Source: a virus. From it: a DNA stretch of 36,427 bases. The notes beneath the pieces were generated by a model. It made no database searches. It saw nothing but the letters and a program-made list of their open reading frames with translations, and was not told the origin of the DNA. Of the stretch, positions 1 to 36,427 are shown piece after piece. The stretch spans positions 1-36,427 of IMG/VR virus record IMGVR_UViG_3300005913_001015. The stretch is one strand, 5' to 3'. How positions within the stretch are numbered: the stretch's first letter is position 1; each line of letters begins with the position of its first letter. The position numbers and the translations under genes were made by a program.

Positions 1-1
1 G

Positions 2-91
2 AACGATTACGGCGACGCCCTTAAGCTGATTATTATAGCCTGGTATGTTTTACAGCCCTTGATCGCTCAAATGAAAGCCCGGAAAAATTGA
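2..91 (+). CDS. C-terminal end of an upstream gene, possibly the large terminase subunit (partial)
   Basis: A reading frame enters from the left edge and stays open from base 2 to a TGA at 89-91, giving the last 29 residues of a protein. They contain the segment GDALKLIIIAWYVLQP and a basic end, QMKARKN. Codon choice matches the confirmed genes. It lies directly before a small connector gene and the portal, where the large terminase subunit usually ends in this type of packaging module. That position is the only support for the identification, because too little protein is present to see an ATPase or nuclease motif. Confidence 0.45.
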   Translation, partial: NDYGDALKLIIIAWYVLQPLIAQMKARKN

Positions 92-106
92 CAGACCCCG
101 AATCCC

Positions 107-406
107 ATGGCGGACCAGGTCCTTATCGACAGCTTAGTCGAATTTTACGACGAAACAGAAATCCGGGGTTTTTGGAAACAAGCCCTGGACGCCCTGGTAT
201 CGCGTTCGTCGACCATTATCCATATTACCAGTATGTCGGAGGACGGTCAGGCCAGCGGCGGGATTAATCTGTCGTCCCCAGCGGAAATCCGGGGGTTTAT
301 CGAAACCTGTAAGGGCGCGATTGCCAAGCTGGAAGGAAATAACCCCGTCGACCCTGACACCTTAGGACGGGGGACCGACTGGTCCCACCGTCGCGTTTTA
401 CCATGA
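107..406 (+). CDS. Small head-tail connector-like protein (99 aa)
   Basis: A 99-residue soluble protein ends four bases inside the portal start (ATGA overlap), so the two are translationally coupled. The middle, around GGINLSSPAEIRGFIETCKG and AIAKLEGN at residues 51-80, suggests a short beta element followed by an amphipathic helix. That resembles the size and layout of gpW-like connector proteins, which sit between terminase and portal in lambda-type modules. No motif proves this, so the role is inferred from size and position. There is no Shine-Dalgarno sequence; the ATG follows AATCCC. Confidence 0.55.
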   Translation: MADQVLIDSLVEFYDETEIRGFWKQALDALVSRSSTIIHITSMSEDGQASGGINLSSPAEIRGFIETCKGAIAKLEGNNPVDPDTLGRGTDWSHRRVLP

Positions 407-2031
407 ATCGAACCAGAACAGTCCAGACCCTGATCGACAGGCGGAATAAAGTCGAACCGGGTTCGACTTTACAGTCGGACGGCGACCAGGTCCGCCAGGA
501 AATCCAGGAACGCCAGCGGAACCAGTCGCCCTTTATGCTGGTTTCCGGTTATGAAGCGGCGAATAATTCCCCGTCCAGGGGTTACGTTTACTGGCCGGGG
601 TATTCGAACGACCGGTCCGCCCTTTCGGGTATGGCGGACGCAGAAATCCGTCGACGGGTAAAATGGCTTTACGCTAATTTCGGAATGGCCAGGCGGATCG
701 TTCGCGGCCTGTCGAAACTTTTGGGAATCCAGACCCCCCAGCCAATCACCCCGGACGACGACTGGAACGAACTGGTTTTCGATCATTTCGTCGCGACCGC
801 TGGGTCCCCCTTTTTTTACGATCGTAAGGCCAGGTTCGATTTCTTCACGGCCCAGCCAGTGATAAACCGACACCGGTTTAAGGAAGGCCGCTGTTTCGGG
901 GCGTTTACGAATACGACCAGCGGCGGGGCCAGGATGGTTTTTTACGAAGCTGGCCAGCTGAAAAAGGACCCGAAGCGGGAAAACGAAAAGGAAATCTGGG
1001 TCGGGGGAACTCACCTGGACGAATTCGACCGGCCAATCGGTTACGGTTTACAGGACGCCAGGGACGGTTCCCAGTATTCTTACGTCCCAGCTGGGAACGG
1101 GATTTATTATTCGAACTGGGATTCGTTCGGGGCGATCGAAGGGATAAGCGTCCTGGCCCATGCTGTCGCGAATATGGTCGACGTCGTCGAACTTCGCGGC
1201 CTGAGGAAACACGCCGCGAAAAATGCGGCCCAGCTGGGGACCGTAATCGAAAAGGACAGGGCTGTCGTAACGTCCGGGACTGGCGGACTGGGGGGTCCGC
1301 TGGTTACTCAACAGGTCGACCTGGGCGACGGAACCAGCCAGGAAGTAAAATGGGAACTTATGACCGGGCAGGGCGTCGTCCCCCGGCTGGACCCCGGCGA
1401 AAAAATCCGCCTGGTCGCGGACGATCGTCCCACCCAGAATAATCTGGATTTCGACCGCGCCCTTTTGGAAGATTGTATCCTGGGCGTCGACCTTCCCCCG
1501 TCCGCCCTGTATTACGTCGCTGGATTAACCGGACCCGCTGTTCGTTTCAATATGGAAGATATTCGCCGCTGGGTCCTGATCGAACAGCGACCCCAGGCCC
1601 TGGCGAACCAGCGTTATTACGCGGTCTGGCTGGCGAAGGAAATCCGTAAGGGCCGAATCCCCCGTTACCCTGGCGTCCCTTGGTGGCGTCAAGTGCAATG
1701 GATCGGCCAGCCCGATATGACGATCGACCGGGGTCGCGACGGACAGCTGGCGATTACCCGCCTGGACGCTGGACTTACGACCTGGGGCGACGAATACGCC
1801 TTATCTGGATTTTACGGTCGCCGGAAACTTCGCGAAAAAGTTATCGAAACGGCCTGGCTTAAGCGGGAAATCGCGACCCAGTCGGAAGCCTATGGCGTCG
1901 ACCTGACCCTGGGCGAAGTCGTCCCCCGGCTTTCCGGGAAGGCGGACCAGGTTGTCGACGATCGCCTTACCGCGATCGAACAGCGAAACCAGTCGAAGGA
2001 CGACCAGGCCGACGACGAAAAAGGCGAATAA
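403..2031 (+). CDS. Phage portal protein, lambda-type
   Basis: This 542-residue protein has the size and position of lambda-family portals, the dodecameric ring at the capsid vertex through which DNA is packaged and ejected. Supporting segments are the basic, Arg-rich helix EIRRRVKWLYANFGMARRIV (about residues 80-99), the middle region around HLDEFDRPIGYGLQ, and the late segment LLEDCILGVDLPPSALYY, which corresponds to the LR-x-I-A-x-GLG-x-P-Y region of lambda portals. The acidic, Gln-rich C-terminus looks flexible. Residues 16-23 (KVEPGSTL) are encoded by a 23-bp palindrome that recurs elsewhere in the window. The next gene is the prohead protease, as expected. Confidence 0.85.
   Translation: MNRTRTVQTLIDRRNKVEPGSTLQSDGDQVRQEIQERQRNQSPFMLVSGYEAANNSPSRGYVYWPGYSNDRSALSGMADAEIRRRVKWLYANFGMARRIVRGLSKLLGIQTPQPITPDDDWNELVFDHFVATAGSPFFYDRKARFDFFTAQPVINRHRFKEGRCFGAFTNTTSGGARMVFYEAGQLKKDPKRENEKEIWVGGTHLDEFDRPIGYGLQDARDGSQYSYVPAGNGIYYSNWDSFGAIEGISVLAHAVANMVDVVELRGLRKHAAKNAAQLGTVIEKDRAVVTSGTGGLGGPLVTQQVDLGDGTSQEVKWELMTGQGVVPRLDPGEKIRLVADDRPTQNNLDFDRALLEDCILGVDLPPSALYYVAGLTGPAVRFNMEDIRRWVLIEQRPQALANQRYYAVWLAKEIRKGRIPRYPGVPWWRQVQWIGQPDMTIDRGRDGQLAITRLDAGLTTWGDEYALSGFYGRRKLREKVIETAWLKREIATQSEAYGVDLTLGEVVPRLSGKADQVVDDRLTAIEQRNQSKDDQADDEKGE
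447..471. repeat. Palindromic element, copy 1, inside the portal gene
   Basis: The arms AAAGTCGAACC (448-458) and GGTTCGACTTT (460-470) are perfect reverse complements around a single central G, and one further T-A pair extends the symmetry to 447 and 471. The same 23 bases occur at 15652-15674, and a diverged copy lies at 27331-27353. Here the element is translated in frame as KVEPGSTL near the portal N-terminus. Confidence 0.85.
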
Positions 2032-2052
2032 ACCCCAGTAAAAAAAAAATCC

Positions 2053-2913
2053 ATGTATCACCGAATCATAAAAGCCCTTTACGCGGAACCCTGGCTGGTT
2101 TCCCCGGAAACCCATAACGCCCTGGCCCAGGGTCTGGATAACGCCCTGGCGACGGCCCCCCGCTTCGACCTGGATAAAACCGACCGCGTCCTGGCTGGCC
2201 GAATCCCCCTGGCCCTGGGGTCCGGGTTCCAGGACAGCGAGGAAGTCCAGGGCGTCGCGATCCGTAACGGCCTGGCCGTCCTTCGCGTCCAGGGCGTCCT
2301 GGGAAAACACCTGGGCCTTATGGAAATGGTCTGTGGTGGGGGTTACGATATGGCTGTCCTGGAATCCCAGCTGGTCGCCCTTCGCGACAGGGCCGACGTC
2401 CATACGGTCGTAATGATCGCGAACAGTCCTGGGGGCCATGCTATCGGCCCCCGCGATATGGCGTTACTGGCCAGGGAAATCGCGGACGATAAACGCCTGG
2501 TCGCCTGGGTCGATAATACCGCCGCGTCCGCCATGTATTACGTCGCCGCTGGGTTCGACGAAATCTATTCGCCCCCGTCCGCTGTTATCGGGAATATCGG
2601 GGTTTATTCGGTCCTGTTGGATCGGTCGAAGGAATTCGAACTGGCTGGTAAACGCGTCGAACTGTTCGCGTCGGGTCCGCTTAAGGCGTCCGGGATCGAC
2701 GGGTTACCCCTTTCGATCGAACAGCGGGAATTTTTCCAGGCCAGGGTCGACGAACTAGCTGGGCCGTTTTTCGATTTCGTCCGCGAACGTCGCCCAGGCG
2801 TCGACGAAAGCGTTTTCGACGGGGGCTGGTATGGTCCCGACGAAGCCCAGGAACTGGGCCTGTCGGACGGGACCTTCCCGTCGCTTTCCCATTTACTGGC
2901 CTGGTTAAATTGA
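2053..2913 (+). CDS. S49-family prohead protease (SppA/lambda gpC-like)
   Basis: This 286-residue serine protease of family S49 probably cleaves scaffold and other head proteins during capsid maturation. The strand and oxyanion region MIANSPGG (about residues 120-127) is followed by the nucleophile in NTAASAMYYVAAG (Ser159). The general-base lysine lies in SGPLKASG (Lys211). The 52-residue spacing between these two equals that of bacterial SppA peptidases. The Gly-rich turn before SVLLDRS (VIGNIGVYS) is also typical. No signal peptide or membrane segment is seen, which suits a phage protease rather than cellular SppA. It sits between portal and scaffold as in lambda-like head modules. Confidence 0.9.
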   Translation: MYHRIIKALYAEPWLVSPETHNALAQGLDNALATAPRFDLDKTDRVLAGRIPLALGSGFQDSEEVQGVAIRNGLAVLRVQGVLGKHLGLMEMVCGGGYDMAVLESQLVALRDRADVHTVVMIANSPGGHAIGPRDMALLAREIADDKRLVAWVDNTAASAMYYVAAGFDEIYSPPSAVIGNIGVYSVLLDRSKEFELAGKRVELFASGPLKASGIDGLPLSIEQREFFQARVDELAGPFFDFVRERRPGVDESVFDGGWYGPDEAQELGLSDGTFPSLSHLLAWLN

Positions 2914-2966
2914 CAGGGGCCGGTCCTTATCCCAAACGAACCCACCCAAAAACGACCCGTTTAAAA

Positions 2967-3662
2967 ATGAAACTATCCAGCGAACAAAAAACCCGACTTG
3001 TTTCCCTTTTGGTTATGGTCGCCGCTTCGACGGCCCTGTCCGAATCTGAAAACGCCGAAATGAATTTCCTTACCGGGATCGCCCAGAAATCCGGCGAGTT
3101 TTCCGAAGTGATTCGCGAAGCTGGCAAGGTAAAGGCGACCGGCGACCAGGGCGACGGCGACCAGGTCGACGGCGAAACGAACGCGGACGACCAGGTCGAC
3201 GGCGAAACGAACGCGGACGACCAGGTCGACGGCGAAAACGCCCAGGGACCGACGACCCGCGAAAAGATCGGGGCGAAAATTGCGGGAAGCCCCGCGAACG
3301 CCATGGCCGCGAATCGCGTCCTTACCGCTGAGAACGGACGACTTAAGGCGGAACTGGCCCAGGCTAAGTCCCAGATCGCGTCCGGCCTGGAACGGATAGG
3401 AACCCTGGAAGGCGAAAATAAAACCCTGGCGTCGAAGGACAAGTCGACCCGCGACGCGGAAGTCGAAAGCCAGGTTACCGACGAACTGGCCAGCGTCGGA
3501 CAGGGCGAAAAAGAACTGGCCAGTAATTCGTCGACAGGCGGATCGCACGACGACCAGCTGGACGACATTCGCGCCCAGATCGCGGGTTCCACTGACCCGA
3601 AAGAAAAAGGTCGCCTGGCTATGAAAGCCCGAAACCTTCGCCTGGCCGCGTCCCTGAATTGA
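2967..3662 (+). CDS. Probable capsid scaffold protein, coiled coil with acidic repeat
   Basis: The ATG at 2967 is preferred to an upstream TTG at 2910, whose extra 19 residues do not look conserved and overlap the protease stop. The resulting 231-residue protein has a hydrophilic N-terminus and a tandem acidic repeat built on DDQVDGETNA (about residues 65-90, 30-bp DNA unit). A long coiled coil follows (about residues 112-165, around ENGRLKAELAQAKSQI), then a basic-amphipathic C-terminus (GRLAMKARNLRLAASLN). Its position between protease and major capsid protein, its helical, low-complexity make-up and its basic tail fit a scaffold. The identification rests on context rather than homology. 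Confidence 0.65.
   Translation: MKLSSEQKTRLVSLLVMVAASTALSESENAEMNFLTGIAQKSGEFSEVIREAGKVKATGDQGDGDQVDGETNADDQVDGETNADDQVDGENAQGPTTREKIGAKIAGSPANAMAANRVLTAENGRLKAELAQAKSQIASGLERIGTLEGENKTLASKDKSTRDAEVESQVTDELASVGQGEKELASNSSTGGSHDDQLDDIRAQIAGSTDPKEKGRLAMKARNLRLAASLN
3159..3236 (+). repeat. 30-bp tandem repeat in the scaffold gene
   Basis: Units beginning GACCAGGTCGACGGCGAAA start at 3159, 3189 and 3219, so the period is 30 bp (10 residues). The third unit is truncated. The first two units are identical and encode DQVDGETNAD. The recent-looking duplication suggests length variation in a flexible linker. Confidence 0.85.
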
Positions 3663-3721
3663 CACCCCCCGATTTCCAACAGCAAAAACAACCACCCGCG
3701 ACACCTTAAAAAATATCTGAT

Positions 3722-4915
3722 ATGAAACTAACCGTTCCCGAACTCCTTATGGACGTAATCCAGGCTTTTAAGGTCCGCGTCCCTGGTATTAACAATATGG
3801 GCCGCGATTTCCGCGTCCAGTCGCTGAAACTGGGCCAGGAATATAAGGCCCATATCGCGTCCGTTCCTGGCGTGACCGATTACGACGAAGATAATGGCGG
3901 GTATGAAGCGAACGCGACGGACGCCCGATCTTTACTTACGGAAGTCCCGATAACGGTCGACAAACACCGTAAGGTTTCGCTGTCCTGGCGTCACCTGGAC
4001 CAGATCGCGGACCAGAAAAACGAATACGATAAGGTAATCGGAAACACCGGTTACGCCCTGGCGAAAGATGTCGTTATGTCGGTCGTCGGTAAGGCGTCCG
4101 CCCGAACCCTTTCCGAACAAACGGTCCTTACGACCGCGAACAGCGATTACGACGCTGTTTCTGGAATTCGCGACGATATGAACCTGGCCGGGGCCAGTCC
4201 TTTCGGTCGCGCCGGTCTGGTTTCGACCGCTGTCGCGTCCGCTTTACACCTGGATAACCGAATCCTGTCCGCTGATTACAAGGGCGATATGCAAGGGGCG
4301 AACGCCCACCGCGTTTTTCAGAACGTCGCCGGTTTCGGCCAGGTCGAAGAATGGCCAGAAATGCCTGATAATAGCGGGGCGATCCAGGCCCTGGATTCCG
4401 TCGCGAACGGAACCGATACCTTTACGCTGGCCGCTCACGGTCTGGAAGATGGCGACCGCGTCCAGTTTAGCGGAACCACTATTCCGACCGGCCTGGCCGC
4501 GTCGACCGATTACTGGGTCCGCGACGGGGCGACCGATACCTTTAAGGTTTCCGCGGCTTCCGACGGGGCCGCTGTTAATATCACTTCCGACGGGGCCGCT
4601 GTTTCGGTCCAGCGTCGCGAATATCTTAACGGCCTTTTCTGGGAACCCCGCGCCCTGGCAATCCTGGCCGGTATCCCGGACGATACGACCGACCTGGCCG
4701 AACGCCTGGGAATCCCCCAGGTCGTCGGGATCGAAGTCGTAACCGACCCGGATACGGGTCTGTCCATGATGGGAATTACCAGCCAGAAACAGGGAACCCT
4801 TAACTTGTTCCTTCACGTTACTATGGTCTGGGGGTCCGCTGTCGGGAAACAGCTTTCCACGAACGCCGCTGGGTCGCTTACCGATTTCGCCGGACACCGT
4901 CTTATTACCCAGTAA
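3722..4915 (+). CDS. Major capsid protein with inserted surface domain
   Basis: This 397-residue protein lies at the expected place after protease and scaffold. The start shows a short helix and loop (FKVRVPGINNMG), and charged beta-rich segments follow (SLLTEVPITVDKHRKVSLSW). The C-terminal part (VVTDPDTGLSMMGITSQKQG to the end) looks like the final beta elements of an HK97-fold coat protein. Residues about 223-300 (from AIQALDSVANGTDTFTLAAHGL to AVSVQ) are an insertion. It matches a domain repeated in the fibre proteins encoded at 18764-23730 and would probably project from the capsid surface. The start is preceded by an AT-rich, G-poor leader with no Shine-Dalgarno sequence. Confidence 0.8.
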   Translation: MKLTVPELLMDVIQAFKVRVPGINNMGRDFRVQSLKLGQEYKAHIASVPGVTDYDEDNGGYEANATDARSLLTEVPITVDKHRKVSLSWRHLDQIADQKNEYDKVIGNTGYALAKDVVMSVVGKASARTLSEQTVLTTANSDYDAVSGIRDDMNLAGASPFGRAGLVSTAVASALHLDNRILSADYKGDMQGANAHRVFQNVAGFGQVEEWPEMPDNSGAIQALDSVANGTDTFTLAAHGLEDGDRVQFSGTTIPTGLAASTDYWVRDGATDTFKVSAASDGAAVNITSDGAAVSVQRREYLNGLFWEPRALAILAGIPDDTTDLAERLGIPQVVGIEVVTDPDTGLSMMGITSQKQGTLNLFLHVTMVWGSAVGKQLSTNAAGSLTDFAGHRLITQ

Positions 4916-4962
4916 GGGACGGCCCCGACCGACTGATCCGAAACCTTAACGAATCGAATACC

Positions 4963-5499
4963 ATGGGATTAAAACTTGTAATCGGCCTGGCTGAAAACCG
5001 ACAGGACGCGGAAGCGGAAGTCGTTTTCCTGGGCCATGATGCCGACGAACTGGCGAAAGCCATGGCCGGGAACACGACGTCCCGATCGTTCGTTATGATT
5101 TCGAACCCGCAATACGTCGGAACCCGGAAACATAACCCGAATTTCGCTGGACCGGCCCCCCAGGTCCCCAGCGAACCAGTCGAAGTTACCGACCCGAACG
5201 CGACCCCGGTCGATACGGTCGACAGTCTGGTCGCCGGGAACGATAAGGCCGAACTGGTCGCCCTGGCTGAGTCGGAAGGCGTTCCAGTCCCGGAAAAGGC
5301 GACTAAGCCGATAATCGCGTCCGCTATCATCGCGGCCAGGGAAGCGTCCCAGGACGACGACCAGGACGACGACCAGGACGACGACCAGGACGAAACCCCG
5401 AACGATAACCAGGACGGCGACGACGGCGACCAGGACGACCAGGGCGAAAGCCAGGGCGACCAGGACGTCGATCCGACCCCGGACGCCCCCCAGTCGTAA
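4963..5499 (+). CDS. Capsid-associated protein with HeH/SAP-like domain and acidic tail
   Basis: This 178-residue protein follows the major capsid protein. Residues 1-60 form a compact alpha/beta-looking segment. Residues about 86-126 (LVAGNDKAELVALAESEG and on through KATKPIIASAII) resemble the HeH/SAP/LEM-like helix-extended-loop-helix often attached to phage head-completion or capsid proteins. The last 50 residues are an Asp/Gln-rich tail with a tandem DDDQ repeat. The likely role is a minor head or head-tail joining protein. The domain assignment is moderate and the exact role is unknown. The start has a TACCATGGG context and no Shine-Dalgarno sequence. Confidence 0.5.
   Translation: MGLKLVIGLAENRQDAEAEVVFLGHDADELAKAMAGNTTSRSFVMISNPQYVGTRKHNPNFAGPAPQVPSEPVEVTDPNATPVDTVDSLVAGNDKAELVALAESEGVPVPEKATKPIIASAIIAAREASQDDDQDDDQDDDQDETPNDNQDGDDGDQDDQGESQGDQDVDPTPDAPQS
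5350..5385 (+). repeat. 12-bp tandem repeat (three copies) encoding an acidic tail
   Basis: Three exact copies of CAGGACGACGAC at 5350-5361, 5362-5373 and 5374-5385 encode the DDDQ repeat in the acidic tail of the preceding gene. A polyanionic tail could mimic DNA or mediate head assembly, but nothing in the sequence decides this. Confidence 0.85.
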
Positions 5500-5502
5500 C
5501 CC

Positions 5503-5754
5503 ATGGCGGACGAAGCACCTATCGACCAGGGTCCAGCCCTGGTCCTTCCCCCCGAAAGCCTGGCCAGGATCGTCGCCGCGTCCCCTGGGAAGCTGAAACG
5601 GAAAACGGTCGCGCCCCTGGGACCTAAGGACGAACGGGAAAAAGAATTTAAGGCCCTGGTAAAAACAGGTTCGCCGGTTTATTCAGGTTTCCCGATCCTG
5701 TCCCTGGTCGACGGTAACGGCAAGTCGACCGACCACGAATTTACGGACAAGTAA
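5503..5754 (+). CDS. Small hypothetical head-region protein (83 aa)
   Basis: An 83-residue protein begins three bases after the previous stop (ACCCATGGCG context) and ends just before a terminator. It has a Pro/Ala-rich start (GPALVLPPESLARIVAASPG), a basic middle (KLKRKTVAPLG) and a hydrophilic end. Codon use is typical of this genome, so it is a real gene. No family is recognised. By position it belongs to the head module, and the terminator after it makes it the last gene of the head transcript. Confidence 0.7.
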   Translation: MADEAPIDQGPALVLPPESLARIVAASPGKLKRKTVAPLGPKDEREKEFKALVKTGSPVYSGFPILSLVDGNGKSTDHEFTDK

Positions 5755-5800
5755 CCATTTCCTGTTCGGTCCGTCCCCTGGTTCGGTCGGGGATTCGAAA

Positions 5801-5836
5801 GCGGTCCAGGTTTACGCCTGGGCCGCTTTTTTTTTT
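5801..5836 (+). terminator. Intrinsic terminator after the head genes
   Basis: GCGGTCCAGG (5801-5810) pairs with CCTGGGCCGC (5817-5826) across a six-base loop, with one G-U pair, and is followed directly by ten T residues (5827-5836). This is a textbook rho-independent terminator in the only gene-free stretch between the head and head-tail genes. Transcription of the tail genes therefore needs readthrough, antitermination or an unseen promoter. Confidence 0.9.
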
Positions 5837-5852
5837 GACTGATCCCGACGAT

Positions 5853-6176
5853 ATGGATAAGGCCCAGCTGGACAGCTTTCGGAAAAAAACCCAGGACGCT
5901 TTCGAGTTGTCCAGACCAGCGATTTTTACTTACGACGGGGGCGACCCCCTGGACGGGTCGATCGTTTACGGAAGCGTCCAGGTTGAACTGGAACACGGTC
6001 CGAAGTCGCTTTCCGGGGTAACGATAACCGTCGATAAGGAAACTCTGGCTGGCCAGCCTAAGGTCGGGAAGTCGGTCCAGACAGTCGGACAGTCCTGGGA
6101 AATTTACGAAGTCGGGGGCCTGGATTCGACCCGCTGGATTATCAGGGCCGCGACCTTCCCAGGGGATAGGAAATAA
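5853..6176 (+). CDS. Probable head-tail joining protein (107 aa)
   Basis: The ATG at 5853 (MDKAQLDSF) gives 107 residues. An in-frame TTG at 5835 would start inside the terminator T-tract, so it is not preferred. The protein is beta-rich with a helical start. Segments such as GSVQVELEHGPK, SLSGVTITVDKE and WEIYEVGGLD recall small head-tail connector or stopper folds, but no family is certain. It heads a run of small genes leading to the tail terminator and tube genes, which is where stopper and connector proteins are encoded. Confidence 0.55.
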   Translation: MDKAQLDSFRKKTQDAFELSRPAIFTYDGGDPLDGSIVYGSVQVELEHGPKSLSGVTITVDKETLAGQPKVGKSVQTVGQSWEIYEVGGLDSTRWIIRAATFPGDRK

Positions 6177-6181
6177 AGGTT

Positions 6182-6544
6182 ATGGAATCCCAGGCGACCT
6201 TCGAATATTTAACGACCAGGGAAGCGATCCGCGTCCTGGACGAATGGCTGGACAGGCTTACGCGTCGCCATTACGACGCCCAGGTAAACCCCATGGGATT
6301 ACGCCTGGACGATCGCCGGATCGTTTTCCCGGTCGTCCTGTCGAAGCCTGGGGCCAGGTCCATTACCGAACCTTACCAGGTCCGACTGTCCGACCAGGGA
6401 AGTATCCAGGTCGCTTCCATGGACCCCGAACTTATGGGCTGGTCCTGGCATAGCGAAAGGAACGAACCTTCCCCGGAACCTTCCCCAGCTGGGCCGCGAA
6501 GGTCCTGGCCTTTTTTCGCAATAAAACACCCCTTTAAAAAATGA
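6182..6544 (+). CDS. Hypothetical head-tail completion protein (120 aa)
   Basis: This 120-residue protein is five bases downstream of the previous gene and overlaps the next by four bases (ATGA), so it is part of a coupled set. The N-terminal half is an amphipathic helix with basic residues (AIRVLDEWLDRLTRRHY). The C-terminus is Pro-rich and ends in a hydrophobic-basic patch (SWPFFAIKHPFKK). The family is not recognised. Position suggests a connector or tail-completion function. Confidence 0.55.
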   Translation: MESQATFEYLTTREAIRVLDEWLDRLTRRHYDAQVNPMGLRLDDRRIVFPVVLSKPGARSITEPYQVRLSDQGSIQVASMDPELMGWSWHSERNEPSPEPSPAGPRRSWPFFAIKHPFKK

Positions 6545-6990
6545 ATAAGTCCCGCGTCGAACAGGGTCTGGCCGATTATATCCAGGCGAAAGTTACCGCG
6601 TCCGCCCTGGCGGACAGCGTCCAGGTTTTACCAGGGAAAACCGACCAGGGCGTCGACCCTGATAAGACAAACGTCTTTTGTATCGCGGACCGGATCGCGA
6701 CGGTTCACGGTCCCATAAAAGAAGGGTTTTTCCGGTTCCAGGTCCAGAAATCAGGGAAGGCGAACGCGATCGAAGATTATCGCCAGGTCCTGGACCTGAT
6801 CGACGCGGCCTTCCCGAACCAGGAAGCGGCGACATATCCCGCAGCGGTCGCCGCTGTCGACGCGACGATCCAGGCCGCGACGTCCGGGTCGAATTGTAAC
6901 GGGTTCGTCCAGACGGAAGCCCAGGACCAGGAGGACGAAAGTCGCTGGGTCGACGATACGAACGTTAAAGCTGGACTGATCGAAAATTGA
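6541..6990 (+). CDS. Probable tail terminator / tail completion protein (149 aa)
   Basis: A 149-residue alpha/beta protein begins with a helix (VEQGLADYIQAKVTASALAD). A central strand pair (FFRFQVQKSG) and a helix (AIEDYRQVLDLIDAAF) follow. This order and size match the gpU-type tail terminators of siphoviruses, which cap the tail tube before head joining. It lies just ahead of the small tail proteins, as expected. Identification rests on predicted layout and position, not on a signature motif. Confidence 0.5.
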   Translation: MNKSRVEQGLADYIQAKVTASALADSVQVLPGKTDQGVDPDKTNVFCIADRIATVHGPIKEGFFRFQVQKSGKANAIEDYRQVLDLIDAAFPNQEAATYPAAVAAVDATIQAATSGSNCNGFVQTEAQDQEDESRWVDDTNVKAGLIEN

Positions 6991-7006
6991 CAGCCCCCGG
7001 AATATT

Positions 7007-7327
7007 ATGGCAGTCACATTCGGAGTACAGAACACTTATGGATTATCGGCCCCCGCTGTCGGTTACGTTACCGAAGCGACCCGAAAGCGGACCATCGAAA
7101 TTGCGACAGTCCAGAATGAAAACGGGGTAACGGTAAAAGCGAAAGCGAAAAAGCTGGTTACTGAGGAAGTAAGCGCAAAGGGTAAAGGCGACGCGGAACT
7201 GGCGGACGTCGCGGCGGGGTCCTTCGCCGCTGGCGTCGTAAAAGTAACGTCCGCGAAACAGTCCGAAACCGACGACGAATTCCCCGACTGGGAACAGTCC
7301 GGCCAGGCTTTCGATACCCTGGCATAA
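7007..7327 (+). CDS. Putative tail tube-type protein (106 aa)
   Basis: This 106-residue Lys/Val/Thr-rich, beta-strand-rich protein contains TRKRTIEIATVQNENGVTVK and VKAKAKKLVTEEVSAKG. With the next gene it occupies the place of the tail tube gene, between tail terminator and assembly chaperone. It is small for a tube subunit, so it could be a tube paralogue or a decoration protein. It is preceded by AATATTATGG. The family is not recognised. Confidence 0.45.
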   Translation: MAVTFGVQNTYGLSAPAVGYVTEATRKRTIEIATVQNENGVTVKAKAKKLVTEEVSAKGKGDAELADVAAGSFAAGVVKVTSAKQSETDDEFPDWEQSGQAFDTLA

Positions 7328-7367
7328 GTCCCACCCCCCCTTTTTTTTAATTTAACGATCCCCCATT

Positions 7368-7694
7368 ATGGCAAACTTAGACGATACCGGAATCCAGTCG
7401 ATAAATACGGCCCTGGTCGATACCTTCGAAGTCGAACGACAGCTTAAGGTTTCCGATCCTGTGACCGAATCGAACGGGGCGTTTCATGCGGCGGAAGCCT
7501 ACGACCCCACCCATAATTTTTCCGCGAAAGGAATGGGGGATATTCCGGTCGCTTACGCCCTGGCTGGGGCTGGCCCAGCGATCGCCGGGATTACTGGCGG
7601 GGTTTCGATTATTACCGACCTGGAGGAAGGGAACAAAAACGACGGACATAATAACTGGGGTATGTCGGGATCGCATTTTCCAGGGGCGTCGTAA
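7368..7694 (+). CDS. Putative tail tube-type protein (108 aa)
   Basis: This 108-residue protein is similar in length to the preceding one. Early residues TALVDTFEVERQLKVSDPVTE suggest beta strands, and the Gly-rich centre AGAGPAIAGITGGVSII looks like a hairpin. Its place, between the tail terminator and the frameshifted chaperone, is that of the major tail protein, and two consecutive small beta-rich genes may share that role. A pyrimidine tract of C and T at 7334-7349 precedes it, but no stem is seen there, so no terminator is called. Confidence 0.45.
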   Translation: MANLDDTGIQSINTALVDTFEVERQLKVSDPVTESNGAFHAAEAYDPTHNFSAKGMGDIPVAYALAGAGPAIAGITGGVSIITDLEEGNKNDGHNNWGMSGSHFPGAS

Positions 7695-7753
7695 GCGTTC
7701 CAAACAGGCCCAGGGGACGGGGGCCTTAACCGATCGAACCAAAAAACCGAACT

Positions 7754-8299
7754 ATGAAGGAAGGCGACGAAATCCGAATTATCCGCGACCGCGATGGAAA
7801 CCCCCCGCTGTTCGCGGACCTTACCGGCCTGGTCGCGATCGCCCTGGCCGCTGGGTTCGATTTTAAGCCAGGGATCGACGGCCAGAAAAAAGCATTTCTG
7901 GACGCGACCGAAGCGACCCAGGCTGGTCCGAAAAGGGAAGTTACCTGGGCGTTCGATAACGCGGGTTCGATTACCTTTCGACCGCTTCCCAGGCCCCAGA
8001 CCTGGACCCTGGGCGAAGTCCTGGAAAAAGCCCAGGATCGCCCATGGTTGGACAGGAACCCGGACCACCCGATAACCCTGGCCGTCGCCGCTGTTCGCCA
8101 GCTGTTATTTTTACAGCGTAAAATGGCCATGGACCCCCGGCGATCCGATACCGCGAACCCTGAGGACCCCGAACTGGGTTTCCCGCTGATTCGTCACGAC
8201 CTGGTAAGGGAAGGAAACCGGAAGTATTTCGTAAAACGACACTGGACGAAGGAACGGAAGCTGGAAGAAATCCAAAAAATGAAACGCGCCAAAAAATGA
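7754..8299 (+). CDS. Hypothetical tail-region protein (181 aa)
   Basis: This 181-residue protein overlaps the tail chaperone gene by four bases (ATGA). The N-terminal half is mixed alpha/beta (GDEIRIIRDRDGNPPL, ADLTGLVAIALAAG) and the C-terminus is strongly basic (HWTKERKLEEIQKMKRAKK). It is preceded by the leader ACCAAAAAACCGAACTATG, a type found before several genes here. No family is recognised. The coupling suggests a tail-assembly or tail-tube-associated role. Confidence 0.6.
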   Translation: MKEGDEIRIIRDRDGNPPLFADLTGLVAIALAAGFDFKPGIDGQKKAFLDATEATQAGPKREVTWAFDNAGSITFRPLPRPQTWTLGEVLEKAQDRPWLDRNPDHPITLAVAAVRQLLFLQRKMAMDPRRSDTANPEDPELGFPLIRHDLVREGNRKYFVKRHWTKERKLEEIQKMKRAKK

Positions 8300-8775
8300 A
8301 CGACGAAACCGAAACGAACCAGGGGGAAGGAACCGAACGGACCCAGGCCCCGAAACCCGACATAATGGACGAAGGGGTCCGCCAGGAATTACTGGCGAAA
8401 ACTCACATAAACGGGGGGCCGAAAGAATACGCGACCGAAACCGGCGACCGAATCCAGCTTCGACGGTTTTCGCTTATGACAATGGAACTTTGCGAGTTAA
8501 TGCCGCTTCCAATGATGATGGACGGGGTCGACGGCCTGAGTAACCAGGACCTGATCGACCAGGTTACCGCGTTCGCCTGGATGCAATCCGAACCCCTGGA
8601 AATGGTCTGTTCGCATATCGACGCGGGGACCTGGAAAACCCCGGTTCGAATGTTTAAAGCGAAACTGGATATTCCCGTAATTTCGTTATTACTGGACGAC
8701 GTCGGAGTCCAGGCGAAACAGGCCGCAGCGTCCGCGTTCGAACTGAAAAAAAAAGCCCGGAAAATGACGACCTAG
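8296..8775 (+). CDS. Tail assembly chaperone, short form (G-like)
   Basis: This 159-residue protein sits directly before the tape-measure region and ends beyond a run of nine A. It has the features of lambda gpG-type chaperones: an acidic, disordered start, a helical middle (QDLIDQVTAFAWMQSEPLEM) and a C-terminus that crosses a slippery sequence. At A9 (8746-8754) a -1 slip extends it into the T frame. Such chaperones coat the tape measure protein during tail assembly and are absent from the virion. Confidence 0.8.
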   Translation: MNDETETNQGEGTERTQAPKPDIMDEGVRQELLAKTHINGGPKEYATETGDRIQLRRFSLMTMELCELMPLPMMMDGVDGLSNQDLIDQVTAFAWMQSEPLEMVCSHIDAGTWKTPVRMFKAKLDIPVISLLLDDVGVQAKQAAASAFELKKKARKMTT

Positions 8776-9080
8776 AAGCGGACGAACCCCCGGAAGGTTT
8801 CCGGGGTCCTGGCTGGCTGGCGACGATTATCCTGTCGATCGCGTCGAAAACTGGCTGGTCGGAAGATTATATCCGCTTCGAACTGACCTGGCCCAGGGCT
8901 GTCCAGTATCACCTGGGGGCCGTCCTTATGGATTCCGTCCATTATTGGACCGTCGCCCCTGGTTACGGCGACGCGAACAGCGGGACGTCGTCCGCCCCGA
9001 TTACGGACCAGCTGGACCAGCTGGACGCCTGGGACCAGGCTGGCGATCGGGACGACCTGGCGTTCGCCCTGGACGATTAG
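8296..9080 (+). CDS. Tail assembly chaperone, long form (GT-like) by -1 frameshift
   Basis: The frame -1 to the short form is open from the A9 run (codon AGC at 8754) to TAG at 9078-9080. It lacks its own start and shows the genome's typical codon choice throughout (GAA, CTGG, GCG before A). Slippage on A9 fuses 153 residues of the G part to 108 residues of T, for a total of about 261. The T part begins SPENDDLEADEPPEG, has a hydrophobic segment (WLATIILSIASKTGW) and an acidic Asp-rich end. This explains the otherwise gene-free 320 bases before 9096 and matches the conserved G/GT arrangement of long-tailed phages. Confidence 0.85.
8746..8754 (+). other. Slippery A9 sequence for -1 programmed frameshift
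   Basis: Nine A are read as AAA AAA AAA in the G frame, then GCC. A -1 slip continues as AGC CCG GAA into the long T frame. The zero-frame stop TAG follows at 8773. No strong pseudoknot was worked out downstream; a GGTTTCCGGGGTCC-type stem is possible just after 8790. Confidence 0.8.
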
Positions 9081-9095
9081 ACTGGCCCCCTGGAT

Positions 9096-9755
9096 ATGGC
9101 AAAGGCGGAAGTTTTCGACGTCGACTATTCGTTACTTTTGGAACGGACCGCAGTCTGGGCGGGTTTAATGAAAAAGGAACTGGGGGAACTTTCCCGAACC
9201 CAGTTTAAGGGGATCGTCCGCGAAGTAATCAGGACGACCCCGCCAGGGTCCGCGAAAACCCAGGGGACAGCGGCGAAAAAATCCGGCGAAAATAAAATCC
9301 GGGGGGACGTTATGAGGGCCGTAATTCCGACCCGTTCGAACCGCGTCGATACGACCGACGTCGCCGGGGTAATCGCCCCGCTTCGAAACAGTCGCGGAAC
9401 CGTCCGACGTCCTTCGAAAAAGGTCCGCGTTCCCAGCCAGGCCGCGACCGCTTACATAAAGGAAAAACAGCGAATGGTCGGTTACGTCGCCGGGGCCTGG
9501 AACCCCGCAGCGGCGAAACTGGGTTACAAGCCCCCCGCCTGGATATGGCGACACGGTTCCCCCGGTTCCATAAAAATCGAAATCAGCGACGACCGAATAC
9601 TGTTTCGAGCGACGAACCGCGTTCGATACGCTGGGAATATTAAATTTTTCAAAAATCGAATCCAGGGCGCGATCGACGACCAGGCGGGAAAACTGTTTAG
9701 ACAGATTTCGCACGTAACCGGGAACACTGCGAAAAAAGCGTCGATCGGGAAGTAA
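9096..9755 (+). CDS. Minor tail protein, hypothetical (219 aa)
   Basis: This 219-residue basic protein lies between the chaperone and the tape measure. The N-terminal helix region (LLLERTAVWAGLMKKELG) is followed by a long basic linker (VRRPSKKVRVPSQAATAY) and a C-terminal domain with WNPAAAKLGYKPPAWIWRHG. Its basic make-up and conserved-looking Trp/Pro cluster fit a virion protein. No family could be named with confidence. It starts 15 bases after the T-frame stop without a Shine-Dalgarno sequence. Confidence 0.55.
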   Translation: MAKAEVFDVDYSLLLERTAVWAGLMKKELGELSRTQFKGIVREVIRTTPPGSAKTQGTAAKKSGENKIRGDVMRAVIPTRSNRVDTTDVAGVIAPLRNSRGTVRRPSKKVRVPSQAATAYIKEKQRMVGYVAGAWNPAAAKLGYKPPAWIWRHGSPGSIKIEISDDRILFRATNRVRYAGNIKFFKNRIQGAIDDQAGKLFRQISHVTGNTAKKASIGK

Positions 9756-9760
9756 AAGCC

Positions 9761-11539
9761 ATGGCAGATATTACCGCAGAACTGGACCTTGAAATCGCGA
9801 AGTTTCGCGGGGCGTTAAAAACGGCCCAGAAACAAATGGGGTCCTTTTCGAAACGCGCCGGGAAACAGGGCCAGGGAATCGGCGGGGGCCTTAAGTCTGG
9901 CGTCCTGTCCGCGTTTAAGACAGTCGGCCCCGCCCTGGCTGGTATCCTGGCCGCTGTCGGGATCGCTAAGGCTGGCCAGGTTATCGGGGGCGAATTCGCC
10001 AAGTCGATAAAATCAGCGGCGGAACTGGAAAAGCTGGAAATTTCCTTCGAAGTCCTGACCGGCGACGCGGACCAGGCGAAAAAAACCCTGGGCGAACTTC
10101 GCGAACTGGGGGCGTCGACCCCCCTGGAATTTTTCGACCTGGCCGGGGCCGCGAAACAGTTACTGGCGTTCGGGGAATCAGCGGAAAACGTCCCGGAAGC
10201 CCTTCGCCGGATCGGGGACGTTTCGACGGCGATCGGTGCGCCTATCGGGGAAATTGCGGAAATTTACGGTAAGGCCAGGGTCCAGGGGACTTTATTCGCG
10301 GAAGATATTAACCAGCTTACGGGACGCGGGATTCCGATTTTACAGGAATTCGGAAAACAGCTGGGGGTCCCTGTCGACCAGGTAAAGAAAATGGCCAGCG
10401 AGGGAAAAATTACGTTCGATATGCTGGAACAGGGGTTCCAGTCCATGACCGGCGAAGGGGGCCAGTTTTCGGGAATGATGGCGCGACAGTCGAAAACCCT
10501 GGGCGGACTGTGGTCGACGTTTAACGACCAGCTTACCGAATTACGCCTGGCCCTGGGCGAACCGATCGCGGACGCAATCCGCCCGATCCTGGCGAAGGGG
10601 ATCGGTCTGGTTTCGTCCCTTAAGGAACGCGTCGCCGCAGCTGGGGCCGCTATCGGAAATATGGTTAAATATATCGTCGCCGCGTTCCAGACCCTGGGGT
10701 CTGGCGACCTGGTAAACCTGATAAAAACGGCCCTGATCCTGGCGTTTAAGGCGGGTATGAATTTCCTGTGGAAAACCTTAAACGCGACCTGGTCCGCAAT
10801 GGGAACCCACATGGTCCAGAACTTTAAAACGGCGATCGAACTTTTTAAGATACTTACAAAAAAGGATTTCTGGAAAGGTATGGGCCAGGCGTTCCTGGCT
10901 TACGGCGACGCCCTTCGCGCCCTGTTGCTTAATGCGATCGCGTCGTTACTGGAAGGGGCCGCGAAAGTCCCAGGCGTCGCGAAGCTGATCGGGGACGCCC
11001 CGGAAGCCCTTCGCGAAATGGCCGACGACGCGAAGGACAGCGCAAAGTCCAGGACGGACGAAGCTGGCGACCTGTTGGAAGGCCCCGCAATGGCCGCAAT
11101 GCAAGCGATCGCGGACCAGGCGAAAGCGGTCGCCGCGTCCTTCCAGGAAGGGTTCCAGGATACCCAGGACGTTTTCGACACTTCCGAACAGATCGCGGAA
11201 CTGGCGAACGCGTCCGCCCGAATCCAGGCCCAGGTCGCGTCGAACCAGGCGGACGCGGCGGACGCGGCGGAAGGGTCCGGCGAAGGGGAAGGCGATAAAA
11301 TCCCGTCCCTGGAAAGTAAGCGGAAAGTCCAGGGAACCCTGGCCGGGGGACTGGGTTCCCTGGGGTCCGCGATTTCCCTTTTAACCGGGGGGTCCGGCCA
11401 GAAACTGGTCCTGGACCAGGCGAAAGCCCAGACGAAACAGCTGGCCGACGTAAACGCGACCCTTACCGATATTAAGAATAAGAAACCCGTCGCGCCCCAG
11501 ATAATCGTCCAGGGCCGTCCGGTTTTCGCGAACGCGTAA
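9761..11539 (+). CDS. Tail tape measure protein
   Basis: This 592-residue protein sets tail length and is ejected with the DNA. The N-terminal tape-measure domain is clear: LEKLEISFEVLTGDADQAKK, then STPLEFFDLAGAAKQLLAFG, then FAEDINQLTGRGIPILQEFG (about residues 85-205). Hydrophobic stretches at about 48-80 (FKTVGPALAGILAAVGIAKAG) and about 300-350 may insert into the host membrane. Ala/Gln-rich helical regions fill the C-terminal half. At roughly 0.15 nm per residue it predicts a tail of about 90 nm, a rule-of-thumb inference. It follows the frameshifted chaperone, as in other long-tailed phages. Confidence 0.93.
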   Translation: MADITAELDLEIAKFRGALKTAQKQMGSFSKRAGKQGQGIGGGLKSGVLSAFKTVGPALAGILAAVGIAKAGQVIGGEFAKSIKSAAELEKLEISFEVLTGDADQAKKTLGELRELGASTPLEFFDLAGAAKQLLAFGESAENVPEALRRIGDVSTAIGAPIGEIAEIYGKARVQGTLFAEDINQLTGRGIPILQEFGKQLGVPVDQVKKMASEGKITFDMLEQGFQSMTGEGGQFSGMMARQSKTLGGLWSTFNDQLTELRLALGEPIADAIRPILAKGIGLVSSLKERVAAAGAAIGNMVKYIVAAFQTLGSGDLVNLIKTALILAFKAGMNFLWKTLNATWSAMGTHMVQNFKTAIELFKILTKKDFWKGMGQAFLAYGDALRALLLNAIASLLEGAAKVPGVAKLIGDAPEALREMADDAKDSAKSRTDEAGDLLEGPAMAAMQAIADQAKAVAASFQEGFQDTQDVFDTSEQIAELANASARIQAQVASNQADAADAAEGSGEGEGDKIPSLESKRKVQGTLAGGLGSLGSAISLLTGGSGQKLVLDQAKAQTKQLADVNATLTDIKNKKPVAPQIIVQGRPVFANA

Positions 11540-11543
11540 GATT

Positions 11544-12257
11544 ATGGGACAGGTAAGAAATCAGGGAATAACCGGCAAAGTATCCCGCGAAGGTCTGGCG
11601 ACCTTTACGGTTCCGTATTTCGTCGACACGTTGGACGAAGCGTTAAACGCTGGGGACGGGGCGTTCCTGGGGATACCGCTTTCCGAACGAAGTTTTACCG
11701 AACGGAAAGGCGGGGAAGGCCATGGGTTCGATTGCGTCGTTTCTTATGAGGGATTAGAGGAAACGAAGGAATCAGGCGACCAGGAAACTTACGAATGGCG
11801 GGGATCGTTTTCTAAGGAACCGATCGAAACCCACCCGAAAATAAACGACCTGATCGCGACTTATGGCGGACGGATCGGGGCGGACGGAAAGGTTACCTGG
11901 GACCCTAAGTTACCGGAAGGGTCGACCGCTGGAACCGGCGAAGGGTTGGATTTGGGCGAGGACGCCCCGGAAACCGAAAAAAACCCCATGTATGGAAACG
12001 ATACTTACCTGGTCCTGGGGGCGATATTTTCCAGGACGCGGGTCGTAAAGGATATTCCCGACGACGTCCTGGAACAGATCGGGAAAATTTATTCGTCGAT
12101 CCCCTGGGGAAACTTCCCGACCCCGACCGGTCGCGACTGGCTGGGAATGGCCCCGACTATTTCCCAGCGGGGGAACGCTTTCGAAATTTCTGATAATCTC
12201 ATGTTATCCGCCCCTGGGGGCTGGCCGAAACCGATCCACGAATTGATTACGGTTTAA
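11544..12257 (+). CDS. Minor tail protein (237 aa)
   Basis: This 237-residue protein immediately follows the tape measure, where distal tail and tail-tip proteins are encoded. It has a beta-rich first half (GKVSREGLATFTVPYFVDTL), an acidic middle (EGLDLGEDAPETEK) and a distinctive C-terminal module with IGKIYSSIPW, GRDWLGMAPTISQRG and LSAPGGWPKPIHE. The same module, clearly homologous, ends the possible Tat-signal protein at 17981-18508. The family is not recognised beyond this internal pair. Confidence 0.6.
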   Translation: MGQVRNQGITGKVSREGLATFTVPYFVDTLDEALNAGDGAFLGIPLSERSFTERKGGEGHGFDCVVSYEGLEETKESGDQETYEWRGSFSKEPIETHPKINDLIATYGGRIGADGKVTWDPKLPEGSTAGTGEGLDLGEDAPETEKNPMYGNDTYLVLGAIFSRTRVVKDIPDDVLEQIGKIYSSIPWGNFPTPTGRDWLGMAPTISQRGNAFEISDNLMLSAPGGWPKPIHELITV

Positions 12258-12261
12258 GGTT

Positions 12262-12891
12262 ATGGCGATCCCGCGATACCTTTACCCGAACCCCGGCGAC
12301 GACGTCGACGAATACGTCGACCGACTTACGGCCTGGGCCGAATCGACCGACGTCGTAATCGGTTCCCCCGGTCTGGAACTGATCCAGAACGAACTGGGGA
12401 CCGCTGTCGTTTATAAACCCCGGAACGCCTGGGATCATCCTTTCCGGGTTTCCGCGTCGTCGTCCAGGGTCCAGGTCGCCCTGGGGTTTTTAAATGACCA
12501 GATACCCCGGATAAACGGGGTAACCGTCGACGGGATCGACGCGAACGAAAAGCCTGTCGACGTCCCCCAGCTGGCGATCGAACCCAGCGAGTCGACCGCG
12601 TCCTGGGTCTGTCTGGCCCAGCTGGTCGACGACGACGGCGAACCTGTCGCCCCAGCTGATAACCCGGAAGCCCTTACGATCGTCCACGTTACCGGCGAGC
12701 TGGACCCCGCTTTTATCCAGGGCGGGTATCCCGACGATATGGGGATCGGTTTACAGCCACTGGCCAGGCTGTCCTGGCGCGACGGGAACCTGGCCAGGGT
12801 TTTCCAGATTGTTTACCATAACCTGGGACACCGGTTTAAACAGGGCACCGGCGATCGCCCTGGCCGACATTTCTTTTTTGCCCAGGGGTAA
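12262..12891 (+). CDS. Minor tail protein (209 aa)
   Basis: A 209-residue protein starts four bases after the previous stop (TAAGGTTATGG). It opens with YPNPGDDVDEYVDRLTAW, has a beta-rich middle and ends LARVFQIVYHNLGHRFKQGTG followed by a short basic/aromatic tail. It lies in a closely spaced minor-tail run (3-4 base gaps) between tape measure and fibres, so a tail-tip or baseplate role is likely. No family is recognised. Confidence 0.55.
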   Translation: MAIPRYLYPNPGDDVDEYVDRLTAWAESTDVVIGSPGLELIQNELGTAVVYKPRNAWDHPFRVSASSSRVQVALGFLNDQIPRINGVTVDGIDANEKPVDVPQLAIEPSESTASWVCLAQLVDDDGEPVAPADNPEALTIVHVTGELDPAFIQGGYPDDMGIGLQPLARLSWRDGNLARVFQIVYHNLGHRFKQGTGDRPGRHFFFAQG

Positions 12892-12893
12892 CG

Positions 12894-13925
12894 ATGCGCG
12901 ACGACGTCCAGGATTACAGTTTTACGATCGACCCGACCGTCGATTCGATCGCGGTTTCCGCCTGGGTCGAAATCGTCGAACGCGTCGCCAGGAATCGACC
13001 AGTAAGGTTCGACGTCCTGGAAAAAGGCCGGTTTCGACACCCCTGGAACGTCGCCTTACGCTGGTCCGCTGATAACGAACGCTGGGAATCGAACGTCGAA
13101 CCTGGATTCGTAAACGGCCTGGACGCGACGATCCGGCTGGACGCCCAGGACGCCCCGCCCGAAACTGTCGCCAGGGTCCAGGGGTCCGACGAAAAGCCCC
13201 CCAGCGGACGCGTCGACGCCAGGCTTACCGAATTCCCCTGGTTCCCTTTGAGTCGCGAAAACTGGCGAACGGTCGGAACGGACGCGATCGGACTGGAACT
13301 GGAAAAGGTCCCCGACTATTTCGTAAAGCTGGGCGTCCGGGAAGGGTCGACGATAAACCAGTCCCCGACCGGGGTTTCGGTATCGACCCCCGACAATACG
13401 GAAGGCCCCCGGCGATTACTTCGCGCCCAGGAAGTAATTTTAACCCAGGATCGCCCCGCCCTGGTCCCGACGATCGGGTCGGACGGCGGGTTCGCGACTA
13501 TCGACTTTACATTATCGCCCCCAGGTCGGGAACGATCGTTCGTTACGTTCGTCCCGTCCTGGGAACCTAAGGCCGAAATCGAAGGGCTGGCCATGTTAAG
13601 CGGGGCGACCGACCAGCCCTTCGAACAGTTACAGATCGCGACGGTTTACCTGTTGAGTATGGACGGCGAACCGGACGGGGCCGACGTCGACGAAAGCTGG
13701 ACCCCGTTCCTGGCCCATAAAGTTTTCTGGAACCTGAATTACGAAAATAATATCGACCTTAAGGCTACCCCAAAGTTCGAAAGGTATCCGGTCCCGATCC
13801 CCCTGGCCGGGGGCGTCGCCCAGCCAGTCGTCGACGCCCTGGTCGACGGGGTTACGGACGCGGCGAACGCGGCCCTTTCCCTTTTGAACGATTCGAAGGT
13901 CGTCGGTAAATTCTGGATTATCTAA
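12894..13925 (+). CDS. Minor tail / tail-tip protein (343 aa)
   Basis: This 343-residue, strand-rich protein starts two bases after its neighbour. Segments such as DYSFTIDPTVDSIAVSAW, RLLRAQEVILTQDRPALV and FERYPVPIPLAGG suggest several beta domains, as in tail-tip proteins. The last 40 residues form an Ala/Val helix (AQPVVDALVDGVTDAANAAL) ending FWII. Context places it in the tail-tip complex. No catalytic motif or named family was recognised. Confidence 0.55.
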   Translation: MRDDVQDYSFTIDPTVDSIAVSAWVEIVERVARNRPVRFDVLEKGRFRHPWNVALRWSADNERWESNVEPGFVNGLDATIRLDAQDAPPETVARVQGSDEKPPSGRVDARLTEFPWFPLSRENWRTVGTDAIGLELEKVPDYFVKLGVREGSTINQSPTGVSVSTPDNTEGPRRLLRAQEVILTQDRPALVPTIGSDGGFATIDFTLSPPGRERSFVTFVPSWEPKAEIEGLAMLSGATDQPFEQLQIATVYLLSMDGEPDGADVDESWTPFLAHKVFWNLNYENNIDLKATPKFERYPVPIPLAGGVAQPVVDALVDGVTDAANAALSLLNDSKVVGKFWII

Positions 13926-13927
13926 CC

Positions 13928-14119
13928 ATGGCGGACGAAAACGAAAACGACGGGTTCGGCCTGGACAAAAAAAACCGCCTGGAATATCAGCGACGGGAAC
14001 GCCTGGAAGGACGCCAGCCTGTCCGCCTGGAACCCGACTTCCCGTTCGTCGCGTCCCCCGCGTTCGATCCCGACGTTTTCGATATTCCCGCGAATCCCAG
14101 GGTAAAAACAGACCTGTAA
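13928..14119 (+). CDS. Small hypothetical protein closing the minor-tail run (63 aa)
   Basis: A 63-residue, charged, Pro-rich protein (RLEYQRRERLEGRQPVRLEP) starts two bases after the tail-tip gene in an ACCATGGCGG context. Its codons match the genome. Its stop (14117-14119) overlaps the first GTAAAATTTAC operator-like repeat, so it is the last gene before the accessory cassette promoter. Function is unknown. Confidence 0.6.
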   Translation: MADENENDGFGLDKKNRLEYQRRERLEGRQPVRLEPDFPFVASPAFDPDVFDIPANPRVKTDL

Positions 14120-14128
14120 AATTTACGA
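14116..14128 (+). promoter_or_regulatory. Operator-like repeat, upstream copy
   Basis: GTAAAATTTACGA is an imperfect palindrome (GTAAA-A-TTTAC). An identical 13-bp copy begins at 14150, 34 bp away and thus about three helical turns. This copy lies upstream of the -35 box of the dpdA promoter. Paired sites on one face of the helix fit a cooperative repressor or activator. Confidence 0.7.
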
Positions 14129-14137
14129 CGTTTTCGC

Positions 14138-14166
14138 TTGCCAGGTCCCGTAAAATTTACGATAAT
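14138..14166 (+). promoter_or_regulatory. Sigma70-like promoter of the dpdA cassette
   Basis: TTGCCA (14138-14143) and GATAAT (14161-14166) are separated by exactly 17 bases. Each differs from consensus at one or two positions. The predicted transcription start, about 14172-14174, is at or next to the dpdA ATG at 14175, so the message would be leaderless or nearly so. The second operator repeat fills the spacer, so a bound protein should block RNA polymerase. Confidence 0.7.
14150..14162 (+). promoter_or_regulatory. Operator-like repeat, downstream copy inside the promoter
   Basis: This is the second copy of GTAAAATTTACGA, identical over 13 bases to 14116-14128. It covers the 3' part of the -35/-10 spacer and touches the -10 hexamer. 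The position is typical of a repressor site. The XRE-type regulator at 17407-17781, in the same cassette, is the obvious candidate to bind it, but this is inference. Confidence 0.7.
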
Positions 14167-14174
14167 CGGGTCCT

Positions 14175-14978
14175 ATGAAAACCGAACTTTTCACCGGCCT
14201 GGAATTAGAAAACCCCCGACTGGCCCAGCTTACGATCGAACAGGAAATCCCCGTTATGGTTTCCGCGAACCGTTTATGGGATAATAAGCGGGGACGCTGG
14301 AAGAATATCCCCCAGTATTTAAAGGACCAGCCCCGCCTGTTCTTGGATTCCGGGGGGTTCGTCGCAATGAAGGACCCCGGTCCCCGTAACGGTTTCCGTT
14401 TTTCCCTGGTCGATTACTGTCGCCTGGTCGCGGAACTTAAACCCGACGCCTGGGCGTCCTGCGATTATTGCGTCGAACCTGAGGTAATCGCCCAGGGACC
14501 GTCGATTATGGACCGGATCGCCGGAACCGTCCAGAACCTGTCCGACCTAAACGAGCTGGCCGACTGGTTCGAAATCCCCCGCCCCGTCCCTGTTTTACAG
14601 GGCTGGGAATCCTGGCATTACGAAGCCTGTCTGGATATGTTCCACCGTTTCGAGTTTTCGAAAAAAAAAGGCTGGCCCCCCGTTATCGGGATCGGTTCGG
14701 TATGTCGCCGCGATATGGCTGGATCGGACGGCCTTCGCGAAATCCTGGCAAAGATTACGCCAGCCCTTCCAGTTGGGACCGCTTTACACCTGTTCGGGGT
14801 AAAGGGGAAAGCCCTGGGCGAATTCGCGGACGACCCGAAAATCGCGTCCGTCGATTCCATGGCCTGGGCCATGGCCGCACGATGGGAAGCGAAACGCGCC
14901 GGGATACCCTGTTCGGTCGATTTTAAAATCCAGCATTTCAGCGCCTGGCGCGACCGGAACCTGGCGAACGCCGCTTAA
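14175..14978 (+). CDS. dpdA: DpdA-like DNA transglycosylase (7-deazaguanine insertion into DNA)
   Basis: This 267-residue protein belongs to the tRNA-guanine transglycosylase superfamily, DpdA-like branch. DpdA enzymes exchange guanine in DNA for a 7-deazaguanine such as preQ0. Visible motifs are FLDSGGFVAM (Asp58, the TGT DSGGFQ position), WASCDYCVEPE (Asp97), PVPVLQGW, VIGIGSVCRR, ALHLFGVKG and SVDSMAWA (Asp227, matching the TGT nucleophile region). The canonical C-terminal CxCxxC zinc site of tRNA TGTs is absent. No preQ0 synthesis genes (folE, queC, queD, queE) lie in this window, so the base must come from the host or from genes elsewhere. It is first in a cassette with its own promoter. 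Confidence 0.85.
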   Translation: MKTELFTGLELENPRLAQLTIEQEIPVMVSANRLWDNKRGRWKNIPQYLKDQPRLFLDSGGFVAMKDPGPRNGFRFSLVDYCRLVAELKPDAWASCDYCVEPEVIAQGPSIMDRIAGTVQNLSDLNELADWFEIPRPVPVLQGWESWHYEACLDMFHRFEFSKKKGWPPVIGIGSVCRRDMAGSDGLREILAKITPALPVGTALHLFGVKGKALGEFADDPKIASVDSMAWAMAARWEAKRAGIPCSVDFKIQHFSAWRDRNLANAA

Positions 14979-14997
14979 TTTTTACCGACCTGATATT

Positions 14998-15477
14998 ATG
15001 AAAATGAAACGATACCCGAAGGAAAACGAAGGACGCCTGGCTTACCGGATCGCTAAGTCCTGGGTCCAGGATTGCGTCGACATTATCGCCCAGCGTCGCG
15101 ATCCCGCGAAGCTGTCCGCCCTTATGGATCGAGGCTGGGTCGGGACCTTTATTTACGAATGGGAGGACGAACAGGCTGGGGCGGAATTACAGATAACGAA
15201 AGCGGCCCTGGTTCGTATTCGTCGCCAGGCGATCCGGGAAGCGGGGGCGATCCTGACCGGTTCGGAAATTTACAGCCATATCGTCGCCCATTTCCGCGAC
15301 CGCAAAGTCCGCGACGACGCCCAGGCCCTGGCCGATAAGAAAGCGGCCAGGGACGCCAGGCGGAAGGAAGCGTCCAGGCTGGCGAACGAACGGAATATCG
15401 AACGAGGTCGGAACCTTTCGACCCCAGTCCGTCGACATAAAATCTGGGATAAGCTGGAAGGAATCCAGGCCCCTTAA
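14998..15477 (+). CDS. Hypothetical basic helical protein (159 aa)
   Basis: A 159-residue protein begins with a helix containing AYRIAKSWVQDCVDIIAQRR and ends in a long, highly charged helix (ADKKAARDARRKEASRLANE) plus a basic tail. The charge pattern suggests nucleic-acid contact or coiled-coil assembly. It follows dpdA by 19 bases and is probably co-transcribed, so an accessory role in DNA modification is possible but unproven. No family is recognised. The leader is TGATATTATG. Confidence 0.6.
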   Translation: MKMKRYPKENEGRLAYRIAKSWVQDCVDIIAQRRDPAKLSALMDRGWVGTFIYEWEDEQAGAELQITKAALVRIRRQAIREAGAILTGSEIYSHIVAHFRDRKVRDDAQALADKKAARDARRKEASRLANERNIERGRNLSTPVRRHKIWDKLEGIQAP

Positions 15478-15495
15478 CCGAACGAAAAAACCGAA

Positions 15496-16035
15496 ATGAT
15501 AAAATTAGAATACTGGAACGAAAAAGCCTGGAACGCCGCTGGGGAATTCCCCAGCGACAGGATCGCCTGGCTTTCCCTGGGCGAAGATAACGACAATTAC
15601 AGGACGCTGGACGAAGCGGGGGACGTAATAACGGACCGGGGGCCGGATACGAAAGTCGAACCGGGTTCGACTTTAAACGACGACCGCGACCAGGGCCTTT
15701 CGTTCGCCCTGGTCGTCGACGCCCTGGTCGATTCTGGCGTCCTGGAAGCTGGCTGGGAATTACGGATCGGTCCGTCCGGTCCGGGGGCTGTCTGGGTCCT
15801 GTATAGCGAACCGCGAAACCGTTACCTGGCGTTCCCGAACGATCGCGAACTGTCTGGCCCCTTGCTGGACCTGTTTATCCAGACAGCCCTGGCGAACGCC
15901 CCGGAAACCTGTCGCCAGGTATGCCTGGCGGACCCCTTCCCAGGGAACGCCCCGTCCTGTCCAGTATGCGGACGCGGGACGTTTCACCGGTCGACCGGCT
16001 GGGCCTGTCTGTCGATCCTTCCAGGTCGGAAATAG
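15496..16035 (+). CDS. Hypothetical protein with C-terminal zinc ribbon (179 aa)
   Basis: This 179-residue protein is acidic in its first half and contains KVEPGSTL (about residues 53-60), encoded by the same 23-bp palindrome as in the portal gene. The C-terminus carries a zinc-ribbon-like set: CPVCGRGTFH followed by C at TGWAC, with two more cysteines upstream (CRQVC). It is preceded by the leader ACCGAACGAAAAAACCGAA. The family is unknown. The neighbours (dpdA upstream, sugar dehydratase downstream) hint at a role in modification. Confidence 0.6.
   Translation: MIKLEYWNEKAWNAAGEFPSDRIAWLSLGEDNDNYRTLDEAGDVITDRGPDTKVEPGSTLNDDRDQGLSFALVVDALVDSGVLEAGWELRIGPSGPGAVWVLYSEPRNRYLAFPNDRELSGPLLDLFIQTALANAPETCRQVCLADPFPGNAPSCPVCGRGTFHRSTGWACLSILPGRK
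15652..15674. repeat. Palindromic element, copy 2, inside the zinc-ribbon protein gene
   Basis: The arms AAAGTCGAACC (15652-15662) and GGTTCGACTTT (15664-15674) surround a central G. All 23 bases are identical to 448-470 in the portal gene. It is again read in frame as KVEPGSTL, although the two host proteins are otherwise unrelated. Confidence 0.85.
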
Positions 16036-16053
16036 ACCGAACCCGTAAAACGT

Positions 16054-17391
16054 ATGGAAAAGAAAAAACGAATTCTAGTAACGGGGGCCTGTGGTTTTAT
16101 CGGTTCCCATTTCGTCCAGCTGATCCTGGAAAGGACCGACTGGGAAGTCGTCGCGCTGGTCGGACTGAAATACGCCAGCGACGTAAACCGGCTGGCGTTC
16201 GTCGGTCGCGAAGCTGGCTGGGAACGCCTTACATTTATTTATCACGACCTAAGGGAACCGATCCCGGACCAGGTCGTCGATCGAATCGGTTCGGTCGACT
16301 ATGTCGCGACCTTCGCCAGCCAGTCCGACGTCCAGCGGTCCCTGGATAACCCAGCGGAATTCGTAAAGGAAAACGTCGCGATCGCCCTGTCGATCCTGGA
16401 ATACGCCAGGATCGCGAAACCCGAAAAGTTTATCCTGGTATCGACCGACGAAGTTTTCGGCCCAGCGGCCCCCGGATCGTCCGCCCTGGAATGGGACCCC
16501 CATGTCCCATCGAACCCTTACGCGGCCAGCAAGTCCGCCCAGGAAGCGATCGCGATAAGTTACTGGCGTTCGTATGGGGTCCCGGTCCTGATTACAAACA
16601 CGATGAACAATTACGGCCCAGGCCAGCACCCCGAAAAATTCGTCCCGAAAGTCGTCCAGGCTGTCCTGGCTGGAACCCAGGTTCGAATCCATGGCGAACC
16701 CCATCCCCTGGGGGGCTGGTCCGCTGGGTCCAGGGTCTGGTTACATGCAAGGGACCACGCGGACGCCCTGGCCTGGATACTGGAAAACATAACCCCGGCC
16801 AGGTTCGGGGACAGCGATCGACCCGATAAGTTTAACGTCGCCGGGGAAGTCGAAGTCGATAACCTGGAACTAGCGGAACGGATCGCGGACGCCCTGGACC
16901 TTCCCCTGGATTACGCCTGGGAAAATTTCCACGCGTCCCGCCCTGGACACGACCTTCGCTATTCGCTGGACGGCCAGAAACTTTCGGACGCTGGCTGGAA
17001 GCGTCCCAGGACATTCGCCCAGGGACTTCGCGAAACGGTCCAGGCCCTGGCGAAGCGTCCCCCCGAAAAATCCCAGGACGATCCAGACCGCGACCCTGTC
17101 GACCAGGCTGTCCTGGACACCCTGGAAGCCTGGGCCGCTGATAAGTCCCGGAAGGACGGCGGGGGGTTCGACTTCCAGCTGGAAAAGGGATTCGGGTCGA
17201 CGGTCGACCTGGCCAGATACGCGCCCCCGATCCCGTTAGAACTGGCCAGGCGAATTACGGCCAGGCGACGTTTCCGCTGGGACGTTTTCCAGTTGGGCCT
17301 GTCTGTCGTCGAAATGGAAACCCGGACCGAACCTGGGACCCTGGCCGACGAAACTTTTACCTTTCGCGTCGCTATTGATCGACGCCCTTAA
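16054..17391 (+). CDS. NDP-glucose 4,6-dehydratase-like enzyme (RmlB-type) with C-terminal extension
   Basis: This 445-residue protein has an N-terminal extended SDR of RmlB type (about residues 1-335). The NAD-binding motif is TGACGFIGSH (10-19). The dehydratase signature STDEVFGP, the catalytic pair Tyr156/Lys160 in NPYAASKSAQE, and the segment MNNYGPGQHPEKFVPKVV are also present. Such enzymes oxidise C4 and remove water from C5-C6 of NDP-glucose, the entry step to deoxysugars. Residues about 340-445 form an extra acidic then basic domain (PPIPLELARRITARRRFRWD) not found in the usual ~350-residue family. It lies in the dpdA cassette. The downstream sugar user could be the glycosyltransferase at 24100. 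Confidence 0.85.
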   Translation: MEKKKRILVTGACGFIGSHFVQLILERTDWEVVALVGLKYASDVNRLAFVGREAGWERLTFIYHDLREPIPDQVVDRIGSVDYVATFASQSDVQRSLDNPAEFVKENVAIALSILEYARIAKPEKFILVSTDEVFGPAAPGSSALEWDPHVPSNPYAASKSAQEAIAISYWRSYGVPVLITNTMNNYGPGQHPEKFVPKVVQAVLAGTQVRIHGEPHPLGGWSAGSRVWLHARDHADALAWILENITPARFGDSDRPDKFNVAGEVEVDNLELAERIADALDLPLDYAWENFHASRPGHDLRYSLDGQKLSDAGWKRPRTFAQGLRETVQALAKRPPEKSQDDPDRDPVDQAVLDTLEAWAADKSRKDGGGFDFQLEKGFGSTVDLARYAPPIPLELARRITARRRFRWDVFQLGLSVVEMETRTEPGTLADETFTFRVAIDRRP

Positions 17392-17406
17392 CCGAAAAAC
17401 CAAAAA

Positions 17407-17781
17407 ATGAAAAACAGGAAAACGATACTATTCGATCGGGATAACGGCGAAGTCGCCGGGGTCGCGAATCACGACCCCGACCACCCGGACGCCCAGGCGA
17501 TCGGGGTCCCTGGTCCGACCAGGGCCTGGGGCGACTTGATAAGCCAGGACCCCGAACGGTTCGTAATGGTCGGAACGGACGCGATCATAACCGGCCAGGA
17601 ACTTCGCGACCGGCGAAAGGCCCTTAAAATGACCCAGGAAACCCTGGCGTCGATCCTGGGGAAATCTAAGTCGATAATCGAAAAGATGGAAAGCGACAGC
17701 CCCAGCGGGGTTCCCGTTACGGGGTCGGTCGCGTTCCATATCGACCAGGTTTTAAATCAGCTGGAAGGGGCGAAGCCATGA
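17407..17781 (+). CDS. XRE-type helix-turn-helix regulator (124 aa)
   Basis: This 124-residue protein has an N-terminal ~55-residue segment and a C-terminal HTH: ITGQELRDRRKALKMTQETL, then ASILGKSKSIIEKMES. The pattern R-x-x-R-K-A-L-x-M-T-Q-x-x-L-A is classic for Cro/CI/antitoxin-type XRE domains. N-terminal extension plus HTH resembles MqsA/HigA-like antitoxins, but no paired toxin is evident. It overlaps the next gene by four bases. It may regulate its own cassette through the twin GTAAAATTTAC sites at 14116 and 14150. The leader is ACCGAAAAACCAAAAAATG. Confidence 0.8.
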   Translation: MKNRKTILFDRDNGEVAGVANHDPDHPDAQAIGVPGPTRAWGDLISQDPERFVMVGTDAIITGQELRDRRKALKMTQETLASILGKSKSIIEKMESDSPSGVPVTGSVAFHIDQVLNQLEGAKP

Positions 17782-17984
17782 CCCAGCCAGGTAATAAGAA
17801 ACCGACAGGACGACCGAAAGGTTACGGCCAGGCCGTCGCCTGGATCGCTGGCCAGCGACACCGGGGGTTTTCCTGCGATAACGCCCGGGCCCTGGTCGGG
17901 TTCCTGTGGTCGAAGCCAGGCGACCGCGTCGCCCAGGACGTTCGACGCGACCAGGCGATTTTACGGAAGGGGGCGAAGCCATGA
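17778..17984 (+). CDS. Small basic hypothetical protein (68 aa)
   Basis: A 68-residue protein (ATGA overlaps on both sides) with a basic start (NKKPTGRPKGYGQAVAWIAG) and a central segment with one Cys (GFSCDNARALVGFLW), rich in Arg. The RPKGYG stretch resembles an AT-hook-like DNA minor-groove motif, but only one copy is present. The tight coupling to the XRE gene suggests a partner, for example a co-regulator or a toxin. Function is unknown. Confidence 0.55.
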   Translation: MTQPGNKKPTGRPKGYGQAVAWIAGQRHRGFSCDNARALVGFLWSKPGDRVAQDVRRDQAILRKGAKP

Positions 17985-18508
17985 AACGCCGCGAAATAAT
18001 TAAGGGGACAGCCCTGTCGATATTCGCGGCCCTGGTCGATCGGGTTCCCGACGTCCAGGCGAAGTCCTTCGACGACCTGGTCGTCCTTTCCCCGGATCAT
18101 ATCGACCCAGTCGCCCCGCTGGAAAACGGCGAAACTGTCTGGGAACTGGAATTTTCATTCCAGGAACGAAAGGTCCGGGACGGCGACGGGAAGGTCGTCG
18201 CGACCTGGGTCGACCCGAACGTCCGAACGATCCTTACGAAACATTACCGAACGGATCGCCTGGACCCTGATCCGTTCGCGAATATCGGACGGATCGTTCC
18301 CGTAAAACCCCCAGGATTTCCCGACCTGGCCCCTGGTCGCGACTGGCTGGGGATCGGTCCCAGGATTAACCAGCTGGGCGACGAATCCCGTTTCCGCTGG
18401 GAAGTCCGCGAAAACTTCCAGCTTTCCCCGGAAGGGGGCTGGGGTCCCCTATACGAAACGGGGTTCCTGGATACCCGCCTGGCGGAACCATGGAAGGGGG
18501 ACGAATGA
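17981..18508 (+). CDS. Possible exported (Tat-like signal) protein with tail-protein C-terminal module (175 aa)
   Basis: The ATG at 17981 (four-base overlap upstream) gives 175 residues. The N-terminus MKRREIIKGTALSIFAALV has twin arginines, a hydrophobic stretch and AQA-type residues (DVQA) that could be a cleavage site, so a Tat-like signal is plausible. The C-terminal ~60 residues, with IGRIVPVKPPGF, GRDWLGIGPRINQLG and LSPEGGWGPLYE, are clearly homologous to the end of the minor tail protein at 11544-12257 (shared GRDWLG, I-x-Q, LS-x-x-GGW). An exported copy of a tail module could interfere with superinfecting tails or decorate virions; this is inference. Confidence 0.6.
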   Translation: MKRREIIKGTALSIFAALVDRVPDVQAKSFDDLVVLSPDHIDPVAPLENGETVWELEFSFQERKVRDGDGKVVATWVDPNVRTILTKHYRTDRLDPDPFANIGRIVPVKPPGFPDLAPGRDWLGIGPRINQLGDESRFRWEVRENFQLSPEGGWGPLYETGFLDTRLAEPWKGDE

Positions 18509-18669
18509 AACCCGCGAAAACGAAAACCCCGGAAGCGGCGATAATCCGCGAAATCGACAGCTGGACCGACGACCAGGTAAAGGAATATCGTCGCCTTACC
18601 CGGGTCGAAAAAAAGGCCCCGAAAGTCGCTTACCTGAGGGTAAAGAATAGTCGACGGAAGTCCGGTTAA
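18505..18669 (+). CDS. Very small basic hypothetical protein (54 aa)
   Basis: An ATG at 18505 overlaps the previous stop (ATGA) and opens a 54-residue frame ending TAA at 18667-18669. It begins MKPAKTKTPEAAIIREI, contains SWTDDQVKEYRRLTRVEKKA and ends in a basic tail. Codon use fits the genome and it is the last gene before a strong terminator. Function is unknown; it looks like a short DNA- or protein-binding helix pair. Confidence 0.65.
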   Translation: MKPAKTKTPEAAIIREIDSWTDDQVKEYRRLTRVEKKAPKVAYLRVKNSRRKSG

Positions 18670-18682
18670 ACCTTCCCGGCGA

Positions 18683-18740
18683 CCCAGTCCAGGCCCCCAG
18701 CTTCCGCCCCGTTTCCCCAGGGGGGCCTGGCTGGGTTTTT
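18683..18740 (+). terminator. Strong intrinsic terminator ending the accessory cassette
   Basis: CCCAG and CCAGGCCCCC (18683-18687, 18689-18698) pair with GGGGGCCTGG and CTGGG (18721-18730, 18731-18735). This is a 15-bp GC-rich stem with one bulged T and a 22-base loop, followed by TTTTT. It closes the transcription unit that begins at the dpdA promoter and separates it from the fibre genes. Confidence 0.9.
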
Positions 18741-18753
18741 GACTGGGGCGAAC

Positions 18754-18760
18754 AGGAAGG
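18754..18760 (+). promoter_or_regulatory. Purine-rich ribosome-binding-type site before the fibre gene
   Basis: AGGAAGG lies three bases before the ATG at 18764. It is notable because it is one of very few Shine-Dalgarno-like sequences in the window; most starts here follow A/C-rich leaders. It supports the chosen start of the 1052-residue protein. The spacing is short for a classic site. Confidence 0.5.
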
Positions 18761-18763
18761 AAA

Positions 18764-21700
18764 ATGGAAGCCTTTTTATTCGCATCGCTAAACCGTAAGA
18801 CGCTGGCCCCGACCCTGGGGGATACTGGCTGGACAGCCCCGGACTTTTTCCTGGGCGATAAGTCGAAAATTACGTTACGACTAACCCAGAATATCGGGGG
18901 CCGGGAAATCGAAGTCGACCGGACGATCGAATCTATTCGCTGTTCGCTGGGCCGCGTCGACGCCAGGCCGACAGGCGGGACGTTCGCCCTTAAAATCGAA
19001 GGGACAGGCCGCGAATTTACGGTGGAGTCCGCGACCGACACCCTTACGGCCCTGGCCCATGGCCTGGCGGACGGCGATCGCGTCCGGGTTTCGTCGAATG
19101 ACGTTTTACCCGCTGGCCTGTTCGCTTCGACTGATTATTACGTTAAGGCCGCGACCGCGAACGACTTCCAGCTTTCCCTTTCGGACGGCGGGGCCGCTGT
19201 CGACTTTACCGATAACGGAACCGGAACCCATACCCTGGAAAACTTAAGCGTCGACGTCGACTTCGACGATACCGCAGCGACAGCGGCCCAGGATTTCCAG
19301 GACGCGGTAAACGGCCTGGCCGACGTCGGGATCGGGAAAGTTTATTCCCCGGTCGCGGTCGAAGTTAAGGACGGTTCCTGGATCGCGACCGGCCCCGACC
19401 CGATCCCGTTCCTGGTCGCGGCGAATTCGCTGGCCCCGGTTACCTTCGCCAGGATCGCGACTTATTCGTCCGACGACGACCAGGTTACCGAAGTCCGCCT
19501 GGTCCAGGCCCCCGTCGCGTTCCAGTCCGCTTACGCCCAGGTCGTCCCGAAATCCCCGTATTTTATAAACCCTTCCCCCCAGGACGGCGGGGAATTCGGC
19601 GAAAACGTATGGCCGGAAATAAAAGCCCTGGCCGTCCCCCCGAACTTTCGCGGGTCGTTCCAGGTCCGGCGATCGGGAAAGCGGTCGACCTTGCTTTCGA
19701 AGTCGGACGGGTCCCGCCAGATAAAAACGGCCCTGGACCCCCTGGCCGACGACGGCGGGGAATTTACCGTTACGAACCCCAGGGCGAACGTCGCCCATAT
19801 TCGATACGACGGGACAATGGAGGGGATAAACTGGCCGGACGACGACCTGGAAATCGTCGTTTTCGACGCCCCGGCTGGCGACTTCCAGATCGACCTGGAC
19901 CAGAATACTTCCCAGGCCCTGGCGATCCTAAGGGCTGGCGATAAGGTCCCCCTGGTCCTGGAATTAGAGGTTACCTATCAGGACGAACAGGACGCCCAGA
20001 TAAAACACCGGTCGACGTTTACCCAGGACGTAACCTTCCGTCGCGAAGTCGGCTGGGACGAACTGGAAAACACCCCGAACCAGGAATGGTTACGGCCCCC
20101 ACTTCCGAACGATTATTACCCTTTCAACGCGACCCAGGTAATTCCGGGCCAACAGCATTACCCCCAGGTTTTCGGTAACGGAACCCTGGACCCAGCGGTA
20201 ATCGCTCACGGTCTGAATACTGAGGAAATCGCCAGCGTCGTCGTTCGCCAGAACGTCGCCGGGGGTCGCGCCCTGGTCCATGGTTCGGACTATACCTGGA
20301 CGATCGACAACGCGAACCAGGTAACGATCCAGGTCCTGGCGAATTACGGAACCCCTGGGGTCGATACCCTGGTCGCCCTGATTACGTCCGCTGGGCCGGT
20401 TTCCGCTTTTGTCGATAATATCGAAATCGAACTGGGCCAGGTAAACGGCCTGGGCGAACTTTTGGACAGTATGTTATCCGATATTAAGGACCTTAAATTA
20501 CTGGCCCCGTCGAAGGTCCTTTCCCGGACTGAGGATTTAAAAGGCGGGTCGACCTGGTTACTTCCCCCGGTTTTCGACCTGTTCCCGCTTACCCAGGCCC
20601 CGGTCCTGGAAGCGACCCCGGAAAAAATTTACGATATTCCCCAGGAAGTTTTCCAGGACGCGTTCGGGCGAACCCGTCGACCTGGGGCGTTACTTCCAGC
20701 GGTCCACGACGAAGCCCCCGAAAGCCTGGACGCGATCCTGGTATCCGGCGAACTTCCCGAAAGCGACGCGTCGCGTAAGGGGAAGGTATTCGTAAACGAC
20801 AGCGGCGGAACCGTCGATATTCCAGGCGGGGGCGGACGACTGGGTCGGACCCTGGGCCTTAACGATTACCTGGCGGACGACGGACGGTTTTTTTACAAGG
20901 TCGTCCCCTATGGCGTCCAGGCGGGAACAGTCTTTACGGCTGAGTCCCCCCAGGCTTTTACAGGCGACGACGCGGACGACTTGCTTACGATCGTCGGCCA
21001 TGGTTTCGCGGACGACGAACGCGTCCGGCTTTACACGACCGGAACCCTTCCCGCTGGGCTGGCCCTGGCGACGGACTATTACGTCCAGACAATCGACGAC
21101 GACACGATCCAGTTACTGGACGACCCAGCTGGGAACGCGGTCGACCTGACCGACACCGGGACCGGGGTCCATACGGTTTTCCGTCCCGACCTGTTTACTT
21201 CCGTCGATCATCGCCTGGACAATGTCGACCGCGTCCAGCTGTCGACGACCGGAACCCTTCCCGCTGGCCTGGTCGCGGCGACGGACTATTATGTCGCTGG
21301 GCGGACCGCGTCGACCTTTACCCTTACCCTGGCCGGAAGCCTGGCGACGATCGACGCGACCGACCTGGGAACTGGGGACCATACGGTTACGAAACAGGGC
21401 GACGTTTCGTTTTATCCCGTCGACTTCGAACGGACGCTGTTCGACGTCGCGGTAAACGATCAACAGTTACGGATCGGGAAGGTATTCGAAACGCTGTTCG
21501 GCCTGGAACTGGCCCTGTTAAAAGCGACGTCGAAAGTTACTTGTGTCCTGGTTATCGAAATCGGGGATATGCCCCAGGACCTGACCCCGGCGACGCCAGG
21601 GTTTAACATTAAAAACGCGGTCTGGCGTCCGTCCCCAGCTGTCGAAATCCCGCTTACACTTACGCCGGTCCCTTCCCGCCATGTCGCCGGGGTTCGGATT

Positions 21701-21922
21701 AAACGGACGCTGTCGGGGATAACCCTGGACCAGCTGGTTTACGATAACGTCGCCGGGGGAACTGGACCGGACGCGGCGAACTTCGCCTTACGCGCCAGGC
21801 TGGTCCGGTTCGATACCGAAAACGACGTCGTCGACGCCAGGGGGTTTATCGCTGTCGTCGGGGCCGATATGGGCCTGGACGGTTCCAGGACCCCGGACCT
21901 GGGAATCGCGACCATTAAATAA
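18764..21922 (+). CDS. Large fibre / tail-tip protein with three copies of a ~75-residue domain (1052 aa)
   Basis: This 1052-residue, beta-rich virion protein is probably part of the tail tip or a side fibre. A ~75-residue domain occurs three times: about residues 86-160 (ALAHGLADGDRVRV, ASTDYYVKAATANDFQLSL), 725-805 (GHGFADDERVRLYTTGTLPAG) and 811-875 (VDRVQLSTTGTLPAGLVAATD). The consensus is HGL-x-DGD-R-V-x-x-x-x-x-x-LPAGL-x-x-x-TDYYV. The domain also occurs in the major capsid protein and in the next gene, and suggests adhesion to glycans or surfaces. The rest has Ig-like and helical parts. It stands directly after the cassette terminator. Confidence 0.75.
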   Translation: MEAFLFASLNRKTLAPTLGDTGWTAPDFFLGDKSKITLRLTQNIGGREIEVDRTIESIRCSLGRVDARPTGGTFALKIEGTGREFTVESATDTLTALAHGLADGDRVRVSSNDVLPAGLFASTDYYVKAATANDFQLSLSDGGAAVDFTDNGTGTHTLENLSVDVDFDDTAATAAQDFQDAVNGLADVGIGKVYSPVAVEVKDGSWIATGPDPIPFLVAANSLAPVTFARIATYSSDDDQVTEVRLVQAPVAFQSAYAQVVPKSPYFINPSPQDGGEFGENVWPEIKALAVPPNFRGSFQVRRSGKRSTLLSKSDGSRQIKTALDPLADDGGEFTVTNPRANVAHIRYDGTMEGINWPDDDLEIVVFDAPAGDFQIDLDQNTSQALAILRAGDKVPLVLELEVTYQDEQDAQIKHRSTFTQDVTFRREVGWDELENTPNQEWLRPPLPNDYYPFNATQVIPGQQHYPQVFGNGTLDPAVIAHGLNTEEIASVVVRQNVAGGRALVHGSDYTWTIDNANQVTIQVLANYGTPGVDTLVALITSAGPVSAFVDNIEIELGQVNGLGELLDSMLSDIKDLKLLAPSKVLSRTEDLKGGSTWLLPPVFDLFPLTQAPVLEATPEKIYDIPQEVFQDAFGRTRRPGALLPAVHDEAPESLDAILVSGELPESDASRKGKVFVNDSGGTVDIPGGGGRLGRTLGLNDYLADDGRFFYKVVPYGVQAGTVFTAESPQAFTGDDADDLLTIVGHGFADDERVRLYTTGTLPAGLALATDYYVQTIDDDTIQLLDDPAGNAVDLTDTGTGVHTVFRPDLFTSVDHRLDNVDRVQLSTTGTLPAGLVAATDYYVAGRTASTFTLTLAGSLATIDATDLGTGDHTVTKQGDVSFYPVDFERTLFDVAVNDQQLRIGKVFETLFGLELALLKATSKVTCVLVIEIGDMPQDLTPATPGFNIKNAVWRPSPAVEIPLTLTPVPSRHVAGVRIKRTLSGITLDQLVYDNVAGGTGPDAANFALRARLVRFDTENDVVDARGFIAVVGADMGLDGSRTPDLGIATIK
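21035..21267 (+). repeat. Direct repeat from duplicated fibre domains
   Basis: A 23-base identity beginning ACGACCGGAACCCTTCCCGC occurs at 21035-21057 and again at 21245-21267, 210 bp apart. It marks domain copies two and three as a tandem duplication of 70 residues. Both encode TTGTLPAGL. Confidence 0.85.
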
Positions 21923-21930
21923 TTTTTACC

Positions 21931-23730
21931 ATGGAAAAACCCATAATTGATATTCGAACGTCCGCCCTGGGCGGGGAAGTCGGGGAAGCGTTTACGTTTA
22001 TCCCCCAGGCGACGAACGTAACCCCCGAAAGCTGGAAGGTTTTTGGACTTCCGACAGGGCTGGCCGCGAACGCCGCGACCGGCCAGATTACCGGAACCCT
22101 TCCAGCTGGGGTTTATATCGTCGCCCTGGTCGCCCGAAAACTTTACGCCAGGGCGTTTACGGTCGCGAACGGGACGGACCTTTTTACTTCCCCAGGGAAT
22201 TCGTTTTCGGAATGGGATACCGTTAATTTTACCGGGGCGGACCTTCCCGCCCCGCTGGAAGCTGGCGTCGATTATGTCGTCCGCGACGTCGACCAGGCGA
22301 ACGGAACTTTTCAAGTCGCCACTGTCCAGGGCGGGGCCGCTTTGAATATTACGGACGACGGGACCGGGGTCCAGGCTGTCGCCGCTGTCGTCGACAGCGA
22401 CCAGGAAAATATTATTATCGCGGGGTATCCAGTCGTCGCGGACGTCGACGAAGTCGGGGACGACCTGGCCGTAAAGGTTAATTTCGATATGGTTACCGGT
22501 AAGGTAACGATCCCAGGAACCGACGAAGTCCCCTGGGGACCCCCAGGGATCGAAGATGGAATCCAGCGGGCCGCGTTACGCGTGAAACAGTCCGACCGGT
22601 TTCCGATCCTTTTGGGCGTTACCAGGGAGGACGGGACATTACAGGACCTTCCCCTTACTACGATCCGCATAGGAACGAAGGAACGCGAACCCGAAAACAG
22701 GCTGGTCCTGACTGAGTCCGAAACCGATTTCCTTAAGGTCGGATCGGGGAAGGCGACCCGATACCGGATAATGGTCCATTGCGATAAGGCCAGTTTCGCG
22801 AAGGTCCTGGCGAATTACGAAAGCGACGGCGGGACGTTTTACGACGCCCTGGGGGAAATCGCGATCGGGATAATTTACGACCTGATCGAATACGACCAGA
22901 CCCAGACCCAGGCCCTGTCGAATGTTTCTGGCGGGGCGACTTTGAACCAGACATTTAATTACGTCGACCTTCCGAAACCAGGGACAGCGAAACCGTATAT
23001 TCTGGACCTGGCCCTGGCGTTTCCGAACCAGCCTGGCCAGGACGTTACGTTCCAGCGGACCCTGGCCCTGGCCTGGGACGGGAACCTGTTCCAGGTCGAC
23101 AACCTGGTCGGGACGAATACCGACCAGGGGACCGACGAAGCCCCCCACTGGCGTTCGACCTTTTCGAACCTGTCGGTAAGCGGGAACGCGTCCGGGGTTT
23201 CCGTCGCGACCAGGGTCCAGACCAGCGGCGGGACGACCGAACTGGTTATCGTCGTCCCCCTTAATTTCCTAACGGTTTCTGGCGGGGGCGTCCTGACCGG
23301 GGACCCTTACAATTACAATCCCGAAGAATTCGATTTATGGCATATTCTGTATGGAAGCGGCCAGGGCGGGGGAAACTTCGATATGCCTTTAAACGACGGG
23401 TCCCCCATGTTATGGGAGGACGGCGACGACGCGGCCAGTATCCAGGCGAAGGTCCAGGCCGTAAGCCCCCTGGCTGGCGACCTTACGGAAGTCCGCCTGG
23501 TCGACGGAAGTAACCAGGTCGTCCTGGTCGTAAAATCAGATTCCCAGCTGGGCGGGGTTTCGTCCGCCTGGGGTTCCGCCCCGACCTGGTTACGCCAGGA
23601 AGTCCAGGGCGACGTCCATAACGCGACCGTCCAGGCGCATTTATACGCGAACGCGAACGCCGGGGAGGAACAGCGGAAGTCCAGCGAAACCTTAATTTTC
23701 CGAATCGAACGCGACCTTAACCCGGACTGA
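21931..23730 (+). CDS. Fibre / tail-associated protein with one copy of the shared domain (599 aa)
   Basis: This 599-residue, beta-rich protein is eight bases downstream of the large fibre gene. The start (GEAFTFIPQATNVTPESWKV, FGLPTGLAANAATGQITGTL) looks like an Ig/cadherin-like domain found in surface-binding proteins. Residues about 73-150 (ANGTDLFTSPGNSFSEWDTV and on to VDYVVRDVDQANGTFQV) form a divergent copy of the shared ~75-residue domain. The C-terminal half is strand-rich without a recognised catalytic motif. It is likely a receptor-binding or fibre protein. Confidence 0.65.
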   Translation: MEKPIIDIRTSALGGEVGEAFTFIPQATNVTPESWKVFGLPTGLAANAATGQITGTLPAGVYIVALVARKLYARAFTVANGTDLFTSPGNSFSEWDTVNFTGADLPAPLEAGVDYVVRDVDQANGTFQVATVQGGAALNITDDGTGVQAVAAVVDSDQENIIIAGYPVVADVDEVGDDLAVKVNFDMVTGKVTIPGTDEVPWGPPGIEDGIQRAALRVKQSDRFPILLGVTREDGTLQDLPLTTIRIGTKEREPENRLVLTESETDFLKVGSGKATRYRIMVHCDKASFAKVLANYESDGGTFYDALGEIAIGIIYDLIEYDQTQTQALSNVSGGATLNQTFNYVDLPKPGTAKPYILDLALAFPNQPGQDVTFQRTLALAWDGNLFQVDNLVGTNTDQGTDEAPHWRSTFSNLSVSGNASGVSVATRVQTSGGTTELVIVVPLNFLTVSGGGVLTGDPYNYNPEEFDLWHILYGSGQGGGNFDMPLNDGSPMLWEDGDDAASIQAKVQAVSPLAGDLTEVRLVDGSNQVVLVVKSDSQLGGVSSAWGSAPTWLRQEVQGDVHNATVQAHLYANANAGEEQRKSSETLIFRIERDLNPD

Positions 23731-24065
23731 TGAACCACCCGACCGCAGTTTTACACGCTTACAAGGGCGTCCCGATCGGACGCCTGGCGACGGCCCCCGA
23801 CGATTCCGGGACCCCGTCCGTATGGTTCACTTACGAACGCGGGGTCTGGTTTTACAATACGGCGACGGTTCGCCGCGTCGTCCAGGTCGGGGACCTTACC
23901 GTCGCGGACCATTACGCCCTGGACTGGACGACGCCCGACAAATGTAACGCCCTGGCGATCGCCCCCCGACCCGATTATCCGATCGGCGACCAGACAGCGG
24001 CCCCGGACGGCCCCCTGTGGTCGGTTTATGATCCCCCTTGTAAAGTCTGGGACCCCGCCCCTTAA
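23730..24065 (+). CDS. Hypothetical tail-region protein (111 aa)
   Basis: A 111-residue protein overlaps the previous stop by one base (TGATG). It is rich in Trp, Tyr and Pro (VWFTYERGVWFYNTATV, LWSVYDPPCKVWDP), which suggests a beta-sandwich or carbohydrate-contacting surface. It could be a fibre-associated chaperone or a small adhesin. No family is recognised. A weak hairpin follows it before the glycosyltransferase gene. Confidence 0.55.
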   Translation: MNHPTAVLHAYKGVPIGRLATAPDDSGTPSVWFTYERGVWFYNTATVRRVVQVGDLTVADHYALDWTTPDKCNALAIAPRPDYPIGDQTAAPDGPLWSVYDPPCKVWDPAP

Positions 24066-24081
24066 ATTCGCCGGGGCCTTT
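24057..24081 (+). terminator. Weak terminator-like hairpin after the fibre genes
   Basis: GCCCC (24057-24061) pairs with GGGGC (24073-24077) across an 11-base loop that includes the stop codon, followed by C and TTT. The stem is only five pairs, so termination would be partial at best. It marks the boundary between the tail genes and the glycosyltransferase. Confidence 0.35.
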
Positions 24082-24099
24082 TGACGTCGACCGGTCGGT

Positions 24100-25473
24100 A
24101 TGATTGGAATTATAGTTACGTCTCACCCCGGCCATTTTCATTTTATCCAGGACAGCCTGGCCGCGATCGACGCCCAGGTCCCCGACCGGGGACTGTTCCA
24201 GAAAATCCTGGCCCTGGATAACACCCCGCCCGATTACGACCCCCCCGTTTCCGCTGGCTGGAAGGTCGTCCGGGGAAGCTGGGGAAACCCCGGCCAGGCC
24301 AGAAACGCGGCCATGGCCGAAGTCGCCCCCGCCTGTTCCTGGGTCCTTTTCTGGGATTCCGATAACCTGATCCCCCAGGGTTACCTGGCGAACGGTATCG
24401 CCAGGACCCGGACGGCGGGGGAAAACGTCGGGGTCCTTTACCCCCAGATTATGGTCCAGTCCGTCCCCAGGTCGAACGACGTAACCGGCGATCCGCGCCA
24501 GTCCTGTTTTACGGATACCTCTGGTTTTTGGCGGGTCGACGCCCTTAACCATATCGGGGGCTGGGAAACCAGGCTTTCCCGCCTGGAAGATTACGAACTG
24601 GGCGGACGCCTTAAGCGGTCTGGCTGGGAACTTCGCCCCCTTAATTACGAACTGGAATTACACGAACACGGGGACCGGCGAAGCCATGGCCAACGATTCC
24701 AGGACGCGGTCTGGAATTGTCGGTCCCTGGGCGTCCTGATTATTTTCTGTGGGGACGTTCGGTTACTGGACCGCTGGGTCCCAGCTGTCCAGGCCCTGGA
24801 ACTTCCGATCCATTGCGGCCTTACGGTCGTCGATAATTCGTTTTCGACGACCTTCGCCAGGAAGTTACGAACGGCCCTGGGAAAGGTCGAAGGACGGTTC
24901 GAACGCGTTACCGTTTTAAAGGGCGACACCTGGCCCCGCTGGTCCCAGCTGGATCGGTTCGGCCTGATCCATAACCTGGTTTCCTGGGCCTATACCAGGG
25001 GCGTCGAAGCGACCCCGGAAGATACGATCCTAACCTGGGAGGACGACGTTTTCCCCCACGAAATCGAACCAGCGGCGAAGAAACTGGCCCAGCGAATTAT
25101 CCCAGGGGCCGCGAACCGGATCGCCGCGTCCGCTGGGGTTTACGCGTCCAGGGATAACCCTGGGGTCGCGGTCGCGACGACGGTCCCTGGTCGCTGGTCG
25201 AAGGCCCCCAGGATCGCGGGAATTCCCCGGACGGCGATCCAGGTCGCCGGGGTCGCTGGCGGGTTTACGGTATGGTCCCGCCCCGCCCTGGAAGCCTGTC
25301 CGATCCGGGGAACGAAAAATATCGGGAACGCCCTGGAACCTTACGTCCTGGGATGGGACGGCGAAGTATCGCGACGGTTACACGAAAAGGGCTGGGGTTT
25401 TAACCTGGAAGGGTCGGTAACGTGCGACCATTGGACGGACCGGGGGAAGGGGAAGAAACGGACGACCAGCTAG
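24100..25473 (+). CDS. Two-domain glycosyltransferase (GT-A type)
   Basis: This 457-residue protein contains two glycosyltransferase-like domains. Domain 1 (about 1-195) has a GT2 layout: start IGIIVTSHPGHFHFIQDSL, the nucleotide-binding stretch NPGQARNAAMAEV, and a DxD-type metal site in WVLFWDSDNLIP. A later TSGFWRVDALNHIGGW and RLEDYELGGRL correspond to the acceptor/ED region. Domain 2 (about 200-457) has VVDNSFSTTFARKLRTALG and a second acidic motif, ILTWEDDVFP. It would transfer one or two sugars from nucleotide donors. The substrate is unknown: virion protein, host surface glycan or modified DNA. Its 3' end overlaps the minus-strand ATP-grasp gene by 74 bp. Confidence 0.8.
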   Translation: MIGIIVTSHPGHFHFIQDSLAAIDAQVPDRGLFQKILALDNTPPDYDPPVSAGWKVVRGSWGNPGQARNAAMAEVAPACSWVLFWDSDNLIPQGYLANGIARTRTAGENVGVLYPQIMVQSVPRSNDVTGDPRQSCFTDTSGFWRVDALNHIGGWETRLSRLEDYELGGRLKRSGWELRPLNYELELHEHGDRRSHGQRFQDAVWNCRSLGVLIIFCGDVRLLDRWVPAVQALELPIHCGLTVVDNSFSTTFARKLRTALGKVEGRFERVTVLKGDTWPRWSQLDRFGLIHNLVSWAYTRGVEATPEDTILTWEDDVFPHEIEPAAKKLAQRIIPGAANRIAASAGVYASRDNPGVAVATTVPGRWSKAPRIAGIPRTAIQVAGVAGGFTVWSRPALEACPIRGTKNIGNALEPYVLGWDGEVSRRLHEKGWGFNLEGSVTCDHWTDRGKGKKRTTS

Positions 25474-26260
25474 TCCAGGCGTCCAGCCAGGTATCCAGGA
25501 CCTGATCGGTAAATTTCCACATTCCCGGAAGCCCCAGGGACCAGGCGAACGCCCCCCCTGGGGCCGGGGTAAATTCCCCGAACCAGGGTTCGGGGTCCGC
25601 GTCCAGCATATCGACCGAAACGAACGGGGTATCCAGGCCATGGGCCAGTTTCGACGCGTAAGCCAGGTTCGATTCGGGACGCCTGGGTCGTTCCTGAGTA
25701 ACGCGGACCGAAACGTCCTGGATCATACCCTGGGCGTCCTTCCAGTCCGGGGTAAAAAAACCGAACCTGGGTTCGGGAAAGTTTCGGTTTATTACGACGA
25801 TGAACCGGGGCGAACCGGCGACGAAATAGATTTTTACGTCCAGGGGGATCGTCCAGGTTCCCAGGGGACTTTTCGCGAACTGTTCGACCAGGATCGTAAG
25901 CGGAATTCGCCGGTTATGTTTCGACCAGGTTTCCCAGTTTTCACGATAGGCCGCCAGGACCCTTTCCCTGGTCGTCGAACGACGGCCCATTACGTCGACG
26001 AAACCGTCCTGGGTTTTTACCAGGGCGAAAAGTCCCCTGGCTGAATGTAACCCGTTCGGTTTTACGATCGCCCTGGAAGGGATTCGAAGGTCGTCCAGCT
26101 GGTCCAGGCTTTCGATAGTCTGGAAGGTTTCCGGGACAGGAATCCCCCGCCCCTGGGCGAAGTCCTTCCCCAGGGCCTTATCGTCCAGCCCCCAGGGAAA
26201 GTCCGGGAATTGTTCCTGGTATCGACGGCGGAAGTTTTCGTAAATCGGATGGGATTCCAT
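25400..26260 (-). CDS. TupA-like ATP-grasp enzyme
   Basis: This is the only minus-strand gene, 286 residues. It resembles the TupA-like ATP-grasp family, found in polysaccharide and teichuronopeptide gene clusters, which couples a carboxylate to an amine using ATP. Visible elements are IVKPNGLHSARGLF (phosphate-binding loop), RIPLTILVEQF, LDVKIYFVAG, FIVVINRNFP, and FVSVDMLD and WFGEFTPAPGG (metal and ATP site). Codon bias is the same as for + strand genes, so it is resident rather than newly acquired. It is convergent with the glycosyltransferase and divergent from the lysis genes. Confidence 0.8.
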   Translation of the reverse strand: MESHPIYENFRRRYQEQFPDFPWGLDDKALGKDFAQGRGIPVPETFQTIESLDQLDDLRIPSRAIVKPNGLHSARGLFALVKTQDGFVDVMGRRSTTRERVLAAYRENWETWSKHNRRIPLTILVEQFAKSPLGTWTIPLDVKIYFVAGSPRFIVVINRNFPEPRFGFFTPDWKDAQGMIQDVSVRVTQERPRRPESNLAYASKLAHGLDTPFVSVDMLDADPEPWFGEFTPAPGGAFAWSLGLPGMWKFTDQVLDTWLDAWTSWSSVSSPSPGPSNGRTLPTLPG

Positions 26261-26272
26261 ACCGTCCGGGTC

Positions 26273-26286
26273 CTGTCTTTTGACAG
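26273..26286. promoter_or_regulatory. Inverted repeat between divergent genes
   Basis: CTGTC (26273-26277) and GACAG (26282-26286) flank TTTT in the 39-bp gap between the minus-strand ATP-grasp start and the lipoprotein start. It could be an operator for both genes. The 11-mer TCTTTTGACAG found here recurs at 28201 before another gene of the lysis region. No clear -10/-35 pair was found for either direction. Confidence 0.4.
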
Positions 26287-26299
26287 CGTCGCGTTTTTA

Positions 26300-26641
26300 A
26301 TGAAAACCCGACTTTTGTTTTTCGCTGTTTCAGTCCTGGCCCTGGTCGCCCTTCCCTGTTGCGCGACTTCGCGAACTGATCCCGGACCGATCCTTCCCGC
26401 TGGTCCGGCCCCGGCGACCGACGACCTGTTCCCCCAGGACGAAGCCCCGACGTTCGGGGACCACGTTCGGAACGCTGTTTCCCGCGTTAATATCGCCGGG
26501 GAAATCCGCGACGGTATGGTATGCGTAAGGGCGACGGTCCAGGGGATCGGTCCCGAAATCTGTATCGGTTTCGTTCCCCGGATCGGGTCCCTGTTTTCCA
26601 ATCCGATCCGTCCCCTGGCCCTGGACCCTTTCAAGCCATGA
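26300..26641 (+). CDS. Small lipoprotein, possible outer spanin-like protein (113 aa)
   Basis: A 113-residue protein starts with a lipoprotein-type signal: basic MKTR, a hydrophobic core (LLFFAVSVLALVAL) and P-CC at residues 19-21, likely the lipidated cysteine. A Pro-rich linker (GPILPAGPAPATDD) and a short conserved-looking segment (VRNAVSRVNIAGEIRDG) follow. Proximity to endolysin and holin-like genes suggests an outer-membrane spanin (Rz1-like) or a lysis-related lipoprotein, which would imply a Gram-negative-type host. It overlaps the next gene by four bases. Confidence 0.6.
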   Translation: MKTRLLFFAVSVLALVALPCCATSRTDPGPILPAGPAPATDDLFPQDEAPTFGDHVRNAVSRVNIAGEIRDGMVCVRATVQGIGPEICIGFVPRIGSLFSNPIRPLALDPFKP

Positions 26642-26790
26642 CCCCCGCCGAAAAATTTATCCCGACCGAACCCCGGTTCGACTATCGGAAACCGGTCCAT
26701 AAACCGGTAAAAAAACCGGTCCATAAACCGGTAAAAAACTTTCGGACTGTCGACGCTTCGACGGTCGAAAATCAGAAAACCGAACAGTGA
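26638..26790 (+). CDS. Short Lys/Pro repeat protein (50 aa)
   Basis: The ATG at 26638 overlaps the lipoprotein stop and opens a 50-residue frame ending TGA at 26788-26790. The centre is the repeat KPVHKPVK, present twice and encoded by an exact 24-bp tandem duplication. The protein is basic with no membrane segment. A TonB-like Lys-Pro stretch that spans the periplasm or binds a polyanion is a reasonable guess, nothing more. Confidence 0.55.
   Translation: MTPAEKFIPTEPRFDYRKPVHKPVKKPVHKPVKNFRTVDASTVENQKTEQ
26689..26736 (+). repeat. 24-bp tandem duplication with four AAACCGGT units
   Basis: Two exact 24-bp copies (26689-26712, 26713-26736) each hold two AAACCGGT units, so ACCGGT palindromes recur every 12 bp. 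The repeat encodes KPVHKPVK. The regular palindrome spacing could also act as a protein-binding array. Confidence 0.85.
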
Positions 26791-27332
26791 AACCACACCA
26801 AAAAAGAAAGCCCAGGGGACGGAAGTCGAAGGGAATCGAACCTTACGAACCAGGTCTGTTTCGTAAGGTCGCGATCTTTCGCGAAGTCTGGGGCAAACGT
26901 AATACCATGAAAGAAAAACTTAATTCCAGAAAAGCCTGGTTCGTCCTGGCTATGAATATCGGCCTTTTAATCGGGACCGCTTTCGGCCTGTCCGACGATT
27001 TCGTCCTGGGCCTGTTCCTGTGGCTGAATACGAATTATCTGGGGTTCCAGGGTCTGGCGGACGCGACGAAATCCGTAACCGGATATTCGCCCCCAGATAT
27101 GTCGCCCGTCGATAAGCTAAAATCCCGTAAATTCTGGGTCGGCCTGATTGCGTCGGCCCTTTCCCTGGTCGCGATCCATTTCGGGATTTCGGAAGAAATC
27201 GCCGGGGAAATTATCCGCTGGATTTCGACCGCTTACCTGGGAAGCCAGGCCATTACGGACGCGTCCGGTTCGATAGGCCAGCGACTAGCCTGGGGAAAAG
27301 TCCCAGAACCTGGCCGGACAGGTTTACAGTAA
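26787..27332 (+). CDS. Holin-like membrane protein with internal duplication
   Basis: Two homologous ~50-residue halves follow each other: RKAWFVLAMNIGLLIGTAFG plus NTNYLGFQGLADATKSVTG, and RKFWVGLIASALSLVAIHFG plus STAYLGSQAITDASGSIG. Each has one to two membrane helices and the ending YLG-x-Q-x-x-x-DA. The GTG at 26787 overlaps the previous stop and adds a 40-residue basic leader. GTG is so rare in this genome that the ATG at 26907 (140 aa, MKEKLNSRKAW) is a strong alternative. Position next to the endolysin gene suggests a holin or anti-holin. Confidence 0.6.
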   Translation: MKPHQKRKPRGRKSKGIEPYEPGLFRKVAIFREVWGKRNTMKEKLNSRKAWFVLAMNIGLLIGTAFGLSDDFVLGLFLWLNTNYLGFQGLADATKSVTGYSPPDMSPVDKLKSRKFWVGLIASALSLVAIHFGISEEIAGEIIRWISTAYLGSQAITDASGSIGQRLAWGKVPEPGRTGLQ

Positions 27333-27353
27333 AGTCGAACCCGGTTTTACTTT
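27331..27353. repeat. Palindromic element, copy 3, at a gene end
   Basis: AAAGTCGAACC (27331-27341), a central C, and GGTTTTACTTT (27343-27353) form a copy with two changes in the right arm relative to 448-470. The central C means it matches the other two in reverse orientation. It overlaps the stop of the holin-like gene and runs into TTTT, so it may act as a weak terminator. Confidence 0.75.
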
Positions 27354-27366
27354 TCCCCCTGATCCT

Positions 27367-28125
27367 ATGATGGAACGAAACGACATTCTGGAAGGCTGGA
27401 CGACAGCCAGGGCTAACGCCCAGAAATGGCAAGCGGAACAGGATCGCCTGTTCCAGGCCCTGATCGAAACGACGGCCCCGGCCCCGGTTCGAAAAGCCCC
27501 GGTAATCGACCTGGTCGACCCCCCGGCCCTGGTCGCCCTTCCCGGCGAAAAACACCTGGCGGAATTCTACGGAAAACCCTGGGAGGACGAAACGATCCTG
27601 GACTGGTTTAACTGGCCAGTCGACGACGCGGTCCTTTACACCCGCGAAGGGGCGGACCTTATCGACAGGACCGGCGACGGCCTGGACGATCACCGCACCC
27701 ATAAAAATCTGGTCGAAGCGTTACAGGACGCCCTGGCCATGATTTACGCGACCCTGGGGTCCGATCGGTTCCACGGGGAAGGCTGGCACGTTTACGGGGG
27801 TTCGTTTAATTACCGATCGAAAAAGCTGGGGAAATCCCTGTCGGTCCACGCTTACGGGGCCGCTGTTGATTTTAACCCGCACGAAAACCCGCTGTTTTCT
27901 GATACGTCGACATTTTCGGACGAATCGGTCGCGATTATGGAATCGTTCGGTTTCCTGTGGGGACCCAGGGCCTGGGGGATGCCTGGTTATGAAAACCCGA
28001 AACACCCTGGCCGGTATGTCGACGCGATGCATTTCCAGGCCGCGATCCCCTACGTTATCGAAGGGTCCTGGTATCACAAAAACGGCTGGCCGAAAAACGT
28101 CCGACTGTGGAACCCGACGTCCTGA
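27367..28125 (+). CDS. M15-family peptidase endolysin
   Basis: This 252-residue protein probably degrades host peptidoglycan cross-bridges or stem peptides at lysis. The C-terminal zinc peptidase domain shows LSVHAYGAAVDFNPHENP (ligands His161 and Asp168) and YVDAMHFQ (catalytic acid Asp219, ligand His222), the H-x6-D and D-x2-H pattern of M15 enzymes of the L-Ala-D-Glu / D-Ala-D-Ala type. The first ~110 residues form a helical, Pro-linked region that could bind the wall. There is no signal peptide, so release depends on a holin. Met2 is an equally possible start. A terminator follows. Confidence 0.88.
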   Translation: MMERNDILEGWTTARANAQKWQAEQDRLFQALIETTAPAPVRKAPVIDLVDPPALVALPGEKHLAEFYGKPWEDETILDWFNWPVDDAVLYTREGADLIDRTGDGLDDHRTHKNLVEALQDALAMIYATLGSDRFHGEGWHVYGGSFNYRSKKLGKSLSVHAYGAAVDFNPHENPLFSDTSTFSDESVAIMESFGFLWGPRAWGMPGYENPKHPGRYVDAMHFQAAIPYVIEGSWYHKNGWPKNVRLWNPTS

Positions 28126-28164
28126 CAATATAATAAAACGACAGGCCCCGATCCGTAAATCGGG

Positions 28165-28196
28165 ACGCCCTGGGGAAGTCCCCCAGGGCGTTTTTT
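28165..28196 (+). terminator. Intrinsic terminator after the endolysin
   Basis: ACGCCCTGGGG (28165-28175) pairs perfectly with CCCCAGGGCGT (28181-28191) across the five-base loop AAGTC and is followed by TTTTTT. This is a strong rho-independent terminator. Confidence 0.92.
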
Positions 28197-28227
28197 ATGA
28201 TCTTTTGACAGGACCCCATTTTATAAA

Positions 28228-28557
28228 ATGATTACGACCGCGACGCCCGACGACGACCAGACCGGCCCCCTGTCCACGGAGGACCGGAAACATTTCCTTA
28301 TGAATAATCTGTTACAAATCGGGCTTAAATTTATCCTTATCGTTTTCCCTTTTGCTGTCGCCTGGGCGACCTGGGTAACGGCGGAAGTATTCATGGGGAA
28401 AAACAGCGACGACGACGTCCAGGACTTGAAAAAGAAACAGGCCACGATCGTCCAGGACGTCGCCCATATTCCAGTCGTCGACGAAAGGTTACGGTTTATA
28501 TCCGAACAGCTGGGCGAAATTAAAAGCGACGTTCGCGAGTTAAAATCCCGCCCCTGA
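28228..28557 (+). CDS. Single-span membrane protein with C-terminal coiled coil (109 aa)
   Basis: This 109-residue protein has an acidic cytoplasmic-looking start (TPDDDQTGPLS), one hydrophobic span (LLQIGLKFILIVFPFAVAWA, about residues 28-52) and a coiled-coil tail (DLKKKQATIVQDV, RLRFISEQLGEIKSDVRELK). One membrane span followed by a coiled coil is the layout of an inner-membrane spanin or a class III-type holin. It lies between two strong terminators downstream of the endolysin. The upstream TTTTATAAAATG places the start right after an AT-rich stretch. Confidence 0.6.
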   Translation: MITTATPDDDQTGPLSTEDRKHFLMNNLLQIGLKFILIVFPFAVAWATWVTAEVFMGKNSDDDVQDLKKKQATIVQDVAHIPVVDERLRFISEQLGEIKSDVRELKSRP

Positions 28558-28582
28558 TTCCCCCGAATTTTCCTTTACCCGC

Positions 28583-28614
28583 CCCCGATCGGTTCGTCCG
28601 TTCGGGGTTTTTTT
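28583..28614 (+). terminator. Intrinsic terminator at the end of the late region
   Basis: CCCCGA-T-CGG (28583-28592) pairs with CCG-T-TCGGGG (28598-28607) with one internal mismatch and a five-base loop, followed by seven T (28608-28614). It isolates the lysis genes from the downstream operon. Confidence 0.85.
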
Positions 28615-28647
28615 GTGTCCAGTCGTCCGGGGTAATCCTTTTTTTTA

Positions 28648-28676
28648 TTGCAAAAACTTTTAAAACCGTTTTAAAT
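28648..28676 (+). promoter_or_regulatory. Sigma70-like promoter of the replication/early operon
   Basis: TTGCAA (28648-28653) and TTAAAT (28671-28676) are exactly 17 bases apart in the most AT-rich stretch of the window. The predicted start is near 28683, leaving a leader of about 18 bases before the ATG at 28701. It lies directly after a terminator, which fits the start of a new transcription unit running to 36374. Confidence 0.72.
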
Positions 28677-28700
28677 ACCCGCGAACCTAAAAATATTAAG

Positions 28701-28913
28701 ATGCCTAAACAAACAGATAAACCGACCCAGGCCCTGGTCCTGGCCGACGTCCCGAAAGTATTACTGGCCAGGGCGAAGCGGATCGCGGAAAGCCGGGACC
28801 CCCGACTGGATCGAAACGTATGGATCGCCCAGGCGATCCTGGAACGCGTCGACCAGGAAGAAAAGGCCCTGGGCCTGGCCCCGATCCCGGAAACCGAAAC
28901 CGTCGCCGCTTAA
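28701..28913 (+). CDS. Small ribbon-helix-helix-like protein (70 aa)
   Basis: A 70-residue protein, first in the downstream operon. A short strand-like segment (TQALVLADVP) precedes two helices (KVLLARAKRIAESRD, NVWIAQAILERVDQEEK), the order and size of an Arc/MetJ-type ribbon-helix-helix fold. The segment DRNVWIAQAILE resembles the second helix of such folds. As first gene it could autoregulate the promoter at 28648. The fold assignment is tentative. Confidence 0.6.
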   Translation: MPKQTDKPTQALVLADVPKVLLARAKRIAESRDPRLDRNVWIAQAILERVDQEEKALGLAPIPETETVAA

Positions 28914-28939
28914 GGGAAACTCCGAACCAAAAACCCGAT

Positions 28940-29197
28940 ATGGAAAAGAACGAAAACCCGCTAAGGGTCGCGATCGACTTAATAACCGGCCAGTGTTTCG
29001 ACGAAACCGTCGACCTGATCCGAACGAAACTGGACCAGCCAGAACTGGCCCCCAGCGACATAAATCCGAACCTGTTCGCCGCTGTTATGTCGACCAGGCT
29101 GGACGCCATGAAAGCGACCGGAACCTTACCGATCCACTTCCGCGACGCCCTGGCCAGGGCGACGGCCCAGTCCGACCAGGAAGGGGGCCAGGTATGA
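28940..29197 (+). CDS. Hypothetical early protein (85 aa)
   Basis: The ATG at 28940 gives an 85-residue, mostly helical protein (LRVAIDLITGQCFDETVDLI, FAAVMSTRLDAMKATG). Codons match the genome, and the four-base overlap with the next gene supports the frame. The leader CCGAACCAAAAACCCGATATG belongs to the recurrent A/C-rich class. Function is unknown. Confidence 0.6.
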   Translation: MEKNENPLRVAIDLITGQCFDETVDLIRTKLDQPELAPSDINPNLFAAVMSTRLDAMKATGTLPIHFRDALARATAQSDQEGGQV

Positions 29198-29766
29198 TTC
29201 GATTTCGAATTCCCCGAAACTGTTACGCCCTGGCCGAACCGGTCGAAATAATGGTTTTCTGTATGGCGTTCCTTACGGTCGTCGTTTTCACCCTTCCCGC
29301 GATCCTGGACGGCGACTGGGTCCCAGCTGGGTTCGGTTTACTTACCCTGGTCCTTATCCTGGTCGCGACGAAATTACGCGGCGGATACTGGACCCAAAAG
29401 CGGAAGGCCCAGTCGTTCGTCGAACTGGATACCCTTCGCCGGATATTCCCCCAGGGCCTGATCGGGGCCGACGTCCAGCGGGATTCGATCGCCGGGGTAA
29501 TCCAGGAACCGATCCTGGAAGGTATGGGGTCCAGGCTTTTAATCCCCAGGGAACCAGGCGACGAAGTCCCCCTGGACCCGGAAACCAGATACTGGGGCGA
29601 CATTACCAGCGGGTCCCGCCCTGGCCTGGGCCGTAAATATAGCGACCCCGAAATCCGTCGACGGATCGCCTGGTTAAGAGAGCATTCGACGACGGCCCAG
29701 TTAATCCTTAAGGAATACCTGGACGACGTCGAACAGGAACTGGACAATAAAACCCCGGAAGTATGA
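29194..29766 (+). CDS. Membrane-anchored hypothetical protein (190 aa)
   Basis: The ATG at 29194 overlaps the previous stop. The protein has two predicted membrane helices near the N-terminus (VEIMVFCMAFLTVVVFTLPA and AGFGLLTLVLILVA, about residues 16-60) and a ~130-residue soluble domain. The C-terminal part (EIRRRIAWLREHSTTAQLIL, DDVEQELDNKTPEV) is helical. No family is recognised. An inner-membrane protein in an early operon could anchor replication or exclude other phages, but nothing in the sequence decides. Confidence 0.6.
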   Translation: MIRFRIPRNCYALAEPVEIMVFCMAFLTVVVFTLPAILDGDWVPAGFGLLTLVLILVATKLRGGYWTQKRKAQSFVELDTLRRIFPQGLIGADVQRDSIAGVIQEPILEGMGSRLLIPREPGDEVPLDPETRYWGDITSGSRPGLGRKYSDPEIRRRIAWLREHSTTAQLILKEYLDDVEQELDNKTPEV

Positions 29767-29996
29767 ACCGAAAAAAACCGACTAAGTTTTACACGCCGGG
29801 AAGTCCGCTGGAAGGGGTAACGATCCCGTCCGGCTGGTTCGACCTGGACCTTAACGCGAAACGAAACGCCCTGGTCGCGAATGGTCTGGCCCATGATTTC
29901 GCGGAAGCGTCCAGCACCCTTTCGAAACATGGGGCCGCAGTACGCCGCGCCAGGAAGGAACGCGACGACCGAAACAAAAACCGACGAACCTGGTAA
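29763..29996 (+). CDS. Small basic hypothetical protein (77 aa)
   Basis: A 77-residue protein coupled to the previous gene by an ATGA overlap. It contains TPGSPLEGVTIPSGWFDL and a basic helical end (AAVRRARKERDDRNKNRRTW), suggesting nucleic-acid binding. No family is recognised. Confidence 0.55.
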   Translation: MNRKKPTKFYTPGSPLEGVTIPSGWFDLDLNAKRNALVANGLAHDFAEASSTLSKHGAAVRRARKERDDRNKNRRTW

Positions 29997-30001
29997 AACT
30001 T

Positions 30002-30727
30002 ATGGCCGAACGAAAAAGCATTTTTACGAGGGGCGAACCGTCCTTTTCCCAGACCCGCGAAACTGTCGACGGCGAAGCTGGTCCCGACGTCCGCCTGGTT
30101 TCCAGCGAGGGGGACCGACTGGTCGCGGAAGCCCTGGGCGCAAAGGAAGCCCTGGTCCTGGCGAACGAATTCGGGGACCAGTCCATAATCGACCGCGCCC
30201 AGGATCATTACGACCAGGCTGTCGACGTCCTGACCGAATGGGAAAACGCGGCGGACGATCGGTTCCCCATGGGGGATATAGACCTGGATTATTTCCCGCT
30301 TTCGGACGCGGTCCGCCAGGGCGTTCGCGGGGAACTGACCCCCGAACAACAGGCCCAGCGACTGGACGACTGGAACGTATTCTGTCGGTTCGTTTTCCAG
30401 GACGGAATTAAAAGTCCCTGGGGGGCGTTTAAAAATTTCCTGGCTGTCGTTCGTCGGGTAAACCCCGGATTACTGGGCGACATGTCAGCGACCGAACTGG
30501 CCCAGGTCCTGGGCGAAACGAAGGCCGCGACGTCCGCCAGGGAAATCGCTTTTTTTGAAGATGCCTGTAAACGCCTGGGCGTTTCTGGATTCCATGGCCT
30601 GGGGGGAACTAAGTCCGAAAAAGCCAGGCGACGATCCCGGAAGGCCGCGAAGGGAAACACGAATCGACGGACAGGAACCCGGAAAAAGAAACAGGCCGCG
30701 AAGCGGAAAAACCCCGGCAAAAAATGA
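30002..30727 (+). CDS. Hypothetical protein with Lys/Arg-rich tail (241 aa)
   Basis: This 241-residue protein is acidic and helical over its first ~200 residues (FGDQSIIDRAQDHYDQAVDV, GELTPEQQAQRLDDWNVFCR). It ends with a segment resembling a DNA-contacting helix (TSAREIAFFEDACKRLGVSG) and a tail almost wholly Lys/Arg (about residues 200-241). Non-specific DNA binding is likely. It could be a packaging, nucleoid or replication accessory factor. It overlaps the next gene by four bases. The family is not recognised. Confidence 0.6.
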   Translation: MAERKSIFTRGEPSFSQTRETVDGEAGPDVRLVSSEGDRLVAEALGAKEALVLANEFGDQSIIDRAQDHYDQAVDVLTEWENAADDRFPMGDIDLDYFPLSDAVRQGVRGELTPEQQAQRLDDWNVFCRFVFQDGIKSPWGAFKNFLAVVRRVNPGLLGDMSATELAQVLGETKAATSAREIAFFEDACKRLGVSGFHGLGGTKSEKARRRSRKAAKGNTNRRTGTRKKKQAAKRKNPGKK

Positions 30728-31197
30728 AACGCCGAACTTTCGTAAAGTCCCTGGCGTCCCTGGCGATCGCCCCGTCGATCGCCCCGTCGATCGCCCCAGC
30801 GTCGAACCCGATCGACGCGACGGGTTTCGCCCAGGCCCTGGCCGATTACCAGGCCGCTGTCCTTCGCGACGTCGCGACGGGTCTGGACGTCCCCTTCGAC
30901 CTGTTACAGGTCCAGGCCGCTTCCCAGAAACTTTTAACATACCGACCGAATGAAAAGACGAACAAACCCAGCAAACCGACCGAATGGTCGAACCCCGGAA
31001 AAATCACGATCGACCGATCCACCGGCCCCGCGTCCGGCGATCCGGCTGGTTCCCCCGGAACCCCCGGCCCTGGTCCAGGAATGGCGGATCGGGATAACCC
31101 CGGCCAGAACCTTTCGGGTTCGCCGCGACGAACTGGGATTTTTCCAGACCCTAATCCTGGCCCTGGCCTTCCCGGTCGCCAGGATCGAAAACGGTAA
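30724..31197 (+). CDS. Possible Tat-signal protein; frame overlaps next gene
   Basis: The frame begins MKRRTFVKSLASLAIAP, a good fit to the twin-arginine signal pattern (RR-x-F-h-K), followed by a three-fold SIAP repeat. Up to about base 30950 (76 residues) codon choice is typical. Residues about 36-60 (AQALADYQAAVLRDVATGLD) resemble a helix of lambda-type portals, possibly by chance. Beyond 30950 the same frame becomes Pro/Gly-rich with atypical codons, while the frame starting at 30950 looks coding. The real functional product may be short, with the tail read only because no stop intervenes. Confidence 0.5.
   Translation: MKRRTFVKSLASLAIAPSIAPSIAPASNPIDATGFAQALADYQAAVLRDVATGLDVPFDLLQVQAASQKLLTYRPNEKTNKPSKPTEWSNPGKITIDRSTGPASGDPAGSPGTPGPGPGMADRDNPGQNLSGSPRRTGIFPDPNPGPGLPGRQDRKR
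30765..30800 (+). repeat. 12-bp tandem repeat (three copies)
   Basis: GATCGCCCCGTC occurs at 30765 and 30777, with a near copy at 30789, giving IAPSIAPSIAP in the signal-peptide region of the preceding entry. Confidence 0.8.
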
Positions 31198-31225
31198 GGC
31201 CGTCGACCGCTTCCAGAAAATTTAA
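30950..31225 (+). CDS. Hypothetical protein in overlapping +1 frame (91 aa)
   Basis: A 91-residue frame begins at ATG 30950, with an in-frame stop just upstream at 30935, and lies in the +1 frame relative to the gene it overlaps. From about 31020 its codons are fully typical (GAA, CTGG, GTC before G) and the protein looks folded (VQEWRIGITPARTFRVRRDE, LGFFQTLILALAFPVARIEN). It is therefore the more likely coding frame over the shared 248 bp. The basic start (MKRRTNPANRPNGR) precedes that core. Function is unknown. Confidence 0.6.
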   Translation: MKRRTNPANRPNGRTPEKSRSTDPPAPRPAIRLVPPEPPALVQEWRIGITPARTFRVRRDELGFFQTLILALAFPVARIENGKAVDRFQKI

Positions 31226-31250
31226 CCGAACCGAAAACCGAACTAATATT

Positions 31251-33083
31251 ATGGATAACGAAACTTTTAAAAATCGCCTGGCGAACCTGTTCCCGAATCA
31301 GGCGACAGCGGCGACGGCCCTGGGGCTGTCGATCGACCAGGTAAAGAAAATGGCAAGCGGGGCGACCCCGATCCAGGGCGAACGCCAGGCCCTGGTCGAA
31401 CGCGTTTTCCGCGAAGTCGAACGCGACTTATCGCTTAAACCAGCGGGAATCGTCCTGGTCGATATTGACCAGCTGGAAAACGACCCGACGAACTTCCGTT
31501 CGACCATGGACCCCGCGAAGCTGGACGAACTGGCCGACAGTATCGAAGTCCATGGGGTCCGCCAGAACCTGGAAGCCTACGAAACCCAGCCTGGCCTGGC
31601 CGGGGAAATGTATCTGGTTCCTGTCGGTAACCGTCGCCTGGCCGCGTCCAGGAAAGTCGTCGATCGACTGATAAATACCGACCCAGAACTGGCCGCGAAA
31701 CGTCGCCTGGTTCCTGTCCGTATTCTGAAAACCCCGGAAGAAATCGAAACGGCGAAGGAAGTCCAGCTGGTCGAAAACTTACAACGGGAGGACATAAGCC
31801 CCGGCGACGAAGCCAGGGGGTTCGTATGGCTGTCGGAAAATAAGGGCCAGTCCCCAGCGGCGATCGCGAAACGGATCGGGGTATCGGCCAGGCTGGTTTC
31901 CCAGCGTATGACCATGATACGCGCCCCCCGGATCGCCCTGGAAGCCCTGGAAGCTGGAAAGATCGGGACGCGACACTGTGAAATTATCGGACGAATCCCG
32001 ACCGAAGCGGACCGCAATAAGGCCGCGAAAATGATCCTTAAACCGAAAGGGCTGGATCGTCCGTTAAACAAACTGGAAACGATCGCCCTGGTTAAGTCCG
32101 AATTTATGGTCGGTTTACAGGACGCCCCGTTCGATCCTGAGGACGCGAAGCTGGACCCGAACGCGGGGGCCTGTGGTCCCTGTCCTTATCGAACGGCGAA
32201 TATGGACGGCCTGGACGCGGAACTGTCGGAAGGCGGACGCGGGAAGGTTTCCGGGGGCGGGATTTCCCCCAGGGTCTGTACGAACCCGACCTGTTTCCGA
32301 AATAAGGCGGACCTGGCCTGGGGCCGCGAACGCGACAGGGCCGAACAGTCCGGCCAGGTCGTCCTGGACGACGACGAAGCGGCCAGGGTTTTCGCTGGCC
32401 CAGCTGGGGCCGTCGCGTTCGATTCGAAGCTGGTCCCCCTGGATTCGAAACCGACTTCGAAGGACGTCGGCCATTACGCGGACGAAAAAAACCCGACCTG
32501 GGACCAGGTCCTTAAAACTCACGGGTCGACGGTCGCCCCGATCCTGGCGCGACACCCCCAAACAGGGAAGCCTGTCGCCCTGGTCGATCGCGAAGCGATA
32601 AAAGACCTGGTTAAGGCGACGGCGAAGGAAAAGGGAAACGGGTCGACCCTGTTCGATAAGGCGGACGGCGACCAGAAAAAGAAACAGGACGCCCAGAAAC
32701 GCGACCGCGAACAGAAAAAGAAAAAGCTGGAAACGGCCCTGGGGAACGCCGCTGGTCTGGCGAACCTGATCGCGACGAAACCCGAATCGGTTCCCGACGT
32801 CCTTAAGGCCCTGATCGGGGTAACCTGTTCGAACAGCGACGACGCGACGTTCGTCCTGGGACGCTGGCTGGAAATCCCGAACCTTAAGGGGAAACCCCAG
32901 CCTGTCGGGATCGTCGAATTTTTGGACGAAACGCCCTTCCAGTCCGTCGAAGCCCTGGTCGGGTATCTTACCGTCGCGGTCCTGGGGTCCGCGATCCGCT
33001 GGAACGGTATCGACGACCCGGACTTCCAGGACGTCGCCCAGCTGGTCGGTTTCACCCTTAACCCTTCGAACGATGAAAACTAA
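31251..33083 (+). CDS. ParB-like protein with N-terminal HTH and cysteine cluster (610 aa)
   Basis: This 610-residue member of the ParB/RepB/Spo0J family binds DNA and, in studied members, CTP. An N-terminal ~55-residue HTH-like region (AATALGLSIDQVKKMASGAT) precedes the ParB core. The CTP-pocket motifs are EVHGVRQNL, PVGNRRLAASRKV and VENLQREDISPGDEARGFVW, and the HTH is AAIAKRIGVSARLVSQRM. The middle holds CGPCPYRT and CTNPTCF, a likely zinc site (about residues 305-345). A Lys/Gln-rich coiled segment and a helical C-terminus follow. No ParA is in the window, so it may serve replication, transcription or DNA organisation rather than partition. Confidence 0.88.
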   Translation: MDNETFKNRLANLFPNQATAATALGLSIDQVKKMASGATPIQGERQALVERVFREVERDLSLKPAGIVLVDIDQLENDPTNFRSTMDPAKLDELADSIEVHGVRQNLEAYETQPGLAGEMYLVPVGNRRLAASRKVVDRLINTDPELAAKRRLVPVRILKTPEEIETAKEVQLVENLQREDISPGDEARGFVWLSENKGQSPAAIAKRIGVSARLVSQRMTMIRAPRIALEALEAGKIGTRHCEIIGRIPTEADRNKAAKMILKPKGLDRPLNKLETIALVKSEFMVGLQDAPFDPEDAKLDPNAGACGPCPYRTANMDGLDAELSEGGRGKVSGGGISPRVCTNPTCFRNKADLAWGRERDRAEQSGQVVLDDDEAARVFAGPAGAVAFDSKLVPLDSKPTSKDVGHYADEKNPTWDQVLKTHGSTVAPILARHPQTGKPVALVDREAIKDLVKATAKEKGNGSTLFDKADGDQKKKQDAQKRDREQKKKKLETALGNAAGLANLIATKPESVPDVLKALIGVTCSNSDDATFVLGRWLEIPNLKGKPQPVGIVEFLDETPFQSVEALVGYLTVAVLGSAIRWNGIDDPDFQDVAQLVGFTLNPSNDEN

Positions 33084-33300
33084 AGCTGGCTGGGGACTTT
33101 TGGAACTGAGTATGGAAGTCCTTAACGCTGTCCTGGACGACGATCGTTTCGCCTGGTCCCTGGTATCCCGCCAGGGGTCCAGCGGTCCGCGACAGGTAAC
33201 GCCGGGGGCCAGGGGAAGGCCCCCAGTTTCGGGGGCCGCTTACCAGCGGGAAATCCTTCGATACGAAGGAACTGGGAAAACCCTTTTAAACATTCGATAA
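33073..33300 (+). CDS. Small hypothetical protein (75 aa)
   Basis: A 75-residue protein starts inside the ParB-like gene (11-base overlap). The first helix (GLLELSMEVLNAVLDDDRFA) is followed by a Gly/Pro/Arg-rich stretch (QVTPGARGRPPVSG), encoded by a region with three mutually pairing GC-rich arms, and a basic end. It stops three bases before the primase-like gene. No family is recognised. Confidence 0.55.
   Translation: MKTKAGWGLLELSMEVLNAVLDDDRFAWSLVSRQGSSGPRQVTPGARGRPPVSGAAYQREILRYEGTGKTLLNIR
33204..33237 (+). other. Three-arm GC-rich inverted repeat
   Basis: GGGGGCC at 33204-33210 and at 33231-33237 can each pair with the single central GGCCCCC at 33218-33224, so two hairpins exclude each other. 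It lies in coding sequence upstream of the primase-like gene. Codon bias toward GGCC-rich words could produce it by chance. Confidence 0.4.
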
Positions 33301-33303
33301 GCC

Positions 33304-34557
33304 ATGGGGGACGGACCGAAAAAACATTACGACGCGAACGCTGTCCGCGAATTCGCCAGAAACGCCTGGGACGCGGTCCTTATGAGCCACGCCAGGGTAA
33401 ACGGGTCGCTGTTACAGAATAAACATGGACCCTGCCCTGGATGCGGGGGCCGGGATCGTTTCCGGTTCGACGACCGCGACGGGACGGGTTCGTTTATTTG
33501 TTCCCAGGGCGGAGGCGGGATTCTATCCGGCGACGGGATCGAACTTTACGCCCATATTCAGGGAATCGACTGGGTCGACGCGGTAAACGAACTGGGCGAA
33601 AAGCTGATCCCCGACCAGGGGCGACAGTCCCGCCAGGGGTCGGGTCCTTCGACACCGAAACCGAACCCCCCGGCCCAGGCCCCCGAACGCGAAGTCCAGG
33701 GCGTCCTGTCCTTCGACCTGGATAAACTTCGACGTTTTTGTCGAATGGACCTGGGAACCGACGAAGCCTGGTTTTACGATCGGAACCCGATCGACCTGGA
33801 AGGAATCCAGACCCCCGAAGATTTCCTGGCCCAGGTTTATCGACCGGACGAAAGGGTCCTGGTTTTTACGAACTTTTTTTCCCAGGCCCAGTATCTGTTC
33901 GAACCTGGCCGGGGGGCGTTTATCCTGGGCCAGGCCCAGGGTATCCAGGCGAAGCGAGTCGACAGGCTTCCCGTCGACAATATGGAAGGGGTCTGGTTTT
34001 TGAACCAGCCAGTTTCGGGACAATGGAAACCGAACCCCAGGGGAAAGCGGGACGACCAGGGCGGGTTACCCTGGTCCCGGCGATCGAAGGAAAGCGTTAC
34101 CGACTGGCGTTTCCTGATCCTGGAAAGCGACGACGCCCCCTTCGATTTATGGCTTAATTTCCTGGCGATCGTCCCCCTTCCGATCGTCGCGATTTATACC
34201 AGCGGGGTCCGGTCGATCCACGCCCTGGTAAAATTAGACGTCCATAGTAAGCCCGATTTCGACCTGGTAAGGCGTTCGATCCTTCCCCTGTTTTCGAAAC
34301 TGGGGGCGGACCCTGGCGCATTGACAGCGATCCGTTTAACGAGGCTTCCAGGCTGTCGTCGACGGATCGTTACCTGTTCGAATTGCGGGAAAACGACGAC
34401 AGCGAAAGCGAAGGCGTTCCAGTGCAAAAAATGCGAAACCTGGGTCCGTCCTGAGGATTCCAGCTGGGCGGACCAGAAACTTATTTATTTAAACCCTTCG
34501 CCGGACCCGTCCGGCCTTCCGATTTACCAGGGCGGAAACCAGATTGTAAAACCATGA
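33304..34557 (+). CDS. Primase-like protein with two zinc-binding regions (417 aa)
   Basis: This 417-residue protein has an N-terminal zinc motif of the phage primase/P4-alpha type: HGPCPGCGGRDRFRFDDRDG then GTGSFIC and GDGIELY (Cys44, Cys47, Cys66). The expected fourth cysteine is replaced in FICSQGGGG, so the site is degenerate. A Pro-rich linker leads to a middle domain with YTSGVRSIHALVKLD and TAIRLTRLPGCRR, a pattern found in primase domains of mobile elements. A second zinc ribbon, CSNCGKTTTAKAKAFQCKKC, follows near the end. It overlaps the ATPase gene by four bases, forming a primase-helicase pair. Confidence 0.75.
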   Translation: MGDGPKKHYDANAVREFARNAWDAVLMSHARVNGSLLQNKHGPCPGCGGRDRFRFDDRDGTGSFICSQGGGGILSGDGIELYAHIQGIDWVDAVNELGEKLIPDQGRQSRQGSGPSTPKPNPPAQAPEREVQGVLSFDLDKLRRFCRMDLGTDEAWFYDRNPIDLEGIQTPEDFLAQVYRPDERVLVFTNFFSQAQYLFEPGRGAFILGQAQGIQAKRVDRLPVDNMEGVWFLNQPVSGQWKPNPRGKRDDQGGLPWSRRSKESVTDWRFLILESDDAPFDLWLNFLAIVPLPIVAIYTSGVRSIHALVKLDVHSKPDFDLVRRSILPLFSKLGADPGALTAIRLTRLPGCRRRIVTCSNCGKTTTAKAKAFQCKKCETWVRPEDSSWADQKLIYLNPSPDPSGLPIYQGGNQIVKP

Positions 34558-36374
34558 CCGAAGAAAATGAAGCGACCGACGACGGCCAGGACGAAGCCCA
34601 TAAAATAGTAAGTCGCCTGGCCGACTTTTTCGACCAGGCCGACGTCCCGGTCCCGGACGACCTTAACGTCCGAACGGTTTACGTCGGACTTTCCAGCCAG
34701 GAACAGGCCGTCGAAATCGCGGGAATGTTACGGGGGAAAAAACAGCTATTCCGAAAGGGACACGACCTGGGAACGATCCACCCGAAAACCGGCGAATGGG
34801 AAAGTATGGACCAGGACCGGTTCGCGACCTGGTTACCGCTTACCGCTGGAATCTATCCTTACGCCGGGACGAATAAGAAAACCGGAAAACCGAAACCCTG
34901 TTCGTTCAAATCGGAAGATATGCGGCGGGTCCTTAGGTCCGACGAACTTCGAAACAGCGTTCCAGAAATCGTCGCGATAAACCAGGTTCGTTTACCTGTC
35001 TGGCGGGGCGAAGTGAAGGACCGAAAGCTGGACTGGTTACCGTTCGGGTATGATCCCGAATCTTTAATTTACACGGTTCGAAAATTCGATTACAACGTCG
35101 CCCCCGACGTCCACGAGTCGACGAAATACCTTCGCGACTTGCTTAAGTATTTCCCCATGGACGACCGAAGCGAGTCCGTACAAATCGCGGCCATGCTGTC
35201 CGTTTACTGTCGCGCCCTTTACGGGGGGCGTCCCCCGCTGTTCCTGTTAAACGGTAACCTTCCAGGGTCTGGAAAGTCCCGCCTGGGCGACCTGATCCTT
35301 ACGCCCCACGGGGACGCGGGTAAGGCTGGATTCCACTGGCGCGACGCGAACGAAATCCGAAAGGAACTGGACGCGACCGCGTCCGAACTGGACCCTTACA
35401 TAATGTTCGACGACGTCGTTTTACCTAAGGGAATGAAACTTCGAAACACGGACTTAAATCGCTGGCTTACGGCCAGGGTCTGGGAAGCCCGACAAATGCA
35501 TACCCAGAAAAAAATCCGGGTTCCTGTTCATGCCGTTACGATAATGACCGGGACCCAGGTCGAACTGGACGACCATATCGGACGGCGATCGTTACTGGTC
35601 GACTTGCAAGCGAAACAGAAAGCGAAGGATCGCGTTTTACCCCCGGACGCGATCGTCCTGGACGACGATTTCCTGGACGACGAACGGATCGTCCGAAAGG
35701 TCCTGGAAGCCCTGGCGGGTCTGGTCCTGTGGTGGCAGGAAAACGCGTTCCCGGATTACCAGGGGCGTCCGTTACAATCGTTCGAAAACTGGTCGCGGGT
35801 AATCCCAGCGATCGTCCAGACCGGGGCGTATGGCGACTGTCTGGTCGTTCCTGAGGGGACTTTAAGCGGCGACGTCGATAACCGGGAATTCGAAATCCTG
35901 GTCCAGGCCCTGATCCGCGACTTTTGCGGCGGGGTCGACGAATCCTGGGTTTCCATGCTGGATATTATCAGGACGGCCAGATACGAAGGATTATTCCCGT
36001 CGATCCTGTTCGAACTGGAACAGATCGTCCGCGAACTGGATAATAAACGCGGCTGGGAATGGGACGAAACCTGGACCCCCATGACCGATATTCCCGATAA
36101 TCTGAAAGCGAAACCGATCCACGCCTGGACCCTGGACGAAAAACAGGAATGGGCCTTAGAGCGGGAAGCGGACGACGAAGGGAAGCGTTACCAGGCCGCC
36201 GGCTGGACGGACCGGTCGATCGAAACGAAATGGGGGAACCACTTCCGAACGTATTCTGTCGTCGACCAGTGGTTTACCGATCCCCAGGGGGATTACTGGA
36301 CTATGGAGAAGAAAAAGCGGAACCTGGGTTCGGGTTATCTTATTCGCCGCGTCCGCCCCGACGAACAGGAATAA
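34554..36374 (+). CDS. Replication ATPase / helicase-like protein (606 aa)
   Basis: This 606-residue protein is coupled to the primase-like gene (ATGA). A P-loop is clear: LFLLNGNLPGSGKSRLGDLI (about residues 227-246), with Walker B in LDPYIMFDDVVLPKG (about 279-293) and a later IMTGTQVELDDHIGRRSLLV that could hold sensor and arginine-finger residues. The layout of an N-terminal ~200-residue region, an AAA+ core and a helical C-terminus (EILVQALIRDF, SMLDIIRTARYEGLFPSILF) fits the replicative helicases or AAA+ ATPases of phages and plasmids. The exact superfamily (SF3-like) is not certain. No DNA polymerase is present in the window. Confidence 0.75.
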   Translation: MTEENEATDDGQDEAHKIVSRLADFFDQADVPVPDDLNVRTVYVGLSSQEQAVEIAGMLRGKKQLFRKGHDLGTIHPKTGEWESMDQDRFATWLPLTAGIYPYAGTNKKTGKPKPCSFKSEDMRRVLRSDELRNSVPEIVAINQVRLPVWRGEVKDRKLDWLPFGYDPESLIYTVRKFDYNVAPDVHESTKYLRDLLKYFPMDDRSESVQIAAMLSVYCRALYGGRPPLFLLNGNLPGSGKSRLGDLILTPHGDAGKAGFHWRDANEIRKELDATASELDPYIMFDDVVLPKGMKLRNTDLNRWLTARVWEARQMHTQKKIRVPVHAVTIMTGTQVELDDHIGRRSLLVDLQAKQKAKDRVLPPDAIVLDDDFLDDERIVRKVLEALAGLVLWWQENAFPDYQGRPLQSFENWSRVIPAIVQTGAYGDCLVVPEGTLSGDVDNREFEILVQALIRDFCGGVDESWVSMLDIIRTARYEGLFPSILFELEQIVRELDNKRGWEWDETWTPMTDIPDNLKAKPIHAWTLDEKQEWALEREADDEGKRYQAAGWTDRSIETKWGNHFRTYSVVDQWFTDPQGDYWTMEKKKRNLGSGYLIRRVRPDEQE

Positions 36375-36427
36375 CGCCCCCCCGCCCCCCGCTGTCGGAT
36401 AAGGCCCCCCCCCAGGGCCGCTCCCTA
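36375..36427. other. C-rich intergenic end of the window
   Basis: The last 53 bases are very C-rich (runs of seven to nine C) and hold no frame with typical codons. GCCC and GGGC runs could form a hairpin ending beyond the window. Nothing more can be supported. Confidence 0.4.

Follow-up and report, generated by a model that had tools for sequence, protein, structure and literature searches.

A DpdA-family protein of a tailed phage, a candidate DNA guanine transglycosylase, and its relatives on phages and large proteobacterial plasmids

The dpdA-like gene at positions 14175-14978 (+ strand) of IMG/VR virus record IMGVR_UViG_3300005913_001015 encodes P0001, which family, fold and conserved residues mark as a candidate DNA guanine transglycosylase and which represents a new DpdA-family member within an apparently untested clade. 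The ORF, running from ATG to TAA over 267 aa, was confirmed. The record is linear, and its entire 36,427 bp is referred to here as the window. On the + strand, its main genes are arranged as in tailed phages: portal, head maturation protease, major head protein and tape measure precede the dpdA-like gene, which is followed on its 3' side by a putative tail fibre (18764-21922), a D-Ala-D-Ala carboxypeptidase-like endolysin candidate, a ParB-like protein and a primase. The preferred explanation, which is considered probable with considerable room for doubt, is that P0001 is a phage DpdA-type enzyme that uses preQ0 or a derivative supplied by the host for a partial, anti-restriction modification of the phage DNA.

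P0001 matched the Pfam DpdA model (PF23859) with 70.3 bits (cut-off 27), its residues 25-261 aligned to positions 20-248 of the 291 in the model, and matched phrog_1279 with an E value of 2e-21, while PF01702 of the tRNA transglycosylases (TGTs) gave no match at E<=1. The profiles therefore placed the protein with DpdA, and not with the tRNA transglycosylases or the unrelated TIM barrel that the first-pass annotation had named as outcomes against its DpdA reading. An AlphaFold (AF2) model calculated with 76 relatives as input reached a pLDDT of 94 and a pTM of 0.91, and its top fold match in the PDB was the bacterial DNA preQ0 insertase DpdA 7ui4 (E 1.8e-7, TM 0.63), with TGTs of human, mouse and bacterial origin next (TM about 0.57-0.64). 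Since the TM-scores of DpdA and TGT overlap (0.63 vs about 0.57-0.64), the fold is evidence for the superfamily and not for the substrate. The 7ui4 protein, with 413 residues, is larger than P0001, shares 15% identity with it and belongs to a multi-gene island. In sequence searches of solved structures, the queries P0001 and A2 found no match and A3 gave weak, meaningless matches (E 0.6), and a single-sequence scan of viral contigs found no close relatives of P0001. Membership in the DpdA/TGT superfamily is almost certain. The notion of an unrelated TIM-barrel protein mistaken for DpdA can draw on the appearance of TIM barrels such as PdxJ among the fold matches, but the curated DpdA model scored far over its cut-off, the family-wide motifs are present and DpdA and TGT head the fold matches, leaving this notion a practically negligible probability.

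The superfamily motifs recognized in the first-pass annotation (D58-SGGF, SC-D97-YC and SV-D227-S228-MAW) are all present. The active-site-type residues of P0001 comprise D58, D97, Q142-G143, G172-G174, C177, R179, H205 and D227-S228; among 164 relatives, conservation reached 99-100% at D58, D97, E101, Q142, G143, G172, G174, C177, R179, H205, G208, D227 and S228, and every family-conserved residue of that alignment is present in P0001. D58, D97, D227 and S228 were moreover invariant among 76 diverse relatives, and the retained H205 is the histidine of 9g-type DpdA. By motif order rather than superposition, D58 and D227 would be the equivalents of the general acid/base and the nucleophile of TGT, respectively. 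In the proposed mechanism, guanine would be removed from DNA by base exchange via an aspartate-linked intermediate in which D227 and D58 take these parts, and a 7-deazaguanine base would be inserted in its place. The length of 267 aa, described earlier as short for the superfamily, is indeed short beside TGT chains (about 350-390 aa) but ordinary for the DpdA family, whose model has 291 positions and whose relatives span 258-298 aa.

The choice between DNA and RNA as the target was weighed on several lines of evidence. The first-pass annotation was right that P0001 has no CxCxxC zinc site, and had read this as the mark of a DNA-directed enzyme. The site is equally missing in clade A, in clade B and in the 9g/CAjan set (see below); because it is missing in every set tested, its absence is compatible with a DNA-type enzyme but does not demonstrate one, and its use as proof of a DNA target was rejected. 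An RNA-directed transglycosylase, which would swap a base in host or phage tRNA and so tune translation rather than modify DNA, would account for the equal TM-scores of P0001 to DpdA and TGT and for the queuine tRNA-ribosyltransferase annotation of phrog_1279. It would also account for Q142-G143, since this 'QG' motif is a TGT feature that P0001 keeps and the 9g/CAjan proteins lack. TGT/QTRT1 has the fold and the catalytic-type aspartates in common with P0001, which is the shorter protein. Against an RNA target, P0001 has no match to the TGT Pfam family and no zinc site, the window contains no tRNA gene, and the relatives of P0001 stand beside Mom, ArdC and plasmid genes, a context of DNA protection. 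On balance an RNA target is judged improbable, and DNA is the likely target of P0001.

Within the family, a maximum-likelihood tree of 76 sequences resolved two clades, A and B, each with a support of 100/100. P0001 branches at the base of clade A, which also takes in several viral contigs and many Pseudomonadota genomes, and clade B contains actinobacteriophage-type proteins. P0001 scored 258 bits with a clade A profile built without it, 125 bits with the clade B profile and 5 bits with a profile of 9g, CAjan and L178-L180, which leaves it outside the validated phage DpdA group. The columns of D58, D97, H205 and D227-S228 are nevertheless common to P0001 and the 9g/CAjan DpdAs, for which dG+ and dPreQ0 insertion has been validated. 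The 9g and CAjan DpdAs gave no match to PF23859, and the protein of mycobacteriophage Beezoo matched it at 615 bits. The mycobacteriophage singleton DpdAs (PF23859 core; Hutinet group 3, e.g. Orion, cluster K) share Pfam family, length, motifs and fold with P0001 and likewise come from phages with no synthesis genes, and BLAST had suggested them as its nearest group; the tree and profiles overturned that suggestion, assigning the singletons to clade B and P0001 to clade A. Clade B is further distinguished by YhhQ and QueC neighbours and by a Cys-rich stretch found in 15/41 members and missing in P0001. The gp20 protein of UncleHowie (genus Pegunavirus), taken as a stand-in for the Orion-type DpdA, scored 363 bits with clade B and 114 bits with clade A; Orion itself belongs to the same B1 group as UncleHowie. 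No clade A member with tested activity was found in the literature; a published name for the clade may exist.

Across the whole record, no match to QueC, QueD, QueF_N or the Vut_1 transporter was obtained, which extends the earlier remark that no synthesis genes lie nearby; as the record is a linear fragment, their absence from the virus itself is not proven. Neither the preQ0 pathway (QueC, QueD) nor a transporter adjoins dpdA in the record, and the neighbours of P0001 in the window have no preQ0 link, unlike the 9g/CAjan phages, which have preQ0 genes. The phage would apparently not make the base, and preQ0 or a derivative would be made or imported by the host. In the 2019 survey of Hutinet et al., the most numerous group was that of phages whose DpdA comes without synthesis genes, 76 of which were listed (PMC6884629). 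Among these DpdA-only phages, the DNA of mycobacteriophage Orion, whose host lacks preQ0 genes, was unmodified (<6 per 10^6 nt), and Salmonella phage 7-11 carried 50 dADG per 10^6 nt, or 0.02% of G (PMC6884629). In MED16, also DpdA-only, dADG amounted to about 0.13% of G and gave little protection from restriction (PMC8306585).

These precedents bear on a competing explanation, in which P0001 is a competent DpdA-like enzyme and the virion DNA is essentially unmodified for want of precursor, the gene being retained for use in hosts that provide the precursor or persisting as a relic. Orion and 7-11 point in this direction, as does the window, in which no synthesis or transporter gene was found. 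MED16 speaks against it by carrying dADG with DpdA alone, and the intact set of family-conserved residues makes a decaying relic unlikely. This explanation is considered rather unlikely. According to the tree and profile scores, with UncleHowie in clade B, the negative result of Orion comes from a cousin clade and the positive ones of 9g/CAjan from a still more distant group. The statement in the first-pass annotation that P0001 is DpdA-like stands, whereas its claim of a virus that probably has 7-deazaguanine in its DNA says more than the evidence allows, since DpdA-only phages range from unmodified to 0.13% of G and P0001 lies outside the 9g/CAjan group shown to modify DNA. Detectable 7-deazaguanine in the virion DNA is judged to be somewhat less than an even prospect. 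For the preferred reading, a host-supplied DNA transglycosylase, the phage DNA would be modified at most in part, and some restriction enzymes would be blunted as a result.

Relatives do have genes of preQ0 synthesis or uptake as neighbours of dpdA, which speaks against dismissing the 7-deazaguanine claim. Among the clade B loci, 21/107 have a gene for a YhhQ-type transporter (Vut_1) directly beside dpdA on the same strand and 3 have QueC near dpdA; in all 13 Vut_1 carriers among 50 whole records scanned, Vut_1 shares the strand of dpdA and lies 57-369 bp away. Such viral loci of clade B include L024, L026, L027, L028, L031, L032, L036, L037 and L040, and the same pairing recurs in L043, L046, L047, L054, L079, L205, L221, L227 and others. 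E. coli YhhQ is described as a preQ0 transporter in PMC5372724, and the position of Vut_1 beside dpdA suggests that phages lacking synthesis genes take up preQ0. In clade A, the viral contig L010, whose DpdA is 35% identical to P0001 and its second-best viral match by score, has QueC directly 3' of dpdA (dpdA-queC at L010:1470-2899; 18-bp gap; QueC 198 bits), and QueD was not found in its record; this QueC would convert host CDG to preQ0. Among 99 clade A loci, QueC was a neighbour once and YhhQ never.

The clade A loci differ from those of clade B in their neighbours. A Mom DNA-modification gene lies <=3.5 kb from dpdA in 6/99 of them. Mom stands next to the dpdA-like homologue in L002 (MT836715.1, 1260-3092) and likewise in L020 and L126, the two neighbours possibly forming a two-enzyme DNA modification cassette. 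An ArdC antirestriction gene lies <=3.5 kb away in 23/80 clade A genome loci, ArdC having been named by eye from the sequence and from the gene in the corresponding position of L181, which is annotated as a zincin-like metallopeptidase. QueC was detected in 34/34 bacterial carriers tested; its reading as an enrichment was rejected because control genomes have QueC too (11/14 over the cut-off). Taken as a whole, the gene context supports a preQ0-linked chemistry that modifies DNA in this family, although the direct evidence for it is sparser within clade A.

A tblastn search with P0001 found relatives on 119 plasmids, 39 of them typed conjugative, and nearly all plasmid relatives among the matches listed are annotated as hypothetical proteins. 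Clade A genes occur on large sphingomonad plasmids (L181, NZ_CP065669.1 56130-73191; L098, L111, L130 and others), between ParB/ArdC-type/thermonuclease genes and a PRTRC cassette, in one case directly before PRTRC. The plasmid relatives, for example that of Sphingomonas paucimobilis NZ_CP065669, and L010 are 35-39% identical to P0001 within the same clade; the sphingomonad copies keep company with ParB, ArdC-type, thermonuclease and PRTRC genes, and L010 with its own queC. The presence of clade A, common and unannotated, on large proteobacterial plasmids is the most interesting lead and lies outside the window. A tentative and rather doubtful extension of this lead is that clade A constitutes an unrecognised branch of DNA guanine transglycosylases of phages and of large, often conjugative proteobacterial plasmids, with P0001 as a deep branch, in which preQ0 of the carrier cell marks mobile DNA against restriction with no synthesis genes of its own. 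If clade A is active, base exchange would be a general anti-restriction strategy of mobile DNA, reaching beyond phages with their own pathway; the copies on plasmids raise the possibility that conjugating DNA, too, is protected by this chemistry. Because QueC or a preQ0 transporter lies in the dpdA gene run of some relatives, host supply or salvage is open to a direct test.

In the window, dpdA appears to open a short gene run with its own control region. A putative promoter/operator at 14115..14166 (+) comprises two 13-bp palindromes 5' of dpdA, TGTAAAATTTACG (14115-14127) and CGTAAAATTTACG (14149-14161), and a sigma-70-like sequence TTGCCA-17-GATAAT (14138-14166, + strand), whose spacer contains most of the second palindrome. 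With <=2 mismatches, CGTAAAATTTACG matched 8 times in the window vs 1.4 in shuffles, palindromic sites being counted on both strands, and the promoter scan on its own was near chance (3 found vs 1.9 expected). No riboswitch, preQ1 or other, precedes dpdA. Downstream on the + strand follow genes for a 159-aa protein with no family match (14998..15477), probably co-transcribed with dpdA judging from spacing and strand; a 179-aa protein, likewise with no family match, whose C-terminus resembles a zinc ribbon (CPVC...C; 15496..16035); a nucleotide-sugar epimerase/dehydratase (phrog_540; 16054..17391); and a small HTH protein (17407..17781) as the candidate regulator. With its palindromes, promoter-like sequence and small HTH protein, the run looks like a separately regulated cassette.

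The epimerase, about 1 kb downstream of dpdA in the same gene run, raises the idea that the DNA transglycosylase handles another base, or one that is decorated further, for instance by later glycosylation via the epimerase (16054-17391) and a GT2-like protein (24100-25473), and the distance of clade A from the characterised DpdA group would leave room for it. The glycosyltransferase, however, is 9 kb off and below the Pfam cut-offs, neither gene clusters with dpdA in relatives, and phage epimerases and glycosyltransferases commonly have other functions, so that this idea is rated as highly improbable. For a phage genome of about 40 kb, the joint presence of this epimerase and the GT2-like protein is an observation in its own right.

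Regarding the record itself, a second contig, L170, from metagenome IMG 3300025425, is identical to window 1-12910 and extends 2870 bp leftward with a GpA-type terminase large subunit. Terminase and replication genes occupy opposite ends, which suggests that little of the phage genome is missing, though this is not proven. No near-identical phage was found in GenBank for window 1-25000. For the portal (403-2031) and the terminase (L170:961-2961), the best isolate match was Akkermansia phage Moulinsart, at 31% and 25%, respectively, a faint hint at a host in Verrucomicrobiota or a related group. The proteins at 11544-12257 and 17906-18508, otherwise different, have in common a stretch of ~60 residues (GRDWLG..., E 3e-9). 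The major head protein (3722-4915, residues ~224-301) and the putative tail fibre (residues 87-170) matched the same PHROGs, 7765, 4711 and 9370, and these matches suggest that the head and tail proteins share a surface-type domain.
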